64,000 nt of DNA from Actinomycetota bacterium (GTDB lineage Bacteria; Actinomycetota; Thermoleophilia; Gaiellales; Gaiellaceae): NCBI GenBank assembly GCA_003152275.1, contig PLZU01000009.1, positions 14,655-78,654 of the forward strand. The letters run 5' to 3'. This document shows positions 1-64,000 of this stretch, one piece after another (position 1 is the stretch's first letter; the number at the start of each line of letters is the position of its first letter). The translations under genes and the position numbers were made by a program. Under the pieces are notes generated by a model. That model was not told the origin of the DNA, did no database searches, and worked only from the letters and a program-made list of their open reading frames with translations.

Positions 1-246
<246 letters not shown>

Positions 247-271
247 CCGTCGTCGAGATGACAATGGCCGC

Positions 272-1183
272 ATGCAGGTCTTTGTGACCGGCGGCGGCCG
301 CGGATTCATCGGCGGTCACGTCGTTCAGGCGCTCGAGCGCACAGGACACGAGGTTCGCCGGGAATGGGTCGACGTTCGCGATGGCGTGGCACTCCTGAGA
401 AGCATGCGAGGCTGCGACGCCGTCGTGCACGTGGCTGCGCTGTACAGCTATACCGCGTCCGCTTCGGAGATCGAGGCGGTCAATGTCGGCGGTACGAGAA
501 ACGTGATTGCTGCCTGTCGAGCGACCGGCGTGCGGCGGCTCGTGCACACGAGCACTGCGGGGACATGCGGTCCTGTGGCGGGACGAGCTGCGACAGAGGC
601 GGACTGTCCGCCGCTCTGGGAACTCGGCGTTCCGTACAAGCGGACGAAGCTCGCGGCGGAAAGACTCGTGCTCGCAGCGGCCGCTGACGGGCTCGAAGCG
701 CTGTGTGTCAACCCGACGACGCCGATCGGTGAAGGCGACGACGCGCCCACACCAACCGGGCAGATGGTGCGCGGCGTCGTTCGCGGGCGCTATCGAGCGA
801 CGCTGCGCTCGGGCGGGCTGAACCTGGTCGACGTACGCGACGTGGCACGCGGTCACGTCCTCGCGCTCGAACACGGCCGGGCCGGGGAGCGTTACATCCT
901 CGGCGGGTCGAACATCACGCTCGCGGAGGTGTTCACGCTGATGGCGAACGCGGCGCGCCGGCGACCGCCGCGCATTCGCCTCCCGTACGCAGCAGCGCAG
1001 GGGCTGGCGCTGCTTGGGCTCGTGAACGCGCAGGAGGTCGCACTCGCACGCCTGCCGGCGTGGTTCTCGTCCGCGAAGGCCCACCGGGAGCTCGGGTACG
1101 AGCATGCGCCGATCGAGGCCGCAGTCGAGCGTGCGGTCAAGGCTGCTCTTGCGGCGGATTCGCGCGTGCCCGCAAACGTATAA
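272..1183 (+). CDS. NAD-dependent epimerase/dehydratase (HpnA-like sugar epimerase)
   Basis: N-terminal Rossmann motif VTGGGRGFIGGHV, YKRTK active-site motif, 303 aa. Confidence 0.8.
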   Translation: MQVFVTGGGRGFIGGHVVQALERTGHEVRREWVDVRDGVALLRSMRGCDAVVHVAALYSYTASASEIEAVNVGGTRNVIAACRATGVRRLVHTSTAGTCGPVAGRAATEADCPPLWELGVPYKRTKLAAERLVLAAAADGLEALCVNPTTPIGEGDDAPTPTGQMVRGVVRGRYRATLRSGGLNLVDVRDVARGHVLALEHGRAGERYILGGSNITLAEVFTLMANAARRRPPRIRLPYAAAQGLALLGLVNAQEVALARLPAWFSSAKAHRELGYEHAPIEAAVERAVKAALAADSRVPANV

Positions 1184-1212
1184 GCGATCGCGTTATCGAC
1201 GCTCGCCGAGTG

Positions 1213-1491
1213 CCACCGGTGCGCGGCTGGCTCGCGCTCGACGAGGACGAGCTCGCGGAACGCTGCCGCAACCTGCTGATCCTGACCGAGCGCTTCCCGA
1301 CCTACGGCGGGCTTGCAGGCCGCGACCTCGAGGCGATCGCCCAGGGACTGAGGGAGGCGGTCGACCACGAGTACCTGCGCTACCGGATCCGCTCGACCGC
1401 CTATCTCGGCGACGCGCTCGTCGCCGAGGGCATCCCGATCGTTCAGCCGCCCGGAGGCCATGCCGCCTATCTGGACGCGCGGGCATGTTGA
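1213..1491 (+). pseudogene. Tryptophanase/tyrosine phenol-lyase C-terminal fragment
   Basis: Frame reads RGWLALDEDELAERCRNLLILTERFPTYGGLAGRDLEAIAQGLREAV...GIPIVQPPGGHAAYLDAR, a tryptophanase-type segment; N-terminal two thirds absent. Confidence 0.65.
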
Positions 1492-1493
1492 AG

Positions 1494-1913
1494 CAGGCAC
1501 GCAACCTGCGGATGAACCTCGACGAACGCGACCAGCGGCTGCGTTTCCTAATCCACGACCGGGACGCCAAGTTCGGCCATGCCTTCGATGCCATCTTCCA
1601 CGGGGAACGAGTGACGGTTATCCGCACACCGGTCCGGGCGCCCAACGCGAACGCGCACATCGAGCGCTGGGTCGGCAGTGTCCGGCGCGAGTGCCTCGAC
1701 CGGCTGCTTATCTTCACCCGCCGCCAACTCGAGCACGTCCTCCGTATCTATGTCCGCTACTACAACGAGCAAAGGCCGCACCGGGCGCTCGACCTTGAAG
1801 CGCCCGAACCCCGGAATTCAGTACCCGCAAGCGGAACCGGGTCGTTGACGCAGATCCGCCGCCGTGATCGCCTCGGCGGAGTCATCCACGAATACGAGGC
1901 CGTCGCAGCATGA
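1494..1913 (+). mobile_element. Transposase integrase-core (rve) fragment, remnant of an IS
   Basis: DRDAKFGHAFDAIF...NANAHIERWVGSVRRECLDRLLIF...YYNEQRPHRAL motifs; N-terminal half missing. Confidence 0.75.
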
Positions 1914-2028
1914 CACCGAATTTATGCACCCCACGCGTTAGTGGCGGACTTTACGCTCGCGTTACACGAACCCGCTGACTGACCTGACATTCCCGGGAAG
2001 GATGTAACTAGAGAGGAGGTTTATAACG

Positions 2029-2571
2029 ATGAGAGAATTCATCATGCTGTTGTTTGTACTGGTCGCGCTGGCGGTACCGGTCGCAGCTCTTGCGAGCGGA
2101 ACTCCCACGGCGACCTCAACCGCGAATCAGATCTGCAAGCTGGCGCAGACTTCGATGGGTGCAACTCTGTTCGCCCAGACGTACGCCACGAACGCGTCGA
2201 AGGCGGACGCGTTCGGCAAGTGCGTGTCGAAGAATGCCGCGACCGCGAAGCAGGACGTAAGCAACGCGTCGAAGACGTGTACGTCGCAGCAAGCTGACCC
2301 CAATTTCGCCGCGACCCATGGCGGAAAGACCTTCGAGCAGTTCTACGGCAACAACACTTCGAAGGGCAAGGGCAGCGCAGCTAACGCCTTCGGCAAGTGT
2401 GTGTCGCAGGCGGTCTCGAAGTCGGTCGCCGCACAGGCGAAGACGCTGACCACCGCGGCCAAGTCGTGCAAGGCGGCTCTCAAGGCGAGTGCCACCGATT
2501 TCGCAGCGAAGTACGGAACGGGCCGCGACGCGTTCGGCAAGTGCGTCGCAGCGACCTCGAAGACCAAGTAG
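2029..2571 (+). CDS. Putative secreted protein with three internal AFGKCV repeats
   Basis: Signal peptide MREFIMLLFVLVALAVPVAALASG; SD gaggagg upstream; three F..xY...AFGKCV units. Confidence 0.7.
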   Translation: MREFIMLLFVLVALAVPVAALASGTPTATSTANQICKLAQTSMGATLFAQTYATNASKADAFGKCVSKNAATAKQDVSNASKTCTSQQADPNFAATHGGKTFEQFYGNNTSKGKGSAANAFGKCVSQAVSKSVAAQAKTLTTAAKSCKAALKASATDFAAKYGTGRDAFGKCVAATSKTK

Positions 2572-2591
2572 ATCGCGACGCAAACCAGGAT

Positions 2592-2632
2592 GCAGAGGGG
2601 GCGCCGAATACACCGGCGCCCCCTCTGCTTTT
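2592..2632 (+). terminator. Rho-independent terminator
   Basis: Perfect 15-bp stem gcagagggggcgccg/cggcgccccctctgc followed by tttt. Confidence 0.85.
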
Positions 2633-3020
2633 CCTTCGAGCCCTGTATCTCGTGCTCGCACACGTCGAGCACGCTCGTAAGCCGCTCATCCTCGCTTACC
2701 AAGCTGTGTAGCGTCGGATCGCCGGCCAAGGGGCCGGCGCACGGAGACGGCGCAAACCACGGGTGTCGCAGTTTGCGGGAAGTACGACACGCTGCTCCAG
2801 GGCGGCAACCGCGGGCCGGTGACGCGTGCCGGTCGAGCAGGCGTTCGAACCTGCATACGAACAGCGTTCGGCTGAGCGGGTCGGTGCTGCGGGTTTTCCC
2901 CGTCTAGGTGTGCGGGTTTATGCGGATGTCGGACTAGAACGTCCAATTTAGGACTCCTGTTGGCTCCGACGGACGATCCCACTCCTCCAACCCAGGAGTC
3001 AGGGGCCACAGCGCCGACTA

Positions 3021-3066
3021 CAGAAGATCCCGGAGGCCTTTAGCGGAAAGCCTTCGGGATCTTCTG
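3021..3066. terminator. Inverted repeat, possible terminator
   Basis: cagaagatcccg ... cgggatcttctg, 12-bp perfect stem in intergenic space 3' of a minus-strand gene. Confidence 0.5.
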
Positions 3067-3154
3067 GTACCGGCACGGCGTCGACGATCACTGACGTCAT
3101 GACGGCACTGACGGCTACCGTCAGATGGAAGCCGTGTCTCCCGTCCTGGCCTTA

Positions 3155-4609
3155 TTATCCAAATCCGCCGCCGCCGGGCGTCTCGATTCGCACGACGTCG
3201 CCGGCGCGCAGCTGCTTCGTCACCTTGGCCGGCTGCTCCTCGCCGTTCACGAGCGTGCGCCCGGGCGCGCCGTCCTCGCCGCCGTTCTCGCCTCCTGGCC
3301 CATGCGCACGCCGCTCGGCGAGCACGGAGAGCCGGCAGTCCTCGAGCACGCGCAGCTCGCGCACCACACCGTCACCGCCGCGATGCCGGCCGGCGCCGCC
3401 CGACCCGGTGCGCAGGTGCCAGCGCTCGACGCGCATTGGATAGGACAACTCGAGCGCCTCGACCGGCGTGATCAGGGTGTTCGACATGGCGACGTGGACG
3501 CCCGACGGCCCGTCGGCATCGGCGCACGCGCCCTGGCCGCCGCCGATCGTCTCGTAGTAGGTGAAGTGGTCGTTGCCGAGCGCGACATTGTTCATCGTTC
3601 CCTGTCCCTGTGCGCGGTCGCCGATTGCGCGGAAGAGAACATCGACGATGCGGGACGACGTCTCCGTGTTCCCTGCGACGACCGCCGCCGGTGAAAGTGC
3701 ATGCACGAGGCAGCCTTCGGGCGCGGTGACCGTGACGGGCGCGAACGCGCCGCCCGAGGCAGGGAGGTCCGGCTCAGTGAGGCAGCGCACGACGAAATAG
3801 CAGGCCGAGCGCGTCACCGACATCGGACAGTTGAGGTTGTACGAGTCCTGCGCGTCTGTCCCGGCGAAGTCGATGTAGATCTCGTCGCCCGCGATCTGGA
3901 TGGTCGCGCGAATCGTCAGCTCACCTTCGACCGCTTCGACGACGTCTTCGGCCGACCAGGTGCCGTCGGGTAGCCGCGCGATCGCGGCGCGCACCATGCG
4001 CTCCGAGTACGCGTACAGCTCGTCCATCGCGGCTGCGATTCGCTCGCGTCCGCGGCGCGCGCAGAGCTCGTCGATGCGCCGTTCCGCGAGCCGATGCGCG
4101 GAGATCTGCGCGCGCAGGTCGCCGCGCCGCTCGTCGGGGTTGCGCGCGTTCGCGACGAACAGCTGCTCGACCTCCTCGGTCAGGAGCGTCGGCGGGATGA
4201 TCAGCCCTTCCTGATAGAGCTCGCGCGAGAACGCCGGCAGGCTCGCGGGCTCCATACCGCCGACGTCGGCGTGGTGCGCGCGCGAGACCGCATAGCCGAG
4301 CGACGTGCGCGAGACGAGGGTCACGTCCGGCAGGTGCGTTCCTCCGGTGTACGGGTCGTTGAGAATGCAGACCTGGCCCTTGGACAGTCCAAGGGCCATG
4401 GCCGCAGCCACGGCGTCCGGCATCGCGCCAAGGTGGACTGGGATGTGCTCCGCTTGCGCGATCATCCGCCCTGACTCGTCAAAGATCGCGGTCGAGCAGT
4501 CACGCCGCTCCTTGATGTTGGCCGAGAACGCCGAGCGGATGAGCACGGCGCCCATCTCTTCGGCGACTGCGCGCAGTGAACTGCCGATCACCTGCAGCTC
4601 GACGTTCAT
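3155..4609 (-). CDS. Hydantoinase B/oxoprolinase family protein
   Basis: 484 aa; AEEMGAVLIRSAFSANIKERRDCSTAIFDESGRMIAQAEHIPVHLGAM; overlaps the upstream HyuA gene by 4 bp. Confidence 0.88.
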   Translation of the reverse strand: MNVELQVIGSSLRAVAEEMGAVLIRSAFSANIKERRDCSTAIFDESGRMIAQAEHIPVHLGAMPDAVAAAMALGLSKGQVCILNDPYTGGTHLPDVTLVSRTSLGYAVSRAHHADVGGMEPASLPAFSRELYQEGLIIPPTLLTEEVEQLFVANARNPDERRGDLRAQISAHRLAERRIDELCARRGRERIAAAMDELYAYSERMVRAAIARLPDGTWSAEDVVEAVEGELTIRATIQIAGDEIYIDFAGTDAQDSYNLNCPMSVTRSACYFVVRCLTEPDLPASGGAFAPVTVTAPEGCLVHALSPAAVVAGNTETSSRIVDVLFRAIGDRAQGQGTMNNVALGNDHFTYYETIGGGQGACADADGPSGVHVAMSNTLITPVEALELSYPMRVERWHLRTGSGGAGRHRGGDGVVRELRVLEDCRLSVLAERRAHGPGGENGGEDGAPGRTLVNGEEQPAKVTKQLRAGDVVRIETPGGGGFG

Positions 4610-6357
4610 CGCCGCAGCACCAGCGTGCCGTCGTCATTCGTCTCGCCGTGCCAGCCATCGGGCACCCAGCAGGTTGCGCCGGCGAGCTCAAGGAGTGCAG
4701 GCCCCTCGACCTTGTAACAGTCTGTTACTTGCAAGGAGATGTCGGGCCCCGGCGTTACGTCAGCGGTGCGCACGGCGACGAGCTCGATCTCGCGCTCCGG
4801 CTCTGCATGGCCGTACCGCTCCTCATGGGCGCGGTGGAACGCGGCGGCGAGGTCGCGCTGCAGCGGCACCGTCAGCTCGAAGGACTGGCCGTGATAGCGC
4901 AGATCTGCTTCACCGTCGGCGGACAGCTCACCGACCTCCGCGAGTGGGCGCACGTACGAGACGACGCGGTCGCGACGTTCGTCTCCCGCAACGAGGCCGA
5001 GCGCCGATAAGACGCCGGCCGCTTCGGGAACGAGCACCGCTTCGATGTCGAGCTCCTCCGCGAGCGCGCAGGCGTGCAGCGGGCCCGCGCCGCCGAACGC
5101 GACAAGCGCGAAATCTCGTGGATCGTGCCCGCGTTCGACCGAGACGACGCGCAGTGCGCGGAGCATCTCCGCGTTCACGACCTCGATCACCGCTTCGGGA
5201 TCGATGTCGCAGAGCGCCCGCTCGGCCGCAGCGCGATCGAGCACGAGCCCGCCGGGCAGCTCGGCCGGGAGTCGTCCGAGTAGCAGATTCGCATCGGTGA
5301 CGGTGGCGCCGCCGCCCGCGCCGTAACACGCGGGGCCGGGGTGCGCGCCGGCCGACTCGGGGCCGACGCGAATCGCACCGCCCGCATCACGGGTGACGAG
5401 CGAGCCGCCACCTGCACCGACGGTGTGCAGGTCGACCGTCGGCAGCCGGATCGGGAGACCGCCGACGGCGCGTCCTGCAACGCGGGACGCACGGCCGCCC
5501 GGCAGCAGGCAGACGTCGGTCGAGGTCCCGCCCATGTCGAACGCGATCGCATGCTCGAAGCCGGCGCGACGCGCGACGAGGCCCGCACCGACGACGCCGC
5601 CTGCGGGCCCCGACACGAGGATCGTCGCCGGATGCGCGGCTGCCTCGTCGACAGACGCGACACCTCCCGAAGACAACATCACGAGCGGCTCGGGCAGGCC
5701 CGCCTCTCGCGCGGCGTCCGCGAGCGCGCGCAGGTAGCGGGCCGCGACCGGAGCGAGATACGCGTCGGCAGCCGTAGTTGACGCGCGCTCGTACTCGCGG
5801 AACTCCGGTGCGACCTCGTGCGACGCGACGACGTGCACACCGGGATGGCGGCGCCGCAGCTCTGCGACGACCGCTCGCTCGTGCGACGCGTCCCGGAACG
5901 AAAAGAGCAGGCAGACGGCAACCGCATCTGCATCGCCGATGTCGGGCAGCGTCGACAGGTCGAGCGGCTCCAGCTCTCCGTCCGGCCCGAGGCGGCCACG
6001 CACGCCGTGACAGCGTTCGAGCGGAACGAGTGGCGGCGGGTGCTCGTCGCACAGGCGATACAGATGGGCGCGCGTCTGGCGACGCAGATGGAGGAGATGC
6101 TCGAAGCCGTCGTTCGCGACGAAGGCGGTGCGGGCGCCCCGCCGCTCGAGCAGTGCGTTCGTCGCAATCGTCGTCCCGTGCGCGAAACGGACAACGTTCT
6201 CTGCGCCGACCGCGCGCGCCGCGGCGAGAACGGACTCCTCCTGTCGCGGGGCCGTCGGCACCTTCGCTGTCCGCACGCGCCCGCCGTCGAGGAGCACTGC
6301 GTCCGTGAACGTCCCGCCAACGTCGACGCCCAGGATCGCCACGCGCGTACTCTGCAT
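4606..6357 (-). CDS. Hydantoinase A/oxoprolinase family protein
   Basis: 583 aa; GVDVGGTFTDAVL, FAHGTTIATNALLER, FDMGGTSTDV motifs. Confidence 0.88.
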   Translation of the reverse strand: MQSTRVAILGVDVGGTFTDAVLLDGGRVRTAKVPTAPRQEESVLAAARAVGAENVVRFAHGTTIATNALLERRGARTAFVANDGFEHLLHLRRQTRAHLYRLCDEHPPPLVPLERCHGVRGRLGPDGELEPLDLSTLPDIGDADAVAVCLLFSFRDASHERAVVAELRRRHPGVHVVASHEVAPEFREYERASTTAADAYLAPVAARYLRALADAAREAGLPEPLVMLSSGGVASVDEAAAHPATILVSGPAGGVVGAGLVARRAGFEHAIAFDMGGTSTDVCLLPGGRASRVAGRAVGGLPIRLPTVDLHTVGAGGGSLVTRDAGGAIRVGPESAGAHPGPACYGAGGGATVTDANLLLGRLPAELPGGLVLDRAAAERALCDIDPEAVIEVVNAEMLRALRVVSVERGHDPRDFALVAFGGAGPLHACALAEELDIEAVLVPEAAGVLSALGLVAGDERRDRVVSYVRPLAEVGELSADGEADLRYHGQSFELTVPLQRDLAAAFHRAHEERYGHAEPEREIELVAVRTADVTPGPDISLQVTDCYKVEGPALLELAGATCWVPDGWHGETNDDGTLVLRR

Positions 6358-6361
6358 CGCC

Positions 6362-7021
6362 GTGACGATCCGCGCACTCCTCTTCGACTTCGATGGGCTG
6401 ATCCTCGATACCGAGACAGCCTCGCGCGCGGGCTGGGAGTGGCTCTATCGCGAGCACGGGCACGAGCTGCCGGAGGAGAAATGGGCTCTGATCGTGGGCA
6501 CGACCGGCGTCTGGAGCCCCATGGATCACCTGGAGGAGCTCGTCGGCGAGCCCCTCGAGCGCGAGGCGCTGAACGAGCGCCGGTACGTGCGCGAGCTGTC
6601 GCTGATCGAGGCCGAGGAGCTGCGGCCCGGGATCTCCGACTATCTCGCGGCCGCCGACCGGCACGGCTTGAAGCGCGCGATCGTCTCGAGCTCGTCGCGG
6701 CGGTGGATTGACATGCACCTCGCGCGGCTCGAGCGCTCGGTCGGCTGGGATGCGATCCTCACGGCCGACGGCGACCATTCGCGTGCGAAGCCGAGCCCGA
6801 CCATGTATCTCGAAGCGCTCGATGTGCTGGACGTGCACGCCGACGAGGCCGTCGTATTCGAGGACTCACCGAACGGCGTGCGCGCCGCCAAAGCGGCCGG
6901 AATCTTCACCGTCGCCATCCCGAACGCGGTCACGCGCGACTATGGGCTCGAGGAGGCAGACGTCGTCGTGCAGTCGCTCGCGGAGCTGCCTCCGGACGAG
7001 CTGCTCGCGCGCTTCAGCTGA
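6362..7021 (+). CDS. HAD-superfamily hydrolase (beta-phosphoglucomutase-like)
   Basis: ALLFDFDGLILDTE, VSSSSRRW, KPSPTMYLEAL, VVFEDSPNGVRAAKAAG motifs; GTG start. Confidence 0.88.
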   Translation: MTIRALLFDFDGLILDTETASRAGWEWLYREHGHELPEEKWALIVGTTGVWSPMDHLEELVGEPLEREALNERRYVRELSLIEAEELRPGISDYLAAADRHGLKRAIVSSSSRRWIDMHLARLERSVGWDAILTADGDHSRAKPSPTMYLEALDVLDVHADEAVVFEDSPNGVRAAKAAGIFTVAIPNAVTRDYGLEEADVVVQSLAELPPDELLARFS

Positions 7022-7146
7022 CGAGGCGCACGAGCGCCGTCGCGCGCGCGGGGAGACGCCGGCCCGATACCGCGACGGGGCCGACGGCCTTCAGCACGAC
7101 GGTGCCGGCGCCGACAGCGAGCACCGTCGCCCACGCGACGCTCATG
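7018..7146 (-). pseudogene. AzlD-like branched-chain amino-acid exporter subunit, truncated to 43 aa
   Basis: MSVAWATVLAVGAGTVVLKAVGPVAVSGRRLPARATALVRLVS*; ATG overlaps the azlC TGA. Confidence 0.5.
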
Positions 7147-7734
7147 CACGCCTCCAGCCGAACGCGACGGCGGCGGTCGCAGCGATGATCGGGATACCGG
7201 GCGGCGTGAACGGGATCAGCGCGGCCGCGATCGCCGCGCCTCCCACCGCAGCCGCAACGCGGCGCCGGTCGGTGAACTGGGCCGCGACCAGCGCTACGAA
7301 GAGCGCTGCGAACGCGCCATCGATACCGAACGCGGACGGATCGCCGATCGCCTGGCCCGCGAGCGCGCCGATCGCCGTGCCACCGACCCAGCCGACCCAG
7401 AGTAAGGCACCGACTCCGGCAAAACGCGCCGGTCGAAGCGAGCGGTGCCGCCGCCTGCCAGCGCCCAGGACTCGTCGACTACGAGCTGCGATTCCGCGAA
7501 GCGTTTCAGCACGTGGCCGCGGAACGACTGCGCGACCGTGATCCCGATCGGCGTGTAGCGCGCGTTCAGCAAAAGCGCGGCGGCGACCGCAGCAGCCACG
7601 CCGCCTCCCGCCCCGAGAACGGACACCGCTGCGAGCGCATCAAAATGCGCGGTGCGCGCTAGCACGCCGAACGACGCGCCAAGCGCTGCAGCCGCAGGGA
7701 AGAGCGGCGCCGCAACGCGCGCGCCTCTACGCAT
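7143..7734 (-). pseudogene. azlC: AzlC family protein with apparent frameshift near 7430
   Basis: N part AAPLFPAAAALGASFGVLA...LLNARYTPIGITVAQSF; after FDRRV the homologous sequence (AGVGALLWVGWVGGTAIGALAGQ...PPGIPIIAATAAVAFGWRRA*) continues in another frame. Confidence 0.65.
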
Positions 7735-8251
7735 GACGCGTCCGGAACGTGCGAGCCTTCTCCCGGTTGCCGCACACCTGCATCGAGCACCACTGACGCG
7801 ACTGGTTGCGCGCGTTGTCGATGAACGCGAAGCGGCACGTGTCGGAGCGGCACGCTTTCAGCCGCAACCAGGAACCGTCGGCCATCGCCTCGCCGACCGC
7901 CACGAGCACGAGTGCGAGCCCGCCTGCGACGCCCCCTCGCGTGGGCCGGAACCGAATGGCGCCGCTCTCGAAACGAACTGCGAGTCCGGCACGCCGCGCC
8001 GCCTCGTCGAGCGTCGCCGATGCATGATCCCGATCGACCTCGATGCCGTTGTTCGCGCGCAGCAGTTCTCGCAGAGCCTCGCGGATAGCGCGAGCGCCCT
8101 CGGCGTCCCTCTCACTTGCGCGGATAGGGCCGTTCACGAGACGATGCTCGGCGAGCCAGCGGACGAGCCCGCGACCGTGCTCGAGGTCGTCGCGGCGATC
8201 CTCGAGATCGGCCGTGTTGACGAACTCGCTGATCAGTTCCAGATTCGCCAT
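7727..8251 (-). CDS. CGNR zinc finger domain protein (ABATE-type regulator)
   Basis: C-terminal CRSDTCRFAFIDNARNQSRQWCSMQVCGNREKARTFR; likely ATG at 8251. Confidence 0.85.
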   Translation of the reverse strand: MANLELISEFVNTADLEDRRDDLEHGRGLVRWLAEHRLVNGPIRASERDAEGARAIREALRELLRANNGIEVDRDHASATLDEAARRAGLAVRFESGAIRFRPTRGGVAGGLALVLVAVGEAMADGSWLRLKACRSDTCRFAFIDNARNQSRQWCSMQVCGNREKARTFRTRHA

Positions 8252-8276
8252 AACCTGTGTTAGTTTATCAGTGGTT
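8251..8276. promoter_or_regulatory. Possible operator between divergent CGNR and cupin genes
   Basis: TAACC...GGTTA inverted repeat in the short divergent spacer. Confidence 0.3.
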
Positions 8277-8296
8277 ACTACCCTGGGAGGCCCGCC

Positions 8297-8683
8297 GTGA
8301 GTGCTTACAAGGCAGCGCATCTGGACGAGATCGCCGCAGAGCAGTGGCCTTACTGGGCGCCGATTCGCCACGAGCTCGACATCCGCTCGTTCGGCATCAA
8401 TGCCTGGCGCGGCGCGGATGGCGACGAGGTGATTAAGCGCCATTCCGAGGAGGAGAGCGGCCAGGAGGAGCTCTACATGGTGCTGAGCGGGCATGCGACG
8501 TTCACGGTCGGCGAGGATGAGATCGACGCGCCCGCCGGGACGCTCATCTACATCACCGAGCCGGGGACGGAGCGCGTCTGCTTCGCGAAAGAGGACGGCA
8601 CCGTCGTGCTGTCGCTCGGCGCGGTGCGCGGAAAGGTGTACGAGCCGTCGGGGTGGGACACGGGCTACCTGGAGGGAGCGTGA
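8297..8683 (+). CDS. Cupin domain protein
   Basis: EEESGQEELYMVLSGHATFTVGEDEIDAPAGTLIYI; GTG start. Confidence 0.8.
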   Translation: MSAYKAAHLDEIAAEQWPYWAPIRHELDIRSFGINAWRGADGDEVIKRHSEEESGQEELYMVLSGHATFTVGEDEIDAPAGTLIYITEPGTERVCFAKEDGTVVLSLGAVRGKVYEPSGWDTGYLEGA

Positions 8684-8988
8684 TCGCGCGGGTGTGGCGC
8701 GGCGCGACGCGCGCGGAGGACGGCGAGGAGTACGCCGCGTACGTCGAGGAATCGGGCACGGGGCCGGCGCGCAAGCTACCGGGCTCGCGCGGGACGCTCG
8801 TGCTGCGCCGCACGAGCGGGGATCTGGCCGAATTCGAGACGATCATCCTGTTCGACTCGCTCGACAACGTGCGCGCGTTCGCCGGCGACGACCTCGAGGC
8901 GGCGGTGTTCTTCCCGGAGGACGACCGCTATCTCGTCGAGCGCGACCTCTGGGTCAGCCATCACGAGGTCGACGTCCATATGGTGTAG
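8680..8988 (+). CDS. Antibiotic biosynthesis monooxygenase-like small protein
   Basis: IARVWRGATRAEDGEEYAAYV...ETIILFDSLDNVRAFAGDDLE; 4-bp overlap with upstream cupin gene. Confidence 0.55.
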   Translation: MIARVWRGATRAEDGEEYAAYVEESGTGPARKLPGSRGTLVLRRTSGDLAEFETIILFDSLDNVRAFAGDDLEAAVFFPEDDRYLVERDLWVSHHEVDVHMV

Positions 8989-8991
8989 AGC

Positions 8992-9083
8992 GGAGCGGCC
9001 GGGCCTGGTGGCCCAACCGGTCTTCAAAACCGGTACGCCGGCGTAACCCGCCGGTAGGTCAGTTCGACTCTGGCGCCGCTCCG
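8992..9083 (+). tRNA. selC: tRNA-Sec (anticodon TCA)
   Basis: 8-bp acceptor GGAGCGGC/GCCGCTCC, D stem GGGCC/GGCCC, anticodon stem-loop CCGGT-CTTCAAA-ACCGG, long variable arm CCGGCG-TAACC-CGCCGG, T arm GTCAG-TTCGACT-CTGGC (8+5 architecture), discriminator G. Confidence 0.95.
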
Positions 9084-9084
9084 T
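9020..9084 (+). repeat. selC 3'-end direct repeat, copy 1 (in the intact tRNA)
   Basis: GTCTTCAAAACCGGTACGCCGGCGTAACCCGCCGGTAGGTCAGTTCGACTCTGGCGCCGCTCCGT. Confidence 0.95.
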
Positions 9085-9102
9085 CGCGCAGGATTCAGTG
9101 CT

Positions 9103-9960
9103 CTACGGCAACGAGTTGGCGGCGCGTTGCTTCGCATGTTCCGCAAATGCAGTCGTCGCCTCCACACTGCCTGCTCTCGGAGGGTCGTTGGGATCCCACC
9201 CGAGCGCCCGGTCATCGAGCACTTGCTGGATCAGGTCGCGCCACGCCGGGTTCAGCGCATCCTGCGCCCACTCGAGCGACGCCTGCTTCGACGCGACCTC
9301 GGCGGTATCGAGCGTGTACAGCATTCGGCACAGGGTCGTCACGGCGTAGCGCTGCGCCCACGCAATGTCGAAACTGATCCAGCTGAACAGGTCTGGCAGG
9401 AAGCTCTCGATCAGTTGTCGCATCCTGCGACGGAGCGCGTCTGCGGGAACCTCGGCGACGAGCTCACGTGGGTCGGGACCGGCGAGCGTGATCCCGCACT
9501 CGCGGAGCGTCCATCTCACGTCTTCGGTGTTGCAGTGGGTTGACCACTGCATCTCCCGCCAGCCGTGGTCGATGTAGAGCCACTGCTTGTCGAGAGCCGC
9601 GAGTGTCTCAAGCTCCGCCCTCGGCGCGTACGAACCTTCGAGATGGTGCGTCCAGTGCCCGGAACGGGTTGGAATCTCGTCGTGGATCTGACGAAGCGCT
9701 CGTTCTTGCTCCGCCGAGACCTGAGCCTCAGTGACAACCAGAAAGTCGCAGTCGCTGTAGAGATCACCGGCTCCGAGCGCGAAGGAGCCGGTCAGGTAAG
9801 CACCGAGAAAGTTGTCCGCGAGGATCGACTCGACGCGCTCCACGAGTTCCCGCAACAGCTCGTTCAGTTCTGGAAAGACCGTCGGCGGCGACGCCGCTCC
9901 CCATGCAGCAGACACCGCTGCATTCAACATCACCCATTCCGATGCCCGCCCGGGGGACAT
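9103..9960 (-). CDS. Nucleotidyltransferase/aminoglycoside adenylyltransferase-like protein
   Basis: LGAYLTGSFALGAGDLYSDCDFLVVT nucleotidyltransferase motif; start uncertain (ORF open to 10089). Confidence 0.65.
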   Translation of the reverse strand: MSPGRASEWVMLNAAVSAAWGAASPPTVFPELNELLRELVERVESILADNFLGAYLTGSFALGAGDLYSDCDFLVVTEAQVSAEQERALRQIHDEIPTRSGHWTHHLEGSYAPRAELETLAALDKQWLYIDHGWREMQWSTHCNTEDVRWTLRECGITLAGPDPRELVAEVPADALRRRMRQLIESFLPDLFSWISFDIAWAQRYAVTTLCRMLYTLDTAEVASKQASLEWAQDALNPAWRDLIQQVLDDRALGWDPNDPPRAGSVEATTAFAEHAKQRAANSLP

Positions 9961-10072
9961 TCCCGAACTCAATGTGGTGAGTACTGCGGACCGGCGCAAA
10001 TCTTGGCGCGCACCCTCCCGCTCGAACACGCAACCCCGGCATCCGTGCGGCTTTGCGCGAATCACAATGCCT

Positions 10073-10137
10073 GTCTTCAAAACCGTCACGCCGGCCTAAC
10101 CGGCCGGTAGGTCAGTTCGACTCTGGCGCCGCTCCGT
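10073..10137 (+). repeat. selC 3'-end direct repeat, copy 2 (61/65 identical)
   Basis: GTCTTCAAAACCGtcACGCCGGCcTAACCgGCCGGTAGGTCAGTTCGACTCTGGCGCCGCTCCGT. Confidence 0.95.
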
Positions 10138-10233
10138 TTCGTCGAGCACTTGCGCTGTACCCATTTGGGGGATGCAGCCCCGGGACTTCCGAAGATCATT
10201 CGAGGGAATTCGTCCCCCTCGGAGAAGGGTCAC

Positions 10234-10326
10234 ATGAAACTGCGGCTTACACGTTCGCTCTATGTACTCGCTGTGATTGTGTCGTTCGCCCTCGCAGCTG
10301 GTGCGGGCAAGAAATTCGGCGGATAA
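10234..10326 (+). CDS. Putative secreted micro-peptide (30 aa)
   Basis: MKLRLTRSLYVLAVIVSFALAAGAGKKFGG*; SD-like ggagaaggg upstream; signal-peptide-like hydrophobic core. Confidence 0.45.
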   Translation: MKLRLTRSLYVLAVIVSFALAAGAGKKFGG

Positions 10327-10390
10327 CGCGGGCGTAGCTTGTGCGCGCGTGTGAAGTCTGCTCGCGCGCGCGCGCGCCGATAAACACAGC

Positions 10391-12580
10391 ATGAGGGTCT
10401 CAGCCAAAGCTTTCGAGCGTTGCCTCGGCGCGCTGTTCTGGCTTCCGCTCGTGGTGGCCCTCTTTGTCGAGCGGTCGGCTCTCCCCTCGCTGGCCACGAT
10501 CGCGCCAATCCTCGCGCTCGCCGTGATCGGCGAAGAGCTGGTGGTGAATCAGCGGCAGCGCCCCGAAGGCGCGCTTCTTTCCTTCTCGGCGGTCGCTCAT
10601 GTCGCAGCCGTGTTCGTGCTCGGCCCACTCCCGGCGGGAGCGATCGCGGCTATCGGTGTTCTCGTTTCCGACGGGACCCGGCGCGAAGGGCGTCGATACC
10701 TGCTCGTCAACTCTGCGATGTTCGGCGGCTCGACCGTCCTTGCCGGCTATGTCTTCATCCTCGCCGGCGGACACCCGGGAGAGATCGGGACATCTACGTT
10801 GCCGGCGTTGGTCGCAGCTGTCGCGATGCGCTACCTCGTCACCTCGACGGTGTTTTCGCTTGGGACATCTCTGAGCTCGAAGGCGCCCTTCAGCGTGGTC
10901 TTCCGGGAAACAGTGGTCGAGGAGATCTCATCCGCCGCCCAGGAAGGCAGTCTCGGGATCCTGATCGCGTACTCGATCTCGAACCATCAGTGGATCGTGC
11001 TGCCCTTCCTACTGCCACTGTTCGCGGCGATCTACCGCTCGAGCGCAACCTACGAGCAACTAAAGGAAGAAACGGCTGCCGCGCTGGAAGCCGTCGCCGA
11101 AGTCGTCGACGAACGCGACCCCAGCACCGCGGAGCACAGTGAGCGCGTCGCACGCTGGGTCCGTCAGTTCACGGAAGCAATCGGTCTGCCATCGCGAGAG
11201 AGTGCGCGTCTGATTGCAGCCGCGCGGCTTCACGATCTCGGAAAGATCGGCGTCGACGTGCAGACGCTTGCGAAAACGGGTCGGCTCGACGCACGCGAGC
11301 TGGCCTCGATCCGCGGACACCCTCGTCTGTCGGCCCGCCTTCTTGCCCCGTTCCACTTCGCGCGTGAAATGTCTCGCTATGTCGAGCTCCATCACGAGCG
11401 ATTCGACGGACATGGGTACTACGGCGTGCCAGGCGAGGATGTACCAATCGAAGCTCATGTCCTGATTGCCGCAGACAGCCTCGACGCGATGACCTCCGCG
11501 CGGCCGTATCGCCCAGCCTTGTCTCTTGAAGAGGCAGCCGCAGAACTAAGGCACAAGGCAGGCAGCCATTTCCAGCCTGACGTCGCCGCGATCTTTGCCG
11601 CCATCGCTAGCGGCACGGCGGCCACGCACGTGCTCGAGGAGCATCAACTCGGCGCTTTGCGCAGCTCTTTCTCTCGTATCCCGGTCGCCTCCATTCCCGA
11701 TTTGCGGCCCGTGAGCTCACGGATCTTGGTGCTCTGCCTAGCGGTGATCTCCCTGCTCGTTTTCGGCGAAGACAGGATTCCGCTGGCGACACGCGCAGCG
11801 GTCGTCGGCGCGGCTGTCTGTGTCGGCGCCATTGCAGCCGTCAAGGCCGTTCTCGGTCTGAAACGCGAACGTTCAGCCCTACGCGCGCTCGACGCAGGCG
11901 CATCACCCGCATCGGTCCTCGCACACGCAGGGATGAACGGATGGCTTGCGGTGCTCGAAGTGGACGCCGACGGAGGCGGCTACGTCGCCCGGCCGATCGA
12001 TCGAACGGCCGTCGCCGGCAACGACCTGCGTGAGGCCTGCTCTGGCGCACATCGGCACGGGACCGCCGCATATCGAGCAGAGAGCGGGACATGGCTCGTC
12101 GTTCGTTCACGAGAAGCCTCCACCCGTGTCGCTGCCGGATTATCCCGCCGTCCCAACGCACGACAACTCCGCGTCCTACAAGCGCTGACCGATCGCCTCG
12201 CGGAAGCAACGATGCGTGACACCGAGGTTGAGACAGGTGACGCGATCGTCCAGGCGACGATGCGCGTCGAGCTCGGGATGTACGAACCTGTCCGGCGGCG
12301 AGCAGGGCAGCTCGTCGCGGAGCAGCTCGTTGACGAGGCAGAGCGCCGGCTCAACGCTCTCGCAGGTCTGGGCGGCTCCCTTGTTCGCAGCGGCGACGAC
12401 AATTTTGTCGTCTCCGTTTCCGTTCGAAGCGAAGACGCACTCAATCGGCTTTGCAAAGAGGTAGCTGCACAACTCGCACAGATCCCGCTCCCACGCGGCA
12501 CGATGCCGATCTCGCCGCGCCTGCGCGCCAGTGTCACGGAGAACGAGTCTGTCGTAACGCCACTCCAGGCGGTCGGATAG
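10391..12580 (+). CDS. Membrane HD-GYP-type phosphohydrolase-like signalling protein (729 aa)
   Basis: N-terminal TM helices, then TAEHSERVARW...ARLHDLGKIG...HHERFDGHGYYG...AADSLDAMTSARPYR. Confidence 0.8.
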   Translation: MRVSAKAFERCLGALFWLPLVVALFVERSALPSLATIAPILALAVIGEELVVNQRQRPEGALLSFSAVAHVAAVFVLGPLPAGAIAAIGVLVSDGTRREGRRYLLVNSAMFGGSTVLAGYVFILAGGHPGEIGTSTLPALVAAVAMRYLVTSTVFSLGTSLSSKAPFSVVFRETVVEEISSAAQEGSLGILIAYSISNHQWIVLPFLLPLFAAIYRSSATYEQLKEETAAALEAVAEVVDERDPSTAEHSERVARWVRQFTEAIGLPSRESARLIAAARLHDLGKIGVDVQTLAKTGRLDARELASIRGHPRLSARLLAPFHFAREMSRYVELHHERFDGHGYYGVPGEDVPIEAHVLIAADSLDAMTSARPYRPALSLEEAAAELRHKAGSHFQPDVAAIFAAIASGTAATHVLEEHQLGALRSSFSRIPVASIPDLRPVSSRILVLCLAVISLLVFGEDRIPLATRAAVVGAAVCVGAIAAVKAVLGLKRERSALRALDAGASPASVLAHAGMNGWLAVLEVDADGGGYVARPIDRTAVAGNDLREACSGAHRHGTAAYRAESGTWLVVRSREASTRVAAGLSRRPNARQLRVLQALTDRLAEATMRDTEVETGDAIVQATMRVELGMYEPVRRRAGQLVAEQLVDEAERRLNALAGLGGSLVRSGDDNFVVSVSVRSEDALNRLCKEVAAQLAQIPLPRGTMPISPRLRASVTENESVVTPLQAVG

Positions 12581-12581
12581 C

Positions 12582-14393
12582 GTGATTCTGGGAGTTGCAC
12601 TTCTCGCCGGCGTGGTCCTTGCTTGGCTTCTCGGCGCGAAACCATCGCGACTCGTGGATCTGAATCTCCGCGGAGGCCCGTTTGTCTTCGCCGCACTCGC
12701 GATCCAGTTGTGCCTCTTCACTCGCATTCACGGTCATGTGCCCGGCCAGCTCTTCTTGCCTCTCCAGGTAGCGACGTATTCCCTCTTGGCGGTCTTCCTC
12801 ATCGTCAACATGCGGGCTGGTCGCGCGCTCATCCTTGTCGTTCTCGGACTCGTCGCGAATCTGCTGCCGATCTTGACTAACGGCGGCAGAATGCCCATTT
12901 CCCTTTCAGCCTGGACGGCGACCGGGACGCCGCCCGAACTGATCCAACGGACTGGCCACTACGCGAACAACGTCCTCGCCGGCCCGCACAGCCACTTCGC
13001 ATGGCTCGGCGACATCTTCGCGCTCCCGGCGAGTGTCCCCTATGCGAGCGCACTCTCCGTCGGCGACGTGCTGATGACGTTCGGACTTACCGCGTTCGTC
13101 TATCGCGCCTGCATCCGACCCCGGGCTGGCGCACTGCCCCTGCGCATCCTTGAGCCTCTGCGGTTCGACTCGTTCCGAAGCCTGATCATTGGACGAACCG
13201 TCTCCAAGCTCGGCGACTGGTTGACCATGGCCGCAATCGTGACCTGGATCTTCCAGCGCACACACTCAACGTTCGCTGTCAGCGCGTTTCTCGTCGCTCG
13301 CATCGCCGGGATCATCGGAGGCGGCGTGATCGCGGCCCCGCTCCTCAACCGCATCCCCCAGTTCCGAACCCTCTCAACCGTCGAAGCTCTGAGAGGCATC
13401 CTGATGCTGGTGACGCTCGCCTTCGCGAAGCACGGCCTCGTCGCACCCGTCATCGGCCTCGTGTGCCTGTCTTCCATGCTCGGCGCCGCCACGAACCCGA
13501 GCGCGTCGAGCCTCGTGCCGGAACTCCTGCCCGATCGTCTCCTGCATCAGGGCAACGCCCTCCACGGCGTCACCCGAAACGTCGTCATGGTCGCCGGGAC
13601 CGGTCTCGGGGCTCTGTCGATGGGCACCCTAGGGATCGCGCCGTCGCTCCTCATCGACCTGGGAACCTTCGCACTCGCGGCACTGCTCTATTTGCACCTC
13701 AGCGCCAGCGCCGACCCCGTCGGCCCCGAAACGCCGGATGCAGAACCTGCGCAGTCGCGTCGCCAGCTCTTGCGGGGCATCCTGAGTAACCGCGTGATCT
13801 TCGGCCTCACGGCCTCGTTCACCCTCGTGACTGGCGCCATCGGACTCTTGAACGCCTCCCTCCCCCAGTTCCTCGCGCGACAGGTCGCACAACCACAGGC
13901 CTATGGCTACGCCCTGGCCGCCATCGGACTGGGGTTGATGTGCGGAGAGTTCCTGACCGGCTTCATCGAACGCGAGAGCGTCGCTCGCCGATCCGTTGCG
14001 CTGGCTTTCTTTGTCTCCGGCGTCGTCGTCTTCCTCGCCTCCCAATCGACCGTCGCGGCGACGATCTACCTTCTTCTCTTCCTACTCGGGGCAAGCGACG
14101 GGAGCACAGAAGTCGTCTACGACACACTGTTCCAACGGCAACTCCCGCGCCAAAACACCGCCGGCACCTTCGCCCTCGCGTCAGCGATCCAGAACGGCGG
14201 CATGTTGGTCGGCCTCCTCGCCGCTCCGATCGTGCTCCAGACCGGAGACTCGACGACCGCCTTTCGCTTGTCCGCGGTCGGCTGTGTCGTAGGCACGATG
14301 ATTGCCGCCCTTGCGCTCTTCCGCCGACCTCGAGTCGACGAGAATGCGCTGGGCGAAGAGTCTGCCGGCCGCCGTGAACTCTCGCCGGCGTAA
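12582..14393 (+). CDS. DUF5317-like membrane domain fused to MFS transporter
   Basis: N-terminal ~170 aa with LTNGGRMPIS motif; C-terminal MFS (FRSLIIGRTVSKLGDWLTMAAIVTWIF...); GTG start 1 bp after the HD-GYP stop. Confidence 0.7.
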   Translation: MILGVALLAGVVLAWLLGAKPSRLVDLNLRGGPFVFAALAIQLCLFTRIHGHVPGQLFLPLQVATYSLLAVFLIVNMRAGRALILVVLGLVANLLPILTNGGRMPISLSAWTATGTPPELIQRTGHYANNVLAGPHSHFAWLGDIFALPASVPYASALSVGDVLMTFGLTAFVYRACIRPRAGALPLRILEPLRFDSFRSLIIGRTVSKLGDWLTMAAIVTWIFQRTHSTFAVSAFLVARIAGIIGGGVIAAPLLNRIPQFRTLSTVEALRGILMLVTLAFAKHGLVAPVIGLVCLSSMLGAATNPSASSLVPELLPDRLLHQGNALHGVTRNVVMVAGTGLGALSMGTLGIAPSLLIDLGTFALAALLYLHLSASADPVGPETPDAEPAQSRRQLLRGILSNRVIFGLTASFTLVTGAIGLLNASLPQFLARQVAQPQAYGYALAAIGLGLMCGEFLTGFIERESVARRSVALAFFVSGVVVFLASQSTVAATIYLLLFLLGASDGSTEVVYDTLFQRQLPRQNTAGTFALASAIQNGGMLVGLLAAPIVLQTGDSTTAFRLSAVGCVVGTMIAALALFRRPRVDENALGEESAGRRELSPA

Positions 14394-14477
14394 GTCTGGC
14401 ACTTCGCTTAAAAGAGAATCCGGCTCACGACCGAAGTCTGACGCGGCGACGTCCGTCCGATCTATAACTGGCGCGTA

Positions 14478-14542
14478 GTCTTCAAAACCGGTACGCCGGC
14501 GTAACCCGCCGGTAGGTCAGTTCGACTCTGGCGCCGCTCCGT
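14478..14542 (+). repeat. selC 3'-end direct repeat, copy 3 (65/65 identical to copy 1)
   Basis: GTCTTCAAAACCGGTACGCCGGCGTAACCCGCCGGTAGGTCAGTTCGACTCTGGCGCCGCTCCGT. Confidence 0.95.
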
Positions 14543-14651
14543 TACGTCGAATCCGGCTCCTTCGTTGGGAGCGGAGCTTCAGGCATCCATTGGAAGAAAC
14601 AGCCGTCCGAGCCCGTCTAGAGGGGACTGCAACGACGAAGAAGGAAGACTG

Positions 14652-14759
14652 ATGGAGACTCGCAACAAGATCGCAGCGAACACCAACGAAGACATCGTCG
14701 AGGGTGCCCGCAAGCGGCTCGCCAGCAACAGCAGCGAGCACGTCCTCTCCGACAACTGA
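14652..14759 (+). CDS. Hypothetical micro-ORF (35 aa)
   Basis: METRNKIAANTNEDIVEGARKRLASNSSEHVLSDN*; SD aaggaag upstream. Confidence 0.4.
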   Translation: METRNKIAANTNEDIVEGARKRLASNSSEHVLSDN

Positions 14760-14805
14760 TTTGAGCTCCAGGCCGCCTGGCGGATACCTGGGTAAGGGAA
14801 ACAGA

Positions 14806-15108
14806 GTGCTGATCCCCCTCAACCGCCGCTTGCGCGGCGACTTGCATCTCGCGCGGAAGGTAGCCGCCCAGGTCGCCGCTACGGCCGAACGCTTCAACCT
14901 CTCAGCTCGCGAGGCGGAAGTTCTTGCCCTGCTCATCTTGGGCGACAGCAACGCCGAGATCGCCGAGCAGCTCCTCGTCTCTCATAAAACCGTCAAGAAC
15001 CACCTCGGCGCGATCTATGAGCGGATGGGCGTCCGCAACCGGGTCGAGGCGGCGACGGTCACGCTGCTGCGCGAGCTACTTGACACCTCCATTTCATCGG
15101 CCGCGTAG
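14806..15108 (+). CDS. Stand-alone LuxR/GerE-type HTH regulator (100 aa)
   Basis: FNLSAREAEVLALLILGDSNAEIAEQLLVSHKTVKNHLGAIYERMGVRNRVEAA; GTG start with aaggga SD. Confidence 0.8.
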   Translation: MLIPLNRRLRGDLHLARKVAAQVAATAERFNLSAREAEVLALLILGDSNAEIAEQLLVSHKTVKNHLGAIYERMGVRNRVEAATVTLLRELLDTSISSAA

Positions 15109-15118
15109 CCGCACCGCA

Positions 15119-15136
15119 ACTCTGGCGCCGCTCCGT
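15119..15136 (+). repeat. selC 3'-end direct repeat, copy 4 (18 bp)
   Basis: ACTCTGGCGCCGCTCCGT. Confidence 0.85.
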
Positions 15137-15152
15137 TAGGCGCGATCCAGCT

Positions 15153-15815
15153 TTACGGCCTCTTTGGTTGGACGACACCGGCGTCGTAGGCGACGATGAC
15201 GGCTTGCACGCGGTCGCGAACGCCGAGCTTTCGTAAGAGGTTCGAGACGTGGGTCTTCACGGTGGTCTCGCTGACGACGAGCGTCGACGCGATTTCGGCG
15301 TTGGAGAGACCGCCTGCGAGAAGTCGAAGGGTTTCCGATTCGCGGTCGGTTAGCGATCCAACCGCAGCGGTATCCGCTGGGCGCGCGGCAATCGTGGTGG
15401 AGAATCGCTCGAGCAGTCGCTCGACGGCGGTCGGCCCGAGCAGTGCGTTCCCGCTTGCCACGACGCGTATCGCGTCGACGAGCTCGCCGGGGCGCACGTC
15501 TTTGAGCAGAAAGCCGCTGGCACCGGCTCGGACGGCTCCGTACACGTACTCGTCGAGATCGAAGGTTGTGAGCACGAGGATTCGCGTGGCGCTGCCGGAG
15601 GCGACGATTCGCTTCGTGGCCTCGATGCCGTCGAGGTTCGGCATTCTGATGTCGAGCAGGATCACGTCCGGTTCGAGCTCTTGGACGAGAGCAACGGCCT
15701 GCTCGCCGTCTTCCGCTTCGCCGACGACCTCGAGGTCGGGCCTTCCCTCGACGATCAGGCGAAAGCCGCTGCGAACGAGCGCCTGATCATCGGCGATCAC
15801 GACTCGAATGGTCAC
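15153..15815 (-). CDS. NarL/LuxR-family response regulator
   Basis: IRVVIADDQALVRSGFRLI...VILLDIRMPNLDGIEATKRI; C-terminal LTDRESETLRLLAGGLSNAEIAS HTH. Confidence 0.93.
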   Translation of the reverse strand: MTIRVVIADDQALVRSGFRLIVEGRPDLEVVGEAEDGEQAVALVQELEPDVILLDIRMPNLDGIEATKRIVASGSATRILVLTTFDLDEYVYGAVRAGASGFLLKDVRPGELVDAIRVVASGNALLGPTAVERLLERFSTTIAARPADTAAVGSLTDRESETLRLLAGGLSNAEIASTLVVSETTVKTHVSNLLRKLGVRDRVQAVIVAYDAGVVQPKRP

Positions 15816-16933
15816 GTGGCCTTGTCGAGCGGGATCTCCGCCGCGACGCGGTAGCCGCCGCCCGGTGCGGGGCCGGCTGCGAGGACGCCGCCGAGGAGCG
15901 CGACGCGCTCGCGCATTCCGACCAGCCCGTTTCCGCCCGTACGGTCCCCGGTTTCCGCGTTGCCGGCTCCGTCGTCGCGGATCTCGAGCTCGAGTCTGTC
16001 GCTGTAGCGGATCCGGACGCGTACGTGCTCCGCGTCGGCGTGCTTGAGACTGTTCGTCAGGGCTTCTTGAACGATCCTGAACGCGGAGAGCTCGACCGCT
16101 GCCGACAGTGGTTGCTGCTGACCTTCGATCTCCAGGGAGACGTCGAGGCCGGTTGCGCGAACCTGGTCGATCAGCCGGTCGAGTTGGTCGAGTCCCGGTT
16201 GTGGCTCGTACTCGGCGGAATCGTGGAAGATCCCGAGTACGCGGCGGAGGTCGGCGAGCGCGGCGCGGGCTGCGGAGTCGATCGCGCGGATCGGCTCGCG
16301 CGCTCGGGCGGCGTCGAGCTCGAAGGCGTCGTCGGCCGCGCCGGCCTGGACGACGATGACGCTGAGCGCGTGCGCGATGACGTCGTGCAGCTCGCGGGCG
16401 ATGCGTGCCTGCTCTTCCGCGGCTGCGCGCCTCGCTTCGCTTTCTCGCTCCCGCTCGAGCCGGTCCGCCTTCTCCTCGATCTCGCGGACGTAGGCGCGGC
16501 GCGAGCCGATGCTGTCTCCGAGCAGCGCTGCTGCGATCAGAAAGACGACGCGGGCGGCGCCGGCGCCAAACTCGATCCCGCCGACGGAGAGGACGGCGAT
16601 CGCGACCGCGAGAATCGCGCCGATTCCAACCGCTCGCTCGACACGTTGTTCACGAACAGACGTGAGCGTGTAAAGGGCGACGCCGAGCTGGAACGGTAGA
16701 ACCCAAACGCCTAGAGCGATCGTTGCGAGCACGACGGATGTCACGACGATGACCACACCGACCGGGAAGCGGCGCCGAAAAAGTAGAGGCGCTGCTTCGG
16801 CGATGCTGAGCACGATCGCCGTCGCCTCCGCGTGCTCGTTTCTGATCGCGGCGCCGATCCCGAGGAAGACAAGCAGCCCGACGATCGAGACGTCGACGAG
16901 CCGCGGGTGACGGTGGAGCCAGCTCCAGATCAT
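15812..16933 (-). CDS. Sensor histidine kinase (HisKA_3/NarL-type)
   Basis: EEQARIARELHDVIAHALSVIVVQAGAA, IVQEALTNSLKHADAEHV, GNGLVGMRERVALLGG. Confidence 0.93.
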   Translation of the reverse strand: MIWSWLHRHPRLVDVSIVGLLVFLGIGAAIRNEHAEATAIVLSIAEAAPLLFRRRFPVGVVIVVTSVVLATIALGVWVLPFQLGVALYTLTSVREQRVERAVGIGAILAVAIAVLSVGGIEFGAGAARVVFLIAAALLGDSIGSRRAYVREIEEKADRLERERESEARRAAAEEQARIARELHDVIAHALSVIVVQAGAADDAFELDAARAREPIRAIDSAARAALADLRRVLGIFHDSAEYEPQPGLDQLDRLIDQVRATGLDVSLEIEGQQQPLSAAVELSAFRIVQEALTNSLKHADAEHVRVRIRYSDRLELEIRDDGAGNAETGDRTGGNGLVGMRERVALLGGVLAAGPAPGGGYRVAAEIPLDKAT

Positions 16934-16978
16934 CGAGGCTCCACCGTAACCCGCGTCGCTGTTGTATGCAGTCCGCCG

Positions 16979-17809
16979 CTAGGTGTCGCGGTGCACGAGC
17001 AACACCGCGGCGACAGCGACCGCCACTGCGCAGTAGCCGAGCATGAGCAGCCCGCCCCCGAGCGGCGAGAGCGAATGCGCCCCATGATGCAGGGAAAACA
17101 GCTGCCGCCCCGCGTCACTTGGCAAGTACTTGCTGATCGCGTTGTTCCAGTTCGTCGGCAGCACGTTCATTAGCGGTGGCAGGACGAAGAAGACCCCCGC
17201 AAACGTCGCGATGCCGCCGGCCGTGCTCCGCACGATCGAACCGATACCGAGCGCGAAGATGCCTACGAGGGTCACGAAGAGGGCGCCACCAAGCAGCGAC
17301 CGCGCAACTCCCGGATCCCCGAAGGAGATCTGCAGGATGTGATGTCTCGAGAGAATCGCTTGGCTTGCGAAGAACGCGATCAGCACCAACGGGATCATCA
17401 AAACGAACGACACGGTCCCAAAGACCGCGAGCTTCGCCCACAGAACAGGAAGCCGCTTGGGGACCGCGATCAGCGAGGAGCGGATCATTCCGGTCGAGTA
17501 CTCGCCGGTGATCACGAGCACGCCGAGGACGGCGATGGCGAGTTGCGCGACGTTGACGCCGGCAAGCGCGATGTCGAGCGGATGCCGACCGGCCCGATCG
17601 CCCGCCGACATGTGCGACCAACGCGACGCGGTCACGACGGCGAACAGGATCGGGAAGGCGATCGTGAGCAGGCTCCCGACTCCAAGCGACCAGCGCGTAG
17701 AGCGGAGCGAGACAAACTTCGTCCACTCCGACAGCACCACCCGAGCCTGAGTGACTCGCCCCCGCTCGGTGAGACGTGGGATCGAGACGGATACCGTTGC
17801 GTTGCTCAT
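16979..17809 (-). CDS. ABC transporter permease
   Basis: Multi-TM ABC-2-type permease (VLSEWTKFVSLRSTRWSL...ITGEYSTGMIRSSL). Confidence 0.85.
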   Translation of the reverse strand: MSNATVSVSIPRLTERGRVTQARVVLSEWTKFVSLRSTRWSLGVGSLLTIAFPILFAVVTASRWSHMSAGDRAGRHPLDIALAGVNVAQLAIAVLGVLVITGEYSTGMIRSSLIAVPKRLPVLWAKLAVFGTVSFVLMIPLVLIAFFASQAILSRHHILQISFGDPGVARSLLGGALFVTLVGIFALGIGSIVRSTAGGIATFAGVFFVLPPLMNVLPTNWNNAISKYLPSDAGRQLFSLHHGAHSLSPLGGGLLMLGYCAVAVAVAAVLLVHRDT

Positions 17810-18744
17810 GCCGCCAGCTCCTCGCGCTCAGTGACGCCAGACTCGACCGGCTTGAACTCCACCTCGTCGCGCGTCAACTCCATGAATGCCTCCTCCAACG
17901 ACGCCTGAACCGGCGTCAACTCGTGCAGAACGATCTTGTGCGAAGCGGCGATCTCGCCAATCTGCTCCGCCGTCAACCCTTCCACCTCGATCACGCCCGA
18001 CTCGCTGCTCGCCACCGAGACATGAGGCCCAAGCACAAGCTCGCGCAAGCGAGTCGCTTCGGGCGAGCGCACCCGAACCAGTGCACCCGACGCCTTCTGC
18101 ACGAACTCGTCGACGCTCATGTCCGCGATCAGCCTGCCGCGCCCGATCACGATCAAATGATCGGCAGTGAGCGCCATCTCGCTCATCAGATGCGACGAGA
18201 CGAACACAGTCCGTCCCTCGGCCGCCAGCTGCTTCAGCAGGTTACGGATCCAGTGGACGCCTTCTGGGTCGAGCCCGTTCACCGGCTCGTCAAGCATCAC
18301 CGTCGCCGGATCGCCCAGCAAGGCCGTCGCGATCCCGAGCCGCTGGCCCATTCCGAGGGAAAACTGCCCCGCACGTTTCCGCGCCACCTCGTGGAGGCCG
18401 ACGAGGTCGATCAACTCGTTCACGCGGCGGCGGGGAATGCCCTGCGTCTGCGCGAGCGCGAGCAGATGGTTGTAGGCCGATCGGCCCGTATGCACCGAAC
18501 GCGCCTCGAGCAGCGCCCCGACCTCATGCAGCGGCGACGCGTGGTCACGGTAATGCTTCCCGTTGACACGCACATCACCCGCCGTCGGAGCATCCAACCC
18601 GAGAATCAGCCGCATCGTCGTCGACTTCCCAGAACCGTTCGGCCCCAGAAAGCCAGTCACGATGCCCGGACGAACCGTGAACGAGATGTCGTTCACCGCC
18701 CGCTTCTCACCGTAGTCCTTCGTTAGTTTCGTGGCTTCGATCAT
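17806..18744 (-). CDS. ABC transporter ATP-binding protein
   Basis: Walker A GPNGSGKST, signature FSLGMGQRLGIATALLGDP, Walker B VMLDEPVNGLDP. Confidence 0.93.
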   Translation of the reverse strand: MIEATKLTKDYGEKRAVNDISFTVRPGIVTGFLGPNGSGKSTTMRLILGLDAPTAGDVRVNGKHYRDHASPLHEVGALLEARSVHTGRSAYNHLLALAQTQGIPRRRVNELIDLVGLHEVARKRAGQFSLGMGQRLGIATALLGDPATVMLDEPVNGLDPEGVHWIRNLLKQLAAEGRTVFVSSHLMSEMALTADHLIVIGRGRLIADMSVDEFVQKASGALVRVRSPEATRLRELVLGPHVSVASSESGVIEVEGLTAEQIGEIAASHKIVLHELTPVQASLEEAFMELTRDEVEFKPVESGVTEREELAA

Positions 18745-18831
18745 GATCTGACCGTAGCCACGGATCACCGCCCGCGCCTCGGCCGTCAGAACGAACTTTG
18801 TCTCCTCCAAAGGTAGGAACCTCCGCGCCGC

Positions 18832-18861
18832 TAGGTCAGTTCGACTCTGGCGCCGCTCCGT
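18832..18861 (+). repeat. selC 3'-end direct repeat, copy 5 (30 bp)
   Basis: TAGGTCAGTTCGACTCTGGCGCCGCTCCGT. Confidence 0.93.
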
Positions 18862-19024
18862 AGAAAGTCAGCCGCCGGCCTCGTCTACTCGAGGCGTTTC
18901 CTCCGGCGCCAAGCACCTGGCCGGCGGAAGCGAGCATGAACCTCGGCAGGCACCGAGGTGTGTACGCCACGGGTGGAGGGTCTCCCTTCCCCGTATCGAG
19001 ACACATCGGAGGTTCGAGCTATGC

Positions 19025-20299
19025 ATGCCACACCAGGGCGCTGGGCGGGCGGTAATCGCCGTCGCAGTCGTCGCCGCATTCGCCTCGCCGGGAGCGGCGC
19101 GCGCGGATGCTGTGACCGACTGGAATCTCATCGCGAATACCGCGATTTTCTCGACAGGGCCGACGGCGCATGCCGCCACTCTCAGCACCGCGATGGTGCA
19201 CGGCGCCGTCTACGACGCGGTCGACGCGATCGCCGGGGGTTACCGTCCATATCTCCCCACGCCGGCGGCAGACCCGCTGTACTCGCAGGACGCAGCGGCG
19301 GCGACGGCGGCCTTTCGCGTCGCCTCGGCTCTCGTCCCGACACAGCTGGCAACCCTCCAGACGCGGTACGACGCGTCGCTCGCCGCGATAGCCGACGGGG
19401 CCGCGAAGGCCGGCGGGATCGCAGTCGGTGAAGCTGCTGCTGCCGCGATGCTCGCGGCCCGTGCGCACGACGGTCGGAATGGCGCGTTCACGTTCGTACT
19501 CGGCACGACGCCCGGCGCCTAGCGGCCATCGCCGCCCTTCTTCGCCCTCGATCCGACGCCGTGGGTAGGCAACGTGACGCCCTTCCTGCTCCCGAACGCT
19601 GCGATGCTTCGCTCGGACGGACCCAACGCGCTGAAGAGCAAAGCGTACGCCGACGACTTCAACGAAGTGAAGTCGCTCGGCTCGTTGACGAGCACGACGC
19701 GGACCGCGGACGAGACGATGGCCGCGATCTTCTGGCAGGCGCAGCCAGGAGGACTGTACGGCGGCGTGATGCGGTCGCTATCGGCGCGGTTCGGGTTGAG
19801 CACCGCGGAGAACGCCCGCCTGTTCGCAATGGTGAGCCTGGCGACGGCGGATGGCGCGATCGCCTGCTGGAACGACAAGTACTACTGGAACTTCTGGCGG
19901 CCGATCGACGCGATCCACGAGGCAGCGTCCGACGGGAACCCGAAGACCCAGGCAGATCCGAACTGGAAGCCGCTGTTCGACCCGTCGACCCCAACCGTTC
20001 CGGCCCTGTCGACGCCGGCGTTCCCGGACCATCCGTCTGGGCATAGCTGCGTGAGCAGCGCGAGCCTCAACGCGATGAAGGACTTCTTCGGCACGGACAA
20101 GATCGCGTTCGACATCGTGAGCCCGCGGTTCCCCACGCAGCCCAGGCATTACGACCGGTTCTCACTCGCGCTCAAGGAGGTCATCGACGCGCGCGTCTGG
20201 GGCGGAATCCACTTCCGAACCGCGGACGAACAGGGCGCGGTAATCGGCAAGAAAGTCGCGCACTGGGAGCGGAAGCACTACTTCCAGCGCGTCCGCTGA
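19025..20299 (+). pseudogene. Vanadium-dependent haloperoxidase/PAP2-like protein with in-frame TAG at 19520
   Basis: Two same-frame ORFs (19025-19522, 19574-20299); readthrough gives TTPGA*RPSPPFFALDPTPWVGNVTPFLL; PAP2-type FPDHPSGHSCVSSA and GGIHFRTADEQG. Confidence 0.7.
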
Positions 20300-20320
20300 C
20301 CGAAGCGGCCCAGGCAAAGC

Positions 20321-20347
20321 GGCGGCGCGCGTCTCGAGCGCGCCGCC
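20321..20347. terminator. Hairpin between convergent genes
   Basis: GGCGGCGCGC-gtctcga-GCGCGCCGCC. Confidence 0.6.
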
Positions 20348-20383
20348 ACAACGCCGCTCACGCGAACAACACGCGAAAATAGC

Positions 20384-22693
20384 TCAGCCGCCGACGGTCA
20401 CTCGGTACGCCGCGACCGTTTGGCCGTTCAGTGTTCCGGCATACCGGAAGACGAAGTGCCCGTCCTGCAGACGGCCGTCGACGGTTCCGAGCTCCGTCCC
20501 ATCGGATGCCATCGCCGTCGCCGTGAGAGCGCGGCCGGAGCTCCACGCGGCGGGCGGCTCGACTCCGACGTCGGAGTCGGCACCGACAGGCTGGCGTACG
20601 GTCACGCTCGCTGCATCGCGCTCGACGATCACGTAGTGCACGCCTGCCGAAAGAGGAACGCCGTCGAATGAGCCCTCGAAGGCCCCCGCGAGCAGGTCGG
20701 TCGCGGCAGTCCGCGCGAGAAACCCGCCGGGCGCAACGTCGTAGCCAGCGACGGAGTAGCCGCTTGGCGCCCTGTTCGCCACGACGGAGAGATCGCCGTA
20801 CGTGCTCTCGTTCACGTCGGGTGCGAGGTTTCGGTAACCGGAGAGAGGGATGCCGACATAGTGCGGGCCGAAGTCGCGCTGCAGACGTGAGACGAGATCG
20901 AGCCACGGGTTCTCGGCTGGGCCGAGCGCGTCCCAGCTGTACGAGTTGACCATCCCGAACGCCATGTTCCACGTCAGCACTTCAAGGTCGGCCGCCATCG
21001 TGCCGTCGTAGAGGTCGTGCTGGTAGAGCAGCACCTTGTCGTGGAAGAGCCACGTGGCGAGCGGGTACGGCTGCCAGTTTCCGACGCCGAAGTACGTATT
21101 CGGGAGGTCGAGCTCACGGGACATCATCAGCAGGCTGCCGTGAAAGCCGACCGCGTCGCGCGCAAGCCTGTCCCACCCGTCCTCGACCATCACGCATCGA
21201 TCCGAGTAGGACGCCAGCACCGCCAGCCAGCCGTCGTCGTACGAGGTCGGTGTCGGCGATGCCGGGTTGAAGTCGCGAAGCCAAGGCCGCGCCCCAAGCT
21301 GGTCCAGGAACACGCAGTCGGCCGGAACCTTCGTCTGCCAGTCGGCCATGTACTGCGCGATCCGCTGGCGCACGAACGCGGAGAACGGAGAGACGATCAC
21401 GCCGGTGTGATCTCCGTAGGAGATCGTCGCCGGATTGCCGAGAGCGTCGAGCACGGCGACGTCTTTCGTCTGGACGCCGGCGGGAAGCGACTGCATCGTC
21501 GGAGAGCTCGGGTCCCACCAGCTGAGATTCCCGTAGGGCATCACGAGGTCGCCAAGCCGGTGCGCCGCCGCGATCATCGCGCTGAAATCTGCACTGGTGC
21601 CGAAGCTCGGATCCGGCGGCAGGAAGTCGGGGTCGTTCACGTCGAACCCGCCGACCTGGTAGCCGACCGGATGCAGGAGCAGCGGCGATGGAAGCCGCTG
21701 CAGTTCTGCCGCCCAGTCGCTGAACGGCTTGAGCAAACGGAGATTCGCTTTGAACAGTGGAGCCTCGGCATACGTGCTCAGCTGCGCACCGAGCTTGCTC
21801 TGCAACGACGGGTACGCGTCGATCCCGTTGTCGTGCCGGTACGCGAGGATCGACTGCTCGGCCGTAGCCCCGATTCGAATGCGAACGACGGGGCTCGTCC
21901 AGGTCGCGCCTCGCTTGATCCACGTCTGGAACTCGTGGACGACGCAGAACGACGAGCCGGAGCAGGGCGCCGGCGCCGCCGAGTGGAGGAAGCCGAGCTG
22001 CACCGGATAGAGCGGGCCACGCGAGATCGAGTAGACAGAGAGGTGCGCGGCGCCAACGTCGAGCGCGAGATAGTCGGCGAAGGCCCAACGCGACGGGTAG
22101 AGCTGAACGTCGTTGCCCACCCGTGAGAAGAACGCCGGCGCGAGGAGCACGCCGGGCAGAACAGTCGGAGCGTATCCCGCTGTCACCGTTGCCGTGTCGG
22201 CCGCGAGGGACTCCGGGAACTCGACGCGGGTCAGAACACCGCCGGGGTTCTCGATCCGCAGCTGCAAGTCGAGGAGCGTTGGGCGTGCGCGCACGGTGAC
22301 GACGGCCAACCCGCGATACGTGAGCGTCAGCGTCGCCGTGGCGCGATTCCAGCTATAGGAGAAGCGGCGCGCCGCGCGTGGCGCGAACGAGCAGCCGCCG
22401 AAATAGGACCGGTTGCTGTTCGCCGCGACGCCCCAGAGGCAACGGTTCGTATTCCGGGCGAGACGCAATCCACTCGCCCGGTCGACGAGGCCGAGAATCT
22501 TGCCGTTGCGCTTGCTGAGCGTGAGGCGGTACGTCTTCGTCGTGATCACCAGGCGGCCCGCTGCCCGGTCGTCGAACGCGGCCGCGGGGGACCGCCGCGG
22601 CGCGGAGAGCGCTCCGTGACTCGACACAGCCACCGTCAGGATCGTGAGGACGGCTACGACCGCCCACGACTTGTTGCGACCCCGTCCACGCAC
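20384..22693 (-). CDS. Secreted glycoside hydrolase-like protein (DUF6259-like)
   Basis: Signal sequence SWAVVAVLTILTVAVSSHGALS; TIM-barrel-like VFLDQLGARPW; ORF open to 22771, GTG at 22693 proposed. Confidence 0.55.
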   Translation of the reverse strand: MRGRGRNKSWAVVAVLTILTVAVSSHGALSAPRRSPAAAFDDRAAGRLVITTKTYRLTLSKRNGKILGLVDRASGLRLARNTNRCLWGVAANSNRSYFGGCSFAPRAARRFSYSWNRATATLTLTYRGLAVVTVRARPTLLDLQLRIENPGGVLTRVEFPESLAADTATVTAGYAPTVLPGVLLAPAFFSRVGNDVQLYPSRWAFADYLALDVGAAHLSVYSISRGPLYPVQLGFLHSAAPAPCSGSSFCVVHEFQTWIKRGATWTSPVVRIRIGATAEQSILAYRHDNGIDAYPSLQSKLGAQLSTYAEAPLFKANLRLLKPFSDWAAELQRLPSPLLLHPVGYQVGGFDVNDPDFLPPDPSFGTSADFSAMIAAAHRLGDLVMPYGNLSWWDPSSPTMQSLPAGVQTKDVAVLDALGNPATISYGDHTGVIVSPFSAFVRQRIAQYMADWQTKVPADCVFLDQLGARPWLRDFNPASPTPTSYDDGWLAVLASYSDRCVMVEDGWDRLARDAVGFHGSLLMMSRELDLPNTYFGVGNWQPYPLATWLFHDKVLLYQHDLYDGTMAADLEVLTWNMAFGMVNSYSWDALGPAENPWLDLVSRLQRDFGPHYVGIPLSGYRNLAPDVNESTYGDLSVVANRAPSGYSVAGYDVAPGGFLARTAATDLLAGAFEGSFDGVPLSAGVHYVIVERDAASVTVRQPVGADSDVGVEPPAAWSSGRALTATAMASDGTELGTVDGRLQDGHFVFRYAGTLNGQTVAAYRVTVGG

Positions 22694-22712
22694 CGTGCCT
22701 GATGATGCCTGT

Positions 22713-24176
22713 GTGGGCGCGCCTAGAACGATCCTGCCGCTGATCGCCGCCGCCGCTCTCCTCACGGCCACTTCGTCCGGCGCGACGGGACGAGTGCCTC
22801 AGGGATTCGCGGACTCGTTCGTCACGCGCTCGGGGCCCCGGCTCGCGGTCGACGGCCGCCCGTTCCGGTTCGGCGGGGCCAACATCGAATGGCTCGGAGT
22901 CGCAGGCTACGGGCCTTCCGACCCGAGCGGCCCCCACTTCCCGAGCCACTACGAAGTCGACGACGCCATGGCCACCGCCCGGGAAATGGGCGTCACAGTC
23001 GTCCGCAGTCAGACGATGGGCGACTCGGTCGGCTGCGATGCCTGCATCGAGCCGACGCTCGGCCAGTTCAACGAGGCTGCCTTCGAGCACATCGATTATG
23101 CACTCGCATCCGCGCGTGCGCACGGCATCAAGATCATCCCGACAATCATCGGAGACGACGCGCGCGACGGCGGGACGGGCTGCGTCTATCTCCGCTGGCG
23201 TGCCATCTCGCAGTCGGGTTGTTCGCTGATCAACATGGCGCCGTTCTGGATCGACCCGACCGTGATCGGCGACGTCGAGGCGCACATTGCCGCAGTGCTG
23301 AACCACGTCAATGTCTACACGCACCTGGCGTACAAGGACGATCCGACGATTCTTGGGTGGGATCTGCTGAACGGCGGCGGCAGCCCGGTCGCTTGGACGC
23401 GCGAGATCGTGTCCTACATCCGCGGCATCGATTCGCGCCATCTCATCCTCTCTGGCTACACGAACGCGGGAATCCACGGAGTCGATGCGTGCGTCAGCTT
23501 CGTCTATCCGCACTGGCTGATGGGACTTGCCGTCGTGCAGCCTTGGATCGCAAAGTGCAAGCGCGAAGGGAAGCCGTTCATCGTCTACGAGTACGGCTGG
23601 GATCGCACGAACTATCCGACGCTGAGCAAGTTCACCGGCTTCCTCGACACGCTCCTCCATACGCCTGAAATCGCCGGTGACGGGTTCTGGGCGCTCGAGT
23701 CGCACAACGACGGGCACGGGTGGATGCCGATCCCGGCGAACACGAGCGACCCGGCTGCGGCAAAGCACATCGAGAGCGGCCAGTGGTGGGCTCTCTACTA
23801 CCCGGGAATCCGAACGCTCGTCAGCACGGCGGCCGACATGAGCGCCCGCGCACAGGCGATCCGACGGCACAACTACGCGATGGGCGGCATCCGCGTGCCG
23901 GCGCACGCGATCCCGCCCGCGCCGATTGTGACGTCAGTTCGACGCGGACGGGTCTACTGGCAGGGCTCGGCCGGCGCGAAGGACTACAGCATCCAGCGCG
24001 CTTCGAGCTCGAGCGGACCGTGGAAGACCATCTGCCGGCGGTGCGTGACTGACGTCGACGACGGATTCGCCGACGTCGGCGCGGCCGCGGACGGCGCCTG
24101 GTACCGCGTGATCCCGTACAACCTCGACGGCAAGCGCGGGCCCGTGTCGAAGGCGAAGCAGTCGTCGCCCGGCTGA
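22713..24176 (+). CDS. Glycoside hydrolase family 5-like (mannanase-type) secreted protein
   Basis: DGRPFRFGGANIEWL, ILGWDLLNGGG, FIVYEYGW, GDGFWALESH; signal peptide; GTG at 22713 proposed (ORF from 22644). Confidence 0.7.
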   Translation: MGAPRTILPLIAAAALLTATSSGATGRVPQGFADSFVTRSGPRLAVDGRPFRFGGANIEWLGVAGYGPSDPSGPHFPSHYEVDDAMATAREMGVTVVRSQTMGDSVGCDACIEPTLGQFNEAAFEHIDYALASARAHGIKIIPTIIGDDARDGGTGCVYLRWRAISQSGCSLINMAPFWIDPTVIGDVEAHIAAVLNHVNVYTHLAYKDDPTILGWDLLNGGGSPVAWTREIVSYIRGIDSRHLILSGYTNAGIHGVDACVSFVYPHWLMGLAVVQPWIAKCKREGKPFIVYEYGWDRTNYPTLSKFTGFLDTLLHTPEIAGDGFWALESHNDGHGWMPIPANTSDPAAAKHIESGQWWALYYPGIRTLVSTAADMSARAQAIRRHNYAMGGIRVPAHAIPPAPIVTSVRRGRVYWQGSAGAKDYSIQRASSSSGPWKTICRRCVTDVDDGFADVGAAADGAWYRVIPYNLDGKRGPVSKAKQSSPG

Positions 24177-24182
24177 GCGACG

Positions 24183-25454
24183 TCAGGAGATCCAGGTGCC
24201 ATGTGCGAAGCCCACGGCGGCGAGCACTCCGACAGCTGCAAAAGACGCGATGACGATTGCGCGCAGACGCGGGCGCTTCTCCGCCAAAACCGCGAGCGTC
24301 ACGAAGAGCGGAAAGTCGCCGATGAGGAAGCGCGGCTCGCTCACCAGCGGCACGACTGCGGCCGGCGCGCTCAGGAAGAGGATGATCGTCGTAGCCGAGT
24401 AGAGCGCCGCGGCGCGGTCGACCTTCTTCCAACAGAGCCACGTGAGTGCGCATGCGGCGACGAGCAGCACGAGCTGGGCGACATTCCAGATCGCGAACTG
24501 CTCAGGTTTCCCGAATCCGGAAGGTGTGCCACTGCCCGCAGGCAGATGCAGAACGAGTTGCGCGAGCCCCTGCTCGCCGGACTTCAACGCGTCCCATGCA
24601 CCGCCGAGCGGGCCCGCCGCGGGAACGTGCCGGAGCCAGAACGACCCCTCCGAGTGAACGAAGGCGAAGGCGTCGCCGAAATGGGAGCTCAGGTACAGGC
24701 AGTAGCTGCCGAGCGCCGCCGGCAGCAGTAGCAACGGGCTCAGCCGAAGCAGCGACCGGAAGCTACGCCCTTCAGGCCAGAGGAGCCAGAGCAGCGCAGG
24801 GACGAGCGCGAGCCCGGTCGGGCGTGTGAGCACGGCCAACGCTCCCAGCAGAGCCGCGAACGTCGCTCGACCGTCGAGCGCGAACACGAAGGCCCAGGCC
24901 GCGAGCGCCAGGAACAGGCCATCGGAGTACACCGCGGTGAAGACGAAACTGATCGGATACAGCGCGAGGAAGAGGACCGAGTCGTGCGCGACGCGGCCGC
25001 CCGCATACCGCCGAGCGATCCGCGCCACGGCGACGCCCGCGAAGCCGGCGGCGGCGAGCGAGATGGCCACGCCGGCAACGAGGTTCGACCGGAGCACGAA
25101 CGCGAGCACGCGCGTCAGCAGCGGGTAGAGCGGGAAAAAGCTCGCGCTCTGCTTCGTGTCGTAGCCGTGCTGCGCGATCCGCAGAAACCAGTTTGCGTCC
25201 CACTGGTCGAACGCACCGAAGATGAAATCCGTGCGCGAGCCGTAAGCCGTGTGCTCGGGGAAGCCCGAACGGAGCGGAGCCCAGAGTAGGGCGACGAGGA
25301 CTGCCGCCCAGCAACCGGCTCGTGTCGCGACGACGACCCAGAACGGACCGGCAGACGCACGGCGGAGGGCGCGAACGGCCAACCCCGACAGCCTCTCAGA
25401 GCTGTCGGAGATCCGCGGCGAGCCGGCCGCAGCTGCGAGCGGCCGCTCACACAC
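24183..25454 (-). CDS. Membrane mannosyltransferase-like protein (PIG-V-like)
   Basis: FDQWDANWFLRIAQHGYDTKQSASFFPLYPLL; multiple TM helices. Confidence 0.7.
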   Translation of the reverse strand: MCERPLAAAAGSPRISDSSERLSGLAVRALRRASAGPFWVVVATRAGCWAAVLVALLWAPLRSGFPEHTAYGSRTDFIFGAFDQWDANWFLRIAQHGYDTKQSASFFPLYPLLTRVLAFVLRSNLVAGVAISLAAAGFAGVAVARIARRYAGGRVAHDSVLFLALYPISFVFTAVYSDGLFLALAAWAFVFALDGRATFAALLGALAVLTRPTGLALVPALLWLLWPEGRSFRSLLRLSPLLLLPAALGSYCLYLSSHFGDAFAFVHSEGSFWLRHVPAAGPLGGAWDALKSGEQGLAQLVLHLPAGSGTPSGFGKPEQFAIWNVAQLVLLVAACALTWLCWKKVDRAAALYSATTIILFLSAPAAVVPLVSEPRFLIGDFPLFVTLAVLAEKRPRLRAIVIASFAAVGVLAAVGFAHGTWIS

Positions 25455-25461
25455 ATTGGCT

Positions 25462-25485
25462 ATACTGAACTAAGTGGTTCAGTAT
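25462..25485. promoter_or_regulatory. Perfect palindromic operator overlapping the ArsR start
   Basis: ATACTGAAC-TAAGTG-GTTCAGTAT, 9-bp arms, contains GTG start at 25474. Confidence 0.6.
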
Positions 25486-25812
25486 CCACAGATCGACCGG
25501 ACCTTCGCCGCACTCGCGGATCCCACGCGCAGGGGCGTGGTCGAGCACCTTGGCCGCGGCAGCGCGACGATCAGCGAGCTCGCCGAGCCGTTCGGAATCT
25601 CGCTCACCGGAATGAAGAAGCACGTGCGGCGGCTCGAGGACGCCGGAATCGTCACCACCGAGAAGGTGGGCCGGGTCCGGCGGTGCAGCCTCGGCCCGCA
25701 GCGCCTCGAGGACGTTCACGAGTGGATCGAGCTGTACCGGCGGATGCTGGACGAGCGCCTCGACCGGTTCGGGGAGCTACTCGAACGCACGACGAAAGGA
25801 GACCCGCAATGA
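25474..25812 (+). CDS. ArsR-family HTH regulator
   Basis: IDRTFAALADPTRRGVVEHLGRGSATISELAEPFGISLTGMKKHVRRLEDAGIV. Confidence 0.92.
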   Translation: MVQYPQIDRTFAALADPTRRGVVEHLGRGSATISELAEPFGISLTGMKKHVRRLEDAGIVTTEKVGRVRRCSLGPQRLEDVHEWIELYRRMLDERLDRFGELLERTTKGDPQ

Positions 25813-26297
25813 CCCCCGACCAACAGCAGGCGCGCGCGGCCACCGTCACGACGCCTACCGACCGCGAGATCCACGTCGAGCGCGTGTTCGACGCGCCACG
25901 AGACCGAGTGTTCGCGGTCTTCACCGACCCAAAGCTCATTCCCGAGTGGTGGGGCCCGACCACCGTCGTCGATCAGATGGACGTCAGGCCCGGCGGGAGC
26001 TGGCGGTTCGTCAGCCAGAACCCCGACGGCAGCGAGATCGCGTTTCGGGGCACCTACAGCGAGGTCACCCCGCCCGAGCGCATCGTGCAGACCTTCGAGA
26101 TGGAAGGCATGCCGGGTGGTGGCCACGTCCAGACCTTCGCCTTCGAGGATCTCGGCGACCGCACAAAGCTCACAACCACCTTGCTCTTCAACACCACCGA
26201 GGACCGCGACGGCTTGCTCGCATACGGCGGGGAAAGCGGGATGAACGAGACCTACGCTCGCCTCGACGAACTCTTCGCGAGGCTCACGTCCAACTAG
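25809..26297 (+). CDS. SRPBCC/AHSA1 family protein
   Basis: IHVERVFDAPRDRVFAVFTDPKLIPEWWGP; 4-bp overlap with ArsR gene. Confidence 0.9.
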   Translation: MTPDQQQARAATVTTPTDREIHVERVFDAPRDRVFAVFTDPKLIPEWWGPTTVVDQMDVRPGGSWRFVSQNPDGSEIAFRGTYSEVTPPERIVQTFEMEGMPGGGHVQTFAFEDLGDRTKLTTTLLFNTTEDRDGLLAYGGESGMNETYARLDELFARLTSN

Positions 26298-27411
26298 CGG
26301 GTTGAAGGGAAGCCGGGCAGCGTGCGCGGCTTCCCACTACCTGGAATCTGTGCACGTCGGGCTTCGAGAAGGTCGGCGTCAGCGCGGGCGAGCAACTCTT
26401 GCAGCGTGTCGTCGCGGTCAGCTTCGGCAATGCCGAACGTGGCCGAGTGCTCTGGGCTGACTACGGTCAATACTGCAGCGATCTTCTCGAAGCGTGTCCT
26501 TGCTTCGCCTGTGCTCAGGTTGGACATCGCGCAGACGAACTCGTCGCCGCCGTAGCGCACGATCAGGTCGTAGGGCCGGACATTCGCGCGAAGGGTCTCG
26601 CCAACAAGCTGCAACAGCGCGTCGCCGGCGAGATGCCCCTGACCGTCGTTGACCTGTTTGAGGCCGTCCACGTCGACGAACGCGAGCACGAGCGTGCCGC
26701 CCGTTCGATGCGCGCGTTCGAGCTCGCGCGACACCTCCTCGAGGCCGAACATGCGCGTCCGCGCGCCCGTCAATTCATCCGTCGTCGCGCGCTTCAAGTC
26801 GGCTGCAGATTCGGTGCGGTTCCGGACCGCCTCAGCGCGCTCGCGGGCTGCCGATTCCCGGTCGACGGCCGCTCGGGCGCGGTCGTTCGCTGCCTTGACC
26901 CGATCGGCCGCCGCCCGCGCCCGATCGCGCTCGGCCCGCACGACAATGTCCTCCGGACTCGCGTCCGCGTCCGCGTCACTCTGCAGATCGTGCAGCCGAG
27001 CCAGCGCATCACGAGACTCGGCGCCCCGATCACGAAGGACGGCGGCGCGATCACGATCCTCCGCCGCGTGGAGCCGCGCCACAGCACTCTCGTCGCGCAA
27101 CGCGACACGGTCTCGCGGTCGTGACTCGACCGCTCACGCGCGACGGCACTGCGGTGATGGGTGGCCGCGTCGCCACCGGCCGCGAGCTCATCGTCAGCAG
27201 CGTGCTGATCCTCGTCCGCACTTCGCTGGTCGCGCTCGCTCGCCGTCTGGTCGTGATCCGACCACGTTTGATCCTGATCGCTCGCCGTCTGATCGTGATC
27301 TGACGACGTCTGATCTTGATCAGCCGCGCCCGCAAAGACTTCGGCGCCACAGGACGGGCAGTTCGGAACCTCCGTTGCCGCGCCGCAAGCTGGACAGACA
27401 GCGTTCGCCAT
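26294..27411 (-). pseudogene. Zinc-ribbon + DQ-heptad-repeat + GGDEF diguanylate cyclase, apparent frameshift near 27110
   Basis: MANAVCPACGAATEVPNCPSCGAEVF then (D.DQT.S)n in one frame; MRDESAVARLHAAEDRDRAAV...TTDELTGARTRMFG...YGGDEF in another (26294-27100). Confidence 0.7.
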
Positions 27412-27485
27412 TTTTCCGATGCCAATTGTAGACACGGCGTCGGAGGTGCGACGGAGGGGCTGTTTGCAGGCCTTTTGGCGAGGCG

Positions 27486-27941
27486 TTAGAAGCAGCCCTC
27501 GGCGCACGGGTCGACCACGCTGCCGGTGAGCGCAACGTTGACCCGGCCCACGAGCGTGTTCACCCAGAAACTCAACAAGCCGCTGCGGTCACCCGTCGCC
27601 GTCGGCCGGAAACGCACCAACACCGTGCAACTCTCCCCCGACCCAAGCGCCACCGAGACCACACACGAACCCCCAGCCACAACCGCAAAATCCGCCGCGT
27701 TCACACTCGACGACGCAATCCCGAACCGCCAAAACGACAAGCTCCCCGAACCCGAGTTCGTCAACGTCACCGACACCGGATCACTCGCATCCCCCACCTG
27801 CACCGCCCCAAAATCCACACCCACCGGCGACAGCGATGCGATCGGGCCGGTTGGCGGTGCAGCGAACGTCAACGCCTGCGCTGCCGGTGCACCTGCTGTG
27901 CCGGCGCAGGCCAAGGCTGCGACGGCGGACAGCGCCGCCAC
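27486..27941 (-). CDS. Secreted Ig-like (choice-of-anchor D/ASH-like) protein
   Basis: VGVDFGAVQVGDASDPVSVTLTNSGSGSLSFWRFGIA...GESCTVLVRFRPTATGDRSGLLSFW. Confidence 0.6.
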   Translation of the reverse strand: MAALSAVAALACAGTAGAPAAQALTFAAPPTGPIASLSPVGVDFGAVQVGDASDPVSVTLTNSGSGSLSFWRFGIASSSVNAADFAVVAGGSCVVSVALGSGESCTVLVRFRPTATGDRSGLLSFWVNTLVGRVNVALTGSVVDPCAEGCF

Positions 27942-28079
27942 CAGTCTGCGGGCCTGGTGGGCGCATACAGGGGACGTGCACCGGAGAATCGTGGGGCCGC
28001 TCTCCCTGGGTACCCCTCGGGAGGGTGGTTGGGTCGATCAGAGAGGTGATCCCGAGCCCGTAAACGCCCCGCGACGACG

Positions 28080-28718
28080 GTGTTAGTTTCAACGACCACA
28101 AGTTGTCGTCAATTGCGGCGCCCCGAGGCGGCGGGCGCGAACTGTCCTCACGGTGGCTCGAGCTTCACCTCGGTCAGCGGAATGACCTACGCCTGCAACG
28201 GCGCGGACGGGACGAGTGGGTCGAGCCTCACGAAGATCGATGACCTGAACGGGATCGCGTGCACAGATCACAACGGCCATGCCTCGACGGTCGTCGTGTC
28301 CGTCGCGGCCGACGGCTCGCTGAGCCTGAGCTGTCCGACGGTTGCAACTCCCCCGCCACCTCCGCCGCCCGGCCTGGGGCTAAGTGGCAACGGCTCGTTC
28401 GGCACCTCTCACGACACAAGTCCCGTGCGGTTCAACACGTTCACCTTTACGAACGGTGGTCCCGCCGCCGTCACCATCGACGCCGTCGAAGCAGATGACG
28501 TGTTCGCTGTGTCATCCACAACCTGCGGAGCGCAGCTCGCCGGCGGCGGGGCGACATGCGAGATCGTGGTCAGCTTCGATCCGGCAGTCGGAGCGGGTGA
28601 TTACGCCGACATGCTGACCGTCCGCGGGCCCGGGTACGCACTCACAGCGGCTCTCCAAGCGCACGTCCTGGAGACCGGATGCCTGCGCCGGCTGGCGAAG
28701 AAGGGAATTTGCCCGTAA
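28080..28718 (+). CDS. Ig-like domain protein, probably truncated at its N terminus
   Basis: NCPHGGSSFTSVSGMTYACNGADGTSG segment, poly-Pro linker, then FTNGGPAAVTIDAVEADDVFAVSS...GGATCEIVVSFDPAVGAGDYADML; no clear signal peptide. Confidence 0.5.
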   Translation: MLVSTTTSCRQLRRPEAAGANCPHGGSSFTSVSGMTYACNGADGTSGSSLTKIDDLNGIACTDHNGHASTVVVSVAADGSLSLSCPTVATPPPPPPPGLGLSGNGSFGTSHDTSPVRFNTFTFTNGGPAAVTIDAVEADDVFAVSSTTCGAQLAGGGATCEIVVSFDPAVGAGDYADMLTVRGPGYALTAALQAHVLETGCLRRLAKKGICP

Positions 28719-28733
28719 GTCAAAGAGGCTCGG

Positions 28734-28759
28734 AGCGGCGGGGCGTTCGCCCCGCCGCT
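28734..28759. terminator. Bidirectional hairpin between convergent genes
   Basis: AGCGGCGGGGCG-TT-CGCCCCGCCGCT. Confidence 0.7.
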
Positions 28760-28765
28760 TGCTGA

Positions 28766-30424
28766 CTACCCGAACGTGAACGCGTACGCGTTGACGCCCG
28801 GCGAAAAGCGCAGCTCGAGCACGCCCTCACTGGCGGCCGAACCGGACACAACCGTGTACAGGCGGTCGGCGTTCACCTGCAACGTGCGCTCCGGCTTGCC
28901 GTCGACCAGGGCCTGCACCGTCCCCTTGCCGCCGAGCACGATGTAGACATACCGCGCGCGGAAATGCAGCCGCAGCCGCGCGCCCAGGCTCGCGACGATC
29001 CGCTGGCTTCCGACCTCCCAGTTCCCTGCATACGACAGGTCGTCCGCCGGGAGCGTGGAAGCAAACGTGTACTGCCACGGAACGTTCGGATGAATCTTCG
29101 AGCCGACGTAGCGGGCAAGCCGCGCCGTGCCGAGGTAGGACTCGGGGGTGACGAGCTCCGTCGGCGTCTTGTCAGGGACGCTCACCATGTGCGCCGGCAC
29201 CGACGCACCGGTCTCGGCGAGCAGCGAGCGGATCGCCTGTTCAGTTCCGCCGTAGTCACCCTCGCCGAAGTGGTAGTGGCGGACGCGGCCCGCCTTGTCG
29301 ATCAGATATTCCGCCGGCCAGTACTGGTTCGAGTACGCCGTCCAGGTTCCGTAGGCGTTGTCGAGCGCGACCGGCCACGTGACGTGCAGGTCGTGTGTCG
29401 CCTGGCGCACGTTACTGAGCACGTGTTCGAACGCGAACTCCGGCGTGTGCACGCCGATGATCTCGAGACCGTCCTTGTGGTACGCGGCGTACCAGGCGCG
29501 GAGGTGTGGCAGCGTGCGAAGGCAGTTGATGCAGGAGTACGTCCAGAAGTCGACGAGCACGACCTTCCCGCGCAGCGAAGCGAGCGAGATGGCGCGATCC
29601 CCAGGCGTATTCAGCCAGTGCGAGATGTCGACGAAGTTGGGCGCTTTGCCGAGATTCGGAAGCGCCGACTTCGGAGCCTTCGCCGCGGCCGCAGCGAAGG
29701 CGCTGCCCCCGCCTTTCAGCGAGTCGAGGTGCTTCGTGGCGAGCGAAGTGTCCTCGACGTGCTTCTGGATCGAGGTCGTGTAGCCACCAAGCGCCGTTTG
29801 AAGGCTCTGGGCTGTGTTGAAGATGATCGCGAGGGCGGCGCCCGCGAGCAGAACCCCCATCGCCCGCCGGAAGTTCTGGCTTTGCGCGCGCATGCGCTTC
29901 GCAACTCGCTGTCCGCCTAATGCGACGAGCAGCATCGGAACGGCGGCGCCGACCGCATAGGCGAGCGTGAGCAGGACGGTGTCGAAGCCGATCTTGTGCT
30001 GTGCGGAAAGCGCAGTGATCGTCGCCAGCACGGGTCCCGCGCACGGGACGAAGACGAGTCCGAGGCTCACACCGAGTGCGAATCCACCACCAAGATCGCC
30101 GCCGCGTCGCCTCGTCATGAACGCGAACGGACGCTCCAGCAGAAACCCGATCCGCGGGAAGAGCAGCGTCGCCGCGAGCACGAACAGCATCGCGATGGCG
30201 AGGTTTCGGAGGATGTCCTGCGGCAGCCCGAGTGCCGAGAGAATCGACGACGCCGCCAGCGTGAACAGCGTGAAGCTCACGACGAGGCCCGCGATGATCG
30301 CGAACGGACGGCGGCCGCTGCCGGTCGCACCTCCGGCGAGCACGATCGGGAGTACCGGGAGGACGCACGGCGACACCGCGGTGATCACGCCGGCGAGGAA
30401 GCCGATGCCCAGCAGCACGATCAT
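28766..30424 (-). CDS. DipZ-like CcdA-thioredoxin fusion protein
   Basis: N-terminal VITAVSPCVLPVLPIVLAGG (CcdA), then VVLVDFWTYSCINCLRTLPHLRAWY thioredoxin-like, C-terminal carbohydrate-binding-like region. Confidence 0.9.
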   Translation of the reverse strand: MIVLLGIGFLAGVITAVSPCVLPVLPIVLAGGATGSGRRPFAIIAGLVVSFTLFTLAASSILSALGLPQDILRNLAIAMLFVLAATLLFPRIGFLLERPFAFMTRRRGGDLGGGFALGVSLGLVFVPCAGPVLATITALSAQHKIGFDTVLLTLAYAVGAAVPMLLVALGGQRVAKRMRAQSQNFRRAMGVLLAGAALAIIFNTAQSLQTALGGYTTSIQKHVEDTSLATKHLDSLKGGGSAFAAAAAKAPKSALPNLGKAPNFVDISHWLNTPGDRAISLASLRGKVVLVDFWTYSCINCLRTLPHLRAWYAAYHKDGLEIIGVHTPEFAFEHVLSNVRQATHDLHVTWPVALDNAYGTWTAYSNQYWPAEYLIDKAGRVRHYHFGEGDYGGTEQAIRSLLAETGASVPAHMVSVPDKTPTELVTPESYLGTARLARYVGSKIHPNVPWQYTFASTLPADDLSYAGNWEVGSQRIVASLGARLRLHFRARYVYIVLGGKGTVQALVDGKPERTLQVNADRLYTVVSGSAASEGVLELRFSPGVNAYAFTFG

Positions 30425-30490
30425 CGAATCAAGGGTACGCCGGCTCCTAGGTCGCGCCTAAGAGCCGGGTACCCACAAGGTCACGTGGAG

Positions 30491-31012
30491 CTACGGGCCG
30501 TAGCCGCCGCCGCCACCACTTGTTGTCGTCCCCGCCTGAGTCGTCGTGCCGGCCGGATTCGAAGCTTTCGCGAGCGTGCCCGCGGAGGTGACGGCATGCC
30601 AGACCCCCTGGAACCCCTGGCCTTTGACGTCGCCGGGCTTCTTGTCAGCCGAGTACCGATACAGCGTGAGGCCGGCATACGTCACCTGAGTGGTGCCGTC
30701 CGGTCGTTTCGCCGTTGAGAGCTTCGCCGCGCTGACGCTAGCCCCGGCCTTCGGCTTCGCACCGTGGGCGACGACGAGTGGCGGCCAGAACTTCGCGCAT
30801 GCGGCTGTGCACTTGATCGCCCCGTGCTTGTCGGGCGTGTAGTGATACAGCGTCATCCCGGCTGCGCTCACGAGCAGGCTGCCGTACTTGCTGTTGTGCG
30901 CAGCCTTCACCGTGCCGCCTTTGCTCGACATCGTCGCGGCCATCGCCACACCGACACCGGCGGCGGCGAGCAGCACGAGACCCGGCACTATCCATCTGAG
31001 TCTGACCCGCAT
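30491..31012 (-). CDS. Secreted COG4315-like repeat protein
   Basis: SKYGSLLVSAAGMTLYHYTPDKHGAIKCTAACAKFWPPLV and TYAGLTLYRYSADKKPGDVKGQGFQGVWHAV. Confidence 0.75.
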   Translation of the reverse strand: MRVRLRWIVPGLVLLAAAGVGVAMAATMSSKGGTVKAAHNSKYGSLLVSAAGMTLYHYTPDKHGAIKCTAACAKFWPPLVVAHGAKPKAGASVSAAKLSTAKRPDGTTQVTYAGLTLYRYSADKKPGDVKGQGFQGVWHAVTSAGTLAKASNPAGTTTQAGTTTSGGGGGYGP

Positions 31013-31090
31013 GAAAACTCCTTTCGTTCGGGCGGCTTAGAAGCGGGTACGGACAAGACGCCGAGGCGGATTCCGGGTAGCGTCTCGACG

Positions 31091-31738
31091 ATGACAATCG
31101 TGGTGGTGGAGTCGCCGACTCTCGGCGAAGGGTGGCTGCGCACCTCCCGCGCGATCCTCGAGGGGGGCGCCCTCGAACGCTACGACGGCCAGCCCACGCG
31201 AGAGCTTGCAAACGTGACGCTCACCGTCGAGCGGCCTTCGTCGGACGATCCCCTGATCGCCGAGCTCGGCGATCAGGACTGGCTTGCCTGGATGCACGAG
31301 AACTTCTTCGTTCAGAAGGACGTTCCGGAGCTCGGCGACGCCAAGAGCTATGCCGTACGGCTGTTCAACTACGCGGGCGCCGGCCGCGACCAGATCGCGT
31401 GGGTCGTCGCGCGCCTGCATACCGACCCTGCGTGCCGCTCGGCGACGGTGACGACCTTCCAGCCACTCACCGACACGACGTACATCCCGTGCGTGAGCCT
31501 GCTCGACTTCTGGATTCCCGACGGCGCGCTCGAGCTCGTCGTCTACGCGCATAGCCTCGACTTCGGGAAGAAGGCGTACGGCAACCTCGTCGAGCTCGCT
31601 CGCTTGCAGGAGCACGTCGCCCACGAGCTCGGCTTGCCGGTCGGCCGACTGCTCGTGCACGCGAAGTCCGCCCACGTGTACGAGCCTGAGTGGGCGCTCA
31701 TGGCGCAGCTCGTGAACGTCGCCGAATCGGTCGCGTAG
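31091..31738 (+). CDS. Thymidylate synthase-like fold protein
   Basis: CVSLLDFWIPDGALELVVYAHSLDFGKKAYGNLVELARLQEHVAHELGLPVGRLLVHAKSAHVYE resembles the ThyA C-terminal half. Confidence 0.55.
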   Translation: MTIVVVESPTLGEGWLRTSRAILEGGALERYDGQPTRELANVTLTVERPSSDDPLIAELGDQDWLAWMHENFFVQKDVPELGDAKSYAVRLFNYAGAGRDQIAWVVARLHTDPACRSATVTTFQPLTDTTYIPCVSLLDFWIPDGALELVVYAHSLDFGKKAYGNLVELARLQEHVAHELGLPVGRLLVHAKSAHVYEPEWALMAQLVNVAESVA

Positions 31739-31744
31739 CGACAC

Positions 31745-31782
31745 GACTCCGGCCGGCCGCGATAGCGCGACCAGCCGGAGTC
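31745..31782. terminator. Hairpin between convergent genes
   Basis: GACTCCGGC ... GCCGGAGTC followed by TTCATT. Confidence 0.5.
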
Positions 31783-31792
31783 TTCATTCGAG

Positions 31793-32272
31793 TTACGGCG
31801 ACTGCTTCAGACTGGCGCGAAGCGCCTGCGCCGCCTGGTGAGCCGACTGCAGCGCAGCCTTCACGGCGTCGCGCTCTTGCGCGAGCTGCGTGTTTGCCTG
31901 CTGGAGCAGCGGCTTGAGCTGCCCCTTGCCGGTCTTCGAAGACTTCACAGCCGCCAGATCCGTCTTGAGCTGCGCCCAATCGGACTGGACCGCCGGCAGC
32001 AACTGTGCCCGGTCGGCCTTGATCTTCTGCGCATCCGCCTGCAGTGTCTGGCGGACCGTCGCACGGCTCGTCGAGCCCTGCAGCGCCTGCACGTCGGCGG
32101 AGATCTTCTGCGCATCGGCAAGCACTGTGCTGTGCAGAGTCGTCGCGTCGGAGACGAGCTTCTGAAGCGTCGCCTGCGCCGTCGCCACCGGATCGTCCGC
32201 CCGCGCCACTGCAGCACCTGCACCTGCCGCGACGATCAAAGCCACCGCAAGAAAACCGGTCTTCTTCAACAT
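31793..32272 (-). CDS. Secreted coiled-coil hypothetical protein
   Basis: Signal peptide and long Ala/Gln/Leu-rich helices. Confidence 0.55.
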   Translation of the reverse strand: MLKKTGFLAVALIVAAGAGAAVARADDPVATAQATLQKLVSDATTLHSTVLADAQKISADVQALQGSTSRATVRQTLQADAQKIKADRAQLLPAVQSDWAQLKTDLAAVKSSKTGKGQLKPLLQQANTQLAQERDAVKAALQSAHQAAQALRASLKQSP

Positions 32273-32371
32273 TCTTTTGCGCTCCTAGCTGGGGATCTGA
32301 CCTGCCTCGCCACGAGTGATCGGCATCGGGCGGAGGCCTCTAGATCCCCAGAGCGGGATCCTCGCGCCCGA

Positions 32372-33262
32372 TTAGGGCACCGGGACCCGTTGTTCCACGA
32401 CGCCCCCGCGCGCCTGGATCGCGACCGCGCCGAGCACGACCACTCCGCCGGCGAGCGTCGCAACCCCCGGCTGCTCCGACAGGACGAGCCAAACCCAGAG
32501 CGGCCCGAGAACGACCTCGAGCAAGGTGATCAGCGCTACCTCGGCGGCGGGAATCAGCCGCCCGCCGATGGTGAGAAACACAAAGCCGAGCCCGATCTGG
32601 CCCACACCGAGCGACACGAGCAGGACGAGATCCCGGGACCCGACCTGCCCCGGGTGCGCGAACGGCGCCGCCGAGACAAGCACGAGCACTTGCGACAGGC
32701 ACGTGGCGGGTGCCATCGACACATCACGGCGGTGCCGTGTGATCACGAGCGTCCCGGCGAACGACACCGTCATCAGGATCGACAGCCCGAAGCCGAGCGC
32801 GTGCGGCCGGCCCGGACCGCCCACCATCAGCGCCACGCCCCCGATCGCAACCGCCATCGCGAGCCACGTCCGGCGGCTCACCGGCTCGCCCACGAGCATT
32901 CCGAAGACGGCGGCGAGAACCGGCGCGAGCGCCTGCATGAAGAGGATGTTCGCGACCGAAGCGTGGTTCAACGCGACGATGAACGAGCCGGACGAGACCG
33001 CCATCAACGCGGCGACGGCAAGCCCGGCGCGGCCTACGGCGTGGAAGGCGCGCAACACTGCGCCGCGCTCGACGACGGCGATGTACGCGGCGAGGCCGAG
33101 CACGGCAAAGAGCGCGCGCCCAGCCATCTGCGTTCCGACACCCACCGAGAGCTCGCGCTGCAGGATCCCTGCTGTCGACCAGGCGACCGCTGCAAGCGCG
33201 ACGAAGGTGCGTCCCCGTCGGTGCTGCGCGCCGAGACTCAGAGACGCGGTCGCCGATGCCAT
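32372..33262 (-). CDS. EamA/DMT-superfamily transporter
   Basis: ~10 TM helices, 296 aa, WSTAGILQRE...LEVVLGPLWVWLVLSEQPG. Confidence 0.85.
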   Translation of the reverse strand: MASATASLSLGAQHRRGRTFVALAAVAWSTAGILQRELSVGVGTQMAGRALFAVLGLAAYIAVVERGAVLRAFHAVGRAGLAVAALMAVSSGSFIVALNHASVANILFMQALAPVLAAVFGMLVGEPVSRRTWLAMAVAIGGVALMVGGPGRPHALGFGLSILMTVSFAGTLVITRHRRDVSMAPATCLSQVLVLVSAAPFAHPGQVGSRDLVLLVSLGVGQIGLGFVFLTIGGRLIPAAEVALITLLEVVLGPLWVWLVLSEQPGVATLAGGVVVLGAVAIQARGGVVEQRVPVP

Positions 33263-33646
33263 CCCCGGATTGAATCAGCGCGCAACGAAAGAGACGCTGG
33301 TCGCTGTCCGAATCGTGGTCGGGCAAGCCGTGGTGGCCGTGATGGCCGTGCTTGTCACCCTGGCCATTGCCCTGCACATCGATCAGTACGGCGGCCGACG
33401 TCATGGTGTCGGTCGGCGTCGGCACAGCTGGCCTGAGGCGGCAAGCGTCGCCGCCGTGAACGTGTATGTGGCCGTACCTTCAGCGTGAATGACGCCGGAG
33501 TGGATCGACGCGGCGCGAACCCGGGCTTTACAGGGTTCTTACGTGCCCAGGAAAACAGGAGCCGGGGCAGGCAGGGCTGCGGCTCCCACACCACATCCCC
33601 GGCTCCCACAGCCGCAGACGTTCAGCCTAGCGCTTCGCAGTCTCTT

Positions 33647-33982
33647 TTACGTGGAGCGGACGGTGGGCAAGCCCGCACGTCGCCAGTCGAGCTTGCCGCC
33701 GCGGTACACCCGCACGTTCGTGTAGCCGAGGTGGCGCAGCTTGTCGGCGACCCGGTCGGACGAGCGGCAGAGCCACGAGCCGCAGTAGACGACGATCTCG
33801 GCGTCGAGCTCGGGGAGCAGGTCGGGCGCGAGCGCCGCGACTTCGCTCTTCGGAATGTTCACCGCGCTCGGGAGGTGCAGCCGCCGGAAGGCCGGGCGCG
33901 GAAGGGCCTCGACCACGGTGAGCTCGTCGATGCGGTCGCGCAGCTCGTCGCGCGAGATCTCCAAAGCGGGGTCAGACCCCAC
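33647..33982 (-). CDS. Rhodanese-like domain protein
   Basis: HLPSAVNIPKSEV, IVVYCGSWLCRSSDRVADKLRHLGYTNVRVYRGGKLDW. Confidence 0.85.
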   Translation of the reverse strand: MGSDPALEISRDELRDRIDELTVVEALPRPAFRRLHLPSAVNIPKSEVAALAPDLLPELDAEIVVYCGSWLCRSSDRVADKLRHLGYTNVRVYRGGKLDWRRAGLPTVRST

Positions 33983-34000
33983 TCACTTGGGGTCAGACCC
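33968..34000. repeat. Two GGGGTCAGACCC(C) palindromes
   Basis: GGGGTCAGACCCC at 33968-33980 and GGGGTCAGACCC at 33989-34000. Confidence 0.85.
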
Positions 34001-34246
34001 TTGCATCTCGTCGATTGCCGAGCGCGCCCGCTCGTGCACCGAGCGGCGACGGGCGTCCACGCCGGGATCGGGAGCCTCCTCGTCACCGATCTCGCCGCCG
34101 GCGCGCGCCTCTGCGAGCTTCGCCTTCAGCTCGTCTGCAGGATCTGGCCCCGCACCTGGTGGAGCGACGAGCGGCTGCCGCCGAAAGACGCGATACACGG
34201 CAGCTCCGCCGGCAAGACCGGCGAGCCAGGCGTACAGGCGCTTCAC
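33983..34246 (-). CDS. Hypothetical protein (87 aa)
   Basis: MKRLYAWLAGLAGGAAVYRVFRRQPLV N-terminal TM; ends ...EMQGSDPK*. Confidence 0.5.
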   Translation of the reverse strand: MKRLYAWLAGLAGGAAVYRVFRRQPLVAPPGAGPDPADELKAKLAEARAGGEIGDEEAPDPGVDARRRSVHERARSAIDEMQGSDPK

Positions 34247-34363
34247 GCAACCGATGCTACAGTGGCCCCGCTTCCTGCCCCGTCATCGCGCCGTTCTGTC
34301 CCGAGCGGCGCAAGCAGTCGGGGCCGATTCAGACCATGGGAAGGAACGGAGGTGGTCGGGACT

Positions 34364-34822
34364 GTGACGACGTACGAGATTCTTCTGATGCTGGACCCGG
34401 AGGGCGCAGAGGCCCACCAGGACGACCTGATCGCGCGCGTGCGCGACCTCGTCGAAAAGGGTGGCGGCACGTGGCGCAGCCACGACGCATGGGGCCGCAG
34501 GCGCCTCGCATACGAGATCGCGAAGAAGCCTGAGGGCGTCTACCACCTCGTCGTGTTCGAGAGCGGCGCGGAGACACTCGACGAGATCGCCCGCGTCCTG
34601 AAGATCGACGACGGGGTCCTGCGTCACCTGGCGACCAAGCACGTCGAGGGCTCTCGGACGAGCGCCCCGCGCGACGAGTTGCCCGCACCTGCATCGGCGC
34701 CTGCACCGGCCGCTCCTGCACCCGCTCCTGCGGAACCCGAGCCCGCTGCAGAACCGGAGGCCGTTGCGGTCGCCGTCCCCGAAGCTTCAGAGTCGGACAC
34801 GAGTTCGGACGAGGAGGAGTAG
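34364..34822 (+). CDS. rpsF: 30S ribosomal protein S6 with extended acidic C-terminus
   Basis: TTYEILLMLDPEGAEAH...GVYHLVVFES; syntenic with ssb-rpsR-rplI; GTG start. Confidence 0.92.
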   Translation: MTTYEILLMLDPEGAEAHQDDLIARVRDLVEKGGGTWRSHDAWGRRRLAYEIAKKPEGVYHLVVFESGAETLDEIARVLKIDDGVLRHLATKHVEGSRTSAPRDELPAPASAPAPAAPAPAPAEPEPAAEPEAVAVAVPEASESDTSSDEEE

Positions 34823-34826
34823 CGCT

Positions 34827-35267
34827 ATGGCAGCAAGCATCAACCGGGTCGTGCTCGTCGGCAACCTGACCCGCGACCCCGAGCTCCGGCACACGCCGGG
34901 CGGCACCCCCGTGTGCAGCCTGCGCCTCGCCGTGAACAGCCGGCGCAAGGACGAGTCGGGTCAATGGATCGACAAGCCGAACTACTTCAGCATTTCCGTC
35001 TTCGGCAATCAGGCAGAGAGCTGCGCGCAGTACCTCGCCAAGGGCCGCCCCGTGGCGATCGACGGCCGGCTCGACTGGCGCGAGTGGGAGGCGAAGGACG
35101 GCGGCGGAAAGCGCGAGTCCGTCGAGATCGTCGCCGACAGCGTCCAGTTCCTCGGCAGCCGCGGCGACGGCGACGGCGGCGGCGGCAACCAGTTCGTGCC
35201 GGCCGGCGCGGGCTCGGAGGCAAGCGCCGACTTCCCGGCTTCGACCGACGACGACATTCCGTTCTAG
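34827..35267 (+). CDS. ssb: Single-stranded DNA-binding protein
   Basis: [33 protein letters not shown]; acidic tail DDDIPF. Confidence 0.97.
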
Positions 35268-35274
35268 GAGAGAC

Positions 35275-35601
35275 ATGGCACCACGCGAGAAGACAAACAC
35301 CCAGCGGAAGCGCCCCGGCGGTCCTGCTGGGGCGATCAAGCGCCGGAATTGCTACTTCTGCAAGGAGAAAGTCGCGGAGATCGACTACAAGAACGTGACC
35401 CAGCTCCGGCGCTACATCTCCGAGAAGGGGAAGATCCGCAGCCGCCGCATCACGGGCGCCTGCCGCCGCCACCAGGTGCAGGTTGCGACAGCGGTCAAGC
35501 GCGCGCGAGAGATGGCGCTCCTGCCGTACGTCGCCGAGGGTGCCGACGACCGCGAGCGCGGCGGCGGCGGCCGCGGGCGCCGCGACCGCGAGGACCGCTG
35601 A
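35275..35601 (+). CDS. rpsR: 30S ribosomal protein S18
   Basis: [43 protein letters not shown]. Confidence 0.96.
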
Positions 35602-36263
35602 TGGAGGTGATCCTCCTGCGCGACGTCGAGAAGGTCGGGCTCCGCGGCGATGTCGTCTCGGTCGCGCGCGGCTATGCGCGCAACTTCCTCCTACCGCGCG
35701 GGCTCGCCGAACAGGCGACGAAAGCCCGTGTCGCGGAGATGCAGAAACGCGACGCCCAGCGGGCTCGACACGAAGCGAAAACCGCCGACGAGGCGTCTGC
35801 GATCGCCGGCACGCTCGCGAAGACCGAGCTGCGCTTCGAGGTGAAAGCCGGCCCGACCGGATCCCTCTTTGGCTCCGTGACACCAACCGACATCGCCGAC
35901 GAGCTGTGGAAGCAGGCGAAGGTGCGCGTCGACCGGCGGAAGATCGGTGTCGACAACATCAAACGGATCGGCCGCTACGAAGTGCCGATCGACCTCTTTC
36001 AGGACGTGCGCGTCGAGGTGAAGATGCTCGTCGTCCCGGAAGGAGGCGAGCTGCCCTCCGAGGACGAGCTCGCCGCGATGGAGGCCGCGGAGCTCAAGGC
36101 AGCCGAGCCGGAAGAGACCCTGCACGAAGGCCCGGCGATCGAGGAGCTCCTCCTCGAGGAGGAGGAGCCACCGCCACCGCCGGCCGACGAGGCTGCGGCG
36201 GAGGCGGAAGCCGCGCCTGAGTGGCAGGCGGACGCCGAGGCGGCGCTGCGCGAAAACGAGTGA
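35601..36263 (+). CDS. rplI: 50S ribosomal protein L9 with acidic C-terminal extension
   Basis: [40 protein letters not shown]. Confidence 0.96.
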   Translation: MEVILLRDVEKVGLRGDVVSVARGYARNFLLPRGLAEQATKARVAEMQKRDAQRARHEAKTADEASAIAGTLAKTELRFEVKAGPTGSLFGSVTPTDIADELWKQAKVRVDRRKIGVDNIKRIGRYEVPIDLFQDVRVEVKMLVVPEGGELPSEDELAAMEAAELKAAEPEETLHEGPAIEELLLEEEEPPPPPADEAAAEAEAAPEWQADAEAALRENE

Positions 36264-36268
36264 CGAAT

Positions 36269-36290
36269 GAGGGCGCCGCGAGGCGCCCTC
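36269..36290. terminator. Hairpin downstream of rplI
   Basis: GAGGGCGCC-GCGA-GGCGCCCTC. Confidence 0.55.
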
Positions 36291-36416
36291 GCCGTTTCGC
36301 GTCCACAGGGCTCTCGAGGGCCTGTGGACTTTCGGCAGTAGTTCCCGCAGAGAGCGGGATATCTGTCCACAGACCGCGCCGTCCGACGCTCCTGCAAGCA
36401 TGCGATTCCCCTGCAA

Positions 36417-37841
36417 ATGGCGCAAAAAGACCTGTTCACAAGCGACGTGTCACCAGGTAGCGGCGAGCCCGATCTCGTGGTGAAATCAACACGCATGGCG
36501 CAACTCGCTCCCGTTCCCGACAACGCTCACGTCCCGCCTCAGAACCTCGAGGCCGAGGAGTCGGTCCTCGGGGCCATGATGCTCTCCCCCGGGGCGATCG
36601 GAGCCGTCAGCGAGATCCTCGACGCGAAGGACTTCTACCGGGAGTCCCACGCGAAGATCTACCGCGGTGCCCTCGCGCTCTACGCGAAGGGCGAGCCGGT
36701 GGACGCGATCACGCTCACGGATGAGCTGGAGGAGCGGAGCGAGCTCGAGGACGTCGGCGGCCGGGTCCGCCTGCACGAGCTTGCGGCGCTCGTCCCCGCG
36801 ACCGCGAACGCCTCGCACTACGCGAGGATCGTGCGGGAAACCGCAACCCTGCGCGGCCTCATCCGCGCGGGTGGCGAGATCTCTCGCCTCGGGTGGGAAC
36901 GCCCAGGCGAGGCGGGAGATCTCGTCGATCGTGCCGAGCAGGTCATCTTCGACCTCTCGCAGCAGCGCGTCACTGGGGAGTTCACGCACATCGACCAGCT
37001 GTTGAAGGAGAGCTTCGAGCGCATCACGTCGCTGTACGAGGCCGGCGCCGACGTGACCGGGACCGCATCCGGATACCGCGACCTCGACCGCCTTACCTCC
37101 GGGTTCCAGCCCGGCAACTTGATCATCATCGCGGCCCGCCCCTCGATGGGGAAGTCGGCGCTTGCGCTCTGCATGGCGGCGAACATCGCCGTCCGCCAGA
37201 ACATCCCGGTCGGCCTCTTTACGCTCGAGATGTCGAAGTCCGAGGTGACACAGCGCCTGATGTGCAGCGAGGCGAAGGTCGAGTCGCAGCGGCTGCGCAC
37301 CGGCAAGCTCGCCCCCGACGACTGGCCGCGGCTCACCGCCGCGTGCGACAAGCTCGCGAAGGCACCGATCTACGTCGACGACACGGGCTCGATCAACATG
37401 ATGGAGATCCGCTCCAAGTCGCGCCGGCTGAAGTCGCGTCACCCCGATCTCGGGCTGATCGTCGTCGACTACCTCCAGCTGATGAGCTCGGCGGGGAACG
37501 CCGAAAACCGCGTGCAAGAGGTCTCGCAGATCTCGCGCTCGCTGAAGATCCTTGCGCGCGACCTCGACGTGCCGATCGTCGCGTTGTCGCAGCTCTCGCG
37601 CGCGGTCGAGCAGCGCACCGACAAGCGGCCGATCCTCTCCGACCTTCGTGAAAGCGGAAGTATCGAGCAGGACGCGGACCTCGTCGCGTTCATCTACCGC
37701 GACGAGTACTACAACGAGGAGTCCGACCAGCAGGGCCTCGCCGAGGTGATCCTCTCCAAGCACCGCAACGGTCCGACCGACTCGATGAAGCTCTCGTTCC
37801 TGAAGCGCTACGCGAAATTTGCGGACCTCGCTGCAGCATGA
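36417..37841 (+). CDS. dnaB: Replicative DNA helicase DnaB
   Basis: VPPQNLEAEESVLGAMM, ARPSMGKSALAL, GLFTLEMSKSEVTQRLM, IVVDYLQLM; start could also be 36495. Confidence 0.96.
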   Translation: MAQKDLFTSDVSPGSGEPDLVVKSTRMAQLAPVPDNAHVPPQNLEAEESVLGAMMLSPGAIGAVSEILDAKDFYRESHAKIYRGALALYAKGEPVDAITLTDELEERSELEDVGGRVRLHELAALVPATANASHYARIVRETATLRGLIRAGGEISRLGWERPGEAGDLVDRAEQVIFDLSQQRVTGEFTHIDQLLKESFERITSLYEAGADVTGTASGYRDLDRLTSGFQPGNLIIIAARPSMGKSALALCMAANIAVRQNIPVGLFTLEMSKSEVTQRLMCSEAKVESQRLRTGKLAPDDWPRLTAACDKLAKAPIYVDDTGSINMMEIRSKSRRLKSRHPDLGLIVVDYLQLMSSAGNAENRVQEVSQISRSLKILARDLDVPIVALSQLSRAVEQRTDKRPILSDLRESGSIEQDADLVAFIYRDEYYNEESDQQGLAEVILSKHRNGPTDSMKLSFLKRYAKFADLAAA

Positions 37842-37854
37842 GGCCCTATTTACG

Positions 37855-38076
37855 ATGATACGGGGCGAACAGGTGGTGCTGATCTCGGCCCGGGCTACCT
37901 CGTTCACTGCTGTCTGCGTCGAGTGCGCCGACCTCGACGCCTCCGAGGGCTATGCGAGCTCGACGTTCGCCGGCCAGCTCGACCTTGATCTGAATCACGG
38001 CACGTTCCTCTGCCGGCGCGGCCATTCGGTGCGCGTCGAACGGGCCTCGGCGGCGATAGCCGAAACCGCCGCCTAG
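37855..38076 (+). CDS. Hypothetical protein with cysteine/histidine motif
   Basis: CVECADLD...GTFLCRRGHSVRVERA; sits between dnaB and purA. Confidence 0.5.
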   Translation: MIRGEQVVLISARATSFTAVCVECADLDASEGYASSTFAGQLDLDLNHGTFLCRRGHSVRVERASAAIAETAA

Positions 38077-38086
38077 ACTGTTTTCC

Positions 38087-39361
38087 GTGCCTGCGACCGT
38101 CATCGTCGGGGCGCAGTGGGGCGACGAAGGCAAGGGAAAGATCGTCGACCTGCTTGCGCAGGACTCGGACATCGTGTGCCGCTACCAGGGCGGTCCGAAC
38201 GCCGGGCACACGATCGTCGTCGGCGACGAGACGTTCAAGATCCGCGCGCTGCCGAGCGGCATCGTGCGCGGCAAGCCGTGTGTGATCGGCAACGGCTGCG
38301 TCGTCGACCCCGACGTCCTGATCGGCGAGCTCGACGAGTTCGAGCAGCGCGGCCGCTCGACCGCCCAGGTCTACGTATCGGGCAACGCGCACCTGATCAT
38401 GCCGTGGCATCTCGCGATCGACCAGGCGAGCGAACGCCGCCTCGGCCGCCTTGCGATCGGCACGACGCGCCGCGGAATCGGGCCCTGCTACGCCGACAAG
38501 GCGATGCGGCTCGGCATCCGCGTCCAAGACGTGCTCGACCCCAAGATCCTGCGGCAGAAAATCGAGGTCGCGCTCGCCGAGAAGAACCTCTGGCTCCAGC
38601 GTGTCTACGAGACGGAGCCGTTCGACCTCGAGACCGTGGCGGCGCAGTACGAGGGGTATGCGCAACGCCTGCGCCCGTACGTCACCGACACGTCGCTCTA
38701 CGTCTACAACGCGTTGCGCGACGGCAAGTTCGTGCTGTTCGAGGGCGCGCAAGCGACACTGCTCGACCTCGACCACGGCACATATCCGTTCGTGACGTCG
38801 TCCAACCCGGTCGCCTCCGCCGCCGCGACCGGGGTCGGGATCGGCGCCGGCCGGATCGACCGAGTGATCGGCGTCGCGAAGGCGTACGTCACCCGCGTCG
38901 GGGAAGGGCCGTTCCCGTCGGAGATCGAGGGGCCCGCCCAGGACACGATGCGCGAGCTCGGACATGAGTACGGCACCGTCACCGGCCGGAGCCGGCGCTG
39001 CGGCTGGCTCGACCTCGTCGCGCTCCGCTACGCCGTGCGCGTCAACGGCATCGACCAGCTCGCACTGACGAAGCTCGACGTCCTGTCGCACTTCGCCGAG
39101 GTGCCCGTCTGTGTTCGCTACACGCTGCGCGGCGGCGAGGAAACACGCGACTTCCCAGCACACCAGAGCGACTTCCATGCTGCGAAGCCCGTGCTCGAGA
39201 CGCTGGCCGGCTGGTCCGAGACGCTCGACGACTGCACGTCGGTCGACGACCTGCCCGAGGCGGCGAGGCGTTACGTCGAGTTCGTCGAGCGCGAGCTCGA
39301 CGTCGAGGTCACGCTCATCGGTACGGGCGCCGAGCGCACGAACGTCCTCACGCGCGCTTAA
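38087..39361 (+). CDS. purA: Adenylosuccinate synthetase
   Basis: VIVGAQWGDEGKGKIVDLLA, GTTRRGIGPCYADK; GTG start. Confidence 0.97.
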   Translation: MPATVIVGAQWGDEGKGKIVDLLAQDSDIVCRYQGGPNAGHTIVVGDETFKIRALPSGIVRGKPCVIGNGCVVDPDVLIGELDEFEQRGRSTAQVYVSGNAHLIMPWHLAIDQASERRLGRLAIGTTRRGIGPCYADKAMRLGIRVQDVLDPKILRQKIEVALAEKNLWLQRVYETEPFDLETVAAQYEGYAQRLRPYVTDTSLYVYNALRDGKFVLFEGAQATLLDLDHGTYPFVTSSNPVASAAATGVGIGAGRIDRVIGVAKAYVTRVGEGPFPSEIEGPAQDTMRELGHEYGTVTGRSRRCGWLDLVALRYAVRVNGIDQLALTKLDVLSHFAEVPVCVRYTLRGGEETRDFPAHQSDFHAAKPVLETLAGWSETLDDCTSVDDLPEAARRYVEFVERELDVEVTLIGTGAERTNVLTRA

Positions 39362-40094
39362 CCTTCGCAGCCCACGCGCGGCCCACGAGGCTGAACGCAC
39401 CGTCGGGATCGCCGACCTGGCGGCGAAGTTCCTCGCGCGCCCGCTCGCGCTGTGCGTCATCGAGTGACGCGGCCCAGACGCCGGACGGGCCGGCTCCGTC
39501 CAGCACCGAGTCCCAGAGCTCTGCGAAGCCCGAGTAGCCGGCCTCGACCTCGAGCAGCTCGATCTCGACACTCTGGCCGAACAGGGCTTCGATCTCCTCA
39601 CGCGTTCGGAAATTCGTCAGCTGCTCAGCCGTCGGCCGGCTCGGATGGAGCGCCTGCATGGTGCGGTTGATCGCAGCGAGCATGTCCATCCCCTCGCGGT
39701 CCCACATGCACGCGGCGACGACGCCGCCCGGACGCACGACCCGTTGCATCTCGGCGATCCCCGCGGGCGCATCGCGCATGAAGGTGAGCACCAGCTGCGC
39801 GAGCGCTGCGTCGAACGACGCGTCGGGCCACGGCAGCTCTTCCGCCGGGCCCTCCTGCACGTCGACGCCGGGAAGCCGCCGGCGCAAAGCCGCGACGAAC
39901 GGAGGCGACGGATCGAGTGCGGCGACGTCCGCGCCGCGACCCACGAGCTCGGACGTCAGCGCGCCGGTGCCGGCCCCGACGTCGAGGATGCGCTGACCCG
40001 TCTCGATTCCTGCGAAGTCCGCGAACACCGGTCCGAGCCGCACTGAGAAGCGGCCCATGAAGTTGTCGTAGGCAGTGTCAGAGACGTTGAACAT
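39348..40094 (-). CDS. Class I SAM-dependent methyltransferase
   Basis: GQRILDVGAGTGALTSELVGRGADVAALDPSP. Confidence 0.88.
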   Translation of the reverse strand: MFNVSDTAYDNFMGRFSVRLGPVFADFAGIETGQRILDVGAGTGALTSELVGRGADVAALDPSPPFVAALRRRLPGVDVQEGPAEELPWPDASFDAALAQLVLTFMRDAPAGIAEMQRVVRPGGVVAACMWDREGMDMLAAINRTMQALHPSRPTAEQLTNFRTREEIEALFGQSVEIELLEVEAGYSGFAELWDSVLDGAGPSGVWAASLDDAQRERAREELRRQVGDPDGAFSLVGRAWAAKVKRA

Positions 40095-40611
40095 CGTCCG
40101 GAGTATTCACGTTGATGAGCTGGCGTGCGTCAAGCTCGACGATCGCCACGTCGAGAACAGCGATCGCGTCACGCAGCGCGAGTCGGTCTTCGGCTAGGGC
40201 GAGCTCGAGCGCGGGCAGGGCAGTACGCCGGTAGGCGCCCGGTAGCGGCCCGCTCGGCGGCATCGCGACGTCACGGCACGCGTCGGCGAGCGCGAGCACC
40301 GCTGCCGCGGTCAGCAGCGGCAAGTCGACGGGAATCACCACCGCGACGTCGTGCGTGGCTGCGCGCAGCCCTGCGACGACTCCGGCGATCGGCGCGCGCA
40401 CATCGGTACCATCGTCGAGCAACTCGAACGGGAGGTCGAGCGCGTCGTCGCGCTTGCCGACCGCAAGCCGCTCGTCGCACGCCTCGCCGAGCAGACGCCA
40501 CGCACGTTCAGCGAGCGTCTGGCCGTCGAACTGCGCGAGCGCCTTCGGCGAACCGAAGCGCGTGCTCGCACCGCCGACGAGCAGCACGCCCGTCAGCGCT
40601 CGATTCGCCAC
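40078..40611 (-). CDS. mobA: Molybdenum cofactor guanylyltransferase
   Basis: [37 protein letters not shown]. Confidence 0.85.
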
Positions 40612-41372
40612 GCCTCGGTGTAGACGTTTGCGCTGCCGTTCCTCACGAAGCCGCAGAGCGTGATGCCGCGATCCTGCGCGAGCGAAACGGCGAGGCTCGA
40701 CGGCGCGCCGACCGCGATGAGTACCGGGCAGCCGGCGACCGCCGCTTTCTGCACGAGCTCGAACGACAGCCGGCCGCTGACACACAGCACGGCCTCGGCG
40801 AGCGGCAGGCGGTTCTCACCGAAGGCCCAGCCGATCACTTTGTCCATTGCGTTGTGACGGCCAACGTCCTCGCGGGCGCACAGGAGCTCGCCGTCGGCGG
40901 TGAAGAGGGCGGTCGCGTGCAAGCCACCGGTCGCTGCGAACGTCGCCTGCGCTTCGCGCAACCGGTCGGGCAGCTGCACGACGAGCGAGAACGGCACGCG
41001 CAGCTGCGATTCGACGCGCGCGGCTTCCACTGCGACCGCCTCGAGCGCGCCCTTCCCACAGACGCCGCACGACGACGACGTGTAGAAGTTGCGCTGCAGG
41101 CGCGCCACGTCAAACTCGGGTGCATCGACGTTGACCCTGTTGGCGGCGAGGTCGTCGGGAAGATGCGCGGCGGTCGGGCGGAGACCTTCGGACAGGCAGA
41201 AGCCGATCGCGAGCTCTTCGTCATGTCCCGGCGTCCGCATCGTCACCGCAACGGGACTGCCGCCGATGCGGATCTCGAGCGGCTCCTCGACCGCAACGTG
41301 GTCGCGCTCACTCCGTCCCTCCGGCAGCCGGACGACGTCGACCGCCGCGGCGGAGTACGGCGGAGCCTCCAT
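40593..41372 (-). CDS. fdhD: Formate dehydrogenase accessory sulfurtransferase
   Basis: [62 protein letters not shown]. Confidence 0.95.
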
Positions 41373-41477
41373 GTGACCGAGCTTACGCTTCGGGTCCGGC
41401 TGCAAAGCCTGGGAGGGTTTGGCGAAACAGTGGCTGGGCTGTGCACGGCTCCGCCAAAGCCTCCTAGGATCGGAGCC

Positions 41478-42672
<1,195 letters not shown>

Positions 42673-42680
<8 letters not shown>

Positions 42681-43080
42681 CATCGTCGTCGGCATCCTCG
42701 TCGGCTCGGAGTCGGACCGCGAGCGGATGCAGGGCGCGTTCGACCTGCTCGACAAGGAAGGCGTCGGCTACGAGTTCGACGTGCGCTCCGCGCACCGGGC
42801 TCCGGACGCTGTCGCCGAGTATGCGCGGACTGCACGTGAGCGCGGCCTGCGCGTGCTCATCTGCGGCGCGGGCCTCTCGGCGGCGCTTCCCGGTGCGGTC
42901 GCTGCGCACACCGATCTGCCCGTGATCGGCGTGCCGCTCAAGTCGAGCCTCAGCGTGCTCGACGGGCTCGACGCGCTCCTTGCGATCACGCAGATGCCGC
43001 CGGGCGTTCCCGTCGCCGCGGTCGGAGTCGACAACGCGCGCAATGCCGCTGCGCTCGCGCTGCGGATCCTCAGCGCGTAG
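42673..43080 (+). CDS. purE: N5-carboxyaminoimidazole ribonucleotide mutase (PurE)
   Basis: VGILVGSESDRERM, SAHRAPDAVAEYA, MPPGVPVAAV. Confidence 0.93.
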
Positions 43081-43133
43081 CTCCCTCAGCGCGTCCGAAC
43101 CTGCCGACCTGGGTCCGCTCTAGACTGCACGCA

Positions 43134-44442
<1,309 letters not shown>

Positions 44443-44450
<8 letters not shown>

Positions 44451-45303
44451 AGCCACGCACGTTGCGTCCGGGAAGGTGCGCGAGATCTACGCGCTCGACG
44501 ACGACCGCCTGCTGCTCGTCGCCAGCGACCGCATCTCGACGTACGACGTGATTCTCCCAACGGAGATTCCGGACAAGGGCCGGGTACTCACCGGCTTGTC
44601 GGGCTTCTGGTTCACGCTGCTGCATGCGATCGTCCCGAATCACATGCTCGCAATCCGCGACGACGCGCGGTCGATGGAGTGCCAGCAGCTCGAGATGCTG
44701 CCGATCGAGTGCGTCGTGCGCGGGTATCTCGCCGGCTCCGGCTGGAAGGACTATCAGGCGACCGGCGCGACCTCAGGTCACACGCTGCCCGAGGGTCTCC
44801 GCGAGGCGGACAAGCTGCCTGAGCCGATCTTCACGCCTGCGACGAAGGCGCAGACCGGTCACGACGAGAACATCAGCCTCGAGCAGGCCGCCGAGCTCGT
44901 AAGCGGGGAGCGGCTTGCCGAAATCGAGCGGATCTGCATCGCGCTGTACACGACGGCTGCGAGCCACGCGCTGACGCGGGGGATCATCATCGCCGACACG
45001 AAGTTCGAGCTGGGCCTCGACACCGGGGGCGCGATCGTGCTCGGCGACGAAGCGCTCACGCCGGACTCGTCGCGTTTCTGGCCCGCAGACGCCTACGAGC
45101 CGGGCCGCGCGCAGGGGAGCTTCGACAAGCAGTTCGTGCGCGACTACTGCGTAGAGACAGGCTGGGACAAGACCTCCCCGGGGCCCGAGCTGCCGGATGA
45201 TGTCGTCGCCCACACGCGCTCGAAGTACGTCGAGGCCTTTGAGCGGCTCACGACGATTCCGTTCGAGCGGTACCTCGAGACGCCTTCGGTCGTGCTCGGG
45301 TGA
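44443..45303 (+). CDS. purC: Phosphoribosylaminoimidazole-succinocarboxamide synthase
   Basis: SGKVREIYALDDDRLLLVASDRISTYD, IADTKFELGLD. Confidence 0.96.
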
Positions 45304-45539
45304 GGGCGACCGTCCTTGTCCGCCCGAAGCAGGGCATCCTCGACCCGCAGGGCGATGCCGTCGAGACAGCGCTCGCGCACCTCGGCTTCTCGGTCACCGA
45401 CGCGCGGGTCGGCAAGGTGGTCGACCTCGAGCTTGACGCGACCGATCCCGCAGAGGCGCGTGTGCAGGTCGAGAAGATGTGCGTGGAGCTGCTCGCGAAT
45501 CCGCTGATGGAGTCGTACGAGGTCGAGATTCATGGCTAG
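45300..45539 (+). CDS. purS: FGAM synthase subunit PurS
   Basis: VLVRPKQGILDPQGDAVETALAHLGF; 4-bp overlap with purC. Confidence 0.95.
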   Translation: MRATVLVRPKQGILDPQGDAVETALAHLGFSVTDARVGKVVDLELDATDPAEARVQVEKMCVELLANPLMESYEVEIHG

Positions 45540-46227
45540 TCCGCAGCCGCGCGTCGGCGTGATCACATATCCCGGGTCGCAGGACGACCGCGATGCGCTT
45601 TGGGCGCTCGCGGCGCTCGACGCCGAGGCAATTCCCGTCTGGCACGAGGAACACGAGCTGCCCGACCTCGACGCAGTGGTGCTGCCCGGCGGATTCTCGT
45701 ACGGCGACTACCTCCGTTGCGGCGCGATCGCACGGTTCTCGCCGGCAACGGCGGCCGTGTGCGAGTACGCGGACGCCGGCGGGCTCGTGCTCGGCATCTG
45801 CAACGGCTTCCAGATCCTCTGCGAGGCCGGCCTCTTGCCGGGCGTGCTGCTCCGAAACGCTTCGCTCCGGTTCGTCTGCCGCGACGTGCCGCTCGTCGTC
45901 GAGCGCGCCGACCTCCCGTTCACATCGCGCTGCGCGGTCGGGCAGCGGATCGTGATCCCGGTCAAGCACGGCGACGGCCGCTGGTTCGCGCCGCCCGAGC
46001 TTGTGCACGAGCTCGAGGTAAACCGTCAGGTTGTCTTGCGCTACGGCGAGCCGTGCAACGGTTCCGTCGCCGACATCGCCGGCATCTGCAACGAGCAGGG
46101 CAACGTGATGGGCCTGATGCCCCATCCGGAGCACGCCGTCGACCCGCTGCTCGGGTCGGCCGACGGAGCGCTCATTCTCGCCTCGCTCGTCGAAGCGGCG
46201 CGCGAGCGTGTGCTCGCTCTCCTATAG
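45532..46227 (+). CDS. purQ: FGAM synthase subunit PurQ
   Basis: VLPGGFSYGDYLRCGAIA, LGICNGFQILCEAGLLPG. Confidence 0.97.
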   Translation: MASPQPRVGVITYPGSQDDRDALWALAALDAEAIPVWHEEHELPDLDAVVLPGGFSYGDYLRCGAIARFSPATAAVCEYADAGGLVLGICNGFQILCEAGLLPGVLLRNASLRFVCRDVPLVVERADLPFTSRCAVGQRIVIPVKHGDGRWFAPPELVHELEVNRQVVLRYGEPCNGSVADIAGICNEQGNVMGLMPHPEHAVDPLLGSADGALILASLVEAARERVLALL

Positions 46228-46482
46228 CCCCAGCGCCTCCGCGAGCTCAGGTCGTTTCGCAAGCCCTGCATGCATGCGCTCGACGTCACGCTGACGGAGC
46301 GTGACGGGACCGCGCCGCGCAGTGCCGTCAGTTGAGTACGCGAAACGCACGAGCCGCTCGCCGTTCGCGGTCTCCAGCAGCTGCACGATCGAGGCGAACC
46401 GTCGCTCGCCGGCCTGCTGGCGAACCGTCAGCTCCTCGACGAGCTCCGCTGGGCCCCAAGGTGTTGTCGTCTTCGTCGCCAC
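46222..46482 (-). CDS. Conserved hypothetical protein (86 aa)
   Basis: TPWGPAELVEELTVRQQAGERRFASIVQLLETANGERLVRFAYSTDGTARRGPVTLR. Confidence 0.6.
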   Translation of the reverse strand: MATKTTTPWGPAELVEELTVRQQAGERRFASIVQLLETANGERLVRFAYSTDGTARRGPVTLRQRDVERMHAGLAKRPELAEALGL

Positions 46483-46548
46483 GACTGCGACGCTACGCGG
46501 GAAACCGCCACAAAAGCGTGCCGGCTTCCGGGGAATTGTGTGCCGCCT

Positions 46549-46698
46549 TCAGCCGATGCGCTGAATGGCGGGATCGATGTAGACGTCGTCGATCTGCCAG
46601 CGGCTGCCGGAGCCGAGCGGCGTCACCTGGATCCGGGCCGACGAGGACGAGAGCAGCGCCACGACAGGAAGGGGCGCGAGCAGACCGCCGCTCGAGCT
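46549..46698 (-). pseudogene. C-terminal remnant of a secreted protein
   Basis: SSGGLLAPLPVVALLSSSSARIQVTPLGSGSRWQIDDVYIDPAIQRIG*; rest of ORF is antisense to the HD-GYP remnant. Confidence 0.4.
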
Positions 46699-46699
46699 C

Positions 46700-46935
46700 A
46701 CCTGACTCGTCGGCGCTGGGACGGCACCGGGTATCCGGACGGGCTCGCCGGCGAGGAGATTCCCCTCGCCGCGCGCATCGTCTGCGCTTGCGACGCCTGG
46801 AGCGCGATGACGACCGATCGGTCCTACCGCAAGGCACGCTCGCCCGAGGATGCCGCGGTCGAGCTGCGCGCGAGCGCAGGCACGCATTTCGATCCGCGCG
46901 TCGTCAACGCGCTGCTCGACGTTCTTTCTGTTTAG
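46700..46935 (+). pseudogene. HD-GYP domain C-terminal remnant
   Basis: RRWDGTGYPDGLAGEEIPLAARIVCACDAWSAMTTDRSYRKARSPEDAAVELRASAGTHFDPRVVNALLDVL. Confidence 0.75.
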
Positions 46936-46944
46936 GCTTGATCC

Positions 46945-47958
46945 GTTAGCGCGCGGATCGTCACTCTCGAGCAGGCACGCCGTATCGCTGTCCGCGCACA
47001 GCTACTCGACGGGTCTGCGCGTACGGTCCTCGACACGGTCCGGCACCTCGGCTTCCTCCAGATCGATCCGATCTCGACGGTCGCGACGCCGCAGCAGCTC
47101 GTTCTGTGGAGCCGGCTCGGCCCATACGATCCCGCCGAGCTCGACCGCCTGCTGTGGAAAGAGCGCAAGCTCGTCGAATGGCACGCGTACGTCTGGCCGA
47201 TCGAGGACCTCCCACTGCTCCGCGCGCGCATGCGCGCGCGGAGCAGCGCGAAGTACTCGTGGGAGCGGCGCGGCGCAGACTTCTTGAAGGAGAACGCGGG
47301 CTTTCGAAGCTACGTGCTGCGCGAGCTCGACAGAAGGGGGCCGTTGCTCGCACGGGAGCTCGAAGACCGCTCGGCGCGGCAGCGGGAATCGCACGTCTGG
47401 TGGGGCTCGCGCGATGTCGCGACGATGCTCGAGCTCCTGCATGTGCGCGGCGAGGTCGCGATCGTCGGCCGCCGCGGCAAGCAACGCGTCTGGGATCGCG
47501 CCAAGCGCTGGTATCCGCCGGAGACGGATCGCGTTTCGCTCGCGCAGGCGCAGCGCGCGTTCGAGGAGAAGCGCTGGCGAGCTGCCGGTGTCCGGCTCGT
47601 GAAAGGCGAGTGGCACGCGCACCCCGATGCCGTCGACGAGCCGATCGACGATCGCGTCACACTCCTCTCGCCGTTCGACCAGCTGATCCACGATCGCGCA
47701 CGCATGGAAGCGCTGTTCGACTTCCACTACCGGCTTGAGATGTACATGCCGAAGACCAAGCGAGAGTTCGGTTACTACGTGCTGCCGATCCTCGTCCGAG
47801 ACCGCCTGGTCGGACGCGTCGAGCCCGTCTTCGACCGCAAGACCGGCACGCTCGACGTGCTCGGCGCGTGGGGCGATACGTCGCGCCTTGACGAGGCACT
47901 CGCGAGCCTCAACACGTTTCTCCAGGCACGTCGCGACGTGAGTACCCTGGGCGCATGA
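46945..47958 (+). CDS. Winged-helix DNA-binding protein (YcaQ family)
   Basis: LEQARRIAVRAQLLDGS...LGFLQIDPISTVATPQQLVLWSRLG...LLSPFDQLIHDRARMEALFDFHYRLEMY; 5' start unclear (no ATG/GTG/TTG noticed before this segment). Confidence 0.8.
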   Translation, partial: VSARIVTLEQARRIAVRAQLLDGSARTVLDTVRHLGFLQIDPISTVATPQQLVLWSRLGPYDPAELDRLLWKERKLVEWHAYVWPIEDLPLLRARMRARSSAKYSWERRGADFLKENAGFRSYVLRELDRRGPLLARELEDRSARQRESHVWWGSRDVATMLELLHVRGEVAIVGRRGKQRVWDRAKRWYPPETDRVSLAQAQRAFEEKRWRAAGVRLVKGEWHAHPDAVDEPIDDRVTLLSPFDQLIHDRARMEALFDFHYRLEMYMPKTKREFGYYVLPILVRDRLVGRVEPVFDRKTGTLDVLGAWGDTSRLDEALASLNTFLQARRDVSTLGA

Positions 47959-48437
47959 AGCGCCGTCTAGCGGTCATCCCGCTGGTGCTCGGCGCAGCCG
48001 CTCCGGCTTCGGCGAGCGTGGCCGGTTCAGCGACGAGCCTTCCGGGGTTCCGCTCACCGTCGGGGAACATCAGCTGCCTGTTCATCCCGAGCGCGCCGCT
48101 CGACAGCGGCAGTGGGCGCACGCCCGCGACGATCCTCTGCAAGCTCGCGCACGCCGACTATGCGAAGACGCTGCAGGCGCGCTGCATGGGACCGACCGGC
48201 GCCGGCGTCGACTGGCACGGCTTCCTGCTCCCCGCCGCCCGGAAAGGCGCGGTCAACTGCTCGGGCGGGATCTTGTACGACCCGACCAAGCAGCACCCGA
48301 GCTATGTCACCCTCGCCTACGGCAAGGTGTGGCGGCAGAAGATGTTCAGTTGCCGGTCGATGGTTACCGGGGTCAACTGCTCGAACCCCAGCGGCCACGG
48401 GATGTTCATCTCGCGCCAGACGTGGCGCACCTGGTAA
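47955..48437 (+). CDS. Secreted DUF6636-like protein
   Basis: LPGFRSPSGNISCLFIPS; Cys-containing, signal peptide. Confidence 0.6.
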   Translation: MKRRLAVIPLVLGAAAPASASVAGSATSLPGFRSPSGNISCLFIPSAPLDSGSGRTPATILCKLAHADYAKTLQARCMGPTGAGVDWHGFLLPAARKGAVNCSGGILYDPTKQHPSYVTLAYGKVWRQKMFSCRSMVTGVNCSNPSGHGMFISRQTWRTW

Positions 48438-48447
48438 TCATCTGACG

Positions 48448-49005
48448 GTGGTTCCCGAGGCAAAGCTCGAGCAGACAGACGCGGGGCTCGTGCCCGTGAC
48501 CGTCGGTTGGTTCGTCATGAACGCACGCGACGCGCGGTGGTTCCATCGACCCGGACGCGACAGTCTGCCGTTGACGGGATGCGACGAGTTCGAGGCCGAG
48601 ACGTACTTCCCGATGCTCGGGATGTCGATCCAAGTCCTCTCGCCCGGCGAGCCGAACTCGGTGTATCACTGGGAGACCGAGCAGGAGGACTTCCTCGTGC
48701 TCTCGGGCGACGCGCTGCTGATCGTCGAGGGGCAAGAGCGCGCGCTCAAGCAGTGGGACTTCGTGCACTGTCCGCCGGAGACGCGGCACGTATTCGTCGG
48801 CGTCGGCGACGGCCCGTGCGTCATCCTCGCGGCCTCGTCGCGGCGGTTCCAGAAGGACGGCCCGTGGGGCTATTACACGGTCGACGAGACCGCGCGTCGC
48901 TATGGCGCCTGCCCCGAGGTGGAGACGCAGGACGGCGAGGTGGCGTATGCCAACGTCCCGCCAGCTCAGGAGTCGCGCTACCGCGACGGCGTCCTGCCGG
49001 ACTAG
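48448..49005 (+). CDS. Cupin domain protein
   Basis: SIQVLSPGEPNSVYHWETEQEDFLVLSGDALLIVEGQE...PPETRHVFVGVGDGPCVIL; GTG start. Confidence 0.8.
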   Translation: MVPEAKLEQTDAGLVPVTVGWFVMNARDARWFHRPGRDSLPLTGCDEFEAETYFPMLGMSIQVLSPGEPNSVYHWETEQEDFLVLSGDALLIVEGQERALKQWDFVHCPPETRHVFVGVGDGPCVILAASSRRFQKDGPWGYYTVDETARRYGACPEVETQDGEVAYANVPPAQESRYRDGVLPD

Positions 49006-49394
49006 GCGCTGCTGCGTTCGATCAACTCGATCCGGTACTCGTCCGGGTCGCGGACGAAACACAGAAGCGAGCCGCCCTCGCGCAGGCTGTACGGCTCGCG
49101 CTCCGGCTCGATCCCCTGTTCCTTCAGCGCCGCAAGCGTCTGCGCCATGTCGTCGACCGCTAGCGCGATGTGCCCGTAGCCGGTGCCGACGTCGTACGTG
49201 CGGCCGTCATGGTTGAACGTCAGTTCCAGCACGGACTCTTGATCGCCCAGCGAGAAGAAGTAGTTCGTTGCCTCTTTCTCGCCGTTGCGGACGATGTCCA
49301 TGTCGCGCTCGAACGTGAAACCAAGAGCCTCGTAGAACTTCCGGCTCTCGGCCGGATCCGTGATCCTGACCATCGTGTGCAGGTATCGGGTCAT
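49002..49394 (-). CDS. Glyoxalase/VOC family (lactoylglutathione lyase-like)
   Basis: YLHTMVRITDPAESRKFYEALGFTFERD...GYGHIALAVDDM...FVRDPDEYRIELIE. Confidence 0.88.
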   Translation of the reverse strand: MTRYLHTMVRITDPAESRKFYEALGFTFERDMDIVRNGEKEATNYFFSLGDQESVLELTFNHDGRTYDVGTGYGHIALAVDDMAQTLAALKEQGIEPEREPYSLREGGSLLCFVRDPDEYRIELIERSSA

Positions 49395-49404
49395 ACGCCG
49401 GAGG

Positions 49405-49920
49405 CTACTCGTCCGGTAGCTCTTCCTGCAGCAGCGAGAAGACCACGGCGTCTTGCCATTCGCCGTGCTTCAGGTACGCCTTTCGCTTCACGCCCTCGCG
49501 CACGTAGCCGCAGCGCTCGGCGTGCGCGATCGCGCGCTCGTTGAAACCGTAGATCTGTAGCTCGACGCGATGGAAGTCGAGGTCGACGAGCAGATGGCGC
49601 TGGAACATCCGCGCCGCTTCGGTGCCGATCCGGCGGCCGCGGAAGCTCGGGTGGATCGCGAAGCGGCCGGCCTCGGCGATGCGGTTGCGCTCGTTGGCAC
49701 GGTGGAACGCGATGCAGCCGGCTCGCCCTCCGTCCACCTCGATCACGAACCAGCCGAAAGCGTCCGGCTCGCGGTCGGAACGCCCGATCTCGCCAACCAC
49801 GTCGTCACGGGTTTCGCCCGCATGGCCGCCGAGAAACGGCCGCGTGTCCTCATCCGTGATCAGCTCAAGCAGAAAGTCGGCGTCGTCGGGACGCGCGCGG
49901 CGAAGCTGGATGCCACTCAC
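49405..49920 (-). CDS. GNAT-family N-acetyltransferase
   Basis: IQLRRARPDDADFLLELI...FAIHPSFRGRRIGTEAARMF. Confidence 0.88.
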   Translation of the reverse strand: MSGIQLRRARPDDADFLLELITDEDTRPFLGGHAGETRDDVVGEIGRSDREPDAFGWFVIEVDGGRAGCIAFHRANERNRIAEAGRFAIHPSFRGRRIGTEAARMFQRHLLVDLDFHRVELQIYGFNERAIAHAERCGYVREGVKRKAYLKHGEWQDAVVFSLLQEELPDE

Positions 49921-50816
49921 GTCTCCGACGCTAACCGACGCCGAAGCCGCGATGGCGCAAATACGCCAGTGCCGAGCGCCACGCCGCCAAGGATCAATGC
50001 AAGGCCCCCGAACGCAGTGACGCCGAAGCGCTCACCGAGGAAAACTGCGCCGTACGCGAGCGCGATCGGCGGGATGAGATACGTCACAAGCGACGCGTAG
50101 GCGGCACCCGCGCCCGCGATCAGCCCGAAGAACAGGAGGTAGGCGAGGGCGGTTCCGGGGATGCCGAGCGCGAGCACCGACCCGACCACCTTCCATCCCG
50201 GCACCTGATGCGGCGCCTGCGCGATACCGAGCGGCAAGATCACGATGGTCGAGATCCCGGTCGACGCGAGCGCGACGACGTGCGACGGCACCGCTCTCAG
50301 ATGCTTGCCGGCAAGCAGCCCGCCGATGCCGTAGCAGAAGGCCATTCCGACGACGGCGAGCGCACCGAGCACCTTTCCCGAAGGTTGCGCGCTCACGAGG
50401 AACGCCACCCCGACGAACCCGATCGCGACGCCGGCGAGACGCGCTCCCGTTACGCGTACCTCGCGGAAGAACCCGAACGCGATCACCGCGTTGAAGATGG
50501 GCACCGCCGCCTGGATGATCGAGGCGAGGCCGGAGTCGATGCGAGTCTCGCCCCACGAGAGCAGCCAGAACGGCATCGCCGTGTTCACGAGGGCGACGAG
50601 GACGAGCCAGCCCGCGTTCACCCGCAGGTGGCGCAGCGTCTCGCGGGTGCCGACCGCGAAGGGCGCAACGGCCGCGAGCGTCAGAGCGGCGAACCCGAGC
50701 CGGCCCATGATCAGGGTCGCGGGCGTGAGCTCGCGTACCGCGACCTTGATGAACATGAAGGACGCGCCCCAGAGGAGCGCGAGCCCGAGCAGCATCGCGA
50801 GGTGGCGACGGTTCAC
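49917..50816 (-). CDS. EamA/DMT-superfamily transporter
   Basis: LGLALLWGASFMFIKVAVRELTP; ~10 TM. Confidence 0.88.
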   Translation of the reverse strand: MNRRHLAMLLGLALLWGASFMFIKVAVRELTPATLIMGRLGFAALTLAAVAPFAVGTRETLRHLRVNAGWLVLVALVNTAMPFWLLSWGETRIDSGLASIIQAAVPIFNAVIAFGFFREVRVTGARLAGVAIGFVGVAFLVSAQPSGKVLGALAVVGMAFCYGIGGLLAGKHLRAVPSHVVALASTGISTIVILPLGIAQAPHQVPGWKVVGSVLALGIPGTALAYLLFFGLIAGAGAAYASLVTYLIPPIALAYGAVFLGERFGVTAFGGLALILGGVALGTGVFAPSRLRRRLASET

Positions 50817-50871
50817 ATCTCTTTGTAACGCACGAGGTCGGCCGTCTGTTTCGCCGGATACACTGAATCAC

Positions 50872-52785
50872 CTGACGCAGGTCGCGGAACAGCCGCTGCA
50901 TCGGGCCCTCGGTCTCACCGACTGGGAGGCCAACCGAATCCAGGAGCTCCTGGGCCGAGAACCGAACCACTTCGAACTTCGTGTCTTCTCGCTCCTCTGG
51001 TCCGAACACTGCGGGTACAAGCACTCGGCGCCGCTCTTGAAGCGGTTGCCCTCTGGAGGCGAGCGCGTGCTGCAAGGGCCGGGCGAGAACGCCGGCGCCC
51101 TCGATCTCGGCGAAGGCGTCGCCGTGACGTTCAAGGTCGAGTCGCACAACCACCCCTCGGCTGTCGAGCCGTTCCAGGGCGCCGCAACCGGGATCGGCGG
51201 CATCCTGCGCGACATCATCGCCATGGGCGCACGGCCGATCGCGCTGCTCGACGGGCTCTGGTTTGGCGCGCCCGACCATCAGTTCGAGCGCGCCGTCGCC
51301 GGGATCGGCGGCTACGGGAACTCGGTCGGCGTCGCGAACGTCGGCGGAACGACGGTCTTCCACGAGGCGTACGCCGGCAACTGCCTCGTCAACGCAATGT
51401 GCGTCGGGATCCTCAATCCAGCGCGCCTCCAGTCGGCAAAGGCCCAAGGTCCGGGCAACATCGTCGTCCTCTACGGCGCGACCACCGGCCGCGACGGCAT
51501 CGGGGGCGCGTCGGTGCTCGCGAGCCAAGAGCTCGGCGAGGACGACGCGGACAAGCGGCCCTCGGTGCAGGTCGGCGATCCCTTCACGGGCAAGAAGCTG
51601 ATCGAGGTCTCGGTCGAGCTCGTCGAGTCGGGGCTTGTGGAATCGCTGCAGGACTGCGGCGCTGCGGGACTCGCTTCGTCGCTCTCGGAAATGGCCCGCG
51701 ACGGCATGGGGTTGGACGTGCAGCTCGACCGCGTCCCGCTCCGCGAGGACGGCATGGAGCCGTGGGAGATCATGATCTCCGAGTCGCAGGAGCGGATGGT
51801 CGCGGTCGTTCGCCCACAAATGCTCGAGGCGGTGCAAGCGGTGTGTGCCCGCTGGGAGCTCGAGTGCACGCCGATCGGCGAGGTGACCGACCACGGTGAG
51901 CTGCGGGCGCTCGTCGACGGCGAGCCGGTCGGCTCGATTCCCGCTTCCTTGCTGACCGATGAATGCCCGCGCTACGAGGTCGAGCAGGCGAAGCCGGAGT
52001 CATGGCCTGCCAACGCGACAGCGTTGGGCGAAGCGAACCGCGCGGACAAGACGTGGATCACGGAGCAGTACGACCAGCTCGTCGGCTCGCGGACGGTGCG
52101 CCGCCCGGGGCTCGACGCGGGCGTGTTGCGCCTGCGGCCGTCGTTGCGTGGAATCGCGGTGTCGCTGCAGGGGCCGCGGCCCGGCGAGAGCGATCCATTC
52201 GCCGCCGGCGTGCAGGCCGTGCTCGGCGCAGCGCGCAACGTCGCGTGCGCCGGCGGCGAACCCATCGGCCTGACCGACTGCCTCAACTTCGGCAACCCCG
52301 AGAAACCCGAGATTGCGTACGAGCTTGCGCAGGCGATCGAGGGACTCGCACGCGCGGCCGAGGCGGTCGGGATCCCGGTCGTGTCGGGGAACGTGTCGCT
52401 CTACAACGACACTGACGGACGCTCGATCCCGCCGACTCCGGTCGTCGGATGTGTCGGGCTTGTGCCCGACGTGCGCCTCGTACCGGGCGGCTGGGAGCCC
52501 GGCGACGTCGTACTGCTCGCCCAGGCACCTGAGTCGAGCCTCGCCGCGGAAGCGGCCCTGATCCGGTTCCTCTGGAAGGCGGCCCCGCTGCTCTCGCTCT
52601 GCCACGACGTGGGCTACGGCGGTCTCGAGCACGCGCTCGCCGAGGCAGCGCGCTGGAGCGGCCGCGAAGCGGACGTCGACGTGCCGCCCGCGCCGGCGTT
52701 TGGAGCGGCGATCCTCGCCACGTCCCCAGCGCAGGTCGCGAGACTCGGCTCCAGGGGCTTCGTCCAGATCGGCGAGGTGCGGTAG
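50872..52785 (+). CDS. purL: Phosphoribosylformylglycinamidine synthase subunit PurL
   Basis: LGREPNHFELRVFSLLWSEHCGYKHS, FKVESHNHPSAVEPFQGAATGIGGILRD; start uncertain. Confidence 0.95.
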   Translation: MTQVAEQPLHRALGLTDWEANRIQELLGREPNHFELRVFSLLWSEHCGYKHSAPLLKRLPSGGERVLQGPGENAGALDLGEGVAVTFKVESHNHPSAVEPFQGAATGIGGILRDIIAMGARPIALLDGLWFGAPDHQFERAVAGIGGYGNSVGVANVGGTTVFHEAYAGNCLVNAMCVGILNPARLQSAKAQGPGNIVVLYGATTGRDGIGGASVLASQELGEDDADKRPSVQVGDPFTGKKLIEVSVELVESGLVESLQDCGAAGLASSLSEMARDGMGLDVQLDRVPLREDGMEPWEIMISESQERMVAVVRPQMLEAVQAVCARWELECTPIGEVTDHGELRALVDGEPVGSIPASLLTDECPRYEVEQAKPESWPANATALGEANRADKTWITEQYDQLVGSRTVRRPGLDAGVLRLRPSLRGIAVSLQGPRPGESDPFAAGVQAVLGAARNVACAGGEPIGLTDCLNFGNPEKPEIAYELAQAIEGLARAAEAVGIPVVSGNVSLYNDTDGRSIPPTPVVGCVGLVPDVRLVPGGWEPGDVVLLAQAPESSLAAEAALIRFLWKAAPLLSLCHDVGYGGLEHALAEAARWSGREADVDVPPAPAFGAAILATSPAQVARLGSRGFVQIGEVR

Positions 52786-52787
52786 GC

Positions 52788-54191
52788 ATGTGCGGCGTCT
52801 TCGGCGTCCACGCGGCCGAGCGCGACGTCGCGCGGCTCACGTACTTCGGGCTCTTCTCGCTCCAGCACCGCGGGCAGGAATCCGCGGGGATCGCCGTCTC
52901 CGAACACGGGCGGTTGACGGCGCTGCGCGACCTGGGCCTCGTCACACAGGTGTTCGACGAGCAAAAGCTCCACGGCCTGCGCGGCGAAATCGCGATTGGC
53001 CACACGCGCTACTCGACGACGGGCTCGTCGCAGTGGTCGAACGCGCAGCCGCTCGTGCAGCACGGCAGCGCGCGCACAGTGGCGCTCGGGCACAACGGCA
53101 ACCTCGTGAACGAGTCCGTGTTGCGCGAGCGGCTACACGCAGAGGGCGTCACGTTGCGCTCGACCTCCGACAGCGAGGTGATTGCCGCGCTGATCGCGAA
53201 CGACGCCGCGCCGCTCGACGAGGCGGTCGCGACCGCGATGCGACGTCTCGAAGGCGCCTACTCCGTCGTTGCCCTGTCCGAGGGCACGCTCATCGCATTC
53301 CGTGATCCGCTCGGCTTCCGCCCGCTCGTGCTCGGACGCATCCACGAGGCTGGAAGCGTCGGCGGCCAGGGGGACTGGGTCGTCGCATCCGAGACGTGCG
53401 CGCTCGATCTCGTCGGCGCGAAGTTCGTGCGTGAGGTGGAGCGCGGCGAAGCGGTGCTGATCGACGACAACGGGCTGCGCAGCGTGCCCGCGGTTGAACC
53501 TGACGGCGGCGGCGCACTCTGCATCTTCGAGTTCTTCTATCTCGCCCGCCCCGACACGAAGCTCTCCGGGATCGAGGTGCACGGCGCGCGCGTGCGCATG
53601 GGCGAGCGGCTCGCACTCGAGGCGCCGGCCGACGTCGACCTCGTGCTGCCCATCCCCGACTCGGGCACGCCCGCGGCGATCGGGTTCTCGCGTGCACTCG
53701 GCGTCCCGTTCAGCGAAGGCTTGATCAAGAATCGCTACATCGCGCGAACGTTCATTCAGCCTGACCAAGAGCTGCGCAGGCAGGGCGTCCGCCTGAAGTT
53801 CAACCCGCTCGCCGAAGTTGCGGGCAAGCGCCTCGCCGTCGTCGACGACTCGATCGTGCGCGGCAACACGACGCAGCAGATCGTGGCGATGCTGTTCGAC
53901 GCGGGCGCTGCAGAAGTGCACGTGCGCATCTCGTCGCCGCCGGTTATCGGACAGTGTTTCTACGGAATCGACCTCGCGGATCCGGCGGAGATGATCGCCT
54001 CAGACAAGACCGTCGAGGAGATCCGCGCGTACATCGGCGCGACGTCGCTCGCCTATCTCTCACACGACGGACTCGTCGCGGCGACGAAGCGTCCGGCATC
54101 GGAGCTCTGCCGCGCCTGCCTCACAGGGGAGTATCCGACGCCGGTGCCCATTGAGCACGCGAAGCTCCGCTTTGAAGAAGTGCCAACGTAG
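52788..54191 (+). CDS. purF: Amidophosphoribosyltransferase
   Basis: MCGVFGVHA, SLQHRGQESAGIAV, VVDDSIVRGNTTQQIV. Confidence 0.97.
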   Translation: MCGVFGVHAAERDVARLTYFGLFSLQHRGQESAGIAVSEHGRLTALRDLGLVTQVFDEQKLHGLRGEIAIGHTRYSTTGSSQWSNAQPLVQHGSARTVALGHNGNLVNESVLRERLHAEGVTLRSTSDSEVIAALIANDAAPLDEAVATAMRRLEGAYSVVALSEGTLIAFRDPLGFRPLVLGRIHEAGSVGGQGDWVVASETCALDLVGAKFVREVERGEAVLIDDNGLRSVPAVEPDGGGALCIFEFFYLARPDTKLSGIEVHGARVRMGERLALEAPADVDLVLPIPDSGTPAAIGFSRALGVPFSEGLIKNRYIARTFIQPDQELRRQGVRLKFNPLAEVAGKRLAVVDDSIVRGNTTQQIVAMLFDAGAAEVHVRISSPPVIGQCFYGIDLADPAEMIASDKTVEEIRAYIGATSLAYLSHDGLVAATKRPASELCRACLTGEYPTPVPIEHAKLRFEEVPT

Positions 54192-54247
54192 AACCGTGCG
54201 TCACGCTCGCGAATTGCGGACCCAGTCGGCGTGGAATCCGTACTCGC

Positions 54248-54433
54248 TCACCTGACTCGAGCCGAAGCGCTCGCGCGCGAACATGACCTCGGATCGCCAC
54301 CGCTTGGCGTCAGCACTGCGCCGCCGAACTCCTGTAACTCTAGACCGAGGTGCTCGGCGTACCACGCACGCAACGCGTCGGGGCGGGGTGAGCGGACGAA
54401 GACACTGCCGATGCCCGTCGCCCGCTCCACCAC
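54248..54433 (-). pseudogene. Glyoxalase/VOC N-terminal fragment
   Basis: ATGIGSVFVRSPRPDALRAWYAEHLGLELQEFGGAVLTPSGGD then loss of similarity. Confidence 0.5.
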
Positions 54434-54443
54434 TCGCCGCTTG

Positions 54444-54704
54444 CTATTGCTCGAGCACGCGGCTCGCCTTCGCGATGCCGCGGGAAAGGATGTAGGCCGC
54501 CGTCAGCCAGGTGGTCGCGACCGCCCAGTTGTTCACCGTGAACCCATTGCTCGCTGCAGCGACGATTGCGAGGACGACCTCGACGATGAACCAGATCGCG
54601 ATCTCGGCGTTGCCGGGCACGGGAAGGATCGCGCCGGACACGGGCGAGCGGCCGATGCCGGTGTAACCCTGATGCTGGGGCGGTTCGGGGGGCGTCGTGG
54701 ACAC
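54444..54704 (-). CDS. Small membrane protein (86 aa)
   Basis: NAEIAIWFIVEVVLAIVAAASNGFTVNNWAVATTWLTAAYILSRGIAKA. Confidence 0.6.
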   Translation of the reverse strand: MSTTPPEPPQHQGYTGIGRSPVSGAILPVPGNAEIAIWFIVEVVLAIVAAASNGFTVNNWAVATTWLTAAYILSRGIAKASRVLEQ

Positions 54705-54716
54705 GTGGGCTCCTTT

Positions 54717-55124
54717 TCAGGCCGCGAGGGCCGGGACGTGGAGGATCTCGAGCTTCATTCCATCCGGGTCGTAGAAGAACACTGCGTAGTAACCGGGCAT
54801 GTACGTGTATTCCTGGGGCTCGCTCTCGAGCAGCGCGCCGTTCGCGCGCAGCCACTCTGCCCGCTCGTCGACGGCCGCATGCGATGCGACTTCGATTGCG
54901 AGGTGATGTAGCCCGATGCTGTAGCGGTCGTACTCCTGCGTCCCGCTCTGCGCCTCCCGCAAGCCGATCGAGCAGTCGCGGCCGCTCAGGTACCAGATCG
55001 TCTCGCCGCGCTCGCCCTCAACTTCGCTGATCCCATGCCAGCCGAGGGGGCCGAGCAGCTCGCGATAGAACGGCAGGCTGCGCTCGAGAGAGGAGACAAC
55101 GAGGTCGACGTGATGGATTCCCAT
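54717..55124 (-). CDS. Glyoxalase/VOC family protein
   Basis: MGIHHVDLVVSSLERSLPFYRELLGPLGW...VFFYDPDGMKLEILH. Confidence 0.88.
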   Translation of the reverse strand: MGIHHVDLVVSSLERSLPFYRELLGPLGWHGISEVEGERGETIWYLSGRDCSIGLREAQSGTQEYDRYSIGLHHLAIEVASHAAVDERAEWLRANGALLESEPQEYTYMPGYYAVFFYDPDGMKLEILHVPALAA

Positions 55125-55180
55125 CCGATCCAACGCGGCTTCGACGCGTCGCGAGCGAGTCCTCCGTACCATCCCCGCGC

Positions 55181-55792
55181 GTGCATCTCTTCCACTACCA
55201 CCTGGTGACGAGCCGCGTGCGGGAGGTCGAGGCGCGCTATATCGGCAAGCTCGGCTTCGATCTGGTCGCCCGGCACGGCCGGATCGGCGAGGACCTGACG
55301 TCCTACGAGGCAGGCGTCTCGTGGACGGAGCTCGATGCGGTCGGCTTCAAGCTGCGGCTCTCCGAGCTCGAGCTGGGCTCGGTGAACGTCGTCGTACAGC
55401 CGGGCCAGTGGCCGCTGCCGCGGGTCGATCACTTCGGGTTCGCACTCGACGAGGACGAGTTCGAACGTGCGCTTGCACGCGCCGACGAGGCCGCACTTCG
55501 CGTGCAGGAGCACGGCGGTCGCCGAACGTTCGTCTCGACGAACGCCGGCTACCGGCTCGAGCTGCATCCACCCCGCGACTGGATCGACGAGCTGATCGGC
55601 GAAGGCGACCGCCTGCGGCTCTCCGAGCTGCATTTGAAGGCCGACGATCCCGAGGCGAAGGCGAGCGCTCTCGCAGAGGTCCTCGAGTGCGAGCGGATCG
55701 GCGCCGACGTCGTGGTCGGCGACGCGCTCGTGCGCTTCGTGCCCGGCGGCCCGCAGGGACGGCCGGAACTGCACGCCGAGCTGTTCGTCTAG
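55181..55792 (+). CDS. VOC-like two-domain protein
   Basis: FHYHLVTSRVREVEARYIGKLGFDLVARHG...VDHFGFALDEDEFERAL. Confidence 0.6.
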   Translation: MHLFHYHLVTSRVREVEARYIGKLGFDLVARHGRIGEDLTSYEAGVSWTELDAVGFKLRLSELELGSVNVVVQPGQWPLPRVDHFGFALDEDEFERALARADEAALRVQEHGGRRTFVSTNAGYRLELHPPRDWIDELIGEGDRLRLSELHLKADDPEAKASALAEVLECERIGADVVVGDALVRFVPGGPQGRPELHAELFV

Positions 55793-55820
55793 AAACGGCG
55801 TCGTCCCTGGCGGACATCTC

Positions 55821-55933
55821 CCGGTGTCAGACACGGCTTGCAGAACAGCATGGTTGAGCGGCTCTGTTGACCCGACGGGCCCCGTCCCGGTGTCAGACAC
55901 GACGAAGTCGTGACGAATTCGTGACGAAGTCGT
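55821..55933. repeat. Two CCGGTGTCAGACACG repeats plus three 11-bp tandem units
   Basis: CCGGTGTCAGACACG at 55821 and 55887; GACGAAGTCGT/GACGAATTCGT/GACGAAGTCGT at 55901-55933. Confidence 0.85.
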
Positions 55934-55993
55934 GACGGAGCTACGGCAGCCATGGCCGGACGGTCGCCTCGTCCATCTCAGCTGGATCGTAGA

Positions 55994-56911
55994 GTGGTGG
56001 TCTTGACCGAGGACGCCCGCACGTACGAGGCCGCCGGCGTCTCCCTCGCGACCGCGAGCGCCGTCGTCGAGCGGCTGCGCGCCGCCGTCGAGTCGACCGG
56101 CGCCAAAGGCTTCGGCCATTTTGCCGGCCTCTTTCCGCTCGACGAGCGGCGCTTCCTCGCCGCCTCGACCGACGGTGTGGGCTCGAAGCTCATGCTGCAG
56201 CGGCGCGCGGACCGCCTCCGCTGGGGCGGAATGGATCTCGCGGCGCACTGCATCAACGACGTGCTCTGCACTGGCGCGACACCGCTCTTCCTGCTCGACT
56301 ACGTCGCAGCCGCGCACATCGAGCTCGATCAGGTCGCCGATCTCGTTGAAGGCGCGGCGGAGGTATGCCGTGCCGCCGGCTGCATGCTGATCGGCGGCGA
56401 GACGGCGGAGCTACCCGGCGTATACCGGGACGACGAGCTGGACTTTGCGGGCACCTGCATCGGCATCGTCGACCGCGACGACGTGATCGACGGATCCCGC
56501 TGCGCACGAGGCGACGTCATCGTCGGCTTTCCGTCGAGCGGCCTGCACACGAACGGCTACACGCTCGTCCGCGCGCTCATCGGTGACGACGACTTCGACG
56601 CTGACATGGTGCTCGCGCCACACCGTCTGTATCTCGACGACGTGCGCGCGCTGCGCGCGCAGGCCGACATCAAGGCGCTCGCGCACGTGACGGGCGGTGG
56701 CATTCTCGGCAACCTCTCGCGCGTGCTACCCGAAGGCGTGGAGCCCCGAATCGACTGGGACGCCTGGGAACGGCCCGCCGTCTTCCACTGGCTCGCCGAC
56801 CTCGGCGTCGACGAAGAAGAGGCACGCAAGGTCTTCAACCTCGGCATCGGCATGTGCGCCATCTTGTCGCAGGCGCCCGCCAGCGCCCTCGTGATCGGAG
56901 CGCTCGAGTGA
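55994..56911 (+). CDS. purM: Phosphoribosylformylglycinamidine cyclo-ligase
   Basis: YEAAGVSLATASAVVERL, FLAASTDGVGSKLML, MLIGGETAELPGVY; GTG start. Confidence 0.95.
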   Translation: MVVLTEDARTYEAAGVSLATASAVVERLRAAVESTGAKGFGHFAGLFPLDERRFLAASTDGVGSKLMLQRRADRLRWGGMDLAAHCINDVLCTGATPLFLLDYVAAAHIELDQVADLVEGAAEVCRAAGCMLIGGETAELPGVYRDDELDFAGTCIGIVDRDDVIDGSRCARGDVIVGFPSSGLHTNGYTLVRALIGDDDFDADMVLAPHRLYLDDVRALRAQADIKALAHVTGGGILGNLSRVLPEGVEPRIDWDAWERPAVFHWLADLGVDEEEARKVFNLGIGMCAILSQAPASALVIGALE

Positions 56912-57450
56912 TCGGCGTTCTCGTCAGCGGTGCGGGAACGAACCTGCAGGCATTGCTCGACGCCGGACTGCCCGTCGTCGCGGTGGCGAGCAACAGACGC
57001 GACGCGAAAGCGCTCGAACGCGCAAGCCACCTCGCGATCGCGACCGAATCGTTCGAGCTCGGCGACTACGCCGACCGCGCCGAACGCGACACGGCGATGG
57101 CCGACTGGCTCGAGCGACACGGCGTCCGCGTCGTCGTACTCGCCGGCTATATGCACTTGCTCACGAGTGCGTTCCTCGACCGCTTCCCGGACGCGGTCGT
57201 CAACGTCCACCCTTCGCTCCTGCCAGAGTTTCCCGGCGCGCACGCGGTGGAGGAGCAGCTCGCGGCCGGCGTCGCCGAGACTGGCGCAACCGTGCATCTC
57301 GTCGACGAGGGCGTCGACAGCGGCCCGATCCTCGCGCAGGAGCGCGTGGCCGTCCTCGACGACGACACACCGGAGACGCTCCACGCACGCATCAAAGAGA
57401 TCGAGCACCGGCTGCTACCGCGCGTCGTGGGAGAACTGTGCGCGCGCTGA
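56908..57450 (+). CDS. purN: Phosphoribosylglycinamide formyltransferase
   Basis: IGVLVSGAGTNLQALLDAG, LAGYMHLLTSAFLDRFPDAVVNVHPSLLPEFPGAHAVEEQLAAGV; GTG overlap with purM stop. Confidence 0.95.
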   Translation: MIGVLVSGAGTNLQALLDAGLPVVAVASNRRDAKALERASHLAIATESFELGDYADRAERDTAMADWLERHGVRVVVLAGYMHLLTSAFLDRFPDAVVNVHPSLLPEFPGAHAVEEQLAAGVAETGATVHLVDEGVDSGPILAQERVAVLDDDTPETLHARIKEIEHRLLPRVVGELCAR

Positions 57451-58967
57451 TCTCCACGTACGACAAGTCCGGCCTCGACGTTTTCGCGCGCGGCCTCGCC
57501 GAGCTTGGTTGGGAGCTCGTTGCGAGCGGCGGCACGGCGACGTACCTCGAGGAGCTCGGGCTTGCCGTCGAGCATGTCGAGGCGTTGACCGACTTTCCGG
57601 AGATGCTCGGCGGGCGTGTCAAGACCTTGCATCCGCGCATCCACGCGGGCATCCTCGCGCGCCGCGACAACGAGGGCGACGTCGTGACCCTCGAGGAGCA
57701 CGGCATCGCCCCGTTTGACCTCGTGTGCATCAACCTCTATCCGTTCGAGCAGATCTCGGCGCAGAAGGGCATCACGGAGATGGAGGCCGTCGAAATGATC
57801 GACGTCGGCGGCCCGTCGATGTTGCGGGGTGCCGCGAAGAATTTCGCGCACGTCGCCCCCGTCTGCCGGCCCGAGCGCTACGGGTTCGTTCTCGACGAGA
57901 TCCGGAAGAACGGCGCGCTGTCGCTCGAGACGCGACGCGAGCTCGCCGCCGAAGCGTTTGCGACGAGCGCGGCGTACGAAGCTGCTATCGCAACCTGGTT
58001 CTCGGAGCGCGAGACGTTCCCGGATACGCACGTGATCGCGCTCGAGAAGGTGCTCGACCTATCGTACGGAGAGAACCCACATCAGCGCGCCGCCTACTAC
58101 GCCGAGCGAGGCGCGCGCACGCATCTCCTGTCCCGCGTCGAGCAGCTGCACGGCAAAGCGCTCTCGTTCAACAATCTCAACGACCTCTCTGCTGCGCGAA
58201 TGCTTGCGCGCGAGTTCACCCTGCCGGCGTGCGTGATCGTCAAGCACGCGAACCCGTGCGGCGTCGGGGTCGGCGCCACGATCGAGGAGGCGTACGACAA
58301 GGCGCTCGCGTCCGATCCAACGTCGGCCTACGGCGGCATCGTCGTAACGAACCGCGCGGTCGACGCGACGCTCGGTGAGAAGCTCGCGGAGCAATTCGTC
58401 GAGGTCTTACTCGCGCCCGGGTATGCCGACACCGCACTCGAGGCGCTGCAGCGCAAGCAGAACGTCCGCATCCTCGTCGACGGCGAACGGCGGCGGGACG
58501 TCGACGTGCGCCACTACAAGCGCGTGCTCGGCGGCCTCCTCGTCCAGGACCCCGACACCGACATCGAGGACCGCGAAGGCTGGCAGGTGGTAGCGGGCGC
58601 GCCGAGCGAGAAGCAGTGGGGCGATCTCGTCTTCGCCTGGCGCGTCTGCAAACACGTCACCTCGAATGCGATCGTGCTCGTGAAGGATCTCCAGACGATC
58701 GGGATCGGTGCGGGCCAGATGAGTCGCGTCGACGCGGTGAACATCGCCGTCGAGAAGGCACGCGCCCACGGCCACGACTTGAGCGAAGCCGTACTCGCGT
58801 CGGATGCCTTCTTCCCCTTCCCCGACGGGCCGCGGATCGCGCTCGATGCGGGCGTCTCGTCGATCGTCCAGCCGGGTGGCTCGCGCCGCGACCAGGACGT
58901 CATCGACGCCGTCGAAACAGCCGGAGCCGCAATGGTGTTCACTGGACGGAGACATTTCCGGCACTGA
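57438..58967 (+). CDS. purH: Bifunctional AICAR transformylase/IMP cyclohydrolase
   Basis: ALISTYDKSGLDVFARGLAELGWELVASGGTATYL, GGRVKTLHPRIHAGIL, KHANPCGVG. Confidence 0.97.
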   Translation: MRALISTYDKSGLDVFARGLAELGWELVASGGTATYLEELGLAVEHVEALTDFPEMLGGRVKTLHPRIHAGILARRDNEGDVVTLEEHGIAPFDLVCINLYPFEQISAQKGITEMEAVEMIDVGGPSMLRGAAKNFAHVAPVCRPERYGFVLDEIRKNGALSLETRRELAAEAFATSAAYEAAIATWFSERETFPDTHVIALEKVLDLSYGENPHQRAAYYAERGARTHLLSRVEQLHGKALSFNNLNDLSAARMLAREFTLPACVIVKHANPCGVGVGATIEEAYDKALASDPTSAYGGIVVTNRAVDATLGEKLAEQFVEVLLAPGYADTALEALQRKQNVRILVDGERRRDVDVRHYKRVLGGLLVQDPDTDIEDREGWQVVAGAPSEKQWGDLVFAWRVCKHVTSNAIVLVKDLQTIGIGAGQMSRVDAVNIAVEKARAHGHDLSEAVLASDAFFPFPDGPRIALDAGVSSIVQPGGSRRDQDVIDAVETAGAAMVFTGRRHFRH

Positions 58968-60190
58968 TGACGCCGTCGCACTTCCGACTCTTTGCCCGCA
59001 CCGAGCAGGCCGCGTTGCTCGACCTGCCGTGGGCACTGCAGCTCGAAGACTGGCCCGAAGACAGGGTGGTCGACATCGAACGCGGCATCGGCCGCCACGT
59101 CGTGCGGTTCGTCGAGCTCCGCGGCGCGTTCTTCGCGCTGAAGGAACTGCCGCCTCGATTCGCGGCGCGTGAGTACCGGCTGCTCGGCGCGCTCGAGGAC
59201 AAGGGGGTTCCCTGTGTCGAAGTCGTCGGTGTCGTCAACGACCGGACGTCGGCGACGGGCGAGGAGCTGCCGGCGGTGCTGATCACGCGCTACCTCGAGT
59301 TCGCGCTGCCGTACCGGCTGATCCTCGGCCGCGAGGCGCTGCCGGCGCCCGAGCCGTCGATCCGCGCCGCTCTCTCGGAGCTGCTCGTGCGCCTGCACAT
59401 CGCCGGCTTCTTCTGGGGCGACTGCTCGCTCTCGAACGCACTCTTCCGCCGCGACGCCGGCGCGCTGTCGGCGTATCTCGTCGATGCCGAGACGAGCGAG
59501 CTGCACGACCGGCTCTCGGACGGCCAGCGGCGGCACGACCTCGACATCGCCGAGGAGAACCTCGCCGGCGAGCTGCACGATCTCGCGGCGGAGCTCGGCC
59601 GCGAGGTCGTCGACGATCCGTTCGAGTTCGCGGCGAGCGTGCGCACCTCCTACGACGAGCTCTGGGATGAGCTGACCCGCGACGAGGTGTTCTCCCTCGG
59701 CGAGGGCCATCGGCTCGAGGAACGTCTGCGCCGGCTCAACGAGCTCGGCTACGACGTCGAGGAGGTCGAGCTCGTCTCATCGGGCGACGAGGTGCGCCTG
59801 CTGCTCCATTCGAAGGTTGTCGAGCCCGGCCACCACCGGCGACGGCTGAAGCACCTCACGGGGCTCGACGCTCAGGAGAACCAGGCGCGCCGCCTGCTCA
59901 ACGACCTGACCCGCTACCGCACCTGGCTCGAGCGAACCGGCAAGAAGCCGGTCTCCGACACCGCAGCTGCCGGCCGCTGGCTGAGCGAGGTCTTCGAGCC
60001 GGCAATCGCTGCGGTGCCCCAGGAGCTGCGCGGCCGCCGGGCGGCGGCAGAGATCTTCCACGAACTGCTCGAGCACCGCTGGTTCCTGTCGGAACGCGCC
60101 GGAAAGGACGTCGGGCTCGCGGAAACGATCCCCTCCTACGTGGAAAAAGTCCTCCGGCCGGCGCCCGACGAGAAGCTGCCTGCGCTATAA
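58967..60190 (+). CDS. DUF4032 kinase-like protein
   Basis: FALKELPPRFAAREYRLLGALEDKGVPCVEVVGVV...GFFWGDCSLSNALFRRDAGALSAYLVDAET. Confidence 0.8.
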   Translation: MTPSHFRLFARTEQAALLDLPWALQLEDWPEDRVVDIERGIGRHVVRFVELRGAFFALKELPPRFAAREYRLLGALEDKGVPCVEVVGVVNDRTSATGEELPAVLITRYLEFALPYRLILGREALPAPEPSIRAALSELLVRLHIAGFFWGDCSLSNALFRRDAGALSAYLVDAETSELHDRLSDGQRRHDLDIAEENLAGELHDLAAELGREVVDDPFEFAASVRTSYDELWDELTRDEVFSLGEGHRLEERLRRLNELGYDVEEVELVSSGDEVRLLLHSKVVEPGHHRRRLKHLTGLDAQENQARRLLNDLTRYRTWLERTGKKPVSDTAAAGRWLSEVFEPAIAAVPQELRGRRAAAEIFHELLEHRWFLSERAGKDVGLAETIPSYVEKVLRPAPDEKLPAL

Positions 60191-60244
60191 CCACCGGGTT
60201 CACGGGCCGTTGAGGGCGGCCCGGCTCCAATGGGGAGGGAACCA

Positions 60245-61738
60245 ATGAAGAGACTGTTCGCGCTGGGAACACTCGCGCTCGCAGCACTGACCGCCGCGGC
60301 TGGAGCGTCGGGGGCCATTGTGGCCTCGGACAGCGTCGCTGCGACGAACGATGCAACGACACCCGCCTGCACTTCGCCGGCGCCGGTGCAGACGTATTCC
60401 TGGATCCACTGCTACGCGCCGCAGCAGATTCGCTCCGCTTACGGCGTCGACCAGGTCGGGAACCCGGCTGCGTCTACGGCTGCGGGGCAGGGCCTGCTCG
60501 GGCAAGGGCAGACGATCGTGCTCGTCGACTCGTACGGCGAGCCGAACGGCGCGGCCGACCTGCAGACGTTCCACAACGCCTTCTACCCGAACCTGCCGGC
60601 GCCGAACTACACGGCGGTGTACCCGAACGGGTCGCCCGACTTCAAGAACGTCGGCAGCGGACAGTCCGGCTCGAGCGGAGCAGAGGGCTGGGCCGGTGAG
60701 GCCGCACTCGACATCGAGTGGTCGTACGCGATCGCACCGCTCGCGCACATCGTTCTGATCGGGGTCCCGCCCGCGGAGACGGAGGGCGTGCAGGGATTCC
60801 CGAACCTGTTCAAGGCGATCTCCGACGCCATCGACACGTACCCGAGCGGGACGGTCTTCTCGATGAGCTTCGGTGTTACCGAGCAGACCTTCGGCGGCGC
60901 GACGAAACAGCCGACGCAGAAATTCGATGCCGTTTTCCAGAAGGGGAACGCGAAGGGCGACACGTTCTTCGCATCGTCGGGCGACGGCGGCTCGATTGGC
61001 GTCTCGAAACAGCACCGCGACAGCGTGAACTACAACTTCCCGACCGACGGCTGGCCGGCATCGAGCCCGTACGTCACGGCTGTCGGCGGCACGCAGCTCC
61101 AGTACGGCTGGCGTTGGAACCCGCAGAGCGACGTAGCGTTCACGTCGGCGGGCGCCTACAACTCGGCGTACTGGCAGTACACAAGCAACGCGACTCCGCA
61201 GAACGTCGTCTGGAACGAGTCGTGGTGCCCGTGCGCGACCGGTGGAGGACCGAGCGTTCTGTACTCGCGTCCCGCCTGGCAGACCGGCGTCATGCCGGCC
61301 GCAGGCAACCATCGCCTCGTTCCCGATCTCGCGTGGAACGCGTCGGTGAACGGCGGCGTGCTCGTCTACACGTCGTTCTTCCCCACCACGGATCGCGTGG
61401 GCTGGCACGTCTACGGCGGCACGAGCGCCGCATCGCCGCAGGTCGCGGCGCTGACCGCGCTCGCGGCGCAGAAGGCCGGCCACGGGCTCGGCAACATCAA
61501 CCCGGCGATCTACGCGCATCCAGGCGCATTCGCCGACGTGAATGCAGTGCGCGACGGGTCACCGGCGATTATCAGCGGCGACCTCTCGTCGAACCAGATG
61601 TTCGATTACAACGGCGACGGCCTCATGGTGACCTGGGATCCCATTCCCGGCTGGCCGACGACCAGTGGTTACGACATGACGACCGGGTTCGGAACACCGA
61701 ACGCGTCCGCCTACGTGTCGGCCCTCGCCGGGCCGTAA
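60245..61738 (+). CDS. S53-family (sedolisin-like) serine peptidase, apparently lacking a pro-domain
   Basis: Signal peptide; GEAALDIEW (E/D of triad) and GGTSAASPQVAAL (Ser). Confidence 0.85.
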   Translation: MKRLFALGTLALAALTAAAGASGAIVASDSVAATNDATTPACTSPAPVQTYSWIHCYAPQQIRSAYGVDQVGNPAASTAAGQGLLGQGQTIVLVDSYGEPNGAADLQTFHNAFYPNLPAPNYTAVYPNGSPDFKNVGSGQSGSSGAEGWAGEAALDIEWSYAIAPLAHIVLIGVPPAETEGVQGFPNLFKAISDAIDTYPSGTVFSMSFGVTEQTFGGATKQPTQKFDAVFQKGNAKGDTFFASSGDGGSIGVSKQHRDSVNYNFPTDGWPASSPYVTAVGGTQLQYGWRWNPQSDVAFTSAGAYNSAYWQYTSNATPQNVVWNESWCPCATGGGPSVLYSRPAWQTGVMPAAGNHRLVPDLAWNASVNGGVLVYTSFFPTTDRVGWHVYGGTSAASPQVAALTALAAQKAGHGLGNINPAIYAHPGAFADVNAVRDGSPAIISGDLSSNQMFDYNGDGLMVTWDPIPGWPTTSGYDMTTGFGTPNASAYVSALAGP

Positions 61739-61822
61739 CGAGCGGCTCTTGGTGATGCGCGGCTGACCCGGAATACTCCGGGTCAGCCGCCCGTTCGTCC
61801 AGAAAACACTTTGGAGGAATCG

Positions 61823-63265
61823 ATGGAGTCCGCTCACCCGACCGCTGCACCCGATCCGCGCCGCTGGGAGGCGCTCGCGCTCGTCTGCGTCGCGATGTTC
61901 ATGACCGTGCTCGACGTTTCGATTGTCAATGTCGCGCTGCCGTCGATCAAGACGTCGCTGCACGTATCCGAGGACACGCTGCAGTGGGTGCTCATCGCGT
62001 ACACGATCACCTTCGGCGGCCTGCTGCTGCTCGGCGGGCGCGCGGCAGACCTGCTCGGACGCCGGCGCATGTTCATGGTCGGGATGGCGTTGTTCTCTGC
62101 GGCGTCGCTCGTCTGCGGCCTCGCCGGATCGATCGGCGTGCTGATCGCTGCGCGAGCTGTTCAGGGGATCGGTGCGGCGATCGTGTCGCCGGCAACGCTT
62201 GCGATCATCACCACCACATTCGAAGAAGGTTCCGAACGCAACAAAGCCCTCGGCGTCTGGGGAGCGATGGGCGGCAGCGGCGCAGCCGCGGGCGTGCTCT
62301 TCGGCGGCATCCTCACGAAGTACGCCGGTTGGGAGTGGATCTTCTTCGTCAACGTGCCGGTCGGCGCGCTCGTGCTCGCGCTCACACGTCCGGTCGTGCG
62401 CGAGAGCCGAATCGCAGGCTTGCGCGGTTTCGACGCGGGTGGCGCGGTCACCATTACCTCGAGCCTCGCGCTCCTCGTCTATGCGATCTCGAAAGCGCCT
62501 CAAATCGGGTGGGGCGCTGCCCACACGATCGAGGAGTTGATCGGCGCGGCAGTGCTCCTCGCGGCGTTCGTCGTGATCGAGACACGGCATCGCTCGCCGA
62601 TCGTGCCGTTCAGCATCTTCCGCGTGCGAACGGTCACGGGAGCGAACGTATGCGGCTTCTTCCTTGGCGCTGTCGTATTCGCGAACTTCTTTCTCCTCAC
62701 GCTGTACGTGCAACAGGTGCTGGGCTACACCGCACTCAGGACGGGACTGACGTTCCTCGCGACCGCAGGGACGGTGATTCCGGTCGCGGGGCTTTCGCAG
62801 GCGCTCGTGACGAAGGTTGGAGTTCGCCCGGTGATGACGATCGGGCTCGCGCTGATCACGGGCGGGATGCTGTGGTACACGCAGATCCCGACGCATGGCT
62901 CATTTGGAACGCACCTCCTGCCCGGCTACCTCATGGTGGGCGTCGGCATGGCGTTCGCGTTCATCCCAATGTCGATCGCCGCGCTCGCCGGCGTCGAGCC
63001 GCACGAGGCAGGGCTGGCGTCGGGATTGATCAATACCTCGCAGCAGATCGGCGGCGCGCTGGGAGTCGCGATCGCAGCGTCGGTCGCGTTCACCCACGCG
63101 GGCACGCTCCTCGCGTCGGGTCACTCTCAGGCACAAGCGCAGACCAGCGGCTTCGCGCTCGGCTTCTGGGTGCTCGCGGGAATCAGCGCAGCGTCGGTTC
63201 TCTCGTGCCTCGCGCTCGTGCGCGGCAGCGAGCTCGTGCTCGAGCCGGCGACGGTGGCTGTCTAG
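61823..63265 (+). CDS. MFS transporter, DHA2 (EmrB/QacA) family
   Basis: MFMTVLDVSIVNVALPSIKTSLHVSEDTLQWVLIAYTI...LLGGRAADLLGRRRMFM. Confidence 0.93.
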   Translation: MESAHPTAAPDPRRWEALALVCVAMFMTVLDVSIVNVALPSIKTSLHVSEDTLQWVLIAYTITFGGLLLLGGRAADLLGRRRMFMVGMALFSAASLVCGLAGSIGVLIAARAVQGIGAAIVSPATLAIITTTFEEGSERNKALGVWGAMGGSGAAAGVLFGGILTKYAGWEWIFFVNVPVGALVLALTRPVVRESRIAGLRGFDAGGAVTITSSLALLVYAISKAPQIGWGAAHTIEELIGAAVLLAAFVVIETRHRSPIVPFSIFRVRTVTGANVCGFFLGAVVFANFFLLTLYVQQVLGYTALRTGLTFLATAGTVIPVAGLSQALVTKVGVRPVMTIGLALITGGMLWYTQIPTHGSFGTHLLPGYLMVGVGMAFAFIPMSIAALAGVEPHEAGLASGLINTSQQIGGALGVAIAASVAFTHAGTLLASGHSQAQAQTSGFALGFWVLAGISAASVLSCLALVRGSELVLEPATVAV

Positions 63266-63294
63266 AGCTCTCCCGTGGCATACCCTTCCCGGCT

Positions 63295-64000
63295 GTGGCC
63301 CGCGAGTACCCGAGCATCCTCGAGCTGGTCGGCGCTACGCCAATCGTCCGCCTCGACAAGCTGAGCCCGCGTGGCGGCGCGCAGATCCTCGCGAAGCTCG
63401 AGTACCTGAACCCTGGCGGCTCCGTGAAGGACCGCATCGGCTTGCCGATGATTGAAGCGGCGGAGCGCGAGGGGAAGTTGAAGCCGGGTGGGACGATCGT
63501 CGAGCCAACCTCCGGCAATACCGGCGTCGGGCTTGCGATCGGCGCTGCGATCAAGGGCTACCGCTGCATCTTCGTGATGCCGGACAAGATGAGCCAGGAA
63601 AAGATTGCGCTGCTGCGCGCATACGGCGCAGAGGTCGTGATCACGCCAACAGCGGTCGAGCACGACTCGCCCGAGAGCTACTACTCGGTCTCCGACCGGC
63701 TCGCCGAGGAGATCCCCGGCGGCTTCAAGCCCGACCAGTACTCCAACATGGCGAACCCCGAGGCGCACTACCGCCTGACCGGGCCGGAGATCTGGGAGCA
63801 GACAGGCGGCGAGATCGACGCGATCGTCGTCTCCGTCGGTACGGGCGGCACGATCAGTGGTGTCGGGCGCTACTTCAAGGAACGAAAGCCGGAGGTCTTG
63901 ATCGTCGGTGCCGATCCGGAAGGGTCGGTGTACACGGCGAAGCGCGAAGACGATCTGCACCCGTACCTCGTCGAGGGAATCGGCAAGGATACCTGGCCGA
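63295..64000 (+). CDS. Cysteine synthase/cystathionine beta-synthase (3' truncated by window edge)
   Basis: LELVGATPIVRLDKL, LNPGGSVKDRIGLPMIEAAE, PTSGNTGVGLA, VGTGGTISGVGRYFKE; GTG start. Confidence 0.93.
   Translation, partial: MAREYPSILELVGATPIVRLDKLSPRGGAQILAKLEYLNPGGSVKDRIGLPMIEAAEREGKLKPGGTIVEPTSGNTGVGLAIGAAIKGYRCIFVMPDKMSQEKIALLRAYGAEVVITPTAVEHDSPESYYSVSDRLAEEIPGGFKPDQYSNMANPEAHYRLTGPEIWEQTGGEIDAIVVSVGTGGTISGVGRYFKERKPEVLIVGADPEGSVYTAKREDDLHPYLVEGIGKDTWP

Follow-up and report, generated by a model that had tools for sequence, protein, structure and literature searches.

The selC locus and its array of 3' pieces

The window, that is, the whole stretch of 64,000 nucleotides analysed here, contains one whole tRNA gene, selC, and SelB is encoded elsewhere in the same genome. 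Four displaced pieces of the 3' part of this gene follow in line with it, all on the + strand, each ending as the tRNA 3' end plus GT (Table 1). Sequence shared between the pieces begins at CTTCAAA or 1–2 nt ahead of it, in the window copies as well as in those of relatives. Variable-arm matches number three in the window, against 0.13 expected by chance. In fragment 5, the most distant remnant and perhaps the oldest, the 3' strand of the variable arm reads CGCCGC and is closer to that of G015 (CACCGC) than to that of the resident gene (CGCCGG). Comparison of the right flanks of the five pieces, resident included, gave weak similarity, at most 12/20.

Table 1. Features of the selC locus, in window positions.
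Feature	Position	Strand	Remarks
Resident selC (tRNA-Sec)	8992..9082	+	anticodon TCA; ARAGORN 8988-9082; RF01852, 61.1 bits
Resident selC 3' half	9020..9084	+	from the anticodon arm, plus GT; unit repeated downstream
Module E1	9085..10072		about 1 kb, one gene
E1 gene	9103 to about 9930	-	AadA_C/NTP_transf_2 nucleotidyltransferase-like
Copy 2, displaced selC 3' half	10073..10137	+	variable-arm G-C to C-G; GGT to GTC at positions 43-44
Module E2	10138..14477		
E2 HD-domain protein	10391-12580	+	
E2 DUF5317/MFS protein	12582-14393	+	
Copy 3, displaced selC 3' half	14478..14542	+	identical to the resident 3' half over 65 nt
Module E3	14543..15118		0.6 kb; additional short ORF upstream of the HTH ORF
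E3 LuxR-type HTH ORF	14704-15108	+	
Fragment 4	15119..15136	+	3'-terminal 18 nt of the repeat, from the T loop to CCGT
Module E4	15137..18825		
E4 response regulator	15153-15815	-	
E4 histidine kinase	15812-16933	-	
E4 membrane protein	16979-17809	-	probable ABC permease; no Pfam match
E4 ABC ATPase	17806-18810	-	
Fragment 5	18826..18861	+	most distant remnant

The pieces delimit four modules, E1 to E4, none of which encodes an integrase: contig C36 has no PF00589 match, and no credible tblastn match to the integrases of relatives was obtained. Integrase homologues exist elsewhere in G000 (C88 and C99), and no tie between them and selC was established. The nearest homologue of the E1 gene within the family, in G068 (77% identical), sits away from any tRNA. 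In the relatives that we fetched, the region downstream of selC contains nothing that closely matches the E genes.

Upstream of selC the gene order is common to congeners; synteny breaks off at selC, and the downstream sequence differs. The distance from selC to dnaB is 2.5–7.5 kb in congeners versus 27 kb here, and dnaB and purA together lie within a few kb of selC in congeners versus 27–29 kb in the window. The insert is thus missing from the same site in relatives, as indicated by the synteny stop and the nearer dnaB. Between fragment 5 and the conserved dnaB/purA block, a further stretch of about 15 kb (18862-34300) holds no selC remnant and is absent at this place in congeners.

The array and the way it was built are well supported as tandem insertion at a tRNA gene, an ordinary and already well-known process. 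A small DNA module would enter selC site-specifically, and crossover in the anticodon loop would join the host 5' half to a 3' half borne by the insert. The gene would thereby stay whole while its earlier 3' half is displaced downstream; repeated insertion would yield the order selC-E1-copy 2-E2-copy 3-E3-fragment-E4-fragment, in which copy 2 would be a former 3' half left behind. Both the enzyme, presumably a tyrosine recombinase, and the order of events are inferred. An element restoring the tRNA 3' end, as the initial annotation had proposed, agrees with what we observed in related genomes, where inserts supplying their own 3' half recur, some of them with integrases.

Copy 2 and the search for a matching selC

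The 65-nt alignment of copy 2 with the resident 3' half (9020-9084) is gap-free and shows four differences (G14T, T15C, G24C, and C30G). The resident variable arm reads CCGGCG-TAACC-CGCCGG and that of copy 2 CCGGCC-TAACC-GGCCGG; the alignment therefore confirms the compensatory G-C to C-G swap previously reported in this arm, which affects the pair closing the loop. The two further changes reported at the edge of the anticodon stem (GGT to GTC) were also found, and correspond to tRNA position 43, in the last pair of the stem, and to position 44. If joined to the resident 5' half (ACCGGT), the ACCGTC of copy 2 would leave 26-44 and 27-43 unpaired. It is complementary throughout to GACGGT, which forms the selC 5' half in the relatives G042 and G046, and folding of copy 2 gave -57.4 kcal/mol with the GACGGT 5' half versus -52.3 kcal/mol with the resident one. 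As in a functional selC allele, the variable arm and the T arm of copy 2 are paired; its loop-closing pair is not the G-C of the class selC.

Simulations that placed four random substitutions in the 3' half produced a compensatory pair, while breaking no other, in 0.6–1.2% of runs. Chance is thus a poor account of the set (about 1%), in line with the earlier argument that a decaying fragment should not keep its pairing. Put as a rule, this argument is too strong: a hairpin-templated mutation could preserve pairing, and other displaced copies do decay.

No selC with the CCGGCC/GGCCGG arm was present among 103 genomes of the family, and an exact 19-mer scan for the arm in 84,980 species genomes did not find one either. 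Six 19-mer matches were returned by the scan, none of them at a tRNA. In viral contigs there was no match to the arm, nor to a general pattern of the selC 3' half. The pair closing the variable-arm loop is G-C in every selC that we read. Across 399 genomes of the class, searched with motif patterns that fix the loop as YARNC and cover G-C and C-G as closing pairs, the C-G version occurred once, in copy 2, and the G-C version in 125 genomes.

The initial annotation had taken copy 2 to come probably from a functional selC of another lineage. ACCGTC does fit a 5' half present in other genomes of the family. Derivation from a known functional selC of another lineage is not supported: no donor turned up in the 103 family genomes, the 84,980 species genomes, or the viral contigs, and the closing pair is otherwise G-C. 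The same annotation had made its proposal depend on a selC with this arm existing somewhere. None has been found so far, which is not decisive: the species collection holds one genome per species, so a selC with the arm of copy 2 is possible in an unsampled strain.

Displaced 3' halves in related genomes

At least eight of the fetched genomes of the family and order (G058, G067, G073, G050, G064, G052, G092, and G106) have displaced 3' halves that start with CTTCAAA downstream of selC, and displaced selC 3' halves were also found in other families of the class. A tyrosine integrase is located inside the selC interval in G058 and G050, is frameshifted in G106, and is reduced to remnants in G029 and G052. 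Integrases related to that of G058 were seen near tRNA-Ser genes in other genomes (L121-L124).

We compared each of 17 gap-free displaced copies against a resident 3' half, which for G214 was the sequence common to its congeners G168, G178, and G188; 13 of the copies were variant. Paired differences between resident and displaced halves were observed in G058 (three, at L055), G067 (one, at L060), G050 (one, at L169), and copy 2 of the window (one). These six compensatory pairs in 13 variant copies compare with 0.12–0.14 expected, and six were reached in 0/20,000 simulations. The count excludes copies of G052, G064, G188, G214, and G324 that carry indels or are truncated; these show that decay happens as well. 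In G188, a displaced copy (L151 oriented minus, 13640) reads ACCAGC and complements the host 5' half GCTGGT exactly, to which the resident ACCGGT can pair only with a G-T wobble. Because of the paired differences in the variant copies and of this complementary copy in G188, we conclude that the swapping of one paired selC 3' half for another within the class is real.

Several other arrangements were noted in these genomes. A conserved left arm, GACNNGYACCGAA, stands ahead of CTTCAAAACC in selC 3'-half copies of G188 (L150-L152), G214 (L153-L154), and G178 (L162), and the GACNNGYACCGAA-CTTCAAAACC arrangement occurs at 11 places in four genomes, including G121, among 398 searched. The fetched stretches carrying the GACNNGYACCGAA left arm gave no integrase match. 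Two long PF00589 matches, which may be XerC/XerD, and three serine recombinases occur elsewhere in the G188 genome. In G017 (L167), two very different selC 3' halves, both paired, are separated by 3.5 kb, and the contig begins at the first.

Displaced tRNA halves are usually taken as decaying markers of island ends. Several of those described here are alternative, fully paired alleles, and the displaced half of G188 suits the 5' half of its host better than the resident half does. Mobile modules are therefore able to replace half of a working RNA gene by a foreign version. The array retains a record that could be read by strain comparison. A broader view, which we offer as a speculation that is probably wrong in at least some part, is that across the class selC evolves in part by taking new 3' halves from mobile modules. 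Displaced halves would then be fossils of past alleles, kept in order, with forms outside the present range like copy 2 among them, and modules without integrase would be cassette-like arrays moved in trans.

Origin of copy 2 and likeness to known systems

We consider copy 2 to be, with somewhat better than even chances, a displaced alternative 3'-half allele of selC from an unsampled source rather than a product of decay after displacement. The lineage of this allele would have carried a selC with the 5' half GACGGT, and the allele may have entered with E2 or as part of a composite insert. Besides the G-C closing pair of every selC read and the failure to find this arm in any selC, it speaks against this reading that the stack order would require alleles A, B, and then A again, and that a selC with the copy 2 half would lack the 26-44 and 27-43 pairs in this host. 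The alternative that copy 2 started as the resident sequence and changed after its displacement is possible but clearly less probable. The swap would then be due to chance or to hairpin-templated (quasi-palindrome) correction, a route in which one mutation is followed by correction and a compensatory pair arises even if tRNA function is not under selection. Such a history suits the location of the swap at the tip of the hairpin that a GC-rich palindrome forms, the C-G closing pair seen in no selC that we read, and the decay of other displaced copies, by indels or truncation in G052 and G064 and by broken pairs in G092 and G188. However, chance seldom yields such a set, as the simulations indicated, and the other two changes of copy 2 also complement an existing 5' half. 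Moreover, copy 3, which is more distant from selC and of equal or greater age under the stack model, is unchanged and fits poorly with drift of copy 2.

E1, copy 2, and E2 may also have arrived jointly, as a composite insert with the resident allele as its attachment sequence, a scenario to which we give roughly one chance in three at best. Copy 2 would in this case be an internal scar, never part of the selC of this host. A joint arrival is compatible with either account of the sequence of copy 2. It removes the need for an A-B-A succession, and the identity of the resident half and copy 3 over 65 nt is expected if a single insertion of a host-type element parted them; yet the E1-copy 2-E2 block was found in no relative, and its genes are equally without close match downstream of selC there. 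An artefact of assembly or strain mixture, in which 65-nt repeats of a draft genome were joined across strains, is very improbable. The draft is fragmented (105 contigs, 86% complete) and in relatives, too, contig breaks fall at these repeats (L015, L024), but here all five pieces share a single 83.5-kb contig with unique flanks, and relatives, including G058 with an assembly of 5 contigs, have the same arrangement.

The locus resembles the islands catalogued by Islander (PMC4383910), which lie in tRNA and tmRNA genes whose 3' end is restored. It shares with them a regenerated tRNA gene with displaced 3' fragments in the same orientation (selC and its four 3' pieces), a repeat that opens in the anticodon loop, a crossover subsite, and thus the corresponding crossover class, as well as a tandem array. 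Unlike in Islander islands, each of which must contain an integrase gene, the window modules have none, and there are paired changes between the displaced half and the regenerated one. With attachment-type repeats at their ends and no integrase, the modules have the make-up of cis-mobilizable elements, which are att-flanked and devoid of integration or transfer genes. Integron cassettes, defined by attC sites and an IntI-type integrase, were also considered; the repeats here are selC 3' halves, and no integrase accompanies the window modules. The tandem ssrA islands of Dehalococcoides (PMC3146451), 15 of which carry no integration module and may, as was suggested, be cis-mobilizable, similarly follow one another downstream of a single RNA gene and are bounded by its 3' end; they differ by their tmRNA target, their 20 bp repeat, and their serine recombinase. 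Integration-derived partial tRNA genes (PMC9897764) also place a partial copy across the island from the full gene. In the section of that work consulted, a 1-bp difference is noted for the partial tRNA copy of one element and no paired allele differences are described, unlike here. Finally, the extra tRNA-Sec genes predicted by Secmarker (PMC5330540) are additional copies that differ from the best one by paired changes; those are whole-gene predictions, whereas the copies described here are displaced 3' halves that bound inserts.
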